From assembly GCF_030684675.1 (NCBI RefSeq), contig NZ_JAUXXZ010000050.1, positions 62,001 to 126,000 of the forward strand: a DNA stretch of 64,000 nucleotides, given 5' to 3'. A program made the position numbers and the translations under genes. The notes under the pieces are model-generated. The model was not told the DNA's origin. It saw nothing but the letters and a program-made list of their open reading frames with translations, and made no database searches. Numbering within the stretch: the stretch's first letter is position 1; every line of letters begins with the position of its first letter. Below are positions 1-64,000 of this stretch, piece after piece. Source of the DNA: Daejeonella sp. Its GTDB lineage: Bacteria > Bacteroidota > Bacteroidia > Sphingobacteriales > Sphingobacteriaceae.

Positions 1-448
1 CATCTTCCACTTTGGGTAGTGCTTTACTATCACCATAGGTTGAAGAAGAAGCAGCGTAAACCAGTCGTTTGATGTTATTTTCTTTGGCTGCAACAAGCAT
101 ATTGAGAAAGCCTGAAACATTTACATCGTTAGTTGTGATTGGGTCACCTATTGATCTTGGAACGGAACCCAGAGCCGCCTGATGGGAAATGTAATCAATT
201 CCTTCGCATGCTTTTTTACACGTTTCAAGATTCCGGATATCTCCTTCAATGAATTCAAAAGTTGGATTTTCTATAAACTCTTCTATGTTCTTATAAAAAC
301 CGTTAGATAAGTTATCTAATACCCTGACCTTACCTGCGTTGTACTTTAAAAGATATTCAACTAAATTGGAACCAATGAATCCTGCACCGCCTGTTATTAA
401 AAAGGAATATTTCTCTAAGGAATCAGAATGATATAGTGTATCAAACAT
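1..448 (-). CDS. tviC: UDP-N-acetylglucosamine 4-epimerase, TviC/WbpP-like (partial, N-terminal 149 residues)
   Basis: Start codon at 448-446; the gene runs off the left edge, so only the N-terminal part is visible. The translation has the Rossmann nucleotide-binding motif ITGGAGFIGSN near residue 18, the segment HQAALGSVPRS, and the SSSTYGD segment that carries the catalytic Ser of extended short-chain dehydrogenases. This pattern resembles WbpP/TviC-type epimerases, which interconvert UDP-GlcNAc/UDP-GalNAc or their uronic acids in the cytoplasm. It lies 19 bp downstream of a TviB-type dehydrogenase, and the TviB-TviC pair is the known route to UDP-GalNAcA for surface polysaccharide. The exact substrate is inferred. 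Confidence 0.8.
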   Translation of the reverse strand, partial: MFDTLYHSDSLEKYSFLITGGAGFIGSNLVEYLLKYNAGKVRVLDNLSNGFYKNIEEFIENPTFEFIEGDIRNLETCKKACEGIDYISHQAALGSVPRSIGDPITTNDVNVSGFLNMLVAAKENNIKRLVYAASSSTYGDSKALPKVED

Positions 449-467
449 AATTATTGGGGGTATAGAT

Positions 468-1757
468 TTACAGTCGGGAGTCAATTAGTTCATTTGGAAA
501 TATTCCCTTCACATCATAAATGACAGAGGTTTCTTTAATTAAATTTCTTATCGGGAGATCTGTGAATTCCTTGTGAGCTACAGCCGCTATAATAGCATCA
601 AACTTTAAGTTCGATGGAGCTTTCTTACTACAATCGACATCATACTCGTTCTTCACCTCTATAGGATCTGCCCATGGATCATGTATAGCTACGTTTACTC
701 CATACTCCCGAAGTTTCAACACAATATCTATAACTTTTGTATTTCGAACGTCAGGGCAGTTTTCTTTGAAGGTAAATCCGAGAATGAGGATATCGCTATT
801 ATAAACCTGAATTCGCTTCCTAACCATAAGTTTGATAACCTCATCACCTATATATGATCCCATTCCATCATTAATCCGTCTACCCGCAAGAATTATCTCT
901 GGATGATACCCAACTTCCTGCGCCTTTTGTGCCAGATAGTACGGATCTACACCAATACAATGCCCCCCAACCAAACCAGGAAAGAATTTGAGAAAGTTCC
1001 ATTTGGTTCCTGCGGCTTTTAAAACTTCATGGGTGTCTATGTTCAACCGGCCAAATATCTTAGATAGCTCATTTACAAAGGCAATATTAATATCACGTTG
1101 GGAATTCTCAATCACCTTAGCCGCCTCTGCAACGCGAATACTTGGAGCTTTATAGGTTCCGGCAATTATTATACTCTTGTATAGCTGATCTATTTCTTCA
1201 GCAACTTTGGGTGTAGAACCAGAGGTTACCTTTAGTATTTTACTTACCGAATGCTCTTTATCTCCTGGATTTATTCGCTCCGGAGAGTATCCCACGAAAA
1301 AGTCTTCATTAAATTTCAGTCCCGACACTTTTTCAAGAATTGGAACACACTCGTCTTCAGTGACACCGGGATATACCGTCGATTCATAGACAACAATATC
1401 ACCCCTTTTTAAGACCTTCGCAACGGATTCGCTCGCTTTGTATAAAGGCGTTAAAATAGGGCGATTATTCTTGTCAGTTGGTGTAGGAACCGTTACGATG
1501 AATACATTGCAGTCCTTAATGTCTTCGAGCTTGCTTGTACAAACTAAACAATTAATACGTTTGGCATTGGGATCAAACAGAACTTGCCTTAGCTGCTCCT
1601 GATTAATCTCCAGAGTACTATCTATTGCCATCTTTAGTTCATCGATTCGGCAGTTATTTATATCAAATCCAACACAAGAATACTTTTTGCCAAACTCTAC
1701 GGCTAATGGTAATCCAACATAACCTAATCCAATTATTCCTATTCTATATTCTATCAC
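468..1757 (-). CDS. tviB: Nucleotide-sugar 6-dehydrogenase (UDP-GlcNAc/UDP-GalNAc dehydrogenase, TviB/WbpO type)
   Basis: 429 residues. NAD-binding GLGYVGLP at residues 10-17, the central EAAKVIEN helix typical of UDP-glucose/GDP-mannose dehydrogenases near 211-218, and the catalytic cysteine in GGHCIGVDP (Cys267). The family oxidises C6 of a UDP-sugar in two NAD-dependent steps, giving a uronic acid. The N-terminus resembles TviB/WbpO rather than Ugd, and the downstream TviC/WbpP-like gene agrees with that. It overlaps the upstream wzz-like gene by 14 bp (1744-1757), so the two are co-transcribed and perhaps translationally coupled. The choice between UDP-GlcNAc and UDP-GalNAc as substrate cannot be made from sequence alone. 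Confidence 0.85.
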
Positions 1758-2835
1758 TTGAGATTATTCTATTTAAAATTAATCCTGTAGAAAAAAATAA
1801 CACTGTAATTCCCACAAATAAAAACACTCCAATTACAATAGCTTTTACTTTGCTAAGCCTGTCTTTTTCAAGTGGATAAACTGGGTAGTTTATTACCTGA
1901 ATTAAAGGTGTTTCCTGACGAAGGGACAATTTGGCTAACTCCAAGTTTTGAAGTAGCTGAGAAAGAATCACCTTATTTGCTTCTGCATTAAAACGTGACC
2001 TCTCAGCGGGTGCACGCAGAATTTGACGAGCGGGGTTTAAATTGGGAGTCGCATCAGATACTTCAGCAGTCGCATAAATTGCTCCATTCAATATATTACG
2101 TATTGAATCTGTTTGAAATTGAAGAACAGATAAATTTTCAAGGGCTTTTTTTGTTTTCGTTTGAACGTAAAAATCATTCACATTACTTACTATTTGGTCA
2201 TTGAAAGCTTTAGCAAAAATTTCATCGTGAGACTTTACCTCTACTTTTATGATATTGAGTTTCCTGTCCGGATTATTAACTGTCAGATAACTGGAATTTA
2301 TTGTTTTGGCAATATCCCCAAGCACACTATCGCGCAAACGAAGATTGTGCGATTCTGACTTTAAATCAAACTTTAAGTTAGCTAACTTAGGGTCATCCTT
2401 CCATGAGGAGCGAATACCGTTGAAATCCAAATATCTTTCAATCAATAGTTCATTCTTCCCATCAATTACAACTTCGCTTAATAATGTTCTTACTATCATG
2501 CTTCGGGACTTATACAATTCGATAATATTTTCCTGTTGAAAAATACCACCACCCTGTGCCATATTGATACCCGCTAACCCAGCAATACCTCCAAGTTGCC
2601 CAAGCACACCACTTTTGTTATTCCCTTCTTCAAGGACAAAGGTTGTTTCCGCTGTATAAATAATTCTTTTAGAATTAGCGTAAAAGAACCCTAATAACCC
2701 GCCTGTCAATCCAATAATTAAAATAATAATCCATTTGGTCAAAATGAATTCAATCCATTTATGAATTCCTATTACAAGTTCCTTAATCGATAATTCATCT
2801 TTCGGTGAATCTTGTATTTCAATTGGCTCTACCAT
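1744..2835 (-). CDS. Wzz/chain-length determinant-like inner-membrane protein
   Basis: 363 residues with the classic polysaccharide co-polymerase layout: a transmembrane segment near residues 35-52, a long periplasmic domain, and a second transmembrane segment near 331-352. A Pro-rich stretch ([11 protein letters not shown]) lies just before the second helix, as in Wzz proteins. A Gly-rich stretch near 78-99 ([12 protein letters not shown] and following) follows the first helix. No C-terminal tyrosine-kinase domain is fused. It probably controls polymer chain length together with the Wza-like exporter encoded upstream. It overlaps tviB by 14 bp and is 44 bp downstream of the exporter gene. 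Confidence 0.85.
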
Positions 2836-2879
2836 ATTAACTATTCAGCTGATTTTGAAAGGATTATCATGATAAACAA

Positions 2880-5429
2880 CTATCTAACTAGATTTAAAAT
2901 AATTACAGCCAAGGAAGCCAAACCACTTGAAATTCCTACGATTTCAGCAGCTGTTAAAGGCCTCTTATCCTCTTTCTGAGGAACAAAAAGCTCCGCACCT
3001 GGTTCAATTGCCGGATAATTATTAAAGAAAAACATTTTTGAGGTACTTTGCACAGCGCCATTAGCATAAATTACATAGGAGCGTCTTTTCAAAGATTTAT
3101 TGGAAAAGCCCCCTCCCTGCGAAATATAATGCTTAAAACCCCTTCCCTGACTAAAAATAGTAGTAACAGGATATAATACTTCTCCATTGACTTTTACAGT
3201 TTGTAATTGCTTAGGAATTCTCAAGACATCGCCTTCTTCGAGTATCAAATCGGCTTGAGAACCCGGATTTTCAATTATTTTATCAAGTTTTATACCTACA
3301 TAAACATTTTTTAATAATTCATCCTGCACTTTAGTGCCAACTGTGTCCTTTACATTTTTCTGTAAACGTTGAAGCTTAGCTATTTTATTTTTCTCTTCTT
3401 CATTCTGATCAACAGCATTTTTACTATCGGTTTTTGCCGGCCCTTCACGCTTCAATGATGCACCTTTTGCATAACCAAGTGCAGTTAAACCACCAGCGCG
3501 TCTTAGCAGGTCCGATACCCGTTCGTCCTTATTTACAATCGTATACATACCGGGATATAATACTTCACCTTCAACCTTAACCTGGCGCTGAACCTCATAA
3601 CCAATAGAACTTCTCACCGAAATAATATCAAAGGGTTGTAATTCAAATTTAGGCTTTGAGAAATTCAAATCCTTGTCAATATCGATCTGAAAAACCTGAG
3701 CGATAATTGCATCAGCTGCCGTTAAATTACTATTTTTAACCCGTCTGGAGATTTCTACCCGCTGGGCAGTTGCAGCCTCTGTAAGTCCACCTGCCTTGAG
3801 AACTAACTCTTCCAAAGTCATTTTTTCTGCAAATTCAAAGGTGCCGGGTATACGTACTTCCCCGTCTATAGTCACTTTGTACTCTTCTTTGAGATCGAAT
3901 ATGGATGAAACACTAATAATGTCCTCCCTAAGTAAGGAAATATCCTTTACGGTTCCGTTCAGTATTCCAGCAAGATCAACAGAAATTAACTCTGTTTGAT
4001 TGTCCGGCTTTAATCGCGTGATATATGCTCTTTGCCTGAAGGCATCTTCCTTCAGACCTTCTGCTTTCTTAACTAATTGAGAAAGTGTTAAACCTTGTTC
4101 CAGCTCATAAGCTCCGGGACGAAAAACAGCACCATCAATATTCACACGATTGACAAAGCGTTCCAGTACACGATCCACAAAATATTTATCCCCAGTATTT
4201 GGTATATAGTCTGAAAATTTATCTGAACTGATATCAGCTATCTTCCGCTCAATTTCTGTATTCTTTAACACCTTTACCCTAGCCCTGAATGCATTCTCAG
4301 TAAAATCACCTGCAAAATTTAAAAGCTCTTTAAAAGACTCTCCTGAGCGTAATTCAAATATTCCGGGACGTTTTATCTCCCCAACAATTTCTATGCGCGA
4401 TTCATACACCGGCACGCGAATAATATCCTGATCCTGTAATCTTAAATTATCAGCCATTTCCCCTTTCATCAGGAAATCATAAATATCAAGGGTCGCTATT
4501 TTCTTCCCTCCACGTATCAATTCGATCGATCTGAAGGAACCATTCTCCGTTGGTCCACCAGAAGAATATAAGGCATTGAATACATTAGCCAGGGATGGAA
4601 GTGTATAAGTTCCTGGCTTAACAATCTCTCCGGTAAGTATAACTTTAATGCTTCGTATGTTTCCTATAGCTATATTGAGGCTAGTGCTTCCATTACGCAG
4701 ACCACTATAAACTGTTGATAAACGAGAACGGATTCTTGAAGTTGCTGCCTCAATAGTCAGTCCGGCAACAGGAATGATACCCACATATTCGACATTGATA
4801 TTCCCTTCTGGACTTACTTTAAGATTATAAGAAGCCTCTGAGTTGCCATAAATATCAATCAGCAATTCATCATTAGGACCGATTACATAATTCTTCGGAG
4901 TGGCAATACTCAGATTGGGCTCAAATGTTAATTTAGAATTTTTGAAAAGATCTGCACCGAATATTTTTGACCGAAGCTCATTCAAAGCTTTTTCAGCTTC
5001 TGTTTCCGGATCTCTTTGATTTGACAAACTATCGGTTTCATAGTTGAGCTGCCTTCCATCTGCAATGGTTTTAGACTGAACTTTATTAGGGTCTGCCTGA
5101 CCAGATTTTTGTTTATCACTATTCTTTAGTTTATCAACCCGTTCCCTTAATTTCTTGATCTCTTCTGGACGCATTCCGCGGGCCTGGGCCATTTGCTCCA
5201 ATTGAGCATCACCCATCCCGCTTGCCTCTGCCTGACGCATAAATGACCTCACCTGATCATCGCTCAATTCATCAACACGGATATTGTTCAGGTTTTGTGG
5301 ATTTACCTGTGTAAAAGCAGGAATACTTATACTTATCAGGACAAGGAGAGCCAAAAGGCTAAATATTCTCGTAAAATGAGATGAGTATTGAGTATTGAGT
5401 ATTGAGTATTGAGTATTGAGCAGAATCAT
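2880..5429 (-). CDS. Polysaccharide export protein with multiple SLBB domains (Wza-like)
   Basis: 849 residues, much longer than E. coli Wza because several SLBB repeats follow the poly-export domain. A hydrophobic export signal ends near AFTQ (about residue 41); a charged Gln-rich segment follows; the poly-export domain begins around GPNDELLIDIYG (about residues 183-194); at least five SLBB-like modules follow (sequences such as GEIKRPGIFELRSG and GEVLYPGMYT); and the C-terminus has a hydrophobic helix. It should form or gate the outer-membrane/periplasmic export channel. The only usable Met in frame is at 5429, which makes residues 4-17 (two near-identical copies of LNTQYS) a translation of the 7-bp repeat at 5383-5420. 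No alternative Met lies before the signal peptide. Confidence 0.85.
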   Translation of the reverse strand: MILLNTQYSILNTQYSSHFTRIFSLLALLVLISISIPAFTQVNPQNLNNIRVDELSDDQVRSFMRQAEASGMGDAQLEQMAQARGMRPEEIKKLRERVDKLKNSDKQKSGQADPNKVQSKTIADGRQLNYETDSLSNQRDPETEAEKALNELRSKIFGADLFKNSKLTFEPNLSIATPKNYVIGPNDELLIDIYGNSEASYNLKVSPEGNINVEYVGIIPVAGLTIEAATSRIRSRLSTVYSGLRNGSTSLNIAIGNIRSIKVILTGEIVKPGTYTLPSLANVFNALYSSGGPTENGSFRSIELIRGGKKIATLDIYDFLMKGEMADNLRLQDQDIIRVPVYESRIEIVGEIKRPGIFELRSGESFKELLNFAGDFTENAFRARVKVLKNTEIERKIADISSDKFSDYIPNTGDKYFVDRVLERFVNRVNIDGAVFRPGAYELEQGLTLSQLVKKAEGLKEDAFRQRAYITRLKPDNQTELISVDLAGILNGTVKDISLLREDIISVSSIFDLKEEYKVTIDGEVRIPGTFEFAEKMTLEELVLKAGGLTEAATAQRVEISRRVKNSNLTAADAIIAQVFQIDIDKDLNFSKPKFELQPFDIISVRSSIGYEVQRQVKVEGEVLYPGMYTIVNKDERVSDLLRRAGGLTALGYAKGASLKREGPAKTDSKNAVDQNEEEKNKIAKLQRLQKNVKDTVGTKVQDELLKNVYVGIKLDKIIENPGSQADLILEEGDVLRIPKQLQTVKVNGEVLYPVTTIFSQGRGFKHYISQGGGFSNKSLKRRSYVIYANGAVQSTSKMFFFNNYPAIEPGAELFVPQKEDKRPLTAAEIVGISSGLASLAVIILNLVR
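5383..5420 (+). repeat. Heptanucleotide tandem array (GAGTATT, 5.4 copies) inside the 5' end of the wza-like gene
   Basis: Five perfect consecutive GAGTATT units plus GAG, read on the plus strand. The array lies 7 bp inside the start codon of the minus-strand exporter gene and is translated as the LNTQYS repeat. Seven is not a multiple of three, so gain or loss of one unit would change the frame of the signal peptide. Confidence 0.95.
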
Positions 5430-5733
5430 AAATAGATTACAGTTTTACTTGTTGTAGATTATAGATTAATAATTACAAATATTGTTTAAAATTCTTAATA
5501 TGATAATTAGCTAACTTTTAACGCCTAACTTTAAATCTAACCTATTTGCGCAAAGCTAAATATTCTTCTCTTTATATGAGACCTAATTTCGGGTATTTTT
5601 GTTATCGGTTGTAATCCCAATGGAGGCCTAAGAAGTTTTTACATTATATTGTCTAATACCGTGATTCAATAAGTTCCCTCATTTCATTCGGGATGACAGG
5701 TTTCACTCAATGCTTCATCTATCTCAATAATTC
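5430..5733. other. Gap between the exporter gene and gmd; AT-rich, with one dispersed-repeat fragment
   Basis: No credible reading frame on either strand. The portion near 5430-5600 is AT-rich and may hold the exporter's leader. Near 5668-5702 there is a fragment, ttcattcgggatgacagg, belonging to the GGATGACAGG-ended repeats found also at 10105-10130 and 45230-45258. Confidence 0.6.
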
Positions 5734-6870
5734 TTACTCAAAATAATTTAAGGTATTAAAGCCTCCAATTTTCAGATACTCATCTTTCTTCATCAGATGA
5801 AGGTCAGAAAGCACCATTTCTTTGACCAGGGCAGCAAGGTCATATTTCGGCTTCCAGCCAAGTTTGGTATTTGATTTTGTCGGATCACCAATCAATAAAT
5901 CTACTTCTGTTGGCCTGAAATACTTCGGATCCACTTTTACTACAGTAGTCCCCGGCTTTAAGCTTTCCGCTTTAAGCTTTAAGCTTTCTACCTTAGCCTC
6001 ATCAATATCAATAATAACACCTCTTTCCTGTTCATCTTTCCCACTAAACTCGACTTCAATTCCTAATTCAGCAAAACTCATTTTTACAAAATCACGAACC
6101 GTTGTGGTTACCCCCGTCGCAATTACAAAATCTTCTGCTTTATCCTGTTGCAAAATCAGCCACATGGCCTCCACATAATCTTTAGCATGCCCCCAGTCAC
6201 GCTGCGCTGACAGGTTACCCAGGTATAAACAGTTCTGCATACCTAATGCTATTTTAGCAGCTGCCATAGTAATTTTACGAGTCACAAAAGTTTCTCCCCT
6301 AACCGGGCTTTCATGATTGAATAATATTCCATTGCAAGCAAACAGATTGTAGGCTTCACGATAATTAACAGTAATCCAATAGGCATACATTTTCGCAACC
6401 GCGTAAGGAGAACGTGGATAAAATGGGGTCTTTTCATTTTGAGGCATTTCCTGCACCAAGCCATATAATTCGGAAGTAGAGGCCTGATATATCTTAGTCT
6501 TTTTTTCTAAACCAAGGATTCTTATAGCCTCAAGAATACGTAAGGTACCAAGACCATCCGCGTTTGCTGTATACTCTGGAGTTTCAAAACTCACCTGCAC
6601 ATGACTCATAGCAGCCAGGTTATATATCTCATCCGGTTGTGTTTCCTGAATGATACGAATTAGATTGGTTGAATCTGTTAGATCTCCATAGTGAAGCTTC
6701 AACCTTAAATTACTTTCATGAGGATCCTGGTACAAATGATCGATCCTATCAGTATTAATTAATGAACTTCTTCTCTTAATACCATGCACAAAATACCCCT
6801 TATTTAACAGGAATTCTGTCAAATAAGCTCCATCTTGACCGGTAATGCCGGTAATTAGTGCTGTCTTCAT
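5734..6870 (-). CDS. gmd: GDP-mannose 4,6-dehydratase
   Basis: 378 residues. N-terminal [11 protein letters not shown] (residues 7-17) binds NADP; STSELYG and YAVAK hold the Ser/Thr-Glu and Tyr-x-x-x-Lys of the active site; the C-terminal [12 protein letters not shown] and LGWKPKY segments are diagnostic of GMD. The enzyme makes GDP-4-keto-6-deoxymannose, precursor of GDP-fucose or GDP-rhamnose, in the cytoplasm. Residues of about 294-306 are a low-complexity insertion ([12 protein letters not shown]) just before the conserved [12 protein letters not shown] segment; it is encoded by a heptamer array at 5955-5988. The start at 6870 immediately precedes the conserved MKTALITG. A second heptamer array lies 5 bp upstream of the ATG. 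Confidence 0.93.
5955..5988 (+). repeat. Heptanucleotide array (GCTTTAA, 4.9 units, one variant) inside gmd coding sequence
   Basis: Units in order: GCTTTAA, GCTTTCC, GCTTTAA, GCTTTAA, GCTTTC. They encode the [11 protein letters not shown] insertion of GMD in the opposite strand. The unit length is not a multiple of three. Confidence 0.92.
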
Positions 6871-6875
6871 GGAAA

Positions 6876-6906
6876 GAGTATTGAGTATTGAGTATTGGGT
6901 ATTGAG
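6876..6906 (+). repeat. Heptanucleotide array (GAGTATT, 4.4 units) in the gmd 5' leader
   Basis: Units: GAGTATT three times, GGGTATT once, then GAG. It occupies -6 to -36 relative to the gmd start codon on the minus strand, where the ribosome would load. It uses the same heptamer as the array in the exporter gene. Confidence 0.93.
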
Positions 6907-7167
6907 ATACCAGGTAATAATCCGGAAAATCTTGTTTCAATTGATATTTTTACTTGATTCATAATTATACGAATTTAATTAAAATCAGATTAACAGACAT
7001 CCCTAAAACGGCCCCGCCCTATGAGTCACAATTTAGGCAATTACACTTATTTCCTGATTTTCAAATCTCCAAATTACCAAATCTTCAAATCGATCTGGGT
7101 ACGGCTCCGCCCTTTCAGTCACATTTTCATTTTGCGACATCTAATATAGTTTAACCCGAACTCAAAT
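6907..7167. other. Gap upstream of gmd with imperfect direct repeats
   Basis: No gene seen. It holds two imperfect copies of a 27-bp motif, acggcYccgccct followed by agtcaca, at 7008-7034 and 7101-7127. Between them, at about 7061-7092, is a tract with an 8-bp period (caaatctc-like units). It is probably non-coding repeat material. Confidence 0.6.
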
Positions 7168-7299
7168 AATATTTAAACCACATAGAAACATAGAATTGAT
7201 CTGTGTTTCTCCTCTCTAAAGACGCATAGAGTCTTGAAGCTCCGCCTCAATCTATGTGTACTTTAAACCATATATGAACAAACTATGTGGTTAAATATT
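7168..7299. repeat. Dispersed palindromic element A, copy 1
   Basis: About 117-132 bp bounded by perfect inverted termini AACCACATAG (7176-7185) and CTATGTGGTT (7283-7292), each extended outward by aatatt/AT-rich sequence. The reverse complement aligns along most of its length with the element at 22267-22387, sharing the termini, an internal gtttaaagta/ctttaaagta motif and ctatgtttctatgtggtt. There is no reading frame inside; it resembles a MITE or REP-like element. Confidence 0.85.
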
Positions 7300-7331
7300 A
7301 ACTGTCTTTATTTATGAAAACCAGGTACCTT

Positions 7332-7826
7332 TTAAGAAACCTGCAATTTCTCTACAATATTTTTTCTCAGATCAACTTTTACCTGTAAACCCAGATCTTC
7401 TAAAAGCAAAAGCGCATAATTCCCTTTACTCTCCAATACCTCTGCTTCTTTATCCATCAATGCCCCGGAACGTATTCTGATCCTATCACTCACATTCAGA
7501 TTCTCTGCTATAATAGTATCATGATCATATTGCATCAACCAACTTTTCAACAGATCCATTTCCTTCGACCTTATTATCGCTGGTTTCCCGCAGTGATAAA
7601 CGTAACGAACTATCCCAGGGACTGAAAAAACCGTATCTCTATCCTTATCCTCAAGCCTTACAAAGCAATAAGATCTGAACAAAGGCTCCTCCACCCATTT
7701 CCATCGGTCGCTCCAAAGTTTTTTTCTTCTTAAAAGCGGGCAATAAACTTCAATACCCGACAGTGCCAATTTATCTGCAACGGCCTTTTCATTGCGTGAT
7801 TTGGTATAGAGCACGTACCAATTCAT
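7332..7826 (-). CDS. UpxY-family (NusG-like) transcription antiterminator
   Basis: 164 residues. The N-terminal MNWYVLYTKSRNEKAVADKL is the NGN-domain start typical of NusG paralogues, followed by EVYCPLLRRKK and PLFRSYCFVRL; a KOW-like region follows around residues 112-145 (RIRSGALMDKEAEV). UpxY proteins of Bacteroidota prevent premature termination in the leader of the polysaccharide operon they head. Its place as second gene of this locus fits that role. It overlaps the upstream regulator by 4 bp (ATGA-type overlap at 7823-7826), indicating coupled translation. The gap of about 460 bp to gmd holds a palindromic element. Confidence 0.85.
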   Translation of the reverse strand: MNWYVLYTKSRNEKAVADKLALSGIEVYCPLLRRKKLWSDRWKWVEEPLFRSYCFVRLEDKDRDTVFSVPGIVRYVYHCGKPAIIRSKEMDLLKSWLMQYDHDTIIAENLNVSDRIRIRSGALMDKEAEVLESKGNYALLLLEDLGLQVKVDLRKNIVEKLQVS

Positions 7827-8359
7827 ACTAAATGATCAAATATTAAAACCATCTCTTTATTGTGCTTCTGCACATAAACCTCTGCATCTTCCTCTTCAAA
7901 AACCAAATAGCGTATTTTTCTGCCAAGGAGAGGTTCTGCCTTTTCTACCAGGTTACTCAGATAATTCCGGTCAATATTGTCACCAATAATCATCAGATCA
8001 ATGATATCTGAATCCAGTCCACGTGCTATCATACCTTCAAGATAAACGCGTTGTACGTTTCCCAATCGGTCGATAACCTTTTCGATTACTTCTTCTACAC
8101 CTATAAACTTTCTGATAATGCTATTTAGATCCTTGAACAAGGGATGAAGGGTATTTGCACGATATAGTTTCTTATTACCATCTGATTCAGCCAGCAATAG
8201 CCCGGCTTTCTCAAAACGATTAAGCTCCTGCCTTATACCATTGGTACTCTCGTTAAACTCAGCTTCAAGGCTTCTTAAATACCCCTGATTGTTGATGTTT
8301 AAAAAGAATTTAAGCAATAACTTAATTCTCGTTTTAGATGTTATCAGACTTTCGAGCAT
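7823..8359 (-). CDS. Winged-helix regulator with a degenerate nucleotidyltransferase-like domain
   Basis: 178 residues. Residues 1-70 resemble an ArsR-type winged helix (ESLITSKTRIKLLLKFFLN ... IRQELNRFEKAGLL). Residues 95-175 recall a minimal nucleotidyltransferase fold: VYLEGMIARGLDSDIIDLMIIGD. Active enzymes of that fold carry a Gly-Ser pair followed by an Asp-x-Asp; here the Ser is replaced (EGM) and the Asp pair reads D-I-I-D, so catalysis is doubtful and a sensory or binding role is more likely. As the first gene of the exopolysaccharide operon, coupled to upxY by a 4-bp overlap, it is probably a local regulator. The start at 8359 is supported by the MLESLITSKTR N-terminus. Confidence 0.65.
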   Translation of the reverse strand: MLESLITSKTRIKLLLKFFLNINNQGYLRSLEAEFNESTNGIRQELNRFEKAGLLLAESDGNKKLYRANTLHPLFKDLNSIIRKFIGVEEVIEKVIDRLGNVQRVYLEGMIARGLDSDIIDLMIIGDNIDRNYLSNLVEKAEPLLGRKIRYLVFEEEDAEVYVQKHNKEMVLIFDHLV

Positions 8360-9005
8360 AATATTGAGTATAATTAGTACTCATTATATAACTCAAAAGT
8401 AGAACATATTTTTAAAAAAGCAAGAAAAATTTGACAATTCGCTATCTGATATCAGTTATCTGAGAAATCCTACGTGTTAATTAATACCTTTTTCAAAATG
8501 TTTAATATTCTATGAAGAAAAGCACCTAAGTGGAATTATCCTTGCAATATCTTTAAACCCTCTCCGCCCAGGGCGGAGGGCCAAGATGATCCTGGAATCA
8601 ACGGCTCCGTAATAAGGGTGAGGCCCTAAAAATGCTTGAACCACTCCATCAATATTATACATTAGAATCTTCAAATAAAGCACCCAAGAAAAGGCAAATA
8701 AATCCTGCTTTAGCAATATTTAGTGCTCATGGTGATGAGATTCTTCGTCGCTACCCATTTTTAATAAATATCGAAAATCAGTTGGCTCCTCTGAATGACA
8801 GTCGGTACAAAATGCTCAATACTCAAATAGACAAATTTAATGTTTGTGACTGACGAAATCTACTTCCTAATCGCCTAAGTGATTTAAGTCCTTCTACCAT
8901 CGACAAATCGACAAATAAACCCGGAATTCAACTGGGACTAAAATTACAAACTGAAGCTCCCTACCCATTTTCAAATTTGCTCATTTTCAAATTTTCAAAT
9001 CTCCT
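8360..9005. other. Long gap between the polysaccharide operon and the XRE regulator gene
   Basis: AT-rich near 8380-8500, where the operon promoter should lie. There is a GC-rich palindrome at 8562-8578 (CTCCGCC-cag-GGCGGAG), followed by gtgaggccct-like sequence also seen near 14990. A partial copy of the CTCAATA heptamer motif lies at 8816-8827, and a repeated TTTTCAAATTT tract at about 8968-9001. Short open frames here (for example 8632-8853) show no recognisable protein features. Confidence 0.5.
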
Positions 9006-9491
9006 CTAATCCTCCCTCACCACGTACAAATTCCTTCTCCCCGATTTGGAAAATGTAAGTTTTCCATCATCATTGAGTTTCTTGAGTGCAGTTGAAATTT
9101 CTGAAGAATCAACCTGAACACCGTAACTAACTGCAAGCTCTTCAACAACTGATTCTACAAATCGTGGGGTACTGAAAAATCCTGTTTCATATAGCTTATT
9201 GATTCTTAAAGTTGTTAAGGCCCTGTTTCGCCTCGCAGGAGGTAATTCATAGCGGGGTTTAAGTTCAATCTCAATATCAAACAGTTCGGATGGTTTTAAT
9301 TCCAGAGCCTGGCAGATCGCAATACAATGACTGACATAAGTATTCCCTCCGTTCTCTATTGAAGAAAGCGTATTGATACTCAGTCCGGTCATTAAAGATA
9401 CATCATCAAGGCTATAGCCCTTCTCTTTACGGTATTTCCTGATCTTTTCTCCAATCTGCTTTGCAGAATTATCGTCCACGTATTTTCCCAC
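9006..9491 (-). CDS. XRE-family transcriptional regulator with C-terminal winged-helix-like region
   Basis: 161 residues. A Cro/C1-type helix-turn-helix spans about residues 12-66 (IGEKIRKYRKEKGYSLDDVSLMTG, with the recognition helix in SINTLSSIENG). The C-terminal 70 residues (RINKLYETGFF ... KKLNDDGKLTFSKSGRRNLYVV) look like a second small DNA-binding or dimerisation domain. It is divergently arranged with the small gene at 9604, and the 112-bp space between them contains a perfect inverted repeat that could be its operator. No metabolic role can be assigned. Confidence 0.75.
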   Translation of the reverse strand: MGKYVDDNSAKQIGEKIRKYRKEKGYSLDDVSLMTGLSINTLSSIENGGNTYVSHCIAICQALELKPSELFDIEIELKPRYELPPARRNRALTTLRINKLYETGFFSTPRFVESVVEELAVSYGVQVDSSEISTALKKLNDDGKLTFSKSGRRNLYVVRED

Positions 9492-9524
9492 ATAACAAAT
9501 TGAGGAATCAGATATAATAATATT

Positions 9525-9542
9525 TTACAAACTATTTTGTAA
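9525..9542. promoter_or_regulatory. Perfect inverted repeat, candidate operator of the divergent XRE regulator
   Basis: TTACAAA and TTTGTAA arms separated by CTAT, midway between two divergent genes. A TAAATTTG sequence (9543-9550), matching the Bacteroidota -7 consensus TAnnTTTG, abuts it on the plus strand, although no convincing -33 partner is visible. Confidence 0.45.
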
Positions 9543-9603
9543 TAAATTTGTGTATGTCTTTCCATATACATACTTTTATTATACCAAAAATTTTAGCAGA
9601 AAT

Positions 9604-9933
9604 ATGGACTCTAAACCTAAAAGAGAAAATACTAATGAAACTGCCATTCGCAGTCTTCATTACTTCTGTACTGCCTATTCCTTTTGTTCCAGTAATGTAC
9701 AACTCAACCGTGCACTCAGCACCGTTATCTGTGGTAGCTATACAGATATGAATTATTCAGACAGGGCGTGCCTGTTTGATTACCTTTTGGCTCTGGAAGA
9801 TTTACTGCCTGCTTTGTATGAATTGCAGGAGCATTTGAACAGAACTGAAACGGATGAAGAGAATGCGGGTATTTACAAGGATGAGGTTTCTGCTAAGGAC
9901 ATGTATGCTTCGTTTAAGAGGCATCCGGAGTGA
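9604..9933 (+). CDS. Small protein of unknown function
   Basis: 109 residues from the Met at 9604; an upstream Met at 9550 would add 18 residues rich in Tyr/Phe that look like leader sequence, so the internal start is preferred. It is not recognised. It is acidic in the C-terminal half, with a helical segment LLALEDLLPALYELQEHLNRTETDEEN, and has three Cys residues in the first half. It is divergent from the XRE regulator gene, with a candidate operator between them, so it is probably that regulator's target. Its stop codon lies at the edge of a tract of GC-rich repeats. Confidence 0.5.
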   Translation: MDSKPKRENTNETAIRSLHYFCTAYSFCSSNVQLNRALSTVICGSYTDMNYSDRACLFDYLLALEDLLPALYELQEHLNRTETDEENAGIYKDEVSAKDMYASFKRHPE

Positions 9934-10264
9934 TTGCGGCTTTCGCCGCAATGACAGGGGCTTTCGCCGCAATGACAGGGGCGTACGCCTGAACGACAGG
10001 CAGCAAAGCAGCTAAGATATTACTACTGACGCTAATCCCGATCCGCCCTTCGCGGGAGGGAACTTAGTGAGAATAAGCTAAATTTTGCTACTGATGGCGA
10101 TTTCCTTCACTGCGTTCAGGATGACAGGTTGCAAGCCGACTAAGATATAACTACTGAGCTAAATGACCCGGTGGCTGCTGTCATCCCGGTGATCCCAACG
10201 ATCCCGACTAAGGCTGGGACGGGACAATCTATTTATAAACTAATAAAACCAATTAAATGAAACC
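9934..10264. repeat. Cluster of dispersed repeat fragments (AATGACAGG / GGATGACAGG types)
   Basis: No gene seen. It contains two tandem copies of ggctttcgccgcaatgacag near 9937-9980, each able to form a GCGGC/GCCGC hairpin; paired ctaagatatNactactga motifs near 10012 and 10140; a tttccttcactgcgttcagg fragment at about 10103 matching 45229; and cccggtgatccc-type sequence near 10185. It appears to be a pile-up of small palindromic repeats between two genes. Confidence 0.7.
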
Positions 10265-10309
10265 TGCATGAGCTTACCGCTCACAAACCGGAATGAATAA
10301 GCTCATGCA
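10265..10309. promoter_or_regulatory. Long-armed inverted repeat upstream of the thioredoxin-SusC-SusD operon
   Basis: Perfect 12-bp arms TGCATGAGCTTA (10265-10276) and TAAGCTCATGCA (10298-10309) enclose 21 bp. It lies 36 bp before the first start codon of the operon. It could be an operator, an attenuator stem or an mRNA-stabilising hairpin; the sequence does not decide. Confidence 0.5.
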
Positions 10310-10344
10310 AGCTTCATAACCATTAAAAAACAAACTATATACTG

Positions 10345-11649
10345 ATGAAAAAAACGATACAATTCATCGTCCTGGCCGCGCTTTGCTTTTTTTTAAGCAG
10401 CGCCGCACGGGCACAAACCACCGCCCTGAAGATCGGGGATCAGGTTCCGGATATCAGCATTAACAATATTATAAATTACAAAAGCAGTAGTGTAAAACTC
10501 TCCGATTTTAAGGGGAAGTTACTGATTTTGGATTTCTGGGCTACCTGGTGCGGGGCATGCCTCAATGCTATGCCTTTAACAGACAGTCTGCAGCAGGCTT
10601 TTGATGGAAAAATTCAATTTTTCCCTGTCACCTACCAGACTGAAAAGGAAGTGCGCCAGACTATTCAAAAAATAGAGCAAAGTAAAGGAATTCGAATTTT
10701 TACGGCCCTTGAAAATAAGGAACTCAGCCGATTGTTCCCCCATACTACACTTCCGCATTATGTATGGATAGGCCCGGATGGAACATTAAAAGCCATTACC
10801 GGAACCGAAGCGCTGAATGCCGAAAATATCCGCGCTTTGCTTTCTCAAAATGAAGTAATGCTGAGGGAGAAAAAAGATATCCGAATACCCTATAATACCA
10901 AAGAGCCTCTTTTTGTGAATAATAATGGAGGAGATGGGCTTAATATCCAGTACCGTACTGTTTTTAGCGGCTATGTGGAAGGCCTTCGCTCGGGGACAAA
11001 CAGTTATAAGGCGGATACTGGCAGTACTTTTCGCATGACTACCCTTAACCAGCCGCTGATCAACTTGTACAGGCTCGCTTACAGCGATCAGGGCTTCCTG
11101 CCCACCAACCGTATTGTTGTATCGGTAGCAGACAGTACCCTGATCAAATCCAGAAAGACAGGAGCTGAATACCTCGACTGGCTGAAAGATCGGGGATATT
11201 GCTATGAGCTGACCGTTCCGCTTTCTATGGAGAAGCAGGTATTTGAGATCATGCAGGCAGATATGCGAAGGCTTTTCCCACAGTATTCGGCCAATATGAA
11301 GGAACAGGATAGCCCCTGCCTGGCTTTGGTCAGAACATCCCTTACTGATAAATTAAAAAGTAAGGGTGGCAGGTCATATACAGAATTCAATGCTTTCGGC
11401 TGTACTCTTCAGAATTTTCCTCTTCAGCGCCTGATCGATCAACTGAACGTGCGCTATATGCAGGGAATACCTACCCCTGTGGTGGATCAAACCGGCTATA
11501 CCGAATGGGTAGACCTGCAGATCAATGCACCTCTCAATTCCATTGTTGAAATGAACAGGGAACTGGCCAGATATGACCTGCAACTGGTGGAGAAAATAAT
11601 TCCTGTAGAGAAACTGGTAATCAGGGATCAAAGGCAGATAGGGTTTTGA
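10345..11649 (+). CDS. Exported thioredoxin-like (TlpA-type) protein with a C-terminal DUF3738-like domain
   Basis: 434 residues. A Sec signal peptide is present (cleavage near ARAQ, residue 24). Residues 28-170 form a TlpA/AhpC-type thioredoxin fold with the redox motif WCGAC (Cys69, Cys72). Residues of about 195-430 are unlike thioredoxin; the segment PVVDQTGYTEWVDLQI recalls the conserved end of DUF3738 domains. It is presumably a periplasmic thiol-disulfide protein. It is the first gene of an apparent operon with susC and susD, 92 bp apart from susC. The role of the C-terminal domain is unknown. The block from here to 16388 looks more GC-rich by eye than the flanking genes, consistent with an accessory origin. 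Confidence 0.75.
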   Translation: MKKTIQFIVLAALCFFLSSAARAQTTALKIGDQVPDISINNIINYKSSSVKLSDFKGKLLILDFWATWCGACLNAMPLTDSLQQAFDGKIQFFPVTYQTEKEVRQTIQKIEQSKGIRIFTALENKELSRLFPHTTLPHYVWIGPDGTLKAITGTEALNAENIRALLSQNEVMLREKKDIRIPYNTKEPLFVNNNGGDGLNIQYRTVFSGYVEGLRSGTNSYKADTGSTFRMTTLNQPLINLYRLAYSDQGFLPTNRIVVSVADSTLIKSRKTGAEYLDWLKDRGYCYELTVPLSMEKQVFEIMQADMRRLFPQYSANMKEQDSPCLALVRTSLTDKLKSKGGRSYTEFNAFGCTLQNFPLQRLIDQLNVRYMQGIPTPVVDQTGYTEWVDLQINAPLNSIVEMNRELARYDLQLVEKIIPVEKLVIRDQRQIGF

Positions 11650-11666
11650 ACATTGTCTGGGGACAC

Positions 11667-11700
11667 AAGGCTGACAGGGTTCAAAAACCCTGTCAGCCTT
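11667..11700. repeat. Perfect palindrome AAGGCTGACAGGGTT, copy 1
   Basis: 15-bp arms with a CAAA loop, between the thioredoxin-like gene and susC. The same sequence with a slightly altered loop is found at 49795-49827. It is likely a dispersed hairpin element; it may act as an attenuator here. A second small stem, CCCGCA/TGCGGG followed by six A, lies at 11719-11738. Confidence 0.8.
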
Positions 11701-11741
11701 ATACCTAATAAAAAACATCCCGCACCTGCGGGAAAAAACAC

Positions 11742-14700
11742 ATGAACATGAAAAAAATTATAGTTTATAGTATTCTCATGCTGATTACCGCACTAAGCTG
11801 TGCGGCTCAGATCCGGATCAATGGCAGGGTGCTCACTGCCGATGGAGAGCCATTAATAGGAGCAACCGTAAAAATTAAAGATCATGCAACAGCGGTTCTC
11901 GCCGGCGATGAAGGTAAGTTCAGCATAGCAGTCAACAGCTCTGAACTGAGTTTGATTATTTCCTATATCGGATATAGAACCGCTGAAAGGAAACTCATAC
12001 TGCCCTTAACAGAAGAACTGATCATCAGGCTGGATAGAGAATCGGGGAGCCTGGCTGAAGTACTGGTATCAACCGGCTACCAGACTCTGGCCCGAGAACG
12101 TGCTTCAGGTTCTTTTGTTCAGGTGGATAAGCAGCAGCTCAACCGCAGGGTAAGTACAGATGTTTTAAGCAGGCTGGAAGATATGGTGCCGGGATTGACG
12201 CTGAACAGGAAAGGAGCCAGTCAGATCAGTATCAGGGGGCAGAGTACGCTTTATTCGAATGCTGAACCTCTCATTGTGATCGATAATTTTCCTTATGAAG
12301 GGGATCTGGCAAATATTAACCCGAATGATGTAGAAAGCATCACTATTCTTAAAGATGCTGCAGCCGCCTCGATCTGGGGCGCCCGTGCAGGAAATGGCGT
12401 TATTGTGATCACTACCAGCAAAGGCAGGTTTCAGCAGCCAACAAAACTGTCCTTCAATTCCAATATAACGGCGGGCAATAAACCCGATCTGTTCTATCAG
12501 CCAAGAATCTCATCGGCCGATTTTATTGGGATTGAGCAGATGCTTTTTAACAAAGGATATTACCTATCAGCAGAATCTTCTCTGAATAAAGCACCATTAA
12601 CACCCGTGGTAGATCTGCTCATCGCCAAACGCGATGGACTGATCCCAGCTGCTGAGGCTGATTCCAGGATAGAGGCTTTGAAGAATATAGATGTCCGCAG
12701 GGATATTGATCGCTACATATACCGTAATTCCCTCAACCAGCAACATTCATTAAACCTGAGTGGTGGAACGGAAAACCAGACCTTTTTTGTATCAGCCGGT
12801 TATGACCGAAACCTGCAAAGTCTGGTGGCAAACAGTTACGACAGACTTTCGCTCAATGGCTCCAATACCTACCGTTTTTTAAAACAGAAGCTTCAGCTGA
12901 CGACCGGAATTTACTATATCCAAAGTAAACAGTCTTTGAACAATTCCGGACCGGGTAGTATGATGATGGATATCGGTAGTCCCATGTACCCCTATGCCAG
13001 GCTGGCCGATGATCAGGGAAATCCATTGTCTGTGATCAGGGATTATAGAGCAGGCTATCTTCAAAGTGCAGCAGTGCAGGTTCCTGAACTGCTGGACTGG
13101 ACCTACAATCCGATAAGGGAGATCGAACTGGGGGATAACAAGAACAGCGGTGTAGATTATCGCATTAACGCAAACCTTCAGTACAAACTTCCCGCCGGCT
13201 TCGATGCTTCACTCCTCTACCAATATGGAAGAACCACTGATAACAGCCGGAACCTTCAGAGTATCGACACTTATTATACCCGGAACCTGATCAATTCCCT
13301 GACATCGGCAGGCAGTCCGGGAGCCCTGATTCGACCTGTTCCTGTCGGAGGTATTCTGGATTTGAATACCATGAATGCGCAAAGCCATAATCTCAGGGCT
13401 CAGCTGAACTATAACCGGATATGGAAAGAGCAGCACCGTATCAGCGCCTTAGCCGGTGCTGAAGTTCAGGACAGAAGTATGATCAGCAATTCATCCCGTC
13501 TGTACGGCTATGACGATCTTCATGCCAGTTCGCTGCCTGTTGATCATATTACACCCTTTACCACGTTATTCAATCCGACCCAGACTTCCACCATACCAGC
13601 CGCCGGACAAATGAGCGAACTGACAGACCGCTACCTGTCATGGTATATGAACGGGGCCTATACCTTTAAGAACAGGTACACTCTTACAGCCAGCGGACGT
13701 TTTGATAAATCGAACCTTTTTGGGGTACGCACTAATCAAAAAGGAGTACCATTATGGTCCGCCGGCTTAGCTTATAACATCAGTGATGAAAGCTTTTACA
13801 AGTTTTCATATTTGCCCTATCTTAAGCTCAGACTCAGCTATGGTTATAACGGGAATGTGAACCGTTCTTTGTCGGCTTATACAACCGCCCGATACGTCTC
13901 CGCAGCTTTTCTTACCTCGATTCCTTATGCATCCGTCAGTAATCCTCCTAATCCGGAATTGCGCTGGGAACGTATCAATATGGTCAATGCCGGTATTGAT
14001 TTTTCTTCGGCAGGAAATGTTCTTAGCGGTAGTATTGATTTTTTCAGGAAGAAAGGCTTTGACCTGATCGGCGAAACACCCTTTCCGCCTTCTTCAGGCA
14101 TTACCCGTTTCCGGGGCAATACGGCCAGCATCCGTGGGAGCGGTATAGATATTGCTTTGAACAGCAAGAATATTGACGGTAAATTCAAATGGTACAGCCA
14201 TGCTGTATTCGGGTTAGCCCGTGATGTGGTGACCGATTATCGCTTCACTTCTTCTGCTATAAGTTATGCTCAGGGTTCAGACGGACTTCCCTTTCCTGGA
14301 AACCCCATTTACGGCCTGTACAGTTATCGCTGGGGTGGATTATCCACTTCCGGCAATCCACAGGGATATATAGGTGGAGTTTTAAGCACAGATTATGCAC
14401 AGATCATTTCAAAAACTGTCGCGCAGGAACTGGTATTTCATGGAGCATCACGGCCTGTTTATTCAGGTGCCTTAAGAAATACCCTGGAATGGAAAGGCTT
14501 TAGCTTATCCGCTAATATCAGTTACCGGCTGGGCTATTATTTCAGGAGGCCATCGGTCAATTATACTTCTTTGCTCCGGGGGATCTACAGTCATGGTGAT
14601 TATGCTTTTCGATGGCAGAAATCCGGAGATGAACAATTTACTTCCATACCTTCAATCCCGGCAGCTGTGAACAGCAATCGCGATCAGCTCTACCTGTATT

Positions 14701-14933
14701 CTGAGGCATTGGTTGAAAAAGGCGATCATATCCGCTTGCAGGATATCAATTTAAGCTATGAGCTTACCAGGTCAAAATTTCCGAAACTACCCTTTTCCAA
14801 TGCAAGGCTGTATATCTATGCCAATAATCTGGGCTTGATGTGGCAAGCCAATAAGTCCGGATTAGACCCGGATTATCAATCCGGCCCGCCACCACGAACC
14901 ATAGCCGCAGGCCTAATAGTAGATTTTAAATAA
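11742..14933 (+). CDS. SusC/RagA-family TonB-dependent outer-membrane transporter
   Basis: 1063 residues. It has a signal peptide, a carboxypeptidase-regulatory-like domain at about 24-100 (INGRVLTADGEPLIGATVKIK), a plug domain at about 125-230 ending in the hallmark AAAASIWGARAGNGVIVITT, and then a long beta-barrel. There is no N-terminal STN domain, and no sigma/anti-sigma pair lies nearby. With the adjacent SusD-like lipoprotein it should import a substrate too large for porins, energised by TonB. The substrate is unknown: no glycoside hydrolase lies in this block, whereas redox proteins and a LanB-type enzyme do. Confidence 0.93.
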   Translation: MNMKKIIVYSILMLITALSCAAQIRINGRVLTADGEPLIGATVKIKDHATAVLAGDEGKFSIAVNSSELSLIISYIGYRTAERKLILPLTEELIIRLDRESGSLAEVLVSTGYQTLARERASGSFVQVDKQQLNRRVSTDVLSRLEDMVPGLTLNRKGASQISIRGQSTLYSNAEPLIVIDNFPYEGDLANINPNDVESITILKDAAAASIWGARAGNGVIVITTSKGRFQQPTKLSFNSNITAGNKPDLFYQPRISSADFIGIEQMLFNKGYYLSAESSLNKAPLTPVVDLLIAKRDGLIPAAEADSRIEALKNIDVRRDIDRYIYRNSLNQQHSLNLSGGTENQTFFVSAGYDRNLQSLVANSYDRLSLNGSNTYRFLKQKLQLTTGIYYIQSKQSLNNSGPGSMMMDIGSPMYPYARLADDQGNPLSVIRDYRAGYLQSAAVQVPELLDWTYNPIREIELGDNKNSGVDYRINANLQYKLPAGFDASLLYQYGRTTDNSRNLQSIDTYYTRNLINSLTSAGSPGALIRPVPVGGILDLNTMNAQSHNLRAQLNYNRIWKEQHRISALAGAEVQDRSMISNSSRLYGYDDLHASSLPVDHITPFTTLFNPTQTSTIPAAGQMSELTDRYLSWYMNGAYTFKNRYTLTASGRFDKSNLFGVRTNQKGVPLWSAGLAYNISDESFYKFSYLPYLKLRLSYGYNGNVNRSLSAYTTARYVSAAFLTSIPYASVSNPPNPELRWERINMVNAGIDFSSAGNVLSGSIDFFRKKGFDLIGETPFPPSSGITRFRGNTASIRGSGIDIALNSKNIDGKFKWYSHAVFGLARDVVTDYRFTSSAISYAQGSDGLPFPGNPIYGLYSYRWGGLSTSGNPQGYIGGVLSTDYAQIISKTVAQELVFHGASRPVYSGALRNTLEWKGFSLSANISYRLGYYFRRPSVNYTSLLRGIYSHGDYAFRWQKSGDEQFTSIPSIPAAVNSNRDQLYLYSEALVEKGDHIRLQDINLSYELTRSKFPKLPFSNARLYIYANNLGLMWQANKSGLDPDYQSGPPPRTIAAGLIVDFK

Positions 14934-15011
14934 ATAAATTTTAAATGTACCTCCATCCATCCCCCCTCTCCCTTGGATAGGGGCCGGGGGTGAGGCCCAA
15001 AACATAAAACC

Positions 15012-16388
15012 ATGAACAATCTAAATCTATCAAAACTTCTGCTGCTGTTCCTAAGCTTTATCCTGATTTCCTGTGATAAAGAATACTTTGAAAAGATTAA
15101 TGATAAATCCCTGCTGGTACCCTCAACCCTCGCAGATTTTCAGGCCCTGCTGGATGATAACAGAAATGTAATGAACCTGAGTCCCTGGATAGGGGAGATC
15201 AGTTCTGATAATTTCTATGCGGCTGATGCAGGATATCTGGCTTGGAATACCGAGCTGGAACGGTCGGCCTATACCTGGTCCACCAACCCGGATGCAACAG
15301 GAAACGTGTCTGACTGGAATACTGCTTACCGGCAGATATTTAATACCAACATCGTACTTGATGGGCTGCAGGAAGTAAAAGGAAGGGCTACGGAAACCGA
15401 GATCAGGAACATTCGTGGCAGCGCCTTGTTCTACCGTGGCTATGCCTTATACAATCTGTCACAGATTTTCGCTGCTCCTTATGATGTGGCTACCGCAAAC
15501 AGCGACCCCGGTATTCCCGTACGTTTAAGTGCGGATGTTAATCTTCGGCCCGGGAGGGGTACACTTGCTGATACCTATCAGCAAATATTGAAAGATATAA
15601 AGGAAGCAGCCGAATTACTTCCCCAGCAAGTGGCTTATAAAACCAGGCCATCTCAGGCAGCCGCCTTTGCACTGCTGGCCAGGATTACACTCAGTATGCG
15701 TAACTATGAAGAGGCCTTTAAATATGCTGAACAATGCCTTGCAGTGCGTAATACCCTGATCGATTATAATACCCTGAACTTAAGTGCTACCAGGGCATTT
15801 CCGGTACTCCTGCCAAACGGAAATGCTGAGGTGATTTACTATTCAATTATGTCTCCGCTTTCTTTCTTTTCATCCTCTCTAACCTATGTGGATAGCCTGC
15901 TGTACAAGAGCTATACGGCAAATGATCTGCGTAAAAATGCATTCTTCTTAAACAGAGGAGCTAATAAATTTTCTTTCAGGGGTAGTTATACCGGCAGAAC
16001 TGAATTGTTCTCAGGAATGGCAACAGATGAGCTGTATCTGATCCGTGCAGAATGCCTTGCAAGAAAAGGTAACACACAGGCTGCATTGGTTGATCTCAAT
16101 ACGCTTCTTTCCAAACGATGGAAGAGCGGCACCTATGTCCCCATGACGGCTTCATCCGCAGATAATGCGTTAAATCTGGTGCTGACTGAACGAAGAAAGG
16201 AGCTGTTGATCAGGGGATTGAGATGGAGCGACCTGAGAAGATTGAATACTGACTCCCGCTTTGCAGTGACACTACAACGGAAAATAAATAATCAGACTTA
16301 TACCCTGCCAGCCCAGGACAAGCGGTATGTATTACTGATCCCTGATCAGGAAGTTGCAGCTACCGGCATTGCCCAGAATCCGAGGTAA
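15012..16388 (+). CDS. SusD/RagB-family nutrient-binding lipoprotein
   Basis: 458 residues, somewhat shorter than typical SusD proteins. A lipoprotein signal ends at the lipobox ILISC (Cys21). SusD features include the TPR-like segment RGSALFYRGYALYNLSQIFA (about 137-156), a later ARITLSMRNYEEAFKYAEQCL, and the C-terminal DELYLIRAECLARKGN ... ALNLVLTERRKELLIRGLRWSDLRRL. It acts as the lid of the SusC transporter encoded just upstream. It is separated from susC by 78 bp containing a GC-rich cccctctccc/ggggccgggggtgagg repeat, and is followed by a strong terminator. Confidence 0.92.
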   Translation: MNNLNLSKLLLLFLSFILISCDKEYFEKINDKSLLVPSTLADFQALLDDNRNVMNLSPWIGEISSDNFYAADAGYLAWNTELERSAYTWSTNPDATGNVSDWNTAYRQIFNTNIVLDGLQEVKGRATETEIRNIRGSALFYRGYALYNLSQIFAAPYDVATANSDPGIPVRLSADVNLRPGRGTLADTYQQILKDIKEAAELLPQQVAYKTRPSQAAAFALLARITLSMRNYEEAFKYAEQCLAVRNTLIDYNTLNLSATRAFPVLLPNGNAEVIYYSIMSPLSFFSSSLTYVDSLLYKSYTANDLRKNAFFLNRGANKFSFRGSYTGRTELFSGMATDELYLIRAECLARKGNTQAALVDLNTLLSKRWKSGTYVPMTASSADNALNLVLTERRKELLIRGLRWSDLRRLNTDSRFAVTLQRKINNQTYTLPAQDKRYVLLIPDQEVAATGIAQNPR

Positions 16389-16400
16389 TCCTTGAAAACA

Positions 16401-16436
16401 AAAAAGAAACTCCGCCAGACAACGGAGTTTCTTTTT
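16401..16436. terminator. Bidirectional rho-independent terminator between susD and the DUF6520-like gene
   Basis: 14-bp arms (AAAAAGAAACTCCG / CGGAGTTTCTTTTT) around an 8-nt loop, 12 bp after the susD stop. The A- and T-rich ends make it functional in both directions for the convergent genes. Confidence 0.9.
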
Positions 16437-16456
16437 TCTAAGGTAAGATTGGGAAC

Positions 16457-16723
16457 TTATTGCGGTAAATACACGCCGTTGTCAGAAGTAATCACCATTC
16501 CGATGGTACTCTGATTTGGGTCCTGAGGAAAGGTTGCCTTACAAACTTCGCTTGAAGGTTCACAGGCATACTCTGCTTCAGTTGCAGGAGTTACAAGGAT
16601 CCAGGAACCATCGCTTAAGCGGGCGTACTCCTGATCTAAATTCCTGCTGGCTACTTCCTGTGAACCCAGTGCGAATATTAGACCAACTGCTGCGGCTATT
16701 AGGCCAAAATTTACTTTTTTCAT
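16457..16723 (-). CDS. Small exported DUF6520-like protein
   Basis: 88 residues from the Met at 16723; an upstream Met at 16819 would add 32 polar residues ahead of the signal peptide and is less likely. It has a signal peptide (MKKVNFGLIAAAVGLIFALG), then a short mature region with two Cys (YACEPSSEVCKAT) and a polar C-terminus. Size and layout resemble the DUF6520 family of Bacteroidota, whose function is unknown. It lies 127 bp downstream of the MauE-like gene in the same direction. The two Cys and the MauE-like neighbour suggest a disulfide or redox-related role (inference). Confidence 0.6.
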   Translation of the reverse strand: MKKVNFGLIAAAVGLIFALGSQEVASRNLDQEYARLSDGSWILVTPATEAEYACEPSSEVCKATFPQDPNQSTIGMVITSDNGVYLPQ

Positions 16724-16850
16724 GTTTAATTGTTTTTTAATCCCGCCTGTGCAGGAAATATAATTGCCTACTCTGTTATTCAGGTTTTCGGCTTCTCCAT
16801 TTTGATCGCTTTTTACCATTGATCATATAAATGAAATCAATGGTCAATAT

Positions 16851-17285
16851 TCAGAAGTCCTTTCCCATATTCCTCCTTTCCTTAAGAGAATGAAACGTTG
16901 CATAGAGCGCCAAAGCAAGGAAGCATAGATTGAATACAAGATGTGTCTCCCAGCTCATGTTTTTCAATACGCCACCGCAGCTACAGGGAATGCGATTAAA
17001 AACAGAATTGATTACCAATGAAATGTAAATGCTGAATGAAATCAGGAGCAGGGAGGATAGAAACAACCCGTATAGCTTTGTCCGGGAATAAAGTAGCAGG
17101 ATAGCTGTAAACAGTTCAGCCATAGGAACAAGCCAAACCAGGATCTTTTCAAGCCATGGAGCCAGTGGCTGACTAAGCATTTCCCCACGACTTCTATCAA
17201 AATCAATCAGCTTAATGACCGCTGCATATACCCAAAGAAAAATAAGGAGACCTGAAATAGTTGAAACAAACTGAGACCTGTTCAT
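16851..17285 (-). CDS. MauE/DoxX-family membrane protein (redox-associated)
   Basis: 144 residues with four hydrophobic segments (about 8-26, 46-66, 72-95, 114-131). A short loop before the last helix contains CSCGG (Cys101, Cys103), the cysteine motif typical of Bacteroidota MauE-like proteins. MauE proteins are needed for maturation of disulfide-rich periplasmic proteins such as the methylamine dehydrogenase light chain. It is encoded between a small HTH gene and the DUF6520-like gene, all on the minus strand. Confidence 0.75.
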   Translation of the reverse strand: MNRSQFVSTISGLLIFLWVYAAVIKLIDFDRSRGEMLSQPLAPWLEKILVWLVPMAELFTAILLLYSRTKLYGLFLSSLLLISFSIYISLVINSVFNRIPCSCGGVLKNMSWETHLVFNLCFLALALYATFHSLKERRNMGKDF

Positions 17286-17341
17286 CTTATTGAAATTTAA
17301 TACTGTAAAGAAAAAACACTAAAGCATTAAAAAATCAGCCT

Positions 17342-17563
17342 TTACCCTTTCAAGTCATTTTTCTTATTCAGTACGTATTTCTGCAATGAACGCGAATAGT
17401 GGATTTTATGCCCATCTTCCCTAAGTTCGTTTAACCAAATGGTAATGGTTCCTTCCGTGCAATCGAATAGCCGTGCAGCCTGTCTTCTGGAAATAAATCT
17501 GCCCTTTTCAAGCATTTCCAGTATTCTGAGCAAGTTTTGCTGATGGGAACGATAGGAATTCAT
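17342..17563 (-). CDS. Small helix-turn-helix protein
   Basis: 73 residues. A single HTH spans about residues 8-55: LLRILEMLEKGRFISRRQAARLFDCTEGTITIWLNELREDG, similar to HTH_11/DeoR-type N-terminal domains, then a short basic tail. There is no effector domain. It is divergent from the lanB-like gene with 211 bp between the two starts, so it may regulate both directions. Confidence 0.7.
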   Translation of the reverse strand: MNSYRSHQQNLLRILEMLEKGRFISRRQAARLFDCTEGTITIWLNELREDGHKIHYSRSLQKYVLNKKNDLKG

Positions 17564-17667
17564 GCCATTTATTCTGTTTCATTTTTGGAGCCAGTTATAT
17601 AAGTCTGGAGCACGATCTGCCGGGCTTTTCCGACCTCTTTTTTTGATAATTTCCTAATTTATTTTAA

Positions 17668-17688
17668 GGTGTCAGGTTTATTTACACC
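17668..17688. promoter_or_regulatory. Short inverted repeat in the HTH-lanB divergent region
   Basis: GGTGT and ACACC arms with 11 bp between, in an AT-rich stretch between the divergent genes. It is a weak candidate for an operator. Confidence 0.3.
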
Positions 17689-17774
17689 AACATGGGATTC
17701 TGCTTGATGAACTCGCTGTAATAACAAGGAATCCATACATCCCGGGAAATGGGGCTCGCTATTTTAGGAAGCAG

Positions 17775-20576
17775 ATGAAGCTCCATAACCAATTGATCCT
17801 CCGGATACCACGATATCCAGTGAATAATGCAAGTCAATCACTGGATAAGGTACTTCTTGATCCGGTCTTCAGGGATGCGCTTTATCTGGCCAGTGACTCG
17901 ATAACAGATGAATTAAACCGTAATGGTTTTCAGCCAGGCCACTGTACTGAAAAAATGAAGAACTCCCTGATGAAATATCATAAACGTATTTGCTACAGGC
18001 CAACACCTTTCGGAGCATTTGCAGGGCTGACTGTTCTTCCATGGCAAGAAAGTAAAGATCCCGGGATTATAATCACCAATGAATCATTTCAAACACTGGT
18101 ATTGAAGAAGGAGCTTCATCAGCAAACCGACAGATCTTCAACAAAAAAGTACTATCGCGTAAATCCATTTTTATACCCATATGGGACTGATTTCAGAATT
18201 CTAAGAAAGGGTAAAAAGAGTGATCAAAGCACTTTCACTATTTCAGAAATCTTTAGTTCCGATCCTATAACAAACCTTGCGTCCGGTAAACAGATAATCA
18301 GTCAAGCCTCTCTTTTAGAGTTGCTTAATAACAGTGGTATTGACAAAGATGAACTGGATTCGTACATAAAAGAATTGCTTGAATTGCAAATTATATTACC
18401 TTATCAACACATAAGCAGAGAATTTCCAAATCCTCTAACTCCGAAACATAAGGAATATCCGGGATCCTCCTATGACTCTTATAGCCGCGTTTCGCTTGAC
18501 GGTTCCTTGCCGGAAGGCCTAAAGGAACAGCTTGATGAGGCACTATATTGCCTTGAAGAGTTGAGTACTCAATATGAGCTTCAGACTTTAACGAATTTTA
18601 AAATACAGTTTGAAAAACTCTTCGAAAGGAAAGAAGTGTCCCTACTTCAAGCGCTTGATCCGGAGCTCGGTATCGATTATGAGAGCCTGGATAATAATCA
18701 TATTCAAGAAACAGGAATGAAAATACCAGAACGTATTTCCTGGTCGCCTATACATAAACTATTACTGGGTAAATGGACTGCACAATCCGGCAATGAAATT
18801 CCTGAAATTGAAATTCTGGAAAAGGATCTTAGGGAATTGAATAATCCGCAAAGAAATTATCCTCCCGGTTATTCAGTTATATTCTCACTTTCTGTTGACC
18901 ACTTGCATATTAAGGCTGCCGGTGGTGTAAGCAGTTTGAATATGATCGGGCGCTTTACTGCTCTTGATCCGGATATTCAAAAACTTGGTAGAAAGTTGGC
19001 TGAAATGGAGATGGCCGTTAATCCGGATGTTTTGTTTGCAGAGATCTCTCATCTTGACAGCAGCCAATTGGCGAGTGTTAATACGCGGGCTATGTTATAT
19101 GACTACCAGATTCCTCTTTTTGAAGATCCGAAAGTAGCCGATGACTTTGTGATCGGACTGAACGATCTATATATTTCATTAGTAGATAATTGCCTGCAGT
19201 TATGGTCTTCAAGGCTCAAAATGCGTATCATCCCCCGTTTTAGCTGTGCATACAATTATCCGAACAGCCATTTACCCATCTTTAGGTTTTTGTGTGATTT
19301 ACAATATGAAGGCATTTACCCGAACCTGAATTTCAGTATGGTTAATCTGTTTCCCGGATTACCGGCATATCCGAGGCTTACATATAAGGGTATAATACTT
19401 GAATCTGCCTCATGGCATCTGAATGCAAAACAACTTTGGGCATTAAAGAAATTAGATCCGTCTAGCCAATATACTGAATTCAGTTCCATTGCAATTCAAA
19501 TTGGCCTGCCAGAGGAAATTTGCTATGAGGTTCATGATCATTTACTTCATATAAAGATATCATGCGCGAAGGATGTGAACTTACTACTAAAAACAATTCC
19601 GGAAACGGGAATAATTGTTTTTAGGGAGTATGATAACGGACAGGAATCTTTGGTTAAAGACAACCAGGGAAATTCCTATACACACGAATGTATTGCCTTT
19701 CTGACAAACAGGGAAAAGTCCTATTCCTCTTATTCCTGGCCAATAAAGCCCCTGATTAACGAAAAGGACAAACTCTTTCCTTTCGACGAATGGCTCTATT
19801 TTAAGCTCTATATGCATCCCTTCGGATATAAGGATCTTTTGCTGAATTACATCCAGCCTTTTATTTCCAAAAATACAAGTAATGGGAATATCTCCACCTG
19901 GTTTTTCATCAGTTATCTGGATGAAGAATCCCATTTAAGGCTTCGCCTGAAACAAATGCCGGGAAGGGAGGCAAAGCTTTTAAAATCTTATAAAAAATTG
20001 GAAAATAGCCTCAGGCATTTACCCAACCTGAAAAAACTTGAATTGTCAACCTACATCAGAGAACAGGAAAGATACAGTTCCATAGGTATTGAACTGGCAG
20101 AGGACCTGTTTGGTTTAAGCAGTGAAATAGTTTTATCTACGCTTAACCTGCCTTTTATGGATGGTTCGAGTAGGGAAAAGCTGTTTCAGGCCATAAGGCA
20201 CTTATGGATAATTTTTAATGGTTTAAAGTATGATTTATCGATGGTGGTAGAGCTTTCAATGAACTTGACCAGGCATTTAACTAAAAACCGAACAATTGAA
20301 TTCGATTTAGAATTCAGGGAACATCAAAGAGACTTAAGGTCTTTCCTGACTGATAATAGTGAAGTGGGAGAGATTGAGAAGCAATATGTGAACAAAATAG
20401 ATATGGTAACACAAACGCTAAGCATAAATGAACAATTGCAGGTAATAACTGACCTCAATCACATGCACCTTAACCGGCATTATTTACATGACCAGCCATT
20501 TCATGAAGTTAAAACGTATTATTTTCTTGCCAAAATTTCCCGATCGATACTTAAATACCGGGGGTTTGACATATAA
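17775..20576 (+). CDS. LanB-type lantibiotic dehydratase, full length with fused C-terminal elimination domain
   Basis: 933 residues. The N-terminal glutamylation domain begins ILRIPRYPVN and carries YHKRICYRPTPFGAFAG (residues 68-84), the signature arginines and TPFG of class I dehydratases. The C-terminal SpaB_C/thiopeptide-type domain starts around residue 668 (DEWLYFKLYM) and includes WFFISYLDEESHLRLRLK and STYIREQERYSS, where the family more often has RYGG. LanB enzymes use glutamyl-tRNA to dehydrate Ser/Thr in a precursor peptide. No LanC cyclase, LanT transporter or precursor was found within the window. It stands alone on the plus strand, beside a redox/SusCD block. Confidence 0.88.
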   Translation: MKLHNQLILRIPRYPVNNASQSLDKVLLDPVFRDALYLASDSITDELNRNGFQPGHCTEKMKNSLMKYHKRICYRPTPFGAFAGLTVLPWQESKDPGIIITNESFQTLVLKKELHQQTDRSSTKKYYRVNPFLYPYGTDFRILRKGKKSDQSTFTISEIFSSDPITNLASGKQIISQASLLELLNNSGIDKDELDSYIKELLELQIILPYQHISREFPNPLTPKHKEYPGSSYDSYSRVSLDGSLPEGLKEQLDEALYCLEELSTQYELQTLTNFKIQFEKLFERKEVSLLQALDPELGIDYESLDNNHIQETGMKIPERISWSPIHKLLLGKWTAQSGNEIPEIEILEKDLRELNNPQRNYPPGYSVIFSLSVDHLHIKAAGGVSSLNMIGRFTALDPDIQKLGRKLAEMEMAVNPDVLFAEISHLDSSQLASVNTRAMLYDYQIPLFEDPKVADDFVIGLNDLYISLVDNCLQLWSSRLKMRIIPRFSCAYNYPNSHLPIFRFLCDLQYEGIYPNLNFSMVNLFPGLPAYPRLTYKGIILESASWHLNAKQLWALKKLDPSSQYTEFSSIAIQIGLPEEICYEVHDHLLHIKISCAKDVNLLLKTIPETGIIVFREYDNGQESLVKDNQGNSYTHECIAFLTNREKSYSSYSWPIKPLINEKDKLFPFDEWLYFKLYMHPFGYKDLLLNYIQPFISKNTSNGNISTWFFISYLDEESHLRLRLKQMPGREAKLLKSYKKLENSLRHLPNLKKLELSTYIREQERYSSIGIELAEDLFGLSSEIVLSTLNLPFMDGSSREKLFQAIRHLWIIFNGLKYDLSMVVELSMNLTRHLTKNRTIEFDLEFREHQRDLRSFLTDNSEVGEIEKQYVNKIDMVTQTLSINEQLQVITDLNHMHLNRHYLHDQPFHEVKTYYFLAKISRSILKYRGFDI

Positions 20577-21024
20577 GTGAGATTCTTTAGTGAATTAAAT
20601 ACTAGTAGCTGGTAAAGTTTTTGTTCTTCGATCCCGAAGTTCACTGTCCTTAATTAAGGAACTTTGTCATTGCAAATAATAAAAACTAAGAAATTCTGAA
20701 GCAGAAAATGACATAGGTTGGTATATCCGTGAAGTTTGGCCGTTACGAGTATTTACTTCTTACCTGTTTTCGAGTATGAGGTCGCGGCATCCGCCACACA
20801 AATTAAACGCAGAGAAAGCGCATACAAATGTGGGGTTTGTCCGCGTTTAGTCCGCGTTTCCTCTGGGTTTAGTATGCGTTTCCTGTCAAGCAAATACGAA
20901 CATTTTTTCAAACTGTCTGCCCGGAGATATTAGGGCATTTTAAGGCTCTGATCAGAGTGCTTCCAAAATGGGATTTCGAATAAGATCCAATCCTATTCAA
21001 ACTATAATTAACTTAGCGCCCTCT
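20577..21024. other. Gap after the lanB-like gene
   Basis: No protein-like frame. It contains a 14-bp perfect palindrome TCCTTAATTAAGGA (20647-20660), possibly part of a weak terminator, and tandem GTCCGCGTTT repeats (20839-20860) with a related copy near 20873. I looked here for a lanthipeptide precursor and found none. Confidence 0.5.
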
Positions 21025-22170
21025 ATGAATAAAGAACTGCTAAAAAAACTTTTTGCACTCAGCCTTTTAATACTGATTTCGGGAAATGGCTTCAGCCAGA
21101 TGAAACTGATTAAGAAACTTCTCTCCAATGAAGCCGATACAACCCGCGGAAGTAGTTTCCTGCCTCTGCCGGCACTTGGCTATGCTCAGGAAACGGGAAT
21201 AGAAATAGGAGCTGCCAGCCTTTATTCATTTTATACCGACCGGAAGGATACCTTAATGCGCACCTCCCGAATCACGGGCTTGATAACCTTTACGACAAAA
21301 AAGCAAAGTAACTTCGCCCTGAAATCAGATATCTGGACACCAGGAAACAAATTTCATGTAACCTCTGAAATCCGTTATAGAAATTTCCCTTTCAATTTTT
21401 ACGGGATTGGTAATTCCACATTGGAACTGAATGAAGACCCAATTACCCAAAAGCTCTTCAAACTCAATGCAGGGCTGGAAAAAAAGCTGGGTAAAAGTGT
21501 TTATACCGGAATGAGCATGGCTTATGAAGCCTACCGCTTTGAAGATAAAGTTACGGGTGGCATTTACAGCAATGATCCGGGTATCAGGGACAAAGATGGA
21601 GGCCGGGTTTTCTTTTTAGGAATTACTCAAATCTTTGATAACCGAAATACGAATACCTATACCACCAAGGGATCATTCCTGAAATTCAATTATTCTTATG
21701 CCCCGGATTTCTTTGGTGGCGATCATTTCAGCGGGAGCCTGCTTAAACTTGACCTGCGTAACTTTCATAGTCTGAGTAAGAAAACAACCCTTGGCTTAAA
21801 TGCTCATTTTCAAGCCATTAGTGGCAGTACTACCCCTTTCTATTTACTCCCGCAACTTGGCAGCGATGAAATGATGCGTGCATACTATGCCGGACGATTC
21901 CGTGATCAGAATTTATTAGCCCTGCAAGGTGAACTCAGGCGCAGACTTAATCCAAGATTTGGATTGGTAGGATTTGCCGCTGCCGGTAATGTCTATTCAG
22001 GAGGCAACTTCAAATTGATTCAACTCAAGCCGAGTATCGGCGGTGGATTCAGATATTTCTACGACATAGAGCGTGGCCTGAGCGTAAGAATGGACTATGC
22101 GATCGGCGAACAGAATCCGGGAGAAAAGCGGCAAAGCGGGCTCTATCTTAGTTTGGGTGAGGCATTTTAA
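21025..22170 (+). CDS. BamA/TamA-type outer-membrane beta-barrel protein (surface antigen D15 family)
   Basis: 382 residues from the Met at 21025, which precedes a clear signal peptide (LFALSLLILISGNGFSQ); an upstream Met at 20968 would place 19 polar residues ahead of it. The mature protein has alternating aromatic/polar strands and the closing segment FGLVGFAAAGNVY ... PSIGGGFRYFYDIERGLSVRMDYAIG, characteristic of the C-terminal barrel of Omp85-type proteins. It has no POTRA repeats, so it resembles the short barrel-only members of Bacteroidota. The function is not known; it may be a channel or assembly factor. A neighbouring peptidase cluster starts after a 250-bp gap. Confidence 0.75.
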   Translation: MNKELLKKLFALSLLILISGNGFSQMKLIKKLLSNEADTTRGSSFLPLPALGYAQETGIEIGAASLYSFYTDRKDTLMRTSRITGLITFTTKKQSNFALKSDIWTPGNKFHVTSEIRYRNFPFNFYGIGNSTLELNEDPITQKLFKLNAGLEKKLGKSVYTGMSMAYEAYRFEDKVTGGIYSNDPGIRDKDGGRVFFLGITQIFDNRNTNTYTTKGSFLKFNYSYAPDFFGGDHFSGSLLKLDLRNFHSLSKKTTLGLNAHFQAISGSTTPFYLLPQLGSDEMMRAYYAGRFRDQNLLALQGELRRRLNPRFGLVGFAAAGNVYSGGNFKLIQLKPSIGGGFRYFYDIERGLSVRMDYAIGEQNPGEKRQSGLYLSLGEAF

Positions 22171-22266
22171 TCATTATTCATCATAATTGCCGGAATAATA
22201 TTATTGTTCTTTGACCCCTAAGGCGGTCGTACGTGTCGTGTCTATAAACATTTGAAGTCAATGTCT

Positions 22267-22387
22267 AACCACATAGGTTGACTTATATTATGCTTTAAAG
22301 TAAACATAGGTTGAAACTTCGCTTAAAGGCTACCTGTTTCTATGAAGATGCTTAGCAGCTAAGAAATGGCTATGTTTCTATGTGGTT
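22267..22387. repeat. Dispersed palindromic element A, copy 2
   Basis: 121 bp with termini AACCACATAG (22267-22276) and CTATGTGGTT (22378-22387). It aligns with the reverse complement of the copy at 7176-7292. It lies 37 bp upstream of the next start codon and may carry leader or promoter functions for it. Confidence 0.85.
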
Positions 22388-22424
22388 TTTAAATATTATG
22401 TCTAGTTTAACTTAATCAAAGATC

Positions 22425-23735
22425 ATGCGCAAAATAACAAGCCTCGCCTTATTCATTCCTCTGATTTTTATGATCTCCTGTTCAGAAAAAAACAATACCA
22501 GGGATAATGAATTAAACAGCCTGGCAGAGCAATATGTACAACTCGGATTAAACATCGGTCAGTATGATCCTGATTTTGTAGATGCCTATTACGGTCCTGA
22601 TTCTTTAAAGCCTAAAACCGATACACTCGCAATATTTCCAAAAGACAGCCTGTTAAACTCTGTCGCCGGACTAAAAAACAAACTCAATGAGATCACTTCA
22701 GAACTTAGTGATACCGGCAAAATAAGAGCCGGCTGGATGTCTCAGCAACTCACAGCTTTTGATCGTCGGATCCGGATATTTTCAGGTGAGTTCAAGAGTT
22801 TTGATGAAGAATCAAAAGATCTTTTTGGGATCTCTGCTCCTGTATATCCTGAAAGCCATTATGCTGCTCTTTTAGATTCCCTTGATAAAATACTTCCCGG
22901 AAATGGAGATGTTCAATCCCGATTTCAGAAACTGGCAAATCAATTCATCATCCCCAAAGATAAGCTGGATACCGTTTTCAGAGCCACAATTGCGGAGGCC
23001 AGAAAAAAAACAAAAGAACATTATGAGCTTCCTGCAGAAGAATCATTCAGTATTGAATACGTAAATAATAAACCCTGGAGTGGCTACAACTGGTATAAAG
23101 GCCAGTATATGAGTATCATACAGATTAATACCGATACTCAGATATTTTTGGAACGAGCCATTGATGTAGGGAGCCATGAAAGTTATCCTGGGCATCATGT
23201 GTATAATATGCTTCTTGAAAAAAACCTTTACCGCGACAAGGGCTGGGTTGAGATTTCATTATATCCCTTATTCAGTCCGCAATCATTCATTGCCGAAGGA
23301 AGTGCGAATTATGGAGTCGAACTGGCTTTCCCCGGTGATAGTAAGATCCGGTTTGCCAAAGAAACATTACTGCCTCTAGCCGCCCTCGATACCACAAACT
23401 TAAGCCTGTATTTCAAAGTTCTGGCAATCAGATCACAGCTTAATTATGCACGGAATGAAGCCGGCAGAGGTTTAGTTAATCGCACTATGGATGAAAAACA
23501 AGCTCTGGACTGGATGATCAAATATTGTCTTTACAATGAAGAAACAGCTTTAAAATCAATCTCCTTTATCAAAAAATACCGTAGCTATATCATCAATTAT
23601 AATTACGGGATGGATCTGGTAAAACAATATGTTGAAGCAAAGGCCGGTGATGGAAACGATCCAAAGAAACAATGGGAGGTTTTCGGACAGCTGCTTAGTA
23701 ATCCAGTATTGCCAGGAGACCTGTTAATCAAATAA
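22425..23735 (+). CDS. Putative metallopeptidase lipoprotein (DUF885-like)
   Basis: 436 residues. Lipoprotein signal with lipobox MISC (Cys19). A zinc-ligand-like motif HESYPGHH begins at residue 251, and a downstream FIAEGSANYGVELAF supplies a conserved Glu; both match the DUF885 family, thought to be metallopeptidases related to thermolysin-like gluzincins. It should act on peptides at the cell surface or in the periplasm. It heads a plus-strand run of two serine hydrolases and a D-aminoacylase-like gene. The catalytic activity is inferred. Confidence 0.7.
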   Translation: MRKITSLALFIPLIFMISCSEKNNTRDNELNSLAEQYVQLGLNIGQYDPDFVDAYYGPDSLKPKTDTLAIFPKDSLLNSVAGLKNKLNEITSELSDTGKIRAGWMSQQLTAFDRRIRIFSGEFKSFDEESKDLFGISAPVYPESHYAALLDSLDKILPGNGDVQSRFQKLANQFIIPKDKLDTVFRATIAEARKKTKEHYELPAEESFSIEYVNNKPWSGYNWYKGQYMSIIQINTDTQIFLERAIDVGSHESYPGHHVYNMLLEKNLYRDKGWVEISLYPLFSPQSFIAEGSANYGVELAFPGDSKIRFAKETLLPLAALDTTNLSLYFKVLAIRSQLNYARNEAGRGLVNRTMDEKQALDWMIKYCLYNEETALKSISFIKKYRSYIINYNYGMDLVKQYVEAKAGDGNDPKKQWEVFGQLLSNPVLPGDLLIK

Positions 23736-23756
23736 TTTATAAGATATCTTTATAAA

Positions 23757-25259
23757 GTGAAAAAAATACTCTCAATACTACTACTGCTTCCCCTGGTCGT
23801 TTCAGCCCAGAACAAAGGATTTGAGGAAAAAGCTGCAAAGATTGATACTTATGTAAATGCTTTGCTTTCCGACTGGAATATTCCGGGTCTTGCTTTGATT
23901 ATTGTCCGCAAAGATCAGGTGTTATATGCCAAAGGATATGGCTTCAGGGATCTGGAAAACAAAATTCCGGCCACAGAAACAACCCTATTTCCAATTGCCT
24001 CAAACACCAAGCTTTTTACAGCAACACTGGCAACACAGCTTGCTTATGAAGGCAAATTAAGTCTGGATGCACCTGTAAAGCAGTATTTACCTGAAGTTAA
24101 TTTTTATAACCCTGAATTAAATTTCAAAGTAAGCATGCGGGATTTGCTAAGTCACCGAACCGGCCTTCCGTCTTACGATGGAATCTGGTTGAATGCATCA
24201 TTTAAAAGAAAAGAACTCTTAAGCAAAATATCCTTTATGAAGCCAAGCCTTGGTTTCAGGGAGGGGTATATTTATAATAATAACATGTATACTTTGGCCG
24301 GACTAGCAATTGAAGCGGTAAGCGGCAAAAGCTGGGAAGAGAACGTGCAGGAACGCATTTTTAAGCCTCTGGAAATGAATTCAAGTGGATTTACCGGGGT
24401 AGGATCACGACCGGATAATCATTCCCTGTCCTATTTTGAAGCAGAGGGTACAGGTAAACTCACAGCCCGTACATTTCTTGCTCAATCAGAATTACTTGCA
24501 CCGGCCGGTAATATCTATTCCAGTATGGTAGATATGAGCAAATGGCTCATTCTGCAGGTTAATGGTGGAAAATTTAAAGGAAAGCAGGTTATTGCAGCAT
24601 CTGCAGTTGAGGAGACCAAGATCCCAAATGCTATTTCCGACAAAAGAGGCAGATATGATGAACTATCCAATGCCATTTATTCGATGGGGCGTTCTCTCCA
24701 AAGCTATAAAGGCACCAAAATGATCAGTCATACAGGATCAATTGATGGATTCTATTCTAATTTAAGCTATCTGCCAAAAGATAGTATCGCGTTATTTATT
24801 GTTCACAATGCCGTATCAGCAGGTTCCCTTCGTTCGGTGATGAATCTGCCACTTATCGACATCCTGCAGAACAGGGAAATCACAGACTGGAGTGCGAGAT
24901 ATAGAAAAGACTATCTGGAGGCTCAGGAAAGAAACAAAAAGACTGTGGATGAAATCAATGCTTCACAGGTTAAGAACACCCTTCCATCTCATCTGGCATT
25001 GGCCTACACAGGCAGGTTCAGTCACCCGGTATATGGTGAGATTCTTATCGGACTAAAAAACAATGATCTGCAGCTTCAGTACAGAAGTCTAAATGCTACC
25101 CTGCATCACTGGCATTACGATCAGTTTATTACGATGGATGATGGAAGAGGTTTTCCGGATATGCGGATCAGTTTTCTGACAAATGATAAGGGAGAAATCG
25201 ACTGCATCAGTACCCGCCCTTTCGGAGATCCGCTTACTGAATTTGTTCGGGTGAAATAA
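23757..25259 (+). CDS. Class-C beta-lactamase-fold serine hydrolase with C-terminal DUF3471-like domain
   Basis: 500 residues, GTG start at 23757, 21 bp after the previous gene. It has a signal peptide (LLPLVVSAQ). The active-site SxxK is SNTK (Ser82-Lys85), the Tyr motif is in YIYNNNMYTLAG, and the third motif is HTGSIDGF (HxG in place of KTG). The C-terminal 110 residues (LALAYTGRFSHPVYGEILIGLKNN) are an added lipocalin-like DUF3471 domain. Family members include D-aminopeptidases and esterases; the HxG motif and neighbours favour a D-peptidase over a resistance beta-lactamase. Confidence 0.8.
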   Translation: MKKILSILLLLPLVVSAQNKGFEEKAAKIDTYVNALLSDWNIPGLALIIVRKDQVLYAKGYGFRDLENKIPATETTLFPIASNTKLFTATLATQLAYEGKLSLDAPVKQYLPEVNFYNPELNFKVSMRDLLSHRTGLPSYDGIWLNASFKRKELLSKISFMKPSLGFREGYIYNNNMYTLAGLAIEAVSGKSWEENVQERIFKPLEMNSSGFTGVGSRPDNHSLSYFEAEGTGKLTARTFLAQSELLAPAGNIYSSMVDMSKWLILQVNGGKFKGKQVIAASAVEETKIPNAISDKRGRYDELSNAIYSMGRSLQSYKGTKMISHTGSIDGFYSNLSYLPKDSIALFIVHNAVSAGSLRSVMNLPLIDILQNREITDWSARYRKDYLEAQERNKKTVDEINASQVKNTLPSHLALAYTGRFSHPVYGEILIGLKNNDLQLQYRSLNATLHHWHYDQFITMDDGRGFPDMRISFLTNDKGEIDCISTRPFGDPLTEFVRVK

Positions 25260-25363
25260 GAATTGAAAATCCTATCGAAGTTTTGTATTCTGAATTCTAT
25301 TTTCATAATTTACCATTCATTATCCAACATTAAACCGCTAAAAATTAACCCATAATTAATCAC

Positions 25364-26635
25364 ATGAAAAAATTATTAATCCTTCTCCTGGTCTGTTCTG
25401 TAAGTATCACAGGCTTTAGCCAGACTATCATGAATTCAACACCTGAAGCCGCAGGTTTCTCATCTGAGCGTTTAAAAAGACTTGATAATGCAATGAATGA
25501 ATGGGTGGAGAAAGGATATATGAACGGAGGAGCTGCATTGATAATCCGAGATGGTAAAATCGCTTATTATAAAGCCAATGGTTATAATGATCTGGATACC
25601 AAAGCCCCACTTCAAAAAGATGGTATTTTCAGAATTGCATCACAAACCAAGGCAATCACCAGTGTAGCCATCATGATGCTGTTTGATGAAGGAAAGTTAT
25701 TGCTTACCGATCCAGTTTCATTATATATTCCTTCGTTTAAAAAACAAGGTGTCATGGTTAACTTTAATCCTGCAGATACGACCTATACTACAGTCCCTGC
25801 AAAAAGAGAAGTTACCATCAAGGATCTCCTCACTCATACTTCAGGACTTGGTTATGCACAAATTGGTTCAAAAGAAGCAAATGCAATCTATGCAAAGAGC
25901 AATATCACAGCAGGTTTGGGTGTAAAAGACAGGACCTTACTTTCGGCAATGAGCCGTCTGGGTGAAATGCCATTAATGCACCAGCCGGGTGAAAAATTCA
26001 CTTACGGACTTAATACAGATGTTTTGGGTTGTTTGGTTGAAGTTATATCCGGCGTCAGTCTGGAGGAATTTTTCAGAACCCGGATTTTCGAACCTCTGGG
26101 AATGAAAGATACCTATTTCAACCTGCCTCAGGCCAAAGCAAATCGTTTGGTAAACCTTTATACTGAAACTCCTCAGGGTAAATTAGTGAAAGCCAATGCA
26201 GGTATGTTAAACAGTGTTGCTACCACGAATTATCCATTGGTACCACATACTTACTATTCAGGAGGTGCAGGTTTAAGCTCTACAATTTATGATTATGGTA
26301 TCTTTCTTCAGATGCTTTTGAATAATGGCGTTTACAATGGCAAAAGATTATTAGGCCGGAACACGGTAAGAATGATGACTACTAATCAGATCGAAGGTGT
26401 ACCCTATGCGGGTGGAACATTCGGACTGGGATTCGGGGTTGTTACTGATCAAAACAGTGGCAGTGCACCTGCACAGGTTGGGACATTTAACTGGGGTGGA
26501 GCTTTTGCAACTTCGTATTGGGTTGATCCAAAAGAAAAAATGGTTTACCTGTTCTTCCGCCAATTGCAGGCAAGATCACATAATGAAGTAGTAGAAAAAT
26601 TCAGGGCATTAACTTATCAGGCTATTAACGATTGA
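25364..26635 (+). CDS. Class-C beta-lactamase-fold serine hydrolase, EstB-like
   Basis: 423 residues. Signal peptide to about residue 20. SxxK motif SQTK (Ser93-Lys96), Tyr motif in FTYGLNTDVLG, and a third motif FNWGGAF in place of KTG, as in EstB-type esterases/hydrolases. No extra C-terminal domain. It is exported and probably acts on peptides or esters. It follows the previous serine hydrolase by about 100 bp in the same direction and shares little of its C-terminal architecture, so it is not a recent tandem duplicate. Confidence 0.8.
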   Translation: MKKLLILLLVCSVSITGFSQTIMNSTPEAAGFSSERLKRLDNAMNEWVEKGYMNGGAALIIRDGKIAYYKANGYNDLDTKAPLQKDGIFRIASQTKAITSVAIMMLFDEGKLLLTDPVSLYIPSFKKQGVMVNFNPADTTYTTVPAKREVTIKDLLTHTSGLGYAQIGSKEANAIYAKSNITAGLGVKDRTLLSAMSRLGEMPLMHQPGEKFTYGLNTDVLGCLVEVISGVSLEEFFRTRIFEPLGMKDTYFNLPQAKANRLVNLYTETPQGKLVKANAGMLNSVATTNYPLVPHTYYSGGAGLSSTIYDYGIFLQMLLNNGVYNGKRLLGRNTVRMMTTNQIEGVPYAGGTFGLGFGVVTDQNSGSAPAQVGTFNWGGAFATSYWVDPKEKMVYLFFRQLQARSHNEVVEKFRALTYQAIND

Positions 26636-26666
26636 TATTGGCTTTACTCTGATTCAAATATTAAAC

Positions 26667-28250
26667 ATGAAGAAAATACTCTTGCTTGCCGGAATAATAC
26701 TAAGCTCCTTATTGGTAAAAGCTCAGCTTACCGCAGATCTTATCATACGGAATGGAAAAATATATGATGGTACCGGAAACTCCTGGTATTATGGTGATGT
26801 TGCTGTAAAAGATGGTAAAATCATCAAAACAGGATACATTACTGATATCCGGGCAAGCAGAACTATTGATGCGAAAGGATTACTGGTAGCACCAGGATTT
26901 ATTGATGTTCATGGCCATATTGAGGGCGGAATCATAACTACACCAACCGCAAACAACTACATTTTCGATGGTGTAACTACAGTGGTTACCGGCAATTGTG
27001 GTGGATCTGCAGATAATATCGGGAGCTTCTTACAGGAAGTCAACAAGGTTCGTCCTTCGATCAATGTTGCAAGTCTGATTGGGCATAATACGGTTCGCGC
27101 CCAGGTGATGAACCGTGATAACCGTAAACCTACAATGCAGGAGCAACAAAAAATGGATGCTCTGGTAGATCAGGCTATGAAAGAAGGTGCTGTGGGTCTC
27201 TCCACCGGATTGATCTATATTCCCGGAACCTTTGCTGAAACCGAAGAAGTAATCTCATTGGCAAAAGCTGCCGCAAAGAATAAAGGAGTTTATGCTTCCC
27301 ACATCCGCAATGAAGAAAATCAGGCTGTTGAAGCTGTAAATGAAGCGATCAATATCGGCAAAGAGGCAAATATTCCGGTTCAGATTTCACACTTCAAGAT
27401 TGGCGGAAGATCAAACTGGGGTAAATCAGATGTCACCCTGAATTTGGTTAAAGAGGCAAGGGAAAATGGCTGGGATGTGACCATAGATCAATATCCATAC
27501 ACCGCGAGCAGCACCAATCTCGGAATCCGTTTACCCGACTGGGCTTTTGCAGGTGGAAATGATTCATTGAAAGCAAGGTTGAATAATCCGGTAATCCGTG
27601 CTCAGATTAAAAAGGAAATGCTGGCACAACTTGCCGGCTATAAATTCCCGAATTACAGTTATGCCGTGGTAGCCAACTATCCATCGGACACCAGCATGAA
27701 TGGTAAGAACATTTCAGAGATCAATAAACTGATGGGCAGAAAAGCCAAGGCAAGGTTTGAAGCAGAAACCATTATGGACATGGTTGAAAAGGGTGGTGCC
27801 CAAATGGTTTATAACAGCATGAATGAAGTTGATGTGAAGAACATCATGAAATATCCTTTCAGCATGTTCGGAGCAGACGCAGGAGTGCCTGTACCCGGAA
27901 GAGGAATGCCGCATCCCCGTGGCTATGGTACTAATGCAAGGGTATTAGGTAAATACGTCAGGGATGAAAAAGTAATTACAATGGAGGATGCAATCAGGAG
28001 GATGACTTCTCTGGCAGCACAAAAATTTGGACTTAGTGATCGCGGATTACTATTACCCAACTATGCTGCAGATATTGTAATCTTCAGTGAGTCAGAAGTA
28101 AATGATATGGCCACTTTCCTGAAACCTCATGCCTATTCCAAAGGATTTAAATATGTGATTGTAAACGGTGAACTGGTAGTTGAAAATGAGAAGCATTTGG
28201 GAACGAAAAGCGGGAAAGCGCTTTATGGGCCGGCACTTGTTAAGAATTGA
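26667..28250 (+). CDS. D-aminoacylase / N-acyl-D-amino-acid deacylase family amidohydrolase
   Basis: 527 residues, 31 bp after the serine hydrolase. It has a signal peptide (IILSSLLVKAQ) and then the amidohydrolase layout: LIIRNGKIYDGTG, metal-binding VHGHIEGG (His82, His84), GNCGGSADN, SHIRNEENQAV and ISHFKIGGR, and a composite-barrel C-terminus ADIVIF ... VIVNGELVVEN. D-aminoacylases release free D-amino acids from N-acylated forms; some relatives hydrolyse D-dipeptides. The exported location and the preceding serine hydrolases suggest scavenging of D-amino-acid peptides. The stop codon falls within a short heptamer array. Confidence 0.8.
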   Translation: MKKILLLAGIILSSLLVKAQLTADLIIRNGKIYDGTGNSWYYGDVAVKDGKIIKTGYITDIRASRTIDAKGLLVAPGFIDVHGHIEGGIITTPTANNYIFDGVTTVVTGNCGGSADNIGSFLQEVNKVRPSINVASLIGHNTVRAQVMNRDNRKPTMQEQQKMDALVDQAMKEGAVGLSTGLIYIPGTFAETEEVISLAKAAAKNKGVYASHIRNEENQAVEAVNEAINIGKEANIPVQISHFKIGGRSNWGKSDVTLNLVKEARENGWDVTIDQYPYTASSTNLGIRLPDWAFAGGNDSLKARLNNPVIRAQIKKEMLAQLAGYKFPNYSYAVVANYPSDTSMNGKNISEINKLMGRKAKARFEAETIMDMVEKGGAQMVYNSMNEVDVKNIMKYPFSMFGADAGVPVPGRGMPHPRGYGTNARVLGKYVRDEKVITMEDAIRRMTSLAAQKFGLSDRGLLLPNYAADIVIFSESEVNDMATFLKPHAYSKGFKYVIVNGELVVENEKHLGTKSGKALYGPALVKN

Positions 28251-28268
28251 GAGTTGAGAATTGAGAGG
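28246..28268 (+). repeat. Short heptamer array (GAATT, GAGAGTT, GAGAATT, GAGAG)
   Basis: About three 7-bp units covering the stop codon of the amidohydrolase gene. Same period as the other arrays in the window but a different sequence. Confidence 0.7.
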
Positions 28269-28296
28269 TAAAATCACTGTTTTCCGGTTAAAATTA

Positions 28297-28460
28297 AACT
28301 TCTAGTCAACTGCGTTAGCTATAAATTAAAATGGGAATTTATTAACGTTTTAAAAGCATGTCCCCCGTTTTATCAAAATTATAGGATAAGCAAAATGAGG
28401 TTCCAGGGAATCTCCTAACTCTCATGAAATTTCATTTCAAGCTTTCCCCAGACACTAGTG
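28297..28460. repeat. Dispersed element B, copy 1
   Basis: About 164 bp. The left part (from 28297, including TAGCTATAAATTAAAA and cgttttaaaagcatg) matches the reverse complement of 37227-37319. The right part (CTAACTCTCATGAAAT to GACACTAGTG at 28451-28460) matches the reverse complement of 36926-36971. No frame inside. The rest of the gap to 28575 holds nothing recognised. Confidence 0.85.
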
Positions 28461-28575
28461 AGTAAAGACGATCTGTTTCATTAAATGCATAGGGAAAAGA
28501 GTCCCCAAAATGCTGTTTAGAAGGCATCACATTTTGTGATACCACATCCTCCATTTCTTTCCGATTTGAAACAAT

Positions 28576-29328
28576 CTAAAACCGAATAAAAAAATCCTCC
28601 TTTCTCTGTGCTCTTCTGACAAAGACCAATCCTATCCAAAACAAATCAATTGTAACGCTAACTTCCGGATGGGATTTAATTTCTTGCCAGGCGGATTTCA
28701 TCTCCCTGTTCTGGTAAATATCCTTGAAGACCATCATCGAATGATTGCTCATTTTGGGTAAACAGCATTTAAAATAGTTAAGAATAGAAACTTTGGAATG
28801 ATTTCCATCAATGAGAATAAAATCAAGTTCAGGAATTCCTTCAAGGAGTTTTGGTAATAAGTCATCCGAATTTCCGGAGAGTAGTTCTACGTTGCGGATA
28901 TTTAGTGTTTTAAGATTCTTCTCTGTGATGCTTAAGGCTTCAGAATTTTCCATTATACTGACAAGCCTTGCCTCCGGAGCTGCTTTTGCAAGATAGGCGG
29001 TAGTAATTCCGAGAGATGTACCCAATTCGATAATAGTTCCGGGCTTTAGATCTGCTACAAGCCGATAAAGAAGTTGAACGAGTTTGGCAGGTTTTGAGAC
29101 TTTCATTGCCAAATGCGATACTGCAGCAGGCTCAGCATTGCCTATACACCGTTTATTCTGCTCTAAATCATTTCTTAATTGTTCTATTTCCTGATAAACT
29201 GTTTTGGCACGAAAATCGTAAATAACCTCATCAAGAAGCCGGTATACAAAAGGGGAATGAACTCCATGACGGGTTTTAGCCTTAAACTGGTGTTTCAGGA
29301 AACTAATTGCCAATGAGAGCTTCATCAT
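28576..29328 (-). CDS. SAM-dependent methyltransferase (class I, O-methyltransferase-like)
   Basis: 250 residues from the Met at 29328. An upstream Met at 29469 would translate a heptamer tract into ISNLISHISN-like sequence and is rejected. It has a typical N-terminus (FKAKTRHGVHSPFVYRLLDEV), the SAM-binding IIELGTSLGITTAYLA, then IMENSEAL, LSGNSDDLLP and DFILIDGNHSK, as in class I methyltransferases of the O-methyltransferase_3/24 type. The substrate is unknown. It is divergent from the transglutaminase-like gene with 116 bp between starts. Confidence 0.75.
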   Translation of the reverse strand: MMKLSLAISFLKHQFKAKTRHGVHSPFVYRLLDEVIYDFRAKTVYQEIEQLRNDLEQNKRCIGNAEPAAVSHLAMKVSKPAKLVQLLYRLVADLKPGTIIELGTSLGITTAYLAKAAPEARLVSIMENSEALSITEKNLKTLNIRNVELLSGNSDDLLPKLLEGIPELDFILIDGNHSKVSILNYFKCCLPKMSNHSMMVFKDIYQNREMKSAWQEIKSHPEVSVTIDLFWIGLVFVRRAQRKEDFFIRF

Positions 29329-29346
29329 AGGGTTAAAGATAGTTTG

Positions 29347-29381
29347 CAGATTTGAGATGTGAGATATGAGATTTGAGATAG
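29347..29381 (+). repeat. Heptamer array (GAGATNT, five units) upstream of the methyltransferase gene
   Basis: CAGATTT, GAGATGT, GAGATAT, GAGATTT, GAGATAG. It lies 18 bp upstream of the minus-strand start codon at 29328, a position like that of the gmd array. Confidence 0.85.
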
Positions 29382-29444
29382 AAGAAGTTGACCGCCAGTA
29401 ATCCAAAAGAACAAATACATTTTTGCGTAAATTTGTAAATAGCA

Positions 29445-30329
29445 ATGAATGAGAAGGAAGTAGAATCACTTATTAAATTACTTGACGATCCGGACACTGA
29501 GATATCACGTCATGTGGAGGATAAATTATTATCCTATGGTAACGAGGTTATTGGGTTTCTGGAGAATGCCTGGTCTCAGTCGCTGGATACCATTCTGCAG
29601 GAAAGGATAGAAAACCTTGTCCATAGAATTCAATTCCAGAATGTTAAACGAGAGCTTGAATTGTGGCATATTGGTGGCTCCTTTGACCTCCTGCAGGGAA
29701 TGCTTATCATCAATAAATATCAGTACCCTGATCTCGATGAACAAAAAATCATTAATCAGATTGAGGATATTAAGCGCGACATCTGGATGCAGATGATCTA
29801 TGAAATGAGTGCGGTTGAGAAAGTAAAATTAATCAATCACATCTTCTATGGAGCTTATGGCTTTTCAGGAAATACTACCAACCATCAGGATCCGCAAAAT
29901 TCTTATTTGAGCCAGGTGCTTGAAAGTAAAAAGGGAAACCAGATCCTGCTCGCAGTAATCTATTCAATCATAGCTCAAAAACTGGATATCCCAATCTATG
30001 GAGTAAATCTGCCACAGCATTTCATACTGGCTTATGTAGATGAAAATCCAACAGAAGATTTTCAGGTATCTCAAAATGTATTTGAGAACAGCATCCTGTT
30101 TTATATCAATGCCTTTAACAAGGGCTTTATTTTTGGCCGGAAAGATGTGGATGCATTCCTAAAACAACTGAACCTGAAACCGCTTAACCATTTTTATGAG
30201 CCTTGCAGCAATACTGAAATTATCCAGCGGGTGCTCAGAAACCTGATCAGTGCTTATGAAAAGCTATCGGCAGTTGAAAAAGTAGCAGAATTGGAAGAAT
30301 TGCTTTCAATTTTCCCGGAACCGAAATAA
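29445..30329 (+). CDS. Transglutaminase-like (SirB1-type) protein
   Basis: 294 residues, no signal peptide. An N-terminal helical region is followed by the Transglut_core2 pattern: a long segment ending in GNQILLAVIYSIIAQKLDIPIYGVNLPQHFILAY, where the SirB1 family has conserved N-P-x-x-L and P-x-H-F motifs; no clear catalytic Cys is seen at the usual position, so enzymatic activity is doubtful. SirB1 relatives are cytoplasmic proteins of unclear function often near protein-modification or peptide-release genes. The C-terminus looks TPR-like. The start ATGAATGAG at 29445 follows TAAATTTG at 29428. Confidence 0.7.
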   Translation: MNEKEVESLIKLLDDPDTEISRHVEDKLLSYGNEVIGFLENAWSQSLDTILQERIENLVHRIQFQNVKRELELWHIGGSFDLLQGMLIINKYQYPDLDEQKIINQIEDIKRDIWMQMIYEMSAVEKVKLINHIFYGAYGFSGNTTNHQDPQNSYLSQVLESKKGNQILLAVIYSIIAQKLDIPIYGVNLPQHFILAYVDENPTEDFQVSQNVFENSILFYINAFNKGFIFGRKDVDAFLKQLNLKPLNHFYEPCSNTEIIQRVLRNLISAYEKLSAVEKVAELEELLSIFPEPK

Positions 30330-30339
30330 GAGTCAAAAA

Positions 30340-30369
30340 GAGCCAAGAACCAGGAACCAGGATTCAAGA
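30340..30369 (+). repeat. Heptamer array (GAGCCAA, GAACCAG, GAACCAG, GATTCAA)
   Basis: Four 7-bp units beginning 11 bp after the stop codon of the preceding gene. The first two unit types recur at 50951-50964 after prfB. Confidence 0.8.
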
Positions 30370-30440
30370 CAGTTTACGGGTAAATTAACTTGAGATCAGA
30401 TATAAATCAAGGGTAAAAAATAAGGTTATAATTATCAAGT

Positions 30441-30600
30441 GGTCGGTGATAACACCAACCACAGGGAAACAGCCGGAAGCTATTTCCTCCGGTAAGGTTT
30501 ATTTTACCCGATGCTATTTTTCATTGGGACGGGCAGCCCGGCAAAAGGACTATCTGCCATTTGAAATAAACCTAAGGGGTGGCAGCTTTTTTGCAATGCT
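30441..30600 (+). ncRNA. Candidate structured non-coding RNA ending in an intrinsic terminator
   Basis: No protein-like frame. It contains several strong stems: GTGGT-c-GGTG / CACC-a-ACCAC at about 30441-30464; CCGGA/TCCGG near 30474-30493; a long-range AGGTTTATTT / AAATAAACCT pair (about 30496 and 30567) that encloses a seven-pair CCCGATG/CATTGGG stem and a CGGG/CCCG hairpin; and finally CTGCCA/TGGCAG followed by CTTTTTT (to about 30597). It does not show the core motifs of RNase P, tmRNA, SRP or common riboswitches. It may be a Bacteroidota 6S-like or other small RNA; the identity is unknown. Confidence 0.5.
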
Positions 30601-31031
30601 GATTTTCATGATATTTATTAAATCTCCTGCAAAAACTAGGGCAAAACACGGAATTGGCAGGACCGAAGAGGCACAAACCCCGCTTTCTAAAACAAGAGAA
30701 AATAAGGCAATTTAAACAGTAATTCAACAAGATTTTATAGTGAAATCACGATAATAGGTGCTTTTTAAGGGGGTTTTGAATTCTATAAAAATGTTAAACT
30801 GTTTATTTGCTACAGCAGCACTCATAAAACAACCTGACGTATATTTTGGAGTAGCTCGAATCTGTGTTTTTGAAAATCTATGCATACCGGGCTGCTTGCT
30901 TATGGCAGAATCTTCAAGGCCTTTTTTCTCATTAATAATCGTAATTTTGCCCCCTGAATTATGCCAAACTGACCATAAAAAGGTAGTGGCGCAATTCTTG
31001 TATAAATTGAATTTCAATATTTCACATACAC
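30601..31031. other. Gap upstream of secA
   Basis: No credible gene; open frames here have no recognisable features. TAATTTTG at 30942-30949 matches the Bacteroidota -7 consensus and would give secA an untranslated leader of about 80 nt, but no good TTG element is found upstream of it. Confidence 0.4.
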
Positions 31032-34000
31032 ATGTTAGCACTTTTAAGTAAACTTTTCGGTAGTAAATCAAATCGTGATATAAAGCTGATTCAACCACTG
31101 GTTGAAAAAACTAAAGAGGAATATGCCAAATTGCATTCCCTTAGCAATGATGAATTAAGGCAAAGAACAATAGATTTTAAGGCTCGTATTCAGGCATTTC
31201 TTGAAGAAATTGATAAAGAGATTGCGGTTGTGAAGACCAAAGCAGAATCTGAAGATCTGCCAATTAATGAAAAGACGGCACTTTATGATCAGTTGGATAA
31301 GATGCAGAAGGATCGTGATAAGGAACTGGAAAAAGTCCTGATGGAAATATTACCAGAGGCATTTGCAGTTATGAAAGATACTGCACGACGCTTCACCGAG
31401 AACACAACAATAGAAGTAACGGCTACACAGGCCGACAGAGAGTTAGCAGCCCGTAAGAAAAATGTTGTGATTCAGGGCGATAAGGCTATTCACCACAACA
31501 CATGGCTTGCTGCCGGGACTGAAGTGACCTGGAACATGATTCATTATGATGTTCAGTTGATTGGTGGTATTGTACTTCATCAGGGGAAAATTGCCGAGAT
31601 GGCAACGGGTGAGGGTAAAACCCTTGTCGGAACCCTGCCTGCCTACCTGAATGCACTATCGGGACAAGGTGTTCATATCGTAACGGTGAATGATTACCTG
31701 GCACGACGTGACTCTGAATGGAACGGCCCATTATTTGAATTTCACGGTTTAACCGTTGATTGTATCGATAAACATCAGCCAAATTCTGAAGAACGCCGCA
31801 AAGCCTATCTGGCTGATATCACTTTTGGTACCAATAACGAATTTGGTTTCGATTACCTGCGTGACAATATGACACTGAATCCGGAAAGCCTGGTTCAGCG
31901 TAAACTGCATTTTGCAATGGTGGATGAGGTTGACTCGGTATTGATCGATGATGCCAGAACTCCCTTGATCATTTCAGGTCCGATTCCAAGAGGTGATGAA
32001 CATGAATTCTATGAATTGAAACCCCGCATTGAACGTCTGGTAACTGCCCAGAAAAATTTCATTAACGGTGTTCTCAATGAAGCCAAAAAACTGATTAATG
32101 AAGGACACACTGGTCCGACGGAGGGTGGTTTAGCCCTTTTGAGAGCCCATCGTGGTTTGCCAAAAAGCAAGGCTTTAATCAAATTTCTGAGTGAGCCTGG
32201 AATGAAGCAGGTTCTTACCAGGTCAGAAAATTATCACATGGAAAATCAGAACAAGGAGATGCCAAAGGCAGATGCTGAGCTTTTCTTTGTGATCGATGAA
32301 AAAAATAACCAGGTTGAATTGACCGAAAAAGGTATTGAACTGATCACTGCCTCAGGAGAGGATCAGAGCTTCTTTGTGATGCCGGATGTTGGTACTGAGA
32401 TCGCTGATCTTGAAAAATCTTCGCTATCTACCGAAGAAAAAATCGAGAAGAAAGACACTTTAATGCGTGATTTCTCTATAAAATCTGAGCGTATACACTC
32501 TGTTAATCAATTGCTCAAGGCTTACACCCTCTTTGAGATTGATGTAGAATATATCGTTGATGAGGGTAAGATTAAGTTGGTTGATGAGCAAACAGGTCGT
32601 ATCATGGATGGCCGCCGTTATTCTGACGGACTACATCAGGCGATCGAGGCTAAAGAGAATGTTAAGGTTGAGGATGCAACCCAAACCTATGCAACCATTA
32701 CTCTGCAAAACTTCTTCAGGATGTACCATAAACTATGTGGGATGACCGGAACGGCTGTAACAGAGGCGGGCGAGCTTTGGCAGATCTATAAATTGGATGT
32801 TGTTGAAATTCCAACCAATGTGACTGCTCAGCGTAAGGATCATGAAGATATGGTTTATCGTACCGTTCGTGAGAAATACAATGCCGTTGCGGATGAAATT
32901 ACAAGATTAACAGAGGCCGGTAGACCGGTACTGGTAGGTACAACATCAGTTGAGATTTCCGAATTACTGAGCAGGATGCTTAAGCTAAGAGGCATAAAGC
33001 ATAACGTTTTGAACGCGAAACTTCACCAGAAGGAAGCGGATATCGTAGCAGAAGCCGGACAGGCAGGAACAGTTACCATTGCCACCAATATGGCGGGTCG
33101 TGGTACGGATATCAAGCTTGGCCCGGGTGTTAAGGATGCAGGAGGTTTAGCGATTGTTGGTACCGAACGCCATGAGTCACGTCGTGTCGACAGACAGTTA
33201 CGTGGTCGTGCAGGTCGTCAGGGTGATCCGGGTTCCAGTCAGTTCTTTGTATCTCTGGAAGATAACCTGATGCGTTTATTTGGTTCTGAGCGGATATCCA
33301 ATATCATGGTCAGAATGGGAATTGAAGAAGGCGAAGTAATTCAGCATTCAATGATAACCAAATCCATTGAGCGCGCACAACGTAAGGTAGAGGAAAACAA
33401 CTTCGGCGTTCGTAAGAGATTACTCGAGTATGATGATGTGATGAACTCACAGCGTTCGGTAGTTTATGCAAAACGTAAGAATGCATTATTTGGAGAGCGT
33501 CTTGATGTTGATCTGAACAATACCATTTTTGATGTAGTTGAGGATGTTGTTTCCGAGTACAAGGATCAGGGCAATTTTGAAGGCTTCCAGATGGAAGTAA
33601 TCCGTATTTTCTCGGTAGATCCTGAACTTACAGAGAAACAATTTGCGGCAAGTAATATTCATACACTTACCGACGAAGTTTTTGAAAAGATCAATGACTT
33701 CTATCACCGTAAACTCGAAGCTATTGCAAACCAAACGCTTCCGGTTTTAAGAGATGTTTTTAAAGAGCGTGGTGACCAGATTGAAAATATTGTCGTTCCT
33801 TTTTCTGATGGAATACGTTCAGTTCAGGTAGCAACTAACCTCAAAAAAGCTGTTGAAAGCAAGGGTTATGAGGTATTTAAGGCCTTCGAAAAGAGTGTGG
33901 TACTTGCCCTTATCGACGATGCCTGGAAAGAGCACCTGCGTGAGATGGATGAATTGAAGCAGTCGGTACAGAATGCAGTTTATGAGCAGAAGGATCCTCT

Positions 34001-34334
34001 GATAGTGTATAAAATGGAAGCATTTAACATGTTCAAACAGATGCTTGCAACCGTTAATAAAGATATCGTCAGCTTCCTTTTCAAGGGAAATATTCCTTCC
34101 CAGGATCCTGATCAGGTACGTGAGGCACGTCCTCAGCCACGCCAGGATCTGAGCAAACTAAAGGTTTCAAAACCTGAACTTAATCAGTCTGTGGGTGGCA
34201 TGCCAGTTGATGATACCAGAGAACTGACAAAGAATCAACCAATTAGGGTGGAACAAAAGATTGGCAGGAATGATCCTTGTCCTTGCGGAAGCGGTAAAAA
34301 GTACAAAAACTGTCATGGAGTAGGAGCCGATTAA
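31032..34334 (+). CDS. secA: Preprotein translocase ATPase SecA
   Basis: 1100 residues, the long form usual in Bacteroidota. Walker A in [15 protein letters not shown], Walker B in [20 protein letters not shown], the second nucleotide-binding fold with [24 protein letters not shown] and [16 protein letters not shown], the helical scaffold, and a SEC-C zinc tail [14 protein letters not shown]. The extra length compared with E. coli comes from an insertion between about residues 330 and 480 (ESLVQ... [16 protein letters not shown]). It drives post-translational export through SecYEG. It is followed after 4 bp by the SPOR gene, so the two are probably co-transcribed. Confidence 0.98.
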
Positions 34335-34338
34335 AAGA

Positions 34339-34743
34339 ATGCATTGGAAAAGCCTCATCGGATTTATTCTTATTATGTGCGTCCATCAGCTTGCAGCTCA
34401 GGAAAAGGGCAAGGTTCTGGTTACAAAAGATCCGCAAATTGATAGCCTGATCGCACGTCGCCTGGAATTGAACAGGGCAGGCCTTACAGGTAACAATGTG
34501 ACTTTATCAGGTTTCAGGGTGCAGATTTTTTCAGGTTTAGATCGGCAGGTTGCCTATTCCGAACAGGCAAAATTTAAAGCCAGGTATACCGGTATTAATA
34601 CCTATATCAGTTATACCCAGCCAAACTACAAGCTGAGAGTTGGGGATTTCCGAACCCGGCTGGAAGCCGAAAAATTGATGAATGAGCTAAAGAAATACTA
34701 TACCTCCATGTTCATTTTTTCTGAAATGATAATTCTTAAATAA
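34339..34743 (+). CDS. SPOR-domain exported protein
   Basis: 134 residues, starting 4 bp after the secA stop. N-terminal signal (LIGFILIMCVHQLAAQ). The SPOR-type segment runs from FRVQIFSGLDRQVAY to LRVGDFRTRLEAEKLMNELKKYY (about 57-125), which binds denuded septal peptidoglycan. Its stop overlaps the start of the next gene (TAATG at 34741-34745). It is likely a periplasmic cell-wall-associated protein. Confidence 0.85.
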   Translation: MHWKSLIGFILIMCVHQLAAQEKGKVLVTKDPQIDSLIARRLELNRAGLTGNNVTLSGFRVQIFSGLDRQVAYSEQAKFKARYTGINTYISYTQPNYKLRVGDFRTRLEAEKLMNELKKYYTSMFIFSEMIILK

Positions 34744-35927
34744 TGTTAAAAGATAAGATTAGCCTTCTTGCAAAAGAGATTCACGCCAATGTGGTTGAGA
34801 ACCGCCGGCATTTACATGCCAATCCTGAACTTTCTTTCCATGAATATCAGACTTCAGCTTATGTAGCGCAGAAGCTTGATGAACTTGGAATTAAGTATCA
34901 AAAGATGGCGAATACGGGTTTAGTAGCGATGATCAAAGGAGAGAAACCTTCTGATGCGGTTGTTGCCCTTCGGGCTGATATGGATGCTTTGCCGATCGTT
35001 GAGGCGAATGAGGTTCCTTATAAATCAAAGAATTCGGGTGTGATGCATGCTTGCGGGCATGATGCACATACATCTTCTCTTCTGGGAACGGCAAAGATCC
35101 TTACTGAACTAAAAAATGAGTTTGGAGGAACCATAAAACTGATCTTTCAACCTGCCGAAGAAAAATTACCCGGCGGTGCAAGTATGATGATCGAGGAAGG
35201 GGTTCTTGAAAATCCGAAACCTGATGCAGTGATTGGACAGCACGTAATGCCTTTGATCGAGGCAGGACAAGTTGGCTTCCGTTCAGGGAAATACATGGCT
35301 TCAACCGATGAGATCTATGTTACTGTTCATGGAAAAGGTGGACATGGAGCGCAGCCTCAGCAAAATATCGATCCCGTGCTGATTACTTCACATATTATTG
35401 TTGCCTTACAGCAAATCATCAGCCGGGTTGCAGATCCCAAAACGCCATCGGTACTATCCTTCGGTAAGGTTATTGCGAATGGTGCTACGAATGTGATTCC
35501 AAATGAGGTTTATCTTGAAGGAACTTTCCGTACAATGGATGAAGACTGGAGAGCCAGAGCTCATGCGAAAATGAAGAAAATGGCCGAAGGTATTGCTGAA
35601 GCTATGGGTGGAAGTTGTGATTTTAATATTGTTCGTGGATATCCATTTCTCATCAATGAAGAAAAACTGACAGCAGAGGTTCGTGCCTATGCCGAAGACT
35701 ATTTAGGAAAAGAAAACGTTTTGGATCTGGATATCTGGATGGCGGCAGAGGATTTTGCTTATTATTCACAAGTTTCTGATGCCTGTTTCTACAGATTAGG
35801 TACAGGCAATAAAGAGCGTGGGATAACCTCTTCGGTTCATACACCGACATTTGATGTGGATGAAGAATCGCTCAAATTAAGTACCGGCCTGATGGCATAC
35901 ATTGCCCTGAAGCAGTTGGGAAACTAA
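34743..35927 (+). CDS. M20-family amidohydrolase/peptidase (hippurate hydrolase-like)
   Basis: 394 residues, cytoplasmic, overlapping the SPOR gene by 1 bp. Metal-binding motifs: HANPELSFHE, RADMDALPIVE, MHACGHDAHT, FQPAEEKLPGGA with the catalytic Glu pair, and HTPTFDVDEES at the end. A dimerisation domain sits at about 185-300. Members of the AmhX/HipO/IAA-amino-acid hydrolase group cleave N-acyl amino acids. The exact substrate is unknown. Confidence 0.88.
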   Translation: MLKDKISLLAKEIHANVVENRRHLHANPELSFHEYQTSAYVAQKLDELGIKYQKMANTGLVAMIKGEKPSDAVVALRADMDALPIVEANEVPYKSKNSGVMHACGHDAHTSSLLGTAKILTELKNEFGGTIKLIFQPAEEKLPGGASMMIEEGVLENPKPDAVIGQHVMPLIEAGQVGFRSGKYMASTDEIYVTVHGKGGHGAQPQQNIDPVLITSHIIVALQQIISRVADPKTPSVLSFGKVIANGATNVIPNEVYLEGTFRTMDEDWRARAHAKMKKMAEGIAEAMGGSCDFNIVRGYPFLINEEKLTAEVRAYAEDYLGKENVLDLDIWMAAEDFAYYSQVSDACFYRLGTGNKERGITSSVHTPTFDVDEESLKLSTGLMAYIALKQLGN

Positions 35928-35972
35928 TATCATATACTTCTTTAAAGATGGATATGCTTTTTTGAAATTACC

Positions 35973-36908
35973 ATGAAGAAAATATATTTATTACTGAGCC
36001 TGTTGAGTGTTTGCAGTATAGGTTTGGCTCAGAAAATTCCGCGTTTTAATCCGGATACAGTACTTACTGTCACCATCGATTCGGCTATCACGATTACTTC
36101 AACACGCCTTACTGCTGAGACTTTTATTAATGAAATCATTAATGATACCAGCTTTTATGCGGCCTTTCGTAATATGAAGAAATACAGCTTTAATGCTGAG
36201 AACCGCATTTTTACCTACAATAAAGCGAATGCAGTTGAAGGTAAAATCTATCGCAAAATCTACCATAACAATACCGGACCCTACAAAATGGAGATCCTTG
36301 AAAAGAGGGATGACGGTAATGTCTACAAACGAAATGGAAAATATTCCCTTTACACGGTTGAGATGTTCGATTATATCTTCATGAATGCCTATAATTCTGA
36401 TTTTGTTCCTTCTGCACCGATATCAGGAACAAAGGGTGAAAGTAATGAATCGTACAAAGACAAGTTAAAAACCCTGATCTTTAGTCCGGGGAGGCCAATC
36501 AAAGGTGTACCTTTCATTGGCAATAAAACTCAGATTTTCACCCCAAATATGAGGCAGTATTACGATTATACCTTTTACAGAGGGACCTATCTTGATTCTA
36601 TTCCTGTTTACCGTTTTAAGGTAGCTCTTAAGCCGGATTTGTCGGGTTGGACTGAAGGTGGCATGATGATTAAGGAACTGGTCACGATCTTTGATATGCG
36701 TAATTTTCAAATTCTCGGACGTTATGTAGACATGAAATATGGAAATATGGCTTTTGATTTTGATGTTCAGATGAATATCGAACTGGGATATTTTGGTGAA
36801 GACAAAACCTTATTGCCAACCAAGATCAGCTATCAGGGCAATTGGGATATACCCTTTAAACGGGAAGAACGGGCTAGTTTCCTGATCCTGCATAAGGGGT
36901 ATAAATAA
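35973..36908 (+). CDS. Exported protein of unknown function
   Basis: 311 residues, signal peptide LLSLLSVCSIGLAQ. It is not recognised. It is rich in aromatic residues and in alternating beta-strand patterns (GKIYRKIYHNNTGPYKMEILEKR, YYDYTFYRGTYLDSIPVYRFKVALKPD), suggesting an all-beta periplasmic or lipoprotein-carrier-like fold. It stands 45 bp after the M20 gene and may belong to the same transcript. It is probably a conserved Bacteroidota family. Confidence 0.6.
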   Translation: MKKIYLLLSLLSVCSIGLAQKIPRFNPDTVLTVTIDSAITITSTRLTAETFINEIINDTSFYAAFRNMKKYSFNAENRIFTYNKANAVEGKIYRKIYHNNTGPYKMEILEKRDDGNVYKRNGKYSLYTVEMFDYIFMNAYNSDFVPSAPISGTKGESNESYKDKLKTLIFSPGRPIKGVPFIGNKTQIFTPNMRQYYDYTFYRGTYLDSIPVYRFKVALKPDLSGWTEGGMMIKELVTIFDMRNFQILGRYVDMKYGNMAFDFDVQMNIELGYFGEDKTLLPTKISYQGNWDIPFKREERASFLILHKGYK

Positions 36909-36925
36909 TGTGTTGATTCTTAAAA

Positions 36926-37319
36926 CACTAGTGTCCGAAGAAAGCTTGAAATGGAATTTCATGAGAGTTAGGAAGTTTCAGCCTTCGCTCAATGTCCTAA
37001 TTTAAGGATTACGATCCTGACGAATTCAGGGTCTTCTCCTCCTCCCCCTTTAATTCCCCCTCGGGCGGGGGACACTGGATGCCTAGGTATACTACTTAAA
37101 GAAAAAATCCCCACTTCAATGAAATTCCCCTGGCACCATGCTATCCCCCTCAAGAGGGGGGCGCGTTAGGCCTTGTGTGTTGGCAGGGGGAGGTGATCAG
37201 TTATTAAATTCTATTCCTCCCCCCTAATTCCTATAATTTGATAAAACAGGTGGCATGCTTTTAAAAACGTTATAAATGTCCCGTTTTAATTTACAGCTAG
37301 CACATTTGACAAGAAGCTT
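36926..37319. repeat. Dispersed element B, copy 2, with an internal insertion
   Basis: The left end (CACTAGTGTC to CATGAGAGTTAG) and right end (cctataatttgataaaac ... TTTTAATTTACAGCTAGC) match the reverse complement of 28297-28460. The core is about 230 bp longer than in copy 1 and contains GC-rich C-run/G-run palindromes (about 37037-37075 and 37146-37162), apparently a nested repeat. No frame inside. Confidence 0.82.
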
Positions 37320-37452
37320 AATTTTTACAGGACAAACGGGATACCCAAATCAGCATTATTCTTTTAGGTGAATGTTTCAATAAAATTCAGGGCGCTCAAA
37401 GCCATTGGCGCACAAGCATTTTGCTCCTTTATTTCTTCCTCAAATTAAGCTA

Positions 37453-37480
37453 TTGTTTATTTTCCAAAATTTGTATCTTG
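37453..37480 (+). promoter_or_regulatory. Predicted promoter of the PpiD-like gene
   Basis: TTG at 37453-37455 and TATCTTG at 37474-37480 with an 18-bp spacer, close to the Bacteroidota TTTG / TAnnTTTG consensus, 39 bp before the start codon. Confidence 0.5.
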
Positions 37481-37519
37481 CGCCCTCTTTTAAAATTATA
37501 TTAGAAAAAAAATACGGAT

Positions 37520-39631
37520 ATGGGAATAATGAGTTTTTTGCGGAACCGTGCAGGGATAATCATCGTTGGGGCTATTGGTTTTGCAATTATTGCATTTTTA
37601 GTAAGCGACGCAGTACAAATGGGCGGATCGTTTATGCAGGGAAATCAGACTGAAGTTGGAGAAGTTGATGGTAATGCCATCTCTATTCTGGAATTCAATG
37701 AGAAGGTAGAGCAGAACACAAACAACTTCAAACAACAGATGGGTCAGAGTAATCTTGATCCTCAAATGACCTCTTACATCATTGAAAATACATGGAATCA
37801 ATCGGTTTCACAGATTTTGATGAGCAAGGAAATGAGCCGTTTAGGTTTGCAGGTTAGTAAGAACGAGTTGAACGATCTTGTGTCTGGGAAAAATCCTGAT
37901 CCTCAGATCCTTCAGAACTTTGGAGATCCTCAAACCGGTCAGTTGAACAGAATGCAGTTAAATGCATTCCTTGAGAATGTAAAGTCTCAGCCTGCATCAA
38001 GTCCGGTTAGTCAGCAGTGGACTGCCTTTTTGCTAAATATTCGTGAGAATAAACTGGCACAGAAGTACACCAATCTGATCAGAAATAGTCTTTACGTTAC
38101 CTCTCTTGAGGCAAGGGAAGATTACGATCAGCGTAATAAGCTCGCGAATTTTAGTTTTGTAAATCTGGAATACAGTTCTCTTCCGGATAATCAGGTAAAA
38201 CTGACCGATCAGGATTATTCTGATTATTATAATGAGAATAAATACAAATTTAAGAATCCTTTAGAGAAGCGTTCATTTGAATACATCGTTTTCGATGCGA
38301 ACCCTTCTAAAGCTGATTCTGCAGATATAAAAGCGATGGTTGCAAAAACCGCTGCCGAATTCAGGGTTGCTACTAACGACTCATTATTTGTCAGTATCAA
38401 TGCTGAAACTAAAATGCCGATTACCTATGTTCGTAAAGGGCAATTGGAGCCTGCACTTGATTCAGCGGTATTCAGTGCTTCAAACGGAGCATTTATTGGC
38501 CCTTTGTTCTCCGGAGGAGTTTACAAAATGGTAAAAGTTCTGGATCTTAAGGTTGGTCCTGATTCAGTAAAGGCAAGTCATATTTTATTAAATCCTGCTA
38601 CTGAAGGCGGAATTGACAAAGCAAAAGCAAAAGCAGACTCAATCAGAGGCGTAATTGCAAGAGGAGGCAGCTTTGCGAAGCTTGCGGCTAAATTTGGAAC
38701 TGATGCTTCAAAAGATTCAGGCGGTGATCTTGGTACGTTTGCAAGAGGTGCTATGGTACCTGCATTTGAGGAAGCTGTTTTCAATGGCAATACCGGTGAT
38801 CTTAAAGTAATCACCACCCAGTTCGGTGTTCACGTAATTAAAATCAATGCTCAAATTGGTTCTTCCAGAGTAGCTAAAGTAGCTATTGTAGATAAATCTT
38901 TTTCAGCGAGTAATAAAACTCAACAGGAAGCCTATTCAAAAGCAACAGGTTTCCTGACTCTTGCAAAAAATGCTGAAACATTTGATGCAGAAGCTAAAAA
39001 AGCAGGTTATGTTAAATCACTTGCCGATAATGTGATAGCTACTCAATCTTCCATTCCGGGATTGGATAGTCCGCGTGAGATGGTAAGATGGGTATTTGGT
39101 GCCGATAAGGGTGATGTTTCAAATCAGGTATTTGAAATGGGCAGTAAGTTTGCGGTAGCCAGGGTGGTCGATATATTTAAAGAAGGAACACTTCCTCTTG
39201 ATCAGGTTAAGAAGGATATTGAGCCAATGGTAATGAAACAGGTAAAAGCGAGAATGCTGATTGAGAAAATGGAAAAGGCGCTGGCCGGATCTAAATCGAT
39301 TGATCAGGTCGCTCAAAAAGTTGGCAGAGCGGTAACCCCGGTACAGAATATTGTGTTCGCAAACCCGGTAATTCCAGGACTTTCACAGGAAAATGTGCTT
39401 GTTGGAACTCTTTTTGGGTCACAGCCAGGTAAATTATCAAAGCCAATTGAAGGTGATCAGGGAGTTTACGTTTTCATTGTAAACGGCTTTAGTAAACCCG
39501 CACCCCTTACCAATGCCTTTAAACAAAAGGTTCAGGTATCTCAGGGCTTGGCACAGCGTGCATCAGGTGAAGCATTCAAGGCTTTACGTGATAACTCTAA
39601 GATCAAGGATAACCGCGTTAAATTCTTTTAA
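37520..39631 (+). CDS. Membrane-anchored peptidyl-prolyl isomerase, PpiD/SurA-like
   Basis: 703 residues. A single N-terminal membrane helix (AGIIIVGAIGFAIIAFLVSDA, about 11-31), a SurA_N-like helical chaperone region to about 200, and one parvulin domain at about 349-450 (KASHILLNPA ... FGTDASKDSGGDLGTFARGAMVPAFEEAVF). A second degenerate parvulin-like region follows. It acts in the periplasm as a foldase for secreted or outer-membrane proteins. A TTG/TATCTTG promoter precedes it and a strong terminator follows. Confidence 0.88.
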   Translation: MGIMSFLRNRAGIIIVGAIGFAIIAFLVSDAVQMGGSFMQGNQTEVGEVDGNAISILEFNEKVEQNTNNFKQQMGQSNLDPQMTSYIIENTWNQSVSQILMSKEMSRLGLQVSKNELNDLVSGKNPDPQILQNFGDPQTGQLNRMQLNAFLENVKSQPASSPVSQQWTAFLLNIRENKLAQKYTNLIRNSLYVTSLEAREDYDQRNKLANFSFVNLEYSSLPDNQVKLTDQDYSDYYNENKYKFKNPLEKRSFEYIVFDANPSKADSADIKAMVAKTAAEFRVATNDSLFVSINAETKMPITYVRKGQLEPALDSAVFSASNGAFIGPLFSGGVYKMVKVLDLKVGPDSVKASHILLNPATEGGIDKAKAKADSIRGVIARGGSFAKLAAKFGTDASKDSGGDLGTFARGAMVPAFEEAVFNGNTGDLKVITTQFGVHVIKINAQIGSSRVAKVAIVDKSFSASNKTQQEAYSKATGFLTLAKNAETFDAEAKKAGYVKSLADNVIATQSSIPGLDSPREMVRWVFGADKGDVSNQVFEMGSKFAVARVVDIFKEGTLPLDQVKKDIEPMVMKQVKARMLIEKMEKALAGSKSIDQVAQKVGRAVTPVQNIVFANPVIPGLSQENVLVGTLFGSQPGKLSKPIEGDQGVYVFIVNGFSKPAPLTNAFKQKVQVSQGLAQRASGEAFKALRDNSKIKDNRVKFF

Positions 39632-39654
39632 TAGCTAATTTCATTAACTTTGTA

Positions 39655-39690
39655 TCCGGAAGTGTTCATTCACTTCCGGATTTTTTTTTT
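39655..39690 (+). terminator. Rho-independent terminator after the PpiD-like gene
   Basis: Perfect 10-bp stem TCCGGAAGTG / CACTTCCGGA with a 6-nt loop followed by ten T residues. Confidence 0.96.
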
Positions 39691-39742
39691 GCAGCCAGCT
39701 GGGATTATTCCGGATTTTGCTGTTCAATAATCAGGAGAGAAG

Positions 39743-40258
39743 ATGGAAGTTCAGGAAAACATAATTAATCGGGTTGCTGAGAGCGGGCTCTTAAGCTTTG
39801 ACCTGGCCGAATTGTATCCGGCTGGCGAGCGTATATTCTATGATATTAAGGATAACCTTTTTCATGGCTTAATGCTCAGGGAAAAGGATTTCAGAGAGTT
39901 CATTAAGGAACATAACTGGGAATCTTATTCAGGTAAGCATATCGCCATCGGTTGTTCAGCTGATGCTATAGTCCCAACCTGGGCCTATATGCTGCTAGCA
40001 AATAAGATGTCGCCCTTTGCAGAAACAGTGGTATTTGGTGACCTTGAAGTACTCGAAACCATTCTTTTCGACCGTAAATTAAACCAATTAGACTTTGAAA
40101 AGTATCGGGATCAGCGTGTAGTGATCAAAGGCTGTGGTGAGATTCACATTCCCAATTCAGCCTATATTGAACTAACAGTAAAACTGACAGAAATAGCTAA
40201 AAGCATTATGTATGGTGAACCTTGTTCCACCGTGCCCATTTTTAAGCGCAAATCCTGA
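39743..40258 (+). CDS. DUF2480 family protein
   Basis: 171 residues, cytoplasmic. The sequence from MEVQENIINRVAESGLLSFDLAELYP through GKHIAIGCSADAIVPTWAYMLLANKM to VVIKGCGEIHIPNSAYIELT matches the DUF2480 family, which is confined to Bacteroidota and has no assigned function. It contains several conserved Cys (IGCSADA, IKGCGEI). It is followed by a repeat-filled gap and then a DUF3108 gene. Confidence 0.8.
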   Translation: MEVQENIINRVAESGLLSFDLAELYPAGERIFYDIKDNLFHGLMLREKDFREFIKEHNWESYSGKHIAIGCSADAIVPTWAYMLLANKMSPFAETVVFGDLEVLETILFDRKLNQLDFEKYRDQRVVIKGCGEIHIPNSAYIELTVKLTEIAKSIMYGEPCSTVPIFKRKS

Positions 40259-40360
40259 TTCCGGGTCAAGCCCGGAATGACAGTCCCAGACTTGATTAAG
40301 GGCCGTCACCCCCGGACCCGATCCGGTTGTCATCCCGGGCTTGACCCGGATGGTTCACTT
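40255..40360. repeat. Dispersed palindromes of the GTCATCCCGGG / CCCGGAATGAC type
   Basis: Attccgggtcaagcccgga at about 40258-40277 and a second, inverted copy (tcatcccgggcttgacccgg) at about 40331-40350 with cccggacccgat between. It can fold into several hairpins and may terminate transcription. Confidence 0.75.
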
Positions 40361-40377
40361 TTTGCAGTAAAGACCAA

Positions 40378-41151
40378 ATGATTAAAAAAATTATATTATT
40401 TCTTCTTCTCATTTCGGGCTCAGCAGCATTTTCTCAGGGATTGCAAAACGTTAAGGAGCCTGTATTTAAAGCTGGAGAGTATTTAAGTTACAGACTTCGT
40501 TATGGGTTTATTACTGCTGCAGAAGCTTCAATTAAAGTATTGGATACTGATGTTAAATTTGATAATCGTCCTGTTTTTCATTTGCTTGCAGAAGGCCGTA
40601 CCGCCGGATCTTTTAATGTTTTTTATAAAGTGAGGAATCGTTACGATTCCTATGTTGATAAGGAAAGTTTAAGTCCGTATTTGTATACAGAGAATATTCG
40701 TGAAGCGAATTATCGTCGCAGTGATAAGGCGCGATTTTATCAGGAGGAGAAGAAAGTAGTATCGAATAAAGGCACTTTTAGGGGCAATGGTCAAACATTT
40801 GATGTTGTTTCTGCTTATTTCTTTGCAAGAAGTCTGGATATTTCAAAATTAAAGCAGGGAGATAAGTTCAGTATGGATTATTTTTTGGGTGATGGAATAA
40901 GTAAACTGGAGGTACAGTTTGTAGGCAGAGAACGTATAAAAACCACTCTGGGCACATTTAATTGTATCAAATTTAGTCCATCGATACAGCCCGGTAGAAT
41001 TTTCAGAAAGGATAGTAAATTATACCTTTGGATAACAGATGATGCAAACCGTATTCCTGTAAAAGCGCATGTTGAGATTCTTGTAGGTTCAGTGACCCTC
41101 GAACTTATGACAGCGGAGGGATTAAAGTATCCCCTGGGTTTTGTTAAATAA
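40378..41151 (+). CDS. DUF3108 family exported protein
   Basis: 257 residues. Signal peptide IILFLLLISGSAAFSQ. The mature region starts FKAGEYLSYRLRYGFITAAEASIKV, followed by FYKVRNRYDSYVDKESLSPYLY and later LGTFNCIKFSPSI ... LYLWITDDANRIPVKAHVEILVGSVTLELM, the DUF3108 pattern of a periplasmic beta-barrel-like lipid/ligand-binding fold related to LolA/LppX. The function is unknown. It lies 5 bp upstream of the DUF3109 gene; the two often occur together. Confidence 0.82.
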   Translation: MIKKIILFLLLISGSAAFSQGLQNVKEPVFKAGEYLSYRLRYGFITAAEASIKVLDTDVKFDNRPVFHLLAEGRTAGSFNVFYKVRNRYDSYVDKESLSPYLYTENIREANYRRSDKARFYQEEKKVVSNKGTFRGNGQTFDVVSAYFFARSLDISKLKQGDKFSMDYFLGDGISKLEVQFVGRERIKTTLGTFNCIKFSPSIQPGRIFRKDSKLYLWITDDANRIPVKAHVEILVGSVTLELMTAEGLKYPLGFVK

Positions 41152-41156
41152 TATAT

Positions 41157-41717
41157 ATGATCGAAGTACAGAACACATTGGTTCATGAGGATGTAGTCAA
41201 TGAAAATTTTGTTTGTAATCTTAATAAATGCAAGGGAATCTGTTGTATTGAAGGAGATTCAGGAGCTCCATTAGAGCGGGATGAGTTGGCAGTACTGGAT
41301 GAGATCTACCCTTTGGTTAAGCCCTATATGACAGAAAAGGGAATTGCTGTTATTGAAGAATTTGGAACTTATGTGAAAGATTTTGAGGGAGATTATACAA
41401 CCCCCTGTGTAGATACCAATAAAGAATGTGCTTATGTGATCATGGAGAATGGGATTAGCAAATGCGCTATTGAAAAGGCCTGGGAAGATGGTAAAATAGC
41501 CTGGAAGAAACCAATCTCCTGCCATTTATATCCTATTCGAATTACAAACTACCCCGAATTTGATGTACTTCATTATGACCGATGGAGTATCTGCAGTGCT
41601 GCCTGTGCCTTTGGGAAGGAATTGAAAGTATCAGTTCATCAATTTTTGAAAGAGCCTCTAATTCGTAAGTATGGTGCCGAATGGTACGCGGAGCTTGAAG
41701 CTAAGGTGAGTAAATGA
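41157..41717 (+). CDS. DUF3109 family cysteine-rich protein
   Basis: 186 residues, no signal peptide. Cys-rich N-terminus FVCNLNKCKGICCIEGDSGAPL and a second cluster PCVDTNKECAYVIMENGISKCAIEKAW, then KPISCHLYPIRI and WSICSAACAFGKEL. About eleven cysteines in these four clusters suggest a metal or Fe-S site, like the YkgJ/UPF0153 proteins. The function is unknown. It is coupled to the DUF3108 gene and followed by dnaG after 39 bp. Confidence 0.82.
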   Translation: MIEVQNTLVHEDVVNENFVCNLNKCKGICCIEGDSGAPLERDELAVLDEIYPLVKPYMTEKGIAVIEEFGTYVKDFEGDYTTPCVDTNKECAYVIMENGISKCAIEKAWEDGKIAWKKPISCHLYPIRITNYPEFDVLHYDRWSICSAACAFGKELKVSVHQFLKEPLIRKYGAEWYAELEAKVSK

Positions 41718-41756
41718 TAAATACTTTCACTATTTTTAAATTCCAGTACTAAAAAA

Positions 41757-43682
41757 TTGATTCCAAAGGATACCGTCGACAAGATTATTGAAACATCCCG
41801 TATTGAGGAAGTTGTAGGTGATTTTGTGTCTTTAAAACGACGTGGGACCAGTATGATCGGCCTTTGTCCCTTTCATAATGAGAAGACCCCTTCTTTTCAT
41901 GTTTCTGTTGGGAAGGGGATTTTCAAGTGTTTTGGATGTGGTAAGGGTGGCGATTCTGTCCGTTTCATTATGGAGCATGAGAAAGCAACTTACCCTGAGG
42001 CACTTCGTTATCTGGCCAATAAATATAGCATTGAAATTGCGGAGGTTGAAAACACCCCTGAAGAGCAGGCGGTAAACGACCGGCGGGAAAGTTTGTACAT
42101 TGTTTCTGCCTGGGCTGCGAAGTTTTTTCAGCAGCAGATGCTTGAGACTGATGAAGGCAAAAGTATCGGACTCAGTTATTTTAAGGAGCGTGGTTTCAGG
42201 GATGATATCATTAAAAAATTTGAATTGGGATACTCTCCCGATGTATGGGATGCATTGACCCAAAATGCCCTTACAGAAGGCTATAATATTCAATTTCTCG
42301 AAGAAACCGGCCTCACTATCCGCAAGGAGAATGAAAAATTCTATGACCGATTCCGTGGTAGAGTGATGTTCCCTATACATAGTTTTACAGGAAGGGTCAT
42401 TGGTTTTGGGGGAAGAACTCTAAAAACCGATAAGGCCGTTCCGAAATATGTTAACTCTCCCGAAAGCGATATCTATCATAAATCGAACGTACTCTACGGA
42501 TTATTCTTTGCGAAGAAATCCATGCGCGATGAAGATAATTGCTATCTGGTTGAGGGTTATGCCGATGTGCTTTCGGTGCATCAGGCAGGGATTGAGAATG
42601 TAGTTGCTTCTTCAGGTACTTCATTAACGATCGAGCAGATCAGAATGATTGGCCGGTTTACCAAGAACATCACTATACTTTACGATGGTGATGAGGCGGG
42701 AATCAAGGCATCATTAAGGGGTTTAGATATGATCCTGGAAGAGGGGCTGAATGTAAAAATCGTCCTTTTTCCCAATGGGGATGACCCCGATTCTTATGTA
42801 CAGAAGTTTGGAAGCGCAGCATTTAAATCTCATATCGAAGGGAATAAAAAGGATTTTATACTTTTTAAAACCAGTATTCTTTTAAAGGATGCCGGAAATG
42901 ATCCAATCAAGAGAGCAGGAATAATCCGGGAGGTTGTGGAGAGTATAGCCAAAATATCTGATGAGATTAAGAAATCAAACTTTATACGTGAATGTAGTTC
43001 TCTTCTTCAAATTGAAGAGCGTGCGCTTATTCACGAACTAAATAAAATTACAAGATCAGCAAAAGCTAAGAAAGAAATATATACTCCACCAGTTGAAATT
43101 TCAGATACAACTATTAGTACTGAGGATATTTCAGACATCAGGGGACTAATAGATACAGATGAGGCGCAGGAGAAAGAGATTGTTCGCCTGCTTCTGAACT
43201 ACGGGCACGAGCTGGTGCACTGGGATGATATTACGGATACCTATATTGCCCCTTACATCATTTCCAATCTGGCCGATGTTACATTTGAGCATCCGCTTTG
43301 CATCCAAATCATTGAGGAATACAAAAAGCAGCTTGAGAATGGGGAACTTCCTTCAGAGCAGGATTTTATTAAGAACTCCGACCATCAGATAGCAGATTTA
43401 GCAATAGCTATGGTTTCATCGCCCTATATCCTGAGTGAAAACTGGTATGCGCGAAGAAAGATCTACGTCAGAAACGAAAGTGAAAATCTTAGGTCGACCA
43501 TTCTGGGAGGTATTTTTCATTTAAAGAAGCGTAAGGTCGACCGGATCCTCAGAAAAATACGGGATGAAATACAGGCTGAGCCGGATGCTGATAATCAGGC
43601 TATTCTGATGCGCAGATACATGCAGGTGAAAGAGGTAGAGAAAGGCATTTCAATGTTTCTGGGTTCTGTTATCCTGAAGTAA
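41757..43682 (+). CDS. dnaG: DNA primase DnaG
   Basis: 641 residues, TTG start at 41757; no upstream ATG/GTG is in frame, and the N-terminus IPKDTVDKIIETSRIEEVVGDFV matches DnaG. CHC2 zinc site: Cys37, His40, Cys58, Cys61 (CPFH ... CFGC). Toprim domain from about 260 (CYLVEGYADVLSVHQAG, LYDGDEAGIKAS with the acidic metal ligands). The C-terminal third, for binding the replicative helicase, is divergent. It makes RNA primers at the fork. Its stop overlaps the yraN start (TAATG). Confidence 0.97.
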   Translation: MIPKDTVDKIIETSRIEEVVGDFVSLKRRGTSMIGLCPFHNEKTPSFHVSVGKGIFKCFGCGKGGDSVRFIMEHEKATYPEALRYLANKYSIEIAEVENTPEEQAVNDRRESLYIVSAWAAKFFQQQMLETDEGKSIGLSYFKERGFRDDIIKKFELGYSPDVWDALTQNALTEGYNIQFLEETGLTIRKENEKFYDRFRGRVMFPIHSFTGRVIGFGGRTLKTDKAVPKYVNSPESDIYHKSNVLYGLFFAKKSMRDEDNCYLVEGYADVLSVHQAGIENVVASSGTSLTIEQIRMIGRFTKNITILYDGDEAGIKASLRGLDMILEEGLNVKIVLFPNGDDPDSYVQKFGSAAFKSHIEGNKKDFILFKTSILLKDAGNDPIKRAGIIREVVESIAKISDEIKKSNFIRECSSLLQIEERALIHELNKITRSAKAKKEIYTPPVEISDTTISTEDISDIRGLIDTDEAQEKEIVRLLLNYGHELVHWDDITDTYIAPYIISNLADVTFEHPLCIQIIEEYKKQLENGELPSEQDFIKNSDHQIADLAIAMVSSPYILSENWYARRKIYVRNESENLRSTILGGIFHLKKRKVDRILRKIRDEIQAEPDADNQAILMRRYMQVKEVEKGISMFLGSVILK

Positions 43683-44041
43683 TGGCCCTGCATAATGTCT
43701 TTGGGAACCAGGGTGAATTGCTTGCAAAAAAGTATCTTGAGGAACAGGGTTATGAAATACTGGATGAGAACTGGAGATTCAGGAAAGCAGAAATTGATCT
43801 GATTGCTTACAAAAACCCGATTATTGTTTTTGTAGAAGTAAAAACCAGGGAGAATAATAGATTTGCTGAGCCCGAAGATTTTGTGAGTAAGGCTAAACAG
43901 AAACTTCTGGCTATGGCGGCCGGGGAATATATTCATCTGATGAATCATCAGAATGAAGTGCGTTTTGATATAATTTCGATCCTGTTTAATAAATTTGGGG
44001 ATCCGGTAATCAGGCATACAGAAGATGCATTCTGGCCATGA
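43682..44041 (+). CDS. yraN: YraN/UPF0102 family endonuclease-like protein
   Basis: 119 residues, overlapping dnaG by 1 bp. N-terminal NVFGNQGELLAKKYLEEQGYEIL and the PD-(D/E)xK-like core AEIDLIAYKNPIIVFVEVKTREN (Asp and Glu-x-Lys) are the family signature. UPF0102 proteins are related to Holliday-junction resolvases; the function is not settled. The overlap with dnaG suggests co-expression. Confidence 0.9.
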   Translation: MALHNVFGNQGELLAKKYLEEQGYEILDENWRFRKAEIDLIAYKNPIIVFVEVKTRENNRFAEPEDFVSKAKQKLLAMAAGEYIHLMNHQNEVRFDIISILFNKFGDPVIRHTEDAFWP

Positions 44042-44075
44042 GATTCAGGAGGATACTCTTTAATAAAATAGAACC

Positions 44076-45143
44076 ATGCGATTTAAATTAATTTGCCTCT
44101 CAGCCTGCAGTATTTTATTTTTCACACATTGCTCGAATGAGGGGAAGCAAAGTGCTGAATCTTCTGCCTGGGTAATGCCCGAGGCCGGAACTTCTGTAAA
44201 TCTTGGGGATTCGGTAAACCTGGAACTTAAGTTGAATGAGAAGGCCGATTCTGTCGTCTATTTTGCTGATGGAGTAAAGCTAAAAAAGGCTGCAGATGAA
44301 AAATCGGTTGCTGTACCAACTGGAGATCTGCAATTAGGGATAAAAGCCATAACCGCAAAGATCTACAGGGGCCATTCAGAGCCGGAGGAAATCAGTACCA
44401 ATATCGTTGTGAAATCTACGCTGGTTCCTCAGAAATTCGGATATGTAGTTGAGAAGGTGTTTAAGCACGACACCAGTTCCTATACCCAGGGACTGGAATT
44501 CCATGGTGGCTATTTATATGAGAGTGATGGACTTGCGGGCGAATCCAGTTTACGAAAAACTGACCCTGCCACTGGTAAAGTACTGCAAATGACAAAGGTT
44601 CGGGATGAGCTTTTTGCCGAAGGAATTACCATTGTGGGTGATAAAATCCTGATGCTTACTTATCAGAATAATGTCAGTCTGGAATATGATCTCAATTCCC
44701 TGAAACTGCTTCGTGAATTTCCAAACCAGTATCAGCGCGAGGGCTGGGGCTTATGCAATGACGGAAAAGTGATCTATAGCAGCGATGGTAGCAATACCAT
44801 TTACATCCTGAATAAGGACACCTACATGCAGGGAGGTTCTATTGAGGTTTATGATCAGAACGGACCTGTTAGAGAACTGAATGAGTTGGAATTTATTGAT
44901 GGCCGTATCTATGCAAATATTTATAATTCTAACCGGATTGTGGTTATCGATCCGGCTAATGGACAGGTTACTGCTGAGGTAGATCTTAGCGAATTGTATG
45001 CTGATTCAGTCAGGCCAATGAAAGATTTCGATGGTTTTGTTTTGAATGGCATTGCCTGGGACAGCAAAGGAAAACGTTTATTTGTTACCGGTAAGAAATG
45101 GGATAAGTTATTCCAGATAAAACTGGGGCAGTTGCAATTTTAA
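44076..45143 (+). CDS. Glutaminyl-peptide cyclotransferase (bacterial type), lipoprotein
   Basis: 355 residues. Lipoprotein signal ending FFTHC (Cys19). An N-terminal Ig-like segment (about 30-115) is followed by a five-bladed beta-propeller: FGYVVEKVFKHDTSSYTQGLEFHGGYLYESDGLAGESSLRKTD, with FPNQYQREGWGLCNDGKVIYSSDGSNTIYI and later ANIYNSNRIVVIDPA and NGIAWDSKGKRLFVTGKKWDKLFQI. These are the hallmarks of plant/bacterial glutaminyl cyclases, which convert N-terminal Gln to pyroglutamate on exported peptides. The Ig-like extension is typical of Bacteroidota members. Confidence 0.85.
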   Translation: MRFKLICLSACSILFFTHCSNEGKQSAESSAWVMPEAGTSVNLGDSVNLELKLNEKADSVVYFADGVKLKKAADEKSVAVPTGDLQLGIKAITAKIYRGHSEPEEISTNIVVKSTLVPQKFGYVVEKVFKHDTSSYTQGLEFHGGYLYESDGLAGESSLRKTDPATGKVLQMTKVRDELFAEGITIVGDKILMLTYQNNVSLEYDLNSLKLLREFPNQYQREGWGLCNDGKVIYSSDGSNTIYILNKDTYMQGGSIEVYDQNGPVRELNELEFIDGRIYANIYNSNRIVVIDPANGQVTAEVDLSELYADSVRPMKDFDGFVLNGIAWDSKGKRLFVTGKKWDKLFQIKLGQLQF

Positions 45144-45152
45144 ATGGAAAAC

Positions 45153-45262
45153 GTGTCATCCCGAAAGCTGCCCTTCAGCAGCTGAGGGAACTCAGTGATT
45201 TTAGATCGAATTTTGACTCATTAGCACGATTTCCTTCACTTCGTTCAGGATGACAGGTTGCA
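45153..45262. repeat. Dispersed element with TGTCATCC / GGATGACA ends
   Basis: Inverted ends around 45154 and 45248-45255; the right segment tttccttcacttcgttcagg then atgacaggttgcaa recurs, with one change, at about 10103-10131. No frame inside. Confidence 0.75.
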
Positions 45263-45273
45263 AAACGCATAAA

Positions 45274-46995
<1,722 letters not shown>

Positions 46996-47069
46996 TCATT
47001 CTAGTATAGTAAAATTAGATTTTATATCTATTAATTTGAACTAATTTCCAACCTGACCAATATAAATTA

Positions 47070-48383
47070 ATGAAAAGATTACTAAGTATTCTGCTTCTGG
47101 GCTGCTGGATTCCCCTGTCTGCACAGACTAAGGCCGACGATGTAAAGACATTTACATTAAATAACGGCATGAAATTTCTGGTACTTGAGGATAGTTCTAT
47201 TCCAAATGCCAATATGTACCTTTTTTATAAGGTAGGATCAAGGAATGAATATCCGGGGATTACCGGATTATCACACTTCTTTGAGCATATGATGTTCAAT
47301 GGTTCAAAAAAATTCGGGCCCAAGATGTTCGATCAGACCATGGAGTTTAATGGGGGTGCCAACAATGCTTATACGACCCAAAATCTTACTGTTTACACAG
47401 ATTGGTTTCCGGTAAGCGCTATGGAAACCATTTTTGATCTCGAATCCGACCGTATTTCCAGCCTCAGTATAGATCTGAAAATGATTGAAAGCGAACGTGG
47501 TGTTGTTTTGTCTGAGCGCAGTACTGCTCTTGAAAACTCACCCTGGAATATGCTGAATGATGCAGTTTATGCGACAGCTTTTCAGGAACATTCCTATCAC
47601 TGGACAGTTATAGGTTATGAAACTGATATCAAAAACTGGACTAAGGAAGATCTCGAGAAATATTTCAAAACCTATTATGCACCAAATAATTGTGTGGTGG
47701 TAGTTTCCGGGAATGTAAAAGTGGCTGAAGTAAAGCGTTTGGCTGAAAAATATATGGCTCCGATTCCTGCAAGTAATCCTCCAAAACCTGTGAATCTGGT
47801 TGAACCGCCTCAAACAGGTGAGCGAAGGGTTTATACTCAAAAAGAGGTACCAAGCCCTCATTTAATGATTGGATACCATACACCGGAAGCAAAAAGCAAG
47901 GATTTTTATCCCTTGAGTATACTAAGTTCGGTGCTTTCAAGCGGAAATTCGTCGCGTTTGCATTCAGAGCTGGTCGATAAAAAACAACTGGCTTCTATGG
48001 TTGGTACTGATTTCAGTGAAAGCTTTGATCCGAATCTGTTTATGATCTATGCTTTAGCAGCAAAAGATGTAAAGGAATCGGATATTGAAAGTGCTGTTTA
48101 CTCTGAAATAGAGAAGATCAAAAAGGATGGAATTACCGACCAGGAACTACAAAAGATAAAGAACCAGAAGCTGATGGAATTTTACTCACAGCTAGAGACC
48201 ATTAACGGCAAATCAAATAATATCGGCACGTATGAGCTATTCTTTGGCGACTACCGCAAGATGTTTGATGCACCGGCAGAGTTTTCGAAGGTTAGTATTG
48301 AGGATGTAAAGCGTGTGGCGAATGAGTATTTCAAAAAGTCAAACCGCACGGTCGGGATTTTAAAAGCTAATGTGGAGGAATAA
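47070..48383 (+). CDS. M16-family zinc peptidase, catalytic partner
   Basis: 437 residues. Signal peptide to about residue 19 (LLLGCWIPLSAQ). The inverted zinc motif HxxEH is present: GLSHFFEHMMFNGSKKFG (His69, Glu72, His73), with a downstream conserved Glu in MIESERGVVLSERS. M16 peptidases act as clam-shell chambers that cleave peptides; in Bacteroidota, periplasmic M16 enzymes are encoded as a catalytic and a non-catalytic gene pair. The partner gene begins 4 bp after this stop. Confidence 0.92.
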   Translation: MKRLLSILLLGCWIPLSAQTKADDVKTFTLNNGMKFLVLEDSSIPNANMYLFYKVGSRNEYPGITGLSHFFEHMMFNGSKKFGPKMFDQTMEFNGGANNAYTTQNLTVYTDWFPVSAMETIFDLESDRISSLSIDLKMIESERGVVLSERSTALENSPWNMLNDAVYATAFQEHSYHWTVIGYETDIKNWTKEDLEKYFKTYYAPNNCVVVVSGNVKVAEVKRLAEKYMAPIPASNPPKPVNLVEPPQTGERRVYTQKEVPSPHLMIGYHTPEAKSKDFYPLSILSSVLSSGNSSRLHSELVDKKQLASMVGTDFSESFDPNLFMIYALAAKDVKESDIESAVYSEIEKIKKDGITDQELQKIKNQKLMEFYSQLETINGKSNNIGTYELFFGDYRKMFDAPAEFSKVSIEDVKRVANEYFKKSNRTVGILKANVEE

Positions 48384-48387
48384 AGAT

Positions 48388-49791
48388 ATGAAGAACTTAA
48401 AAAGATATACCAGCCTTGTCCTTACTGTTTTGATGTTAAGCAGTTCCGCATTTGCCCAGAATACACCGGCAGCTTTTAAAGTGCCGGCATATGAGAAATT
48501 TTCTTTGCCCAATGGTTTAAGCATATACTTAATGGAGCAGCATGAAGTGCCTGTGATCAGCTTATCGGCTATCATTCCTGCAGGAGCGATATATGATGGA
48601 GCCAAATCAGGATTAGCAAGTTTAACTGCTGCGGGTTTACAATATGGAACAAAGAGCTATAGTAAGACTAAAATTGAAGAGGAGCTGGATTTTATTGGCG
48701 CAAGTCTGAATACCTATGCAAACAAAGAATCTGCCGGACTTTCTTCAAAATTTGCAGCGAAAGATGCGGATAAGGTTCTTCCAATTTTAAAGGAGGTGCT
48801 GGTTGACCCAGTCTTTGATCAGGAAGAGTTTGAAAAGGAACGGAAACGTGTTCTTTCAGGTTTGGATCAGGCAAAACTTAGTCCGAGAAATGTGATAAAT
48901 GCCTACTGGGATAAATTCATTTTCGGGGATCATGTCTATGCCAATCCGGTTGGCGGAAGTCCTGTTACGGTTGGAAAATTCATCATCGAAGATTTGAGAA
49001 ATTTCTACAAATCTAATTATGGTCCGCAGGGGTCTGCAATTGCAATTGTAGGTGATTTCAATTCACAGGAAATGAAAACCCGTCTTAGAAATTTGTATGG
49101 AGGCTGGAAGAAGTCTGCACTTACACAGAAGGCTCTTGCGGCTTTGCCAGTGAAAGCAATACAATCTTCCCGGGTACTGCTTGTAAATAAGGAAGATGCT
49201 CGTGAGACCACCCTTTTTATTGGTGGATTGGGTATTCGTCGGGATAATCCAGATTTTGTAGCGATTGATGTTGTTAATACAGTTTTTGGAGGTCGCTTCA
49301 CATCCTGGTTAAATGATGAGCTTCGCGTAAATTCGGGACTAACTTATGGAGCTAGAAGTGGATTTAGCCCTCTAAAGAATTCTGGAACATTCTCAATTTC
49401 GACTTTTACAGCTACTAAAACGACTCAGCCTACTCTTGATAAAGCATTGCAGGTACTTGATAGCCTTCATAAAAAGGGAATTGATGAGAAAACCCTGACT
49501 TCAGCCAAAAACTATGTCAAAGGTCAGTTCCCACCCAAATATGAAACTGCAAGTCAGCTGGCGGGTTTGCTTACCCAAATGTTCTGGTATGGATTTGATG
49601 AATCGTTCATAAATAATTTCCAGGCTAATGTCGATGGACTTACCGTCGCAAAATCAAAGGAGATAATCAATAAGTATTTTCCAAGAGATAATTTACAATT
49701 TGTACTGATTGGAAAATCGGAAGATATCAAAGGTATTGCGGCGAAGTATGGACCTGTGACTGAGAAGCAAATAAAAGCAGACGGTTTTTAA
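48388..49791 (+). CDS. M16-family protein, non-catalytic partner
   Basis: 467 residues from the Met at 48388 (an upstream Met at 48370 overlaps the previous gene and lies ahead of the signal peptide SLVLTVLMLSSSAFAQ). It lacks HxxEH: the corresponding segment reads GLASLTAAGL. It retains the Arg/Tyr-type C-terminal substrate-binding region GLTYGARSGFSPLKNSGTFSI. It should form a heterodimer with the upstream catalytic subunit in the periplasm. Confidence 0.9.
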   Translation: MKNLKRYTSLVLTVLMLSSSAFAQNTPAAFKVPAYEKFSLPNGLSIYLMEQHEVPVISLSAIIPAGAIYDGAKSGLASLTAAGLQYGTKSYSKTKIEEELDFIGASLNTYANKESAGLSSKFAAKDADKVLPILKEVLVDPVFDQEEFEKERKRVLSGLDQAKLSPRNVINAYWDKFIFGDHVYANPVGGSPVTVGKFIIEDLRNFYKSNYGPQGSAIAIVGDFNSQEMKTRLRNLYGGWKKSALTQKALAALPVKAIQSSRVLLVNKEDARETTLFIGGLGIRRDNPDFVAIDVVNTVFGGRFTSWLNDELRVNSGLTYGARSGFSPLKNSGTFSISTFTATKTTQPTLDKALQVLDSLHKKGIDEKTLTSAKNYVKGQFPPKYETASQLAGLLTQMFWYGFDESFINNFQANVDGLTVAKSKEIINKYFPRDNLQFVLIGKSEDIKGIAAKYGPVTEKQIKADGF

Positions 49792-49794
49792 TAT

Positions 49795-49827
49795 AAGGCT
49801 GACAGGGTTTTTAACGCTGTCAGCCTT
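49795..49827. repeat. Palindrome AAGGCTGACAGGG, copy 2
   Basis: Same stem as at 11667-11700, with one mismatch (GCTGTCAGCCTT on the right arm). It lies between the M16 pair and prfB and may act as a terminator, though the T-run after it is weak. Confidence 0.75.
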
Positions 49828-49843
49828 TATTACTTAATTTTTA

Positions 49844-49851
49844 TATTTTTG
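49844..49851 (+). promoter_or_regulatory. TAnnTTTG element of prfB, 4 nt before its ATG
   Basis: TATTTTTG, matching the -7 consensus. If used, the transcript would begin at or within a few bases of the start codon. No clear TTG element is present at the usual distance. Confidence 0.4.
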
Positions 49852-49855
49852 CATC

Positions 49856-50933
49856 ATGACCAAAGAAAATATTACGGATTTAAGAGACAGAATAACGTCT
49901 CTGAGGAGGCATCTTTGACATCGACAAGAAGTTAGATGATCTAAAGAACGAACAGGATATAGCCCTCAGGCCCGATTTCTGGGATGATCCCAAAGAGGCC
50001 GAAAAATCATTGCATTCTATTAATTCCAAGAAAAAATGGACTGATGAATTTCAAGCCGCTGAAGCTTCTGTGGAGGATGCTGCTGTTATGCATGATTTCT
50101 TTCAATCTGGAGATGCGACGGAGGCTGAACTCAAAGAACAATATGAAATTACCTTAAAAAGGGTTGAAGAGCTTGAGTTCAAAAATATGCTCAGTTCTGA
50201 GGAGGATCAGTTAAATGCAGTGATGCAGATTACTGCAGGAGCGGGGGGGACTGAAAGTTGCGACTGGGCTTCGATGTTGCTAAGGATGTATGTAATGTGG
50301 GGAGAGAAGCATGGATTTAAAGTTTCAGAACAGGATATTCAGGAAGGTGATGTTGCAGGAATTAAAACGGTTACCATTCAGTTTGAAGGTAATTTTGCCT
50401 ATGGTTACCTCAAGGGGGAGAACGGTGTTCACCGTCTGGTAAGAATTTCTCCATTTGATTCAAATGCCAAGCGTCATACTTCATTTGCCTCGGTTTATGT
50501 TTATCCCTTGGTTGATGATACAATCGAGATCTATGTGAATCCTGCTGATATTGAATTTGAAACTTTCCGTTCTGGTGGTGCCGGCGGACAGAATGTGAAC
50601 AAGGTGGAAACTGCGGTTAGGTTATATCATAAACCTTCGGGCATTATTATCAAGAATCAGGAATCAAGATCACAGCTTCAAAATAAAGAGAATGCGATTC
50701 GCTTACTGAAGTCTCAGCTTTATGAGGCTGAAATGCGTAAACGTCAGGAAGCTTCTGCTACGATCGAAGGGAATAAGAAAAAGATTGAATGGGGATCACA
50801 GATCAGAAATTATGTGCTGCACCCTTATAAACTGGTGAAGGATCTTCGTACAAATTATGAAACTTCCAATGCACAGGCAGTTCTTGACGGAGACCTGGAT
50901 GAATTTTTGAAGGCGTATTTGATGGAATTTTAA
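49856..50933 (+). CDS. prfB: Peptide chain release factor 2, with programmed +1 frameshift
   Basis: The first frame is 49856-49915 (20 codons) and ends in-frame at TGA 49916-49918, inside CTT TGA C. A +1 shift on the Leu codon continues at 49917-50933, giving about 358 residues. The slippery site CTTTGAC is preceded by AGGAGG (49904-49909) at the spacing known from the E. coli site, which is the classic RF2 autoregulation: low RF2 leads to frameshifting. The protein has the codon-recognition SPF tripeptide ([14 protein letters not shown]) and the catalytic GGQ ([11 protein letters not shown]). The frameshift explains why the first 60 nt are not in the main frame. Confidence 0.97.
49904..49919 (+). 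promoter_or_regulatory. prfB programmed frameshift signal (AGGAGG, CTTTGAC)
   Basis: AGGAGG followed by CAT and CTTTGAC. The internal Shine-Dalgarno-like sequence is striking because Bacteroidota rarely use such sequences for initiation. Confidence 0.95.
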
Positions 50934-50936
50934 GAT

Positions 50937-50971
50937 GAGCTAAGTATCAAGAGCCAAGAACCAAGACAGAT
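50937..50971 (+). repeat. Heptamer array (GAGCTAA, GTATCAA, GAGCCAA, GAACCAA, GACAGAT)
   Basis: Five degenerate 7-bp units immediately after the prfB stop. GAGCCAA and GAACCA- units also occur at 30340-30360. Confidence 0.75.
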
Positions 50972-51309
50972 ATTTAATAGAGTAGACTAAAACGTATCAA
51001 GGATTTTAGTTCTGATAATATCATATTAATTTAATCTTGCCGGACTAATTAGATTGACTGATTTTCTTTCGTTTTAGAAAGCAAGGTCTGTGATTCTTCG
51101 GTTCTTCCAGTCCCGTGTTCTGCTGTAGTTTTTCGCGTCAGGTTTAATAGATATCATGCCGGATAACTCCGGAGGAAAGGGCTGAACCAGCCTATAACAC
51201 ACAGGATTGCTTTCCAAAATAAATTAACATGGCTCCAGAGCCTTATCTGACCACTTATAACCGTGTTATTTTACCCTTCCTTCTGTCGAATTCAGGTTAT
51301 TAATAAAAA
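50972..51309. other. Gap between prfB and the GH109-like gene
   Basis: No gene seen; AT-rich with no clear terminator. Nothing else recognised. Confidence 0.4.
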
Positions 51310-52758
51310 CTACCTGATCACTTTGGTATTTCCACCATTCGCAATCGCAATATCCATTGGCTTGTTCGTTTTCCAGGAACCGGCAGTGAAATCAGGAATC
51401 TTAACAGTCATTTGATTGGCAACCGACCATTCGGTCAAAGGTCCGATTGCGCTCCATAATGCCGCATCATATACATCCTGATCAAGCGGAAGACCATTCC
51501 GAAGACAATCAATTGTACGCCAATCCATTAAAAAATCCCCGCCCCCATGGGCTCCAACCTGCTTTGCAATTTCACCCAGCTTCTTAACAATATTAGGCTC
51601 ATACTTCTTTTGTAAGGCCTTGAATTCATCATCAGTAATCCAGGTTTGAGCATCAGATCCTCTCCAGGTTTCAGGAGTAGCTTCCCTCGCGACAGAAATT
51701 TTTTCAACAGGAAACTGAATCGCCGTAGCTTTAGTTCCGCTTATTACCAATCCGTCAGATTTAGGGCGCGGTGAAGTGACATCATGCTGCAGCATAATTG
51801 TGCGACCCATATTAGTGCGTATAGTGGTGGTATTCATGCTGCCCCTGAAAGGCTTATCGACATATTGCTTATAAAAAGCATCTTTCTCTGCCATCTTTTT
51901 AGCCAGGTCATTCATCATAAAATCATTCCCTGAGACTGAGACCAGGTATTCGAATTTATCTCCTCTGTTGATATTCATTACCTGAGCAATAGGACCCAGG
52001 CCATGAGTAGGATACAGATTACCATTTCTGCCGATATTTTCTTTCAAACGCCATTGATCATAATATTTATCTTTTGAAAAATGTCCATAGAGCAAATGAT
52101 GAATATAAGCACCTTCTCCGTGAATAATTTCTCCGAAAAATCCTTCACGAGCCAGGTTTAACATCAAAAGTTCATAAAAACCATAACAGGCATTCTCCAT
52201 CATCATGCAATGCATTTTGGTTCTTTCGGATGTTTCAACCAATTGCCAGCACTCTTCAACCGTTTTTGCGGCAGGAACTTCAATACAAACATGTTTGCCC
52301 TGATTCATTGCATAAACAGCCATGGGAGTATGTAGTTCCCATGGAGTAGCAATAAAAATCAGGTCGATATCTTTACGTTCACAAACCTTTTTCCAGTCCT
52401 CTTTGCCGGTATAAGTGTCGGGTTTGAAGCCGGTCTTTTCAATCCTCTTTTTCGCTGAGTCTAACCTGTCCTGACGCAGATCACACAATGCCTTTATATC
52501 AACCCCTTCCAGGATGCTTACCTGGCCAAGATGCGCCGGACCTCTGTTTCCCAGTCCAATAAAACCAATCCGGACAACATCAAGCTTAGGTGCGGCATAG
52601 CCCGACATATTAAAGTGCTGGATGCGAGCTGCCTGTTCAGGTGCCGTTTTGCCATTATTTTCAGGTTCTGATGCAATACCATTCAATACACCAGTGCCGG
52701 CTACACTAAGCCCAGCCATGCCTGTAAGCTTTAAAAAATCCCTGCGATTGTTTTTCAT
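51310..52758 (-). CDS. Gfo/Idh/MocA-family protein, GH109-like (possible alpha-N-acetylgalactosaminidase)
   Basis: 482 residues. A twin-arginine-type N-terminus (NNRRDFLKLTGMAG) is followed by NAD-binding IGFIGLGNRGPAHL near residue 65, ATPWELHTPMAVYAM, and a C-terminal domain with NLYPTHGLGPIAQVMNINRG and GAHGGGDFLMDWRTIDCLR. The HGLGP and GGGDFLMD segments resemble GH109, NAD-dependent glycosidases of Bacteroidota that act through a redox mechanism on alpha-GalNAc. It is the last gene of a five-gene minus-strand operon, 15 bp after the esterase gene. The substrate is inferred by family resemblance. Confidence 0.75.
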   Translation of the reverse strand: MKNNRRDFLKLTGMAGLSVAGTGVLNGIASEPENNGKTAPEQAARIQHFNMSGYAAPKLDVVRIGFIGLGNRGPAHLGQVSILEGVDIKALCDLRQDRLDSAKKRIEKTGFKPDTYTGKEDWKKVCERKDIDLIFIATPWELHTPMAVYAMNQGKHVCIEVPAAKTVEECWQLVETSERTKMHCMMMENACYGFYELLMLNLAREGFFGEIIHGEGAYIHHLLYGHFSKDKYYDQWRLKENIGRNGNLYPTHGLGPIAQVMNINRGDKFEYLVSVSGNDFMMNDLAKKMAEKDAFYKQYVDKPFRGSMNTTTIRTNMGRTIMLQHDVTSPRPKSDGLVISGTKATAIQFPVEKISVAREATPETWRGSDAQTWITDDEFKALQKKYEPNIVKKLGEIAKQVGAHGGGDFLMDWRTIDCLRNGLPLDQDVYDAALWSAIGPLTEWSVANQMTVKIPDFTAGSWKTNKPMDIAIANGGNTKVIR

Positions 52759-52773
52759 AATAAATGCTGTGTT

Positions 52774-54852
52774 TTAGTTAAATACTGTTTCACCCTGCTT
52801 TTTGAGCTTTGCGCGCATTTTTGCAAACTCCATCCGGTATTCGTTAAGATTGCTACCACTTATCTTTTGCCCCGACATGCTTACTGGATTTACAATTCTA
52901 ATCTGTTTCCCGCTAAGTCCGGCGGCCAGTGAGACATCTCCCCAGTTCAGAAATCCCGGAAGGTGGATTGCCATACTGAAGAAATCAAGGGATCCACCAC
53001 TATCAAACTGGTAGCTTAGTGGTGCATCCCGCATAATGATATCATCCACATTCCCTCCCGTAGCGGCAAGGAATAGAGCCGCGAGTCCGGCTTCCTTATT
53101 CCCATCTATACTCAGCTTTTGAGCCTTATAATTTGACTTAAGGAAGTCAGTTACAACATTCAGCTCCTTTACCCATTCTCCCAAAATGGTTCTACCAAGC
53201 CATAATTCAGAACGCGACAAGGTGTGCAGAACCATGCTCTTATTATTTGCAATCTCCTTAGTGGAAGTGCTCTCCCCTGTACCGGATAGCTCGGCAATCA
53301 CTATTCCCTGCCCCTTTTTCTTTAATTCACTGATCAATTCGGCTGAAATTCCCTTTTTCCCTGAGGTATTGCTGATGATCATGTATCCCAGTTTTGGGTC
53401 AGCAGGCGCCAGGTGTAAGATTGGAATCAGTTTAGTATCAGAAGTTTCTAATGCAAATCGGTCCCAGCCCCCAAGCCTTTCAAACTGGTGTACTTTTTTA
53501 AGTTCTGACTGCTCATTTATCCTCAAAATAGTTCGAAGTTCTTTTTGTTTTTCAAGGGCATTCAAATTACTTGTGTTGAGAAAGGCAGTTCTTAATTCCT
53601 TTCCACGTTTCTCACAAAACTCTGCGGTTGTTTGTACTCCCGGATCACGCTTGCCTATTGGGTAAACGAGTAGTTTTTCTTCAGGCAACAGCTCGAAAGC
53701 TGATTCTTTTTTAGACATACCTGTTCCAATACCTTTGAGGTATAGATCAAACCATCCCAGCATCGCTTCCCGGTTCTCGGGCCAATAACCATGGGTTTTA
53801 TCAAATACCTGATAAGTGATGTTCTTCTCTACTCCTAACATTTTAAAAACCGGAAGTGCATTACTAACCGTGCGCTGCATTTCAAATGGTAAAAAAGCAG
53901 GTGCAGAATCCTGTTTGTGATTGCACATCATAATCGCCCGGGGTGCAACAAGCGCTATAATTCCTGCTTCTTCAGTGAAAGTCAATCCGTCAGGTAATAA
54001 TTCACAGATACAGTTGGACCTCATCACGTACGATTCAAACGTTCCGACACTAACCACCGGAACAGCCGCTTTTATGCGTTCATCCATCGCAGCTAACCAC
54101 ATGGTTTGATTCCCGCCACCACTTGCACCTGTAGCACCGATATTTTTAGGGTCGACATAGGGCAATGAGCTGAGCAAATCCACTCCCCTGATATTATCCG
54201 AAATCTGAAAGCCTGCCAAAGATTCGCCGACATTTAAAAGTGAGGCCCCCAGACTTGTTCCATGGTAGTCAAATGCACCATGGACTGTTGTTCTTTCACC
54301 CGAACCCCATGGATCAATACTCAGACATACATAGCCCTCAAGTGCCAGACTATGGCCTAATTGCTGCGGACCTTCCGGATCAAATTTGGCTTTCCTCCAA
54401 TGACCGGGCATCGTAATCACAGCCGGGAACGGACCTTTGCCATCAGGTATGAACAAATTAGCGGTTGCATAAACTCCGGGGCGGGTTTGAAACGCAATAT
54501 TCTTAATCCGGTACCCTTTCATCTGTATTGAACCGGTTTCCTTTATGTCTAAAGGGAGGTTGTGATTTACAATAAGCCCTGTTTTCTGAATGATCGTTTT
54601 CCTTAGATTGGTCCGATATTTAACCCAATCCTCCGGATTATCGGGTAACTGATGTGTTCCAAACTTAATAATAGCCTCATTCCTCAACTTACTTTCAAGG
54701 AAATCAGCATGGTTTTTGGCAAAAACATCAGGCAAGCTATCGCTAACTGGATTAATACTTCCATAAATTTTTTTGGAGTCAGGGAGGCTGGCAGAAATAG
54801 CATAGACATGCCCGATTGAGAATATTAAAAAAAGCAATATCAGTTTTTTCAT
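52774..54852 (-). CDS. Exported alpha/beta-hydrolase, acetyl-xylan-esterase-like, two-domain
   Basis: 692 residues, signal peptide LILLFLIFSIGHVYA. Residues of about 60-380 form an esterase domain: FPAVITMPGHWRKAKF, then the nucleophile elbow GASGGGNQTMWLAA (Ser near 243), RAIMMCNHKQDSAP, and a His in KTHGYWPENREAM. Residues of about 430-690 look like a second, degenerate hydrolase-fold domain (IVIAELSGTGES, AALFLAATGGN). Such proteins deacetylate glycans. It sits between the amidohydrolase and the GH109-like gene, suggesting glycan or acetylated-sugar processing. Confidence 0.7.
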   Translation of the reverse strand: MKKLILLFLIFSIGHVYAISASLPDSKKIYGSINPVSDSLPDVFAKNHADFLESKLRNEAIIKFGTHQLPDNPEDWVKYRTNLRKTIIQKTGLIVNHNLPLDIKETGSIQMKGYRIKNIAFQTRPGVYATANLFIPDGKGPFPAVITMPGHWRKAKFDPEGPQQLGHSLALEGYVCLSIDPWGSGERTTVHGAFDYHGTSLGASLLNVGESLAGFQISDNIRGVDLLSSLPYVDPKNIGATGASGGGNQTMWLAAMDERIKAAVPVVSVGTFESYVMRSNCICELLPDGLTFTEEAGIIALVAPRAIMMCNHKQDSAPAFLPFEMQRTVSNALPVFKMLGVEKNITYQVFDKTHGYWPENREAMLGWFDLYLKGIGTGMSKKESAFELLPEEKLLVYPIGKRDPGVQTTAEFCEKRGKELRTAFLNTSNLNALEKQKELRTILRINEQSELKKVHQFERLGGWDRFALETSDTKLIPILHLAPADPKLGYMIISNTSGKKGISAELISELKKKGQGIVIAELSGTGESTSTKEIANNKSMVLHTLSRSELWLGRTILGEWVKELNVVTDFLKSNYKAQKLSIDGNKEAGLAALFLAATGGNVDDIIMRDAPLSYQFDSGGSLDFFSMAIHLPGFLNWGDVSLAAGLSGKQIRIVNPVSMSGQKISGSNLNEYRMEFAKMRAKLKKQGETVFN

Positions 54853-54915
54853 TTCAATTTGGATTCTTAGATCTTGTATTTAAATATTTTAGTCCAGTCA
54901 ATCGGAGCTATCCTG

Positions 54916-56067
54916 CTATTTCACAAACACCGGAAACAACTTTTCAGCATTTGTCCGGTATATTTTATCTACAACCTCCCGTGGCAGCTTTAGTCCCCTG
55001 AATTCACCTTCAACTTTAGGAACACGCATCTTTTGGTCGCTCGTAAAAAACTTCCAGTGGCGCATCCAAACCTCATGAGCATGCCTTTTTATTCCTGCCG
55101 GATCTTTTATCCCCTTATTAACTATATCCATTGCAGAACTTCTCAAATCGGTACCATAAACAAGTCTGTCCTGATATTTTATAAAAAAATCATGCACCTT
55201 TTGCCATTCCGTCAATGCCTGATATTGTAAATGCGAAACCCGCTCTGCCATATCCACACTCATATTGGGAAATTTATCCAGGCGCTTTGCCAGTTCCTCG
55301 ACACTCCACTCCAAACTTCCCAAATGTGCTCCTATAAATACCAGATCGGGATGTTTTTCAAGCATCCGGTCTCTTGCATTTATATAATCTTCGTAAGATG
55401 GCCGTTCAGGATGTAAATACATATGTTCTTCAGGATGGGCACGGGCATAGTCCCGGTTTCCATTTACCGTCATCTTTTCCAAAGGTAACCATGAGTTTCT
55501 GTGTTCGCCGAGATGTCCTATTAATGGGATATGGTTCTTCGCCAGGTAATCAAGTATAGGATCAAAACGGGGATGGTCTATCATAACCAGCTGACCTTTT
55601 TCATCCTTCAGAAAGAACCCAATGTTCTTCCATACTTTCACCCCAACTGCTCCATTTTCGACTGATTGTTTTATGTAGCCTATCACTTCCTCCTGCCATC
55701 CCTTGTTATTGAAGTTATCGAGTGAAAAAGTGGTGACCCAGGCATTCCGGCCCGGAAATGCCTGTACCATCTCTGCTGAAAATTTCTGTTGCTCTTCAAT
55801 AGGTTTACCTCCCGACTTAAATACATTCAAATTCAGGAAGCGAAAATTATCTTCTTCAGCCTGTTCTATAAAAACTGTATCTGCATAATTTTGGATATGC
55901 ATATGGGCATCAATCTTGCGTACGGACTGAAAATCTTCGGCAGTATAATATTCAGGAATTGAATCTCTGCTTTCAGATTTTGGACTATTGACATTCGTAC
56001 ATGACTGTATTAAAAGCAAGAGAACAAGCAGGCCGGGGAATTCAAATACTATTAATTTTTTCATCAT
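54916..56067 (-). CDS. Amidohydrolase-family (TIM-barrel) lipoprotein
   Basis: 383 residues. Lipoprotein signal LLVLLLLIQSC (Cys22). Metal-binding KIDAHMHIQNYADT (His-x-His near 55-57), then HLGEHRNSWLP, FIGAHLGSLEWSVEELAKRLDKFPNMSVDMA and LVYGTDLRSS, typical of the amidohydrolase_2 family (uronate isomerase/ACMSD-like lactonases). It may hydrolyse a sugar lactone or related compound; uncertain. Same operon as its neighbours. Confidence 0.7.
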   Translation of the reverse strand: MMKKLIVFEFPGLLVLLLLIQSCTNVNSPKSESRDSIPEYYTAEDFQSVRKIDAHMHIQNYADTVFIEQAEEDNFRFLNLNVFKSGGKPIEEQQKFSAEMVQAFPGRNAWVTTFSLDNFNNKGWQEEVIGYIKQSVENGAVGVKVWKNIGFFLKDEKGQLVMIDHPRFDPILDYLAKNHIPLIGHLGEHRNSWLPLEKMTVNGNRDYARAHPEEHMYLHPERPSYEDYINARDRMLEKHPDLVFIGAHLGSLEWSVEELAKRLDKFPNMSVDMAERVSHLQYQALTEWQKVHDFFIKYQDRLVYGTDLRSSAMDIVNKGIKDPAGIKRHAHEVWMRHWKFFTSDQKMRVPKVEGEFRGLKLPREVVDKIYRTNAEKLFPVFVK

Positions 56068-56159
56068 TTATTAAGGCAGGCTTATGCCATTTAGCTTTAA
56101 TGATCTTAATTTACTCACAATCCTGGCAATTGGTAACACGAGGGCCAAAGCTTGCAATA

Positions 56160-57569
56160 TCAAACGATATCAGGAACAACGAATGGTTTTCTATATACCC
56201 TTTTTAAGTACGCATCTGCTTCCGGATCATTTATAAATTTTTCATGCTCATTCATAAGCCTTATTTCACGTCCAACGCGATAAGATATATTACCCAATAA
56301 TGGCAGACAAGAAGAGTAGAAACCTTCATTTATATCGCAGTGAAGAACTTCATTTTTTTCAGCACGAATTGCATCAATAAAATTTGTAAAGTGATCACTT
56401 GTTTGTTTAACTCCATCGTCTTTTGACCCGGCAAAAGGTTCTCTTTCCCTTCTACGGAAAGCCTTCCAGGAATCGCCACTGATTTCAAGCCAACCTTCAG
56501 TACCATAAAACAGGTTTCCAACCTCTTGCCCCTTGCTTCCCTCATGATTGGTATAACGTCCACGGGTTTCGAACTCAAGCATAGTTCCATCACTATATTT
56601 GAAAGAGCATGTCTGTGTGTTAGGTGTTTCCTGGAATGTCTTGTCATGGCCATAAGTCTCTACTCCACCATATACCAATTTTCCTGGAGTCCGCTTATCA
56701 GGTTCGCGTTCGTCTTTATTAAAGCCATAAATACCTCCTGTAGAATATATCGATACGGGATGTTCATGTTTATTTAAACCCCATCGGGCAATATCCAGTT
56801 GGTGCGGACCGGTGTTGCCGGTATCCCCATTCCCAGTATCCCAATACCAATGCCAATTGTAATGGCTTTTCTTTACATTATAAGGCCTATAGGGAGCGGG
56901 GCCAAGCCACTCGTTGTAATGAAATGAAGAAGGAGGAACACTATCCTTTGCCATCCCAAAGGAATCACGTGCTTTATAGCATAAAGCACGTGCCATGTAA
57001 AGCTCCCCAATTCCACCCTCATGCAAAAATTTTATTGCTTCCCTTATTGTATTGGTCGAGCGGTTATTTAATCCTACCTGCACTCTCAGGTTTGTCTTTC
57101 GGGCAACCTCAATCATCTTTCGCCCCTCCCATATATTATGAGAAGCAGGTTTTTCAACATAAACATGCTTTCCTGCCTGACAGGCCCAAATAGTAGCCAG
57201 GGCATGCCAATGATTTGGTATTACAATCGATACGGCATCAATCTCTTTGTCATCAAATACCTTCCTCATATCCCATTCTTCTTTAGGTTTAATCCCGGTT
57301 TGATCAAAAACCATTTTAGAGCGTGATGGGAAAAGCAATTCATCAGCATCACAAATAGTTTTAACAATAACATTATGGCTATTTTTCATACCACACCAGC
57401 TATTGATATGAAGTGAACCCTGGTTACGTATTCCAATAACTCCAATGTTAATGCGGTCATTCGCTCCGAGGATAGATGCATAAGATTTGGCGCTAAATCC
57501 CATACCACCAACAGCAATTGCACTACCACCCACCAGACTCTTTTTTATAAATTCTCTTCTAATTGTCAT
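56160..57569 (-). CDS. Gfo/Idh/MocA-family oxidoreductase, exported
   Basis: 469 residues. Twin-arginine-type leader (TIRREFIKKSLVGGSAIAVGGMG). Rossmann core INIGVIGIRNQGSLH, DAVSIVIPNHWHALATIWACQAGKHVYVEKPASHNIWEG (with the conserved E-K-P), and a C-terminal domain with NTGPHQLDIARWGLNKHEHP. Such proteins oxidise or epimerise sugar derivatives with bound NAD(P). It is the second gene of the operon, 41 bp downstream of the isomerase-like gene. Confidence 0.82.
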   Translation of the reverse strand: MTIRREFIKKSLVGGSAIAVGGMGFSAKSYASILGANDRINIGVIGIRNQGSLHINSWCGMKNSHNVIVKTICDADELLFPSRSKMVFDQTGIKPKEEWDMRKVFDDKEIDAVSIVIPNHWHALATIWACQAGKHVYVEKPASHNIWEGRKMIEVARKTNLRVQVGLNNRSTNTIREAIKFLHEGGIGELYMARALCYKARDSFGMAKDSVPPSSFHYNEWLGPAPYRPYNVKKSHYNWHWYWDTGNGDTGNTGPHQLDIARWGLNKHEHPVSIYSTGGIYGFNKDEREPDKRTPGKLVYGGVETYGHDKTFQETPNTQTCSFKYSDGTMLEFETRGRYTNHEGSKGQEVGNLFYGTEGWLEISGDSWKAFRRREREPFAGSKDDGVKQTSDHFTNFIDAIRAEKNEVLHCDINEGFYSSCLPLLGNISYRVGREIRLMNEHEKFINDPEADAYLKRVYRKPFVVPDIV

Positions 57570-57610
57570 AATGATCTATTTTCGTCCCTCAAAGCAGTAC
57601 ATTTCTGTAC

Positions 57611-58522
57611 CTAGCTCTTTTTAATATTCGCTTTTAACTTATTGAAAGATTCCAGGTGTTCATACATTGCGGATATTTTATCTTCAGGATTTGTGGAACT
57701 TCCTTCCAACAATAACCAACCTTTGTAATTTATACCTGCAAAAAGATTAAAAATTTCCTGATAAGGGTAATCATTCCTATTCAATTCATGGATATGAACT
57801 GTATCCCCAAACCACTTTTTAACCATATTAAAATTCTCTACAAGACCAGCTCCCGACACATCAGGTGGATTACAATTCCAACAAATTTTAACATTTGGTT
57901 CAGTTACCTGATCAAAAATTGCTTTCATATTGGGCAATAATTCAGTGAGGGGGCCATGAGCTTCTACTCTAATTAATTGTCCAAAATCCTGTGCATACTT
58001 TCCAACTTCATTTAGCGAAGCAGCAATTTGGGCGATGGTTTTTTCTGGGGATATCTGAGCCGGCAAGCCATTGGGCTTAACTTTTAAACCCGTTGCACCA
58101 ATATCCTGACATAGCTTTATATATTCCTTTGTATTTTCAATATTTTGCCGGAGTATTTTTTGATCAGGACTATGATATTCGTAGTTAGAACCATAGCCTA
58201 AACAAGTTACAGGACTGTCAGAAAACCTCTTTTTAACTTCTGCCCGCTGCATCGCATTAAGGTTTGATTCAACCCCATGAGCATGCTGGGTGCGAAGCTC
58301 TACACCAAGTAAACCAGTCCTGGCACAATTTGCAATCAAGGTTGGTAAATCCCAATCTTTCCCCCAGAGGTAGGTGACTAATCCGGGTTTCATCAATAAA
58401 TTTTTAGAATTGGAATGCAAATACTTGGAACAGGCCGACAATTGGTTCATTGCGGCCAAGGTGACACCTGCAGCTATGCTTTTCTGTATAAAAATACGCC
58501 GGGATAAATTTTTATTCACCAT
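57611..58522 (-). CDS. Sugar phosphate isomerase/epimerase-like TIM-barrel protein, exported
   Basis: 303 residues. N-terminus SRRIFIQKSIAAGVTLAAMNQLSAC is a Tat-type lipoprotein signal (lipobox LSAC). The barrel of the AP endonuclease/xylose-isomerase-like family follows: GVELRTQHAHGVESNL, CLGYGSNYEYHSPD, GATGLKVKPNG, IRVEAHGPLTELLPNMKAI, CWNCNPPDVSGAG, VHIHELNRNDYPYQEIF, GWLLLEGSSTNPEDKIS, with Glu/His metal ligands. The first gene of the minus-strand five-gene operon; the reaction is unknown. Confidence 0.8.
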   Translation of the reverse strand: MVNKNLSRRIFIQKSIAAGVTLAAMNQLSACSKYLHSNSKNLLMKPGLVTYLWGKDWDLPTLIANCARTGLLGVELRTQHAHGVESNLNAMQRAEVKKRFSDSPVTCLGYGSNYEYHSPDQKILRQNIENTKEYIKLCQDIGATGLKVKPNGLPAQISPEKTIAQIAASLNEVGKYAQDFGQLIRVEAHGPLTELLPNMKAIFDQVTEPNVKICWNCNPPDVSGAGLVENFNMVKKWFGDTVHIHELNRNDYPYQEIFNLFAGINYKGWLLLEGSSTNPEDKISAMYEHLESFNKLKANIKKS

Positions 58523-58975
58523 AGTTTGCTTAATCTTAAATTTCCTATGAACATAATTTGTGCTTTTACCCTAAAAATTAATATCCCGCCCGGTATTAAT
58601 GCGAGCTTATTAATAAAAATCAATTCGCATTTATTTTAATCAAGCTATTCAAAATTATTATTGAAATAATAAGTGCCACTGAACCGTTCAGCAGACCTAT
58701 TGATTATCTCAATAATATAAATACTTATTATAGTGGGATTCAGGAATAGGGAATTGCGATTGAAACATTTTGAAAAAGAAATTATACTTTTAATTGCTAA
58801 AACAAATTAGTAATAAATTATCTCTAAAATCATAAAGTCAAAAATTAATTTGACTTACAAAAAACCATCTAAGGAAAAAATTTCTTCGATTTAATATATC
58901 CAAATATTTTAATTGCAATTATCATTTGCCGCTTAACAAATTTGTTCAATTGCTAATTCGGCCTATCTTTACAGC
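58523..58975. other. AT-rich divergent regulatory gap between the sugar operon and purD
   Basis: No gene seen. It must hold the promoters of both directions. The plus-strand promoter for purD is clear (58941-58971). Confidence 0.5.
58941..58971 (+). promoter_or_regulatory. Promoter of purD, near-leaderless
   Basis: TTTG at 58941-58944, a 19-bp spacer, then TATCTTTA (58964-58971): almost a consensus Bacteroidota promoter. The purD ATG begins 5 bases later, so the predicted transcript has little or no leader. Confidence 0.65.
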
Positions 58976-60262
58976 ATGAATATCCTCTTACTTGGTTCGG
59001 GTGGACGCGAATGTGCTTTCGCTTCCAAAATGGCAGAAAGCCGGCATTTATCGCAACTTTATATCGCACCCGGAAATGCGGGAACATCTGCCTATGGTAA
59101 GAATATTAACCTGAAACTAACAGATTTTGAAGGTATAGCTGCTTTTGTTCTGAAATACAATATTGAGATGCTGGTGGTGGGCCCTGAAGAGCCATTGGTA
59201 AAAGGAATTCATGATTTTTTTCTCGAACGCAGTGATTTATCGCATATCCCGGTTATCGGTCCGCAGAAAGAGGGTGCTCAACTAGAGGGCAGCAAGGATT
59301 TTTCGAAGCAGTTCATGATTAAACATGGCATTCCGACTGCAGCATTTAAATCATTCACCAAAGCCAGCCTTAAAGATGGATTAAAATATCTTGAAACTCA
59401 GAAGCTTCCGATCGTGTTAAAAGCGGATGGATTAGCTGCCGGTAAAGGGGTACTGATTTGTGAGACTCTGGAAGATGCAAAAAATGAATTAAAAGCTATG
59501 CTTGCCGATGCAAAATTCGGGGAAGCCAGCAGCACAGTGGTTATTGAAGAATTTTTAACAGGAATCGAGCTGTCTGTTTTTGTTTTAACGGATGGTAAAT
59601 CATATAAAATTCTGCCTGAAGCCAAGGATTATAAACGAATTGGTGAAGGTGATACCGGACTAAATACCGGCGGCATGGGTTCGGTTTCGCCTGTACCTTT
59701 TGCTGATGAAAAATTTATGCGTAAGGTGGAAGAGCGGGTCATCATTCCAACCATTGAGGGCTTAAAAAAGGACAATATCCCTTATAAAGGATTTATATTC
59801 ATTGGCCTGATGGCTGCAAGTTCGGCAGATGGAAAAGAGCCTTTTGTGATTGAGTACAATGTACGGATGGGCGATCCCGAAACTGAAAGCGTAATTCCGA
59901 GAATTGAAAGCGATCTCATCGAGTTGTTCATGGGTGTGGCTGATGAAAATCTTTCTGAGAAAAAACTTAAAATCTCCCCGCAATTTGCTGCAACGGTAAT
60001 GATCGTTTCGGGAGGGTATCCGGGAGAATACCTAAAAGGAAAAGCACTTTCAGGAATAGAAAACCTGAGAAATTCCGTTGCCTTTCATGCCGGAACAGAA
60101 CTCGAAAATGGCGTCGTAAAGTCCAATGGTGGCAGAGTAATCGCAATCACCTCGCTTCAGGATAATTTGTTTGATGCAGTTCAGAACGCAACTGCTGATG
60201 CAGGAAGGATCTATTTTGATGGCAGATATTATCGTCCTGATATCGGTGCCGATTTGCTGTAG
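58976..60262 (+). CDS. purD: Phosphoribosylamine-glycine ligase
   Basis: 428 residues. N-terminal MNILLLGSGGRECAFASKMAES, then the ATP-grasp signatures LKADGLAAGKGVLICE, IEEFLTGIELSVFVLTDG, DTGLNTGGMGSVSP and EYNVRMGDPETESVIPRI. It catalyses the second step of purine biosynthesis. Transcribed alone; the following gene is convergent. Confidence 0.97.
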   Translation: MNILLLGSGGRECAFASKMAESRHLSQLYIAPGNAGTSAYGKNINLKLTDFEGIAAFVLKYNIEMLVVGPEEPLVKGIHDFFLERSDLSHIPVIGPQKEGAQLEGSKDFSKQFMIKHGIPTAAFKSFTKASLKDGLKYLETQKLPIVLKADGLAAGKGVLICETLEDAKNELKAMLADAKFGEASSTVVIEEFLTGIELSVFVLTDGKSYKILPEAKDYKRIGEGDTGLNTGGMGSVSPVPFADEKFMRKVEERVIIPTIEGLKKDNIPYKGFIFIGLMAASSADGKEPFVIEYNVRMGDPETESVIPRIESDLIELFMGVADENLSEKKLKISPQFAATVMIVSGGYPGEYLKGKALSGIENLRNSVAFHAGTELENGVVKSNGGRVIAITSLQDNLFDAVQNATADAGRIYFDGRYYRPDIGADLL

Positions 60263-60315
60263 ATTTGTTCTCCCTAATCTTTATAATTTTTGGATAAATT
60301 AACCAAATAGAAATT

Positions 60316-61455
60316 TTATTTCTTTAAAAGAAATAATTCATTTAATTTATCCAAGAGATCAGGTCCGCGAAGGTCGCGACCAATGATTTTTCCTTTCGGG
60401 TCAAGCAGGAAGTTCCTTGGAATACTGCCGACTTTGTACAATGCTGCAGCTTCACTTCCCCAGTATTTCAGGTCAGAAACATGCTGCCAGTTCAGATTAT
60501 CTTCCCGGATTGCAGCAATCCAGCTCTTTTTATCCCTGTCGAGCGAAACTCCAAAAACAGTAAATCCTTTATCCTTAAACTGCTTGTACGCATTCACAAC
60601 ATTCGGGTTTTCCTGACGGCAGGGCCCGCACCAGGCAGCCCAGAAATCAAGAAGAACATATTTGCCTTTTAAAGAGGACAGCGGAATTGCTTTGCCTGAA
60701 GTATCGGACAATGCAAAATCAGGAGCAATGGCACCAATGGAGGTTTTCTTTTCCGAATCGATATAATCATTTACCAGTTTGGCAGTTGAACTGCTTTGTA
60801 TTGCTGAACTGAGACCACTCAGCAGGCTATCGGCTTCAAAGAAATTAAATTTGCTGCCGGCAATACTCGGGATCAGCAATAGAGATGCAAAAGCTGTAGG
60901 ATTTTCCTTTACAAAGGACCGTTGAAATTCAAGCAGCTCCCGGTTAACATCCCTGAATGGAATCCGATACAGAGCAGCAATGGAATCAGGAGAAATCCCC
61001 GATTGTGATTTTAGTTCAGCATCTTTTCCAATTTGGTTTAACTTTTCGAAATAAGGTGCCTGCCCTGAACTTAAGCGCTGCATATCATCCTGAGCTTTTG
61101 AACCGCTAATAAGCGCATCATTAAGTCCACCATTAATCTGAACAGAGATATTACCATAATCAAGAATGAACTGTTTCGTCGTAGCCAGATCCTTTTTAAA
61201 ATCCTGTTCTATTGAAAGAAAAACGGGAACAGGCTCTGTGAAATTCCCTTTAATGCTAAATTTGCCTTCCAGAACATCCACTTTTTGAACCTTCGGCTTT
61301 ACATTACTGAAAAAAGAACTTTCTGTAAAATACAGGCTTTTAATCTCCGGGTTAGAGACCGTACCGTTAATAGAATAGGACGCTTGCTGGGCAGAACTGA
61401 TCAGCGGACAAACAAAAAGTATTGAAAAAAATATGATGTGTTTGAAAAATCTCAT
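60316..61455 (-). CDS. TlpA-type thiol-disulfide protein with N-terminal DUF4369
   Basis: 379 residues. Signal peptide to about residue 23 (LFVCPLISSAQ). DUF4369-like domain at about 24-130 (SINGTVSNPEIKSLYFTESS, LEGKFSIKGNF), a helical linker, and a TlpA thioredoxin domain with WCGPC (Trp275-Cys279) and GSIPRNFLLDPKGKIIGRDLRG. This architecture is common in Bacteroidota periplasm. It differs from the thioredoxin-like protein at 10345 in motif (CGPC versus CGAC) and partner domain. Confidence 0.88.
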   Translation of the reverse strand: MRFFKHIIFFSILFVCPLISSAQQASYSINGTVSNPEIKSLYFTESSFFSNVKPKVQKVDVLEGKFSIKGNFTEPVPVFLSIEQDFKKDLATTKQFILDYGNISVQINGGLNDALISGSKAQDDMQRLSSGQAPYFEKLNQIGKDAELKSQSGISPDSIAALYRIPFRDVNRELLEFQRSFVKENPTAFASLLLIPSIAGSKFNFFEADSLLSGLSSAIQSSSTAKLVNDYIDSEKKTSIGAIAPDFALSDTSGKAIPLSSLKGKYVLLDFWAAWCGPCRQENPNVVNAYKQFKDKGFTVFGVSLDRDKKSWIAAIREDNLNWQHVSDLKYWGSEAAALYKVGSIPRNFLLDPKGKIIGRDLRGPDLLDKLNELFLLKK

Positions 61456-61565
61456 GTGCTAAAAAACGTTAATCCTGCAAAATTAGTACTTATTAAATGA
61501 TAATTTCCTTTATTATTGGGTGTGAACTGAACGTAAAGCGTCTATTGAATTAAGAAAGATAAAAA

Positions 61566-62732
61566 ATGAATGACCCAATCACAGATTATCCCAAAAGCAT
61601 CCGAAATAAATTCAAAGAACTATTTGGGCAGGAAGCACTGATTATCCGTTCGCCGGGAAGGATAAACCTGATCGGTGAGCACCTCGATTATAATATGGGT
61701 TTCGTATTGCCTGCTGCGATCAATAAGGCAATCTGGCTGGGGATCCAGAAACGGGAGGACGATGGGATTAGACTGTACTCGCTTGATTACAATGACGATT
61801 ACCGCGGCAGCATTTATGATATAGCTCCATCAGGCAAATTATGGCCCGACTATATTCTTGGGGTAGTTGAACAGATTCAAAAAAAACATTCCTTAAAACA
61901 TGGCTTTAATCTTGTATTTGGCGGGGATATCCCTCCCGGTGCCGGACTATCATCTTCTGCAGCTTTGGAATGTGCGACGGCCTATGCCTTGAATGAACAC
62001 TTCGGACTTGATTATGAAAAAATGGATTTGGTGAGAATCGGACAAGCAGCAGAAAATGAATTTGTTGGGGTAAAGTGTGGCATCATGGATCAGTTTGCGA
62101 GTGTTTTTGGAAAAAAAGAGCATCTTATCCGCCTGGATTGCCGGAGTTTGGAATCTGTTTATGTGCCATTCCATGCCAAAGACATCAAAATATTGTTGTT
62201 TGATACGAGGGTAAAACATTCACTGGCTGATTCAGCTTACAATCAGCGCCGTGAACAATGCGAAAAAGGAGTAAAACTCATACAGGAATTACATTCGGAA
62301 GTGAAGAGCCTGCGGGATGCCAGCCAGGAAATGCTCGATACCTATGTGAAGCCTGTTGATGAAACTGTCTATCGCAGATGCAGCTATGTCGTTTCAGAGA
62401 TCAAGCGACTTTTAGATGGTTGTGAAGACCTCAAAAAAGATGATCTGATCAGCTTTGGCAAACGAATGTTTGAGACCCATGCCGGATTAAAAGATCTGTA
62501 TGAAGTTAGTTGTGATGAACTCGATCTGCTGGTTGATCTGGTCAAAGACAATCCCGATGTGATTGGTGCACGGATGATGGGCGGGGGTTTTGGTGGTTGT
62601 ACTATCAATCTGGTAAAGGCAGAAGCAGCAAATGATCTTATAAAAAATGTTACTGATGCTTACTTATCTGAAACAGGAACTGAAATGTTGGTTTATGAGG
62701 TTGAAATCGAGGACGGGACGGGAATTAACTGA
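61566..62732 (+). CDS. galK: Galactokinase
   Basis: 388 residues. N-terminal GHMP signature SPGRINLIGEHLDYNMGFVLPAAI, ATP-binding GDIPPGAGLSSSAALECATA, catalytic Asp region CGIMDQFASVFG, and the C-terminal ARMMGGGFGGCTINLV. It phosphorylates galactose in the Leloir pathway. No galT or galE is adjacent in the window. Confidence 0.95.
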   Translation: MNDPITDYPKSIRNKFKELFGQEALIIRSPGRINLIGEHLDYNMGFVLPAAINKAIWLGIQKREDDGIRLYSLDYNDDYRGSIYDIAPSGKLWPDYILGVVEQIQKKHSLKHGFNLVFGGDIPPGAGLSSSAALECATAYALNEHFGLDYEKMDLVRIGQAAENEFVGVKCGIMDQFASVFGKKEHLIRLDCRSLESVYVPFHAKDIKILLFDTRVKHSLADSAYNQRREQCEKGVKLIQELHSEVKSLRDASQEMLDTYVKPVDETVYRRCSYVVSEIKRLLDGCEDLKKDDLISFGKRMFETHAGLKDLYEVSCDELDLLVDLVKDNPDVIGARMMGGGFGGCTINLVKAEAANDLIKNVTDAYLSETGTEMLVYEVEIEDGTGIN

Positions 62733-62759
62733 CTCAGTTGTGTATCATAAGTGTGTAAT

Positions 62760-62832
62760 GTCATTGCGAGTGTAGCGAAGCAATCTCCAATTAAACAGCG
62801 GAGATTGCTTCATCGTGCCTCCTCGCAATGAC
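62760..62832. repeat. Composite palindrome with GTCATTGCGAG ends
   Basis: Outer arms GTCATTGCGAG / CTCGCAATGAC and inner arms GAAGCAATCTCC / GGAGATTGCTTC around a short AT-rich loop. A second hairpin (TTCGACATG / CATGTCGAA) follows at 62850-62877. Elements of this sequence type are seen in many bacterial groups; the function is unknown. They separate galK from a convergent gene and may terminate both. Confidence 0.85.
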
Positions 62833-62924
62833 AATGAAAATAACAGCTGTTCGACATGTTCCGAAGGGCATGTCGAATACTCAGATAATCTGGATTTGCA
62901 ATCCAGAATTATAGAATAACCGAT

Positions 62925-63842
62925 TTAATCGCAGTATTTGTACCCCGAATCACAAAGTATAGTGACAATATTCAATGTTTTTTCATTTGCCAACAAATAC
63001 TTCTGCGCCGCAATTACATTCGCAGCCGCTGAATAACCCACATAGAAACCCTGCTCTGAGGATAATCTCTTTTTCATATCCATCACTTCCTCATCACTTA
63101 CTGTAATAAAATCATCTGCCAATGCTTCATCCCAATGCGGTGGGATCAAGCCGTAAGCAGTACCCTGAATAATATGTTTAGGATCATTGACTTTCCCTGT
63201 TTTCAGGATTGCTGCGCTTTCAGGTTCTACAGCAATGCATTTGATGCCCGGATTGACCGATTTCAGGTACTTCGAAGTCCCGATGAATGTACCACCACTA
63301 CCAACAGATGCAATAAACACATCAGCTTCAGGCAAATCCCGGAGAATTTCCGGTCCGGTATGATTAAAATGTGCCTTAATACAGGATGGATTATTGAACT
63401 GATCTGCATAAAATGCATTCCTCTTTTGAGTAATTTCATTTGCTGCTTCTATTGCAAGGGCAATATCTGCACCGGTAACCATTCCTGGGCTTCCATCGAC
63501 CTGTTTGGTCAGTATAAGCTCTGCACCAAAAGCGCTCAGGATTTTTCTACGTTCCGGACTATTCCCTTCCGACATCACCGCTACAAATGGATTGCCGAAT
63601 TGCCTGCAAACCAAAGCCAGTCCGGCACCCATATTCCCGCTGGTCATTTCCACGACCGTTTGTCCTCTTTTCAAACTGCCATTCTCATAAGCATCCAGAA
63701 TAATCTGATAAGCCGCCCGGTCTTTGACACTTCCGCCCGGCTGCAAATGCTCTGCCTTGGCATAGATCTTTCCGGGCAAATCGGCGCTGATCTTGTCGAG
63801 GAAGATTAATGGGGTGTTATGGATTAGGTTTAGGGTGCCCAA
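62925..63842 (-). CDS. Cysteine synthase-family PLP enzyme
   Basis: 305 residues, TTG start at 63842 (an in-frame TAA lies 4-6 bases upstream of it and there is no ATG nearby). PLP Lys in GGSVKDRAAYQII, TSGNMGAGLALVCR phosphate loop, GSGGTFIGTSKYLK and the C-terminal DSGYKYCD. This set marks CysK/CysM-type O-acetylserine sulfhydrylases; TSGNMG in place of TSGNTG is closer to CysM-like or cystathionine-beta-synthase-like members, so the exact reaction is uncertain. It overlaps the upstream antitoxin-like gene by 13 bp. Confidence 0.85.
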   Translation of the reverse strand: MGTLNLIHNTPLIFLDKISADLPGKIYAKAEHLQPGGSVKDRAAYQIILDAYENGSLKRGQTVVEMTSGNMGAGLALVCRQFGNPFVAVMSEGNSPERRKILSAFGAELILTKQVDGSPGMVTGADIALAIEAANEITQKRNAFYADQFNNPSCIKAHFNHTGPEILRDLPEADVFIASVGSGGTFIGTSKYLKSVNPGIKCIAVEPESAAILKTGKVNDPKHIIQGTAYGLIPPHWDEALADDFITVSDEEVMDMKKRLSSEQGFYVGYSAAANVIAAQKYLLANEKTLNIVTILCDSGYKYCD

Positions 63843-64000
63843 GGTTTATTTGACTCATTGGACTGGGTATCAAAAGTCCATTTTTCAAAATCTTCATCCT
63901 CAAATAAATCCCGAATCAGCAATTCGTCATCACCACGTTCATGCATAACCTTAAATGATTTCTCCCAATTGGCCCTGGATTCTGGGACTATTTTAGATTT
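63830..64000 (-). CDS. AbrB/MazE-like DNA-binding protein (partial, C-terminal end)
   Basis: About 56 C-terminal residues are visible; the start lies beyond the right edge. The sequence KIVPESRANWEKSFK then VMHERGDDELLIRD, ending EDFEKWTF, matches the tail of SpoVT/AbrB-domain antitoxins of the MazE type, in which W-x-x-x-F-K and D-D-E-L-L-I-x-D are frequent. The DNA-binding beta-hairpin would be upstream. The following gene is a cysteine synthase rather than a toxin, so it may be an orphan regulator. Confidence 0.65.
   Translation of the reverse strand, partial: KSKIVPESRANWEKSFKVMHERGDDELLIRDLFEDEDFEKWTFDTQSNESNKPWAP

Follow-up and report, generated by a model that had tools for sequence, protein, structure and literature searches.

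The stretch of Daejeonella DNA analyzed here (64,000 nucleotides; the window) probably carries one half of a RiPP system that is split between two contigs: LanB and the importer are in the window, and the remainder is on contig C21 of the same genome. We consider this explanation, its mechanism included, to be probable, and that the genes form one functional system to be very likely. Its observed basis is the co-location of the genes, the conservation of a precursor peptide, the lack of a LanC match in the genome, the retention of LanB catalytic residues, and a promoter site shared by the two halves.

The preliminary description named six genes, and all six are open and correctly placed; it missed two others. 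The first of these opens the importer block and encodes a small protein of about 109 amino acids (9604..9933, plus strand; the frame is open from GTG 9550) that matches no Pfam or NCBIfam family. A model of this protein (five rows, including the window protein) matched 14 loci, and in every one the gene precedes TlpA in the same orientation. On the plus strand follow a TlpA/ResA-type exported thioredoxin (10345..11649; AhpC-TSA 40.5 bits, cut-off 26), with its CxxC in WCGAC and a C-terminal extension of about 250 amino acids without a Pfam match, a SusC-type TonB-dependent outer-membrane transporter (11742..14933; TIGR04056 516.8 bits, cut-off 368.25), and a SusD-type surface lipoprotein (15012..16388; SusD-like_3 129.2 bits, cut-off 27, with SusD_RagB also above its cut-off). 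SusC and SusD thus both pass curated cut-offs and form a predicted SusCD importer, of the same families as known SusCD/RagAB importers but linked here to a RiPP precursor, LanB, and MauE/DUF6520. The minus strand encodes a DUF6520-like small exported protein (16457..16723; the likelier start, ATG 16723, gives 88 amino acids), a MauE-type membrane protein with a PCSCGG motif (16851..17285; Pfam MauE 106.6 bits, cut-off 27), and the second missed gene, for a small winged-helix DNA-binding protein (17342..17563; HTH_39 above cut-off) between MauE and LanB. Relatives of the latter occur at five other LanB loci, in two of which (L003 and L039) they are directly upstream of MauE. The two redox proteins mentioned earlier correspond to TlpA and MauE. 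The DUF6520 assignment is weak, as the match to PF20130 (20.5 bits) falls below the cut-off of 25.4. The protein has a single C-x6-C pair (CEPSSEVC) and an N-terminus that looks signal-like. The full-length LanB dehydratase is encoded on the plus strand (17775..20576).

In relatives, the neighbors of LanB are genes for a histidine kinase and a LytTR regulator and one for a short peptide whose leader is rich in Lys and whose tail is rich in Thr and usually has no Cys. A model of this peptide, built from 20 relatives with none from the window genome, has a single match there (E 1.7e-11), a 47-residue precursor on C21 (12291..12434, minus strand). It adjoins a sensor histidine kinase of the His_kinase type (12507..13604, plus strand; 66% identical to the L003 kinase, E 3.5e-159), which was found independently of the precursor model, and a 75%-identical LytTR response regulator belongs to the same group. 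The tail of the precursor, DDPTVIITTTVTH, is Cys-free, the sole Cys being residue 16 of 47, and 109 of 118 precursor open reading frames (ORFs) have no Cys within the last 24 residues. The leader motifs FxLD and LxLxKx5L each occur in 0/118 precursors and are absent from the window genome's peptide; no Pfam or NCBIfam family was matched by the 20 peptides scanned. The gene shows a coding signal in comparison with its counterpart in genome G119 (dN 0.15, dS 0.79, with a third-position excess). Independently of any model, a composition rule, drawn up after the peptides had been seen, identified 70 ORFs within the 93 kb that lie 5' of kinases; the other 1,957 kb yielded 9, and 396 kb of control sequence yielded 4. 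Of the possibilities raised initially, that the precursor lies elsewhere is therefore borne out; the cluster is not decayed but split, since the precursor and a kinase orthologue, with the LytTR regulator, were found together on another contig.

The two halves share a 16-base bipartite site, ATCANNCA-N10-TTGGTGTAAA (17681..17708 in the window, minus strand), which is common to the precursor/kinase promoter on C21 (12488..12515). Only two exact matches exist in the 4.25-Mb genome, one before the C21 precursor and one before LanB/MauE; with up to two mismatches there are eight, compared to four for the reversed control. We set aside the third-best match (contig C58, one mismatch), located at the 5' end of a lengthy ORF that resembles a translational GTPase gene. 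A matrix derived from relatives G119 and G042 alone ranks the window site first (33.1 bits; runner-up, 14.4), and it also places one unrelated C21 position above shuffles (18.5 bits). The only genomes in which both positions were seen to carry the site are three from the genus, those of the window, G119, and G042; G021 has it on the precursor side alone. A scan of four other LanB loci (L040, L042, L057, and L058) for the same pattern found no site. Across the family, the site core (TTRNTGTAA-like; background, 4.6%) precedes 18/118 precursors and 19/98 kinases, but it is not enriched before LanB (7/106) and precedes only 1/24 MauE, 0/29 TlpA, and 0/37 SusC genes. A general test for elements shared by precursor and LanB gave 4/77 loci at p ≤ 0.05, the level expected by chance. 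As these family-wide tests were negative, we confine the claim to the three genomes and the precursor side of G021.

The wider neighborhood was surveyed at 102 LanB loci (the window, L003, 20 first-look picks, and the 80 best ranked of the rest), which are not a random sample; of the 150 LanB matches listed, 20 planned and 28 unselected fall outside it. Controls were 20 regions from the same genomes, out of 40 planned. The family models were each built from five to nine surveyed loci, and training loci were removed from the count for the precursor alone. In precursor model A3, 19 of the 20 rows are surveyed loci, and a hand-picked peptide of L055, included in A2, was not recovered by A3. A kinase with a LytTR regulator accompanies LanB at 98/102 loci, compared to 1/20 controls, and the precursor at 77/102 (58/83 excluding training loci), compared to 0/20; at 15 loci, the window among them, neither model nor composition rule shows a precursor. 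TlpA, SusC, and SusD occur together within about 10 kb of LanB at 24/102 loci (in one of them, L054, the TlpA match is weak, at 26 bits), MauE at 26/102, and DUF6520 at 27/102, each compared to 0/20 controls, and TlpA relatives at 26/102, compared to 2/20. A C-x6-C or C-x7-C pair is present in all 27 proteins that the DUF6520 model matched at LanB loci, the window's among them. Among relatives linked to LanB or to the module, PF20130 is passed by L043 (29.4 bits) and L168 (27.1 bits), L039 (19.3) and L209 (17.9) fall short, and the L003, L210, and L213 proteins gave no match. The preliminary description had held that a lack of recurrent co-occurrence would speak against a link; recurrence is what we found. 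The tie between LanB and the importer, however, is partial: with the full block missing from 78/102 loci and the two-component system so nearly universal, we take SusCD to be a module that LanB can do without and the two-component genes to be its core partner.

It is unlikely that the TlpA-SusCD-DUF6520-MauE block is an ordinary nutrient-uptake locus, co-inherited through chance position, with only LanB, precursor, and two-component genes forming a system. That reading draws on the loci lacking the block, on the abundance of SusC-like genes (49 match pieces in the window's genome), and on the distribution of MauE, which is found in 199/301 genomes and, in its best 150 matches, has a listed LanB no more than 12 kb away in 29 cases and not in 121. 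In contrast, the gene order recurs: it is absent from the controls, and on the LanB tree it is spread over separate clades with at least six label changes (for the broken L058 gene, the tree used the longer fragment unchanged). By sequence, the window SusC is a member of a distinct LanB-linked subfamily: it is 47 to 50% identical to the LanB-linked SusCs of L003, L043, L045, and L046, whereas within its own genome no other match exceeds 110 bits, a score that covers residues 3 to 242 only. In addition, MauE lies 7.6 to 8.5 kb from 11 precursors for which no listed LanB is closer than 15 kb, and the four such loci examined all hold kinase, LytTR, TlpA, SusC, SusD, DUF6520, and MauE; the module thus stays with the peptide where LanB is in trans as well. 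The promoter site common to MauE/LanB and the precursor likewise argues against chance position.

Distinctly unlikely is a role resembling that of a metallophore, in which the modified peptide would capture a metal or cofactor extracellularly and, once loaded, would be returned via SusCD, much as methanobactin is brought back by TonB receptors. A TonB-dependent transporter and redox proteins beside a RiPP enzyme would suit such a role, but the tails are nearly Cys-free with no ligand set obvious by eye, the full SusCD block is confined to a minority of LanB loci, and no exporter was recognized. Neither an exporter nor a leader protease could be recognized among the neighbor families recurring in at least 6/102 loci, several of these families being unannotated; this counts against our preferred explanation as well.

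The LanB itself is typical, as would be expected if a conventional class I lanthipeptide were made. Both of its domains score above cut-off (Lant_dehydr_N 219.5 bits, cut-off 28; Lant_dehydr_C 132.4 bits, cut-off 24.4), so the elimination domain is fused to the glutamylation domain. A profile alignment to NisB (4wd9) covers chain residues 24 to 994 of 1006 (E 1.7e-66), and the NisB catalytic residues checked all appear to be kept. Among 19 aligned enzymes, the HLRLR Arg pair and the HxHxNR residues of the elimination domain are invariant, and the ERY Arg is at least 90% conserved. The structure predicted from five sequences reached a mean pLDDT of only 41.9. The earlier impression that the enzyme does not look dead is sustained, as the open frame and conserved sites led us to reject decay for the window's LanB; the LanB of one relative, G098, has one in-frame stop. 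Ringed class I products have been reported for Pedobacter lusitanus, of the same family. Even so, it is very unlikely that a conventional lanthipeptide is made here with LanC and a Cys-containing precursor encoded elsewhere, given that the window genome, 98.97% complete, contains no PF05147 (LANC_like) match and that the precursors have the tails and leaders described above. Of the class I hallmarks, we found predicted LanB domains but not LanC, core Cys, or either leader motif, and we reject a canonical cluster on those grounds. Nor was the standard cluster that might have lain just outside the window seen in relatives, where precursor, kinase, and regulator occur instead: LANC_like lies within 12 kb of 7 of the 150 LanB places listed, and a listed precursor lies at none of the seven. 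In two genomes of the genus, LanB occurs with a LANC_like gene and there is no precursor; thus, not all LanBs belong to the system. Other chemistry by this enzyme, such as the tRNA-dependent amino acid addition of the PEARL enzymes, has precedent among LanB relatives but is scarcely credible in view of the fused elimination domain and the conserved Arg and HxHxNR residues.

Under the explanation that we prefer, that of a split RiPP system, LanB would use glutamyl-tRNA to dehydrate Thr and Ser of the Cys-free tail, yielding a linear Dhb/Dha peptide without lanthionine rings. From the sequences, dehydration of this precursor by LanB is quite likely, and a product without rings is likely. The kinase/LytTR pair would govern expression of the precursor and of LanB/MauE, its trigger probably being the mature peptide. 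That the peptide acts as a signal is conceivable, although we lean slightly against it; the observations bearing on a response of the kinase to the peptide are the adjacency of their genes and the shared site. Where present, SusC and SusD may carry the peptide across the outer membrane, most likely as uptake, and we regard import of the peptide by SusCD as a tentative and somewhat more doubtful proposal. TlpA, MauE, and the two-Cys DUF6520 protein may handle thiols outside the cytoplasm. The preliminary interpretation holds in part: LanB is recurrently linked to the importer block, but the small Cys-containing protein is a poor candidate, its signal-like N-terminus being our reason for setting DUF6520 aside as a LanB substrate. 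The most elaborate version, in which a linear, Dhb-rich pheromone made by LanB only is sensed through LytTR, taken up by a private SusCD, and joined through its Michael-acceptor residues in an intermolecular thioether with DUF6520 kept reduced by TlpA/MauE, we judge improbable.

Nisin, whose autoinduction runs through NisRK, offers a close enzyme comparison, with a LanB that aligns over nearly its whole length and a two-component system at the precursor gene. Here, however, the regulator is of the LytTR type and the kinase of the His_kinase type, the genome has no NisC-like protein, and transporter, protease, and immunity genes were not seen at the loci. The class I clusters of Pedobacter heparinus and Chitinophaga resemble the system in having LanB and a short precursor, one Chitinophaga cluster also having a two-component regulator gene nearby (PMC3091789; leader survey, PMC7268733). 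Those clusters were discovered through LanC, which has no match in the window genome, and PMC7268733 describes leaders of the LxLxKx5L type, in many cases accompanied by Gly-Gly sites and a C39 protease, and does not class Cys-free peptides as lanthipeptides; the peptides here have few tail Cys and no such leader. MauE was noted in three candidate RiPP families from decRiPPter in Streptomyces, a different phylum, and the text of that report available to us mentions neither LanB, SusCD, nor DUF6520 (PMC7794033). In our literature search, a LanB system with such a peptide was undescribed and DUF6520 appeared in no paper; Caetano 2020 and Bothwell 2021 lay outside the comparison.

A LanB peptide system that lacks LanC, is tied to a two-component system, and often has a dedicated outer-membrane importer therefore appears to be undescribed. 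Mining based on LanC, as in PMC7268733, would not see such systems. Their reach in the family may be considerable: at least 150 of the 301 surveyed genomes have a LanB relative, and at least 88 of these have the precursor peptide; among the matches listed (150 for the precursor), a LanB relative is present in every one of the 88 genomes that are positive for the precursor at E ≤ 0.01. The finding also places DUF6520, and a SusCD subfamily whose substrate is unknown, in a context, and it brings precursor, enzyme, sensor, and candidate receptor together in one testable set. If the product is indeed a linear dehydropeptide, it would be of a type whose formation is, to our knowledge, not usually ascribed to LanB enzymes working alone.

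The precursor peptide predicted to be the substrate of the window LanB is encoded elsewhere in the genome, as the preliminary description had allowed. In the first relatives inspected, an ORF of ~37 to 58 residues adjoins a histidine kinase/LytTR pair close to LanB (at locus L003, His_kinase PF06580 and a Response_reg-plus-LytTR regulator). Its N-terminal half is rich in Lys and its tail in Thr/Ser, often with DPT and TTTxT. A precursor model of 20 such peptides, from which the Daejeonella genome was excluded, matched 6 of the 20 genomes of the genus at E ≤ 1.7e-11 (next best, no lower than E 0.28), and LanB is present in all 6. The sole match in the Daejeonella genome is C21:12303-12434 (E 1.7e-11), encoding MKTLKVTNTLLKKENCFTYGQIRPQKRPIDDPTVIITTTVTHIVPRR. 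Independently of this model, a search with the L003 kinase recovered an orthologue at C21:12510-13601 (66% identity), next to a regulator that is 75% identical. Therefore, the precursor missing from the window sits on another contig, 12 kb into 174 kb, and LanB lies well within C13, the 211-kb contig whose positions 62001-126000 make up the window, in this 4.25-Mb genome (84 contigs, 98.97% complete). Tiny lipoprotein-like ORFs with C-x2-C also occur near the precursor, at 11855-12013 on C21 (L080; CRGCSGGWDLTDIIPE) and at L039 4330-4539 (CRKCMEGWDITDPIP).

Inspection of the window sequence and family searches placed TlpA, SusC, SusD, DUF6520, MauE, and LanB at the coordinates first assigned to them, although the DUF6520-like protein scores under the Pfam cutoff. 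The block has two extra members, a small protein (9604-9933) and a winged-helix protein (17342-17563). The LanB (17775-20576) is full length with both domains, and is 60% identical to that of the nearest named relative found, Daejeonella sp. JGW-45 (Sphingobacteriaceae). A family profile of 19 LanBs aligned with NisB (4wd9) over residues 24 to 994 (E 1.7e-66) and matched 9g04 at E 6.1e-93. NisB R83, R87, T89, R784, R786, and R826, opposite window residues R71, R75, T77, R722, R724, and R766, face positions invariant or ≥90% conserved in the 19 LanBs, as is the HxHxNR-motif His (window H896); we take all of these residues to have catalytic roles. With its length, domains, and NisB-matched residues kept, the window enzyme is probably active, consistent with the earlier impression that it is not dead. 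A LanB relative at G098:C58:2985-5099 (L058 2142-5174) has one in-frame TAG, and kinase, regulator, and precursor remain in that locus. The window also contains two adjoining serine-hydrolase genes, seemingly beta-lactamase-like (23757-26635).

The sequences indicate that the precursor peptides are a real gene family. Between the Daejeonella and G119 precursors, dN is 0.15 and dS 0.79, and third positions account for 17 of the 31 differences; for L057 versus L058 the values are 0.07 and 1.01. The model found 118 ORFs, spread over 77 of the 102 LanB loci surveyed, and had no hit in the 20 control regions; as 19 of the 77 had contributed to the model, the fair count is 58 of 83. A model-free composition rule, written after the peptides had been seen, returned 70 ORFs from the 93 kb lying 5' of kinases, 9 from 1,957 kb outside those stretches, and 4 from 396 kb of control sequence. 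It added candidates in 10 loci without a model match, so that model or rule covers 87 of 102. Tails are 32% Thr plus Ser, and the last 24 residues are Cys free in 109 of the 118 ORFs. Among the matches listed, 88 of 301 family genomes have a precursor at E ≤ 0.01, all 88 with a LanB relative. In a class-wide sample of 345 genomes (at least 13 of them Sphingobacteriaceae), the 5 matches at E ≤ 1e-4 are all Sphingobacteriaceae. Twenty members had no match at E ≤ 0.1 in Pfam or NCBIfam. Tandem similar Thr/Ser-tail copies occur near the kinase in one genus, g14 (L146, L098, L184, L178, and L186). Four tandem ORFs of 65 to 67 aa at L051 (G194, 1132-2168) are of another type than the Thr-rich peptide: three were read completely, and these carry Gly-Gly and several tail Cys, like Gly-Gly-type precursors.

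LanC appears to be lacking from this system. PF05147 (LANC_like) has no match in the whole Daejeonella genome; it is found at E ≤ 0.001 in 71 of 301 family genomes, and a LanB relative in at least 150. Among the matches listed, LANC_like lies within 12 kb of 7 of 150 LanB places, a precursor accompanies 59, and none has both. Within the genus, G056 and G067 are the only LanB genomes without the precursor and the only ones with a LANC_like match.

The survey of LanB neighborhoods bore out the suspected association with the importer block. The 102 loci, not a random sample, were compared with 20 control regions 100 kb off on the same contigs, using family models each built from 5 to 9 of the censused loci. 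Kinase plus LytTR occurred in 98 loci versus 1 control, SusC, SusD, and TlpA together in 24 versus 0, MauE in 26 versus 0, DUF6520 in 27 versus 0, SusC of any kind in 36 versus 4, SusD in 34 versus 1, and TlpA in 26 versus 2. Where the block is present, the usual arrangement starts with small protein-TlpA-SusC-SusD on one strand; DUF6520 and MauE come next on the other strand and are followed by LanB, by LytTR and kinase in the opposite orientation, and by the precursor. Exceptions include L172, L174, and two loci with the block on the far side, L123 and L129. The Omp85-like gene 3' of the window LanB (20968) is absent from the recurrent neighbors. On the LanB tree (FastTree, 102 rows), SusCD loci are clustered, though in separate clades (at least 6 changes versus a shuffle mean of ~22); one clade, L054, hinges on a weak TlpA match. 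In the first locus set, the window SusC scored 681 to 1070 bits against close LanB-linked SusCs and 189 to 209 bits or less against unrelated ones; its best other match in its own genome reached only 110 bits. A family of ~330 to 390 aa (L160 5566-6726, L045 4309-5328, L046 5060-6055, and L048 17987-18997) occurs in 30 of 102 loci versus 0 of 20 controls, in 18 of 24 SusCD-type loci, and in 16 cases immediately 3' of, and co-oriented with, the precursor. Two members scanned had no Pfam match, and none was seen beside the C21 precursor. At L039 (G042, 6705-8512), LanB is separated from the LytTR regulator by two proteins, one with Gln_deamidase_2 and an unknown one of 263 aa.

The modules occur in various combinations. 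Among the matches listed, 53 of 150 precursors have no LanB within 15 kb, and 11 of these have MauE 7.6 to 8.5 kb away. The four such stretches examined all combine kinase, precursor, and LytTR with TlpA (a short form in three of them), SusC (spread over two frames in L212), SusD, DUF6520, and MauE; none includes LanB, which each genome has elsewhere. Thus, precursor and sensor can accompany the importer block without LanB, and the window arrangement means that LanB can do so without the precursor. In L213 (G287:C1:5853500-5862500), a class III-like synthetase of 862 aa (RamC_N, Pkinase, and LANC_like; region 2604-8926) directly adjoins MauE, DUF6520-like and TlpA-like proteins, and SusD; this locus also has the ~330- to 390-aa family. 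MauE next to LANC_like also occurs, among the matches listed, in G296, G161, G227, and G254. The MauE-DUF6520-SusD module may serve a further dehydratase class too.

A bipartite site, ATCANNCA-N10-TTGGTGTAAA, has two exact matches in the Daejeonella genome: one between the winged-helix/MauE genes and LanB (C13:79681-79708; window 17681-17708) and one at the precursor/kinase promoter (C21:12488-12515). With up to 2 mismatches there are 8 places versus 4 for a reversed control. As the pattern was derived from these two sites, the fair test is a held-out matrix, made from G119 and G042 only. It ranked the first site top in the window, at 33.1 bits against 14.4 for the runner-up, and the second top in the initial 20 kb of C21, at 21.3 against 18.5; five shuffles of the 94 kb gave maxima of 12.0 to 17.2 bits. 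A loose form occurred 7 times in 262 kb (12 sequences), always at precursor/kinase promoters (in 4 genomes) or LanB/MauE promoters (in 3), and was absent from four other LanB loci among those sequences. In the rest of the family, a common promoter element was undetected (p ≤ 0.05 at 4 of 77 loci). Going by the site in three genomes, the LanB and precursor halves most likely form one regulon in this group, with a presumed direction of control.

In the parts of these sources available, LanC-anchored mining and an LxLxKx5L leader (PMC7268733), Bacteroidetes clusters with LanB and LanC (PMC3091789), the reported absence of LanB from Bacteroidales (PMC10352776), and MauE among Streptomyces RiPP candidates (PMC7794033) are described. 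In contrast to class I lanthipeptides, the present system lacks three of their defining features (LanC, core Cys, and leader motif). It would be a LanB RiPP, a variant of known LanB-made peptides; no description of this type was found in the literature searched, whose coverage was partial. We propose that LanB and glutamyl-tRNA would dehydrate several tail Thr/Ser and, as both LanC and tail Cys are absent, that the product would be a linear dehydropeptide. The kinase/LytTR pair at the precursor would govern both halves, and TlpA, MauE, and DUF6520, judged by their families, would carry out thiol chemistry outside the cytoplasm. SusCD would act at the outer membrane on the peptide, or on a compound working with it, most likely in uptake.
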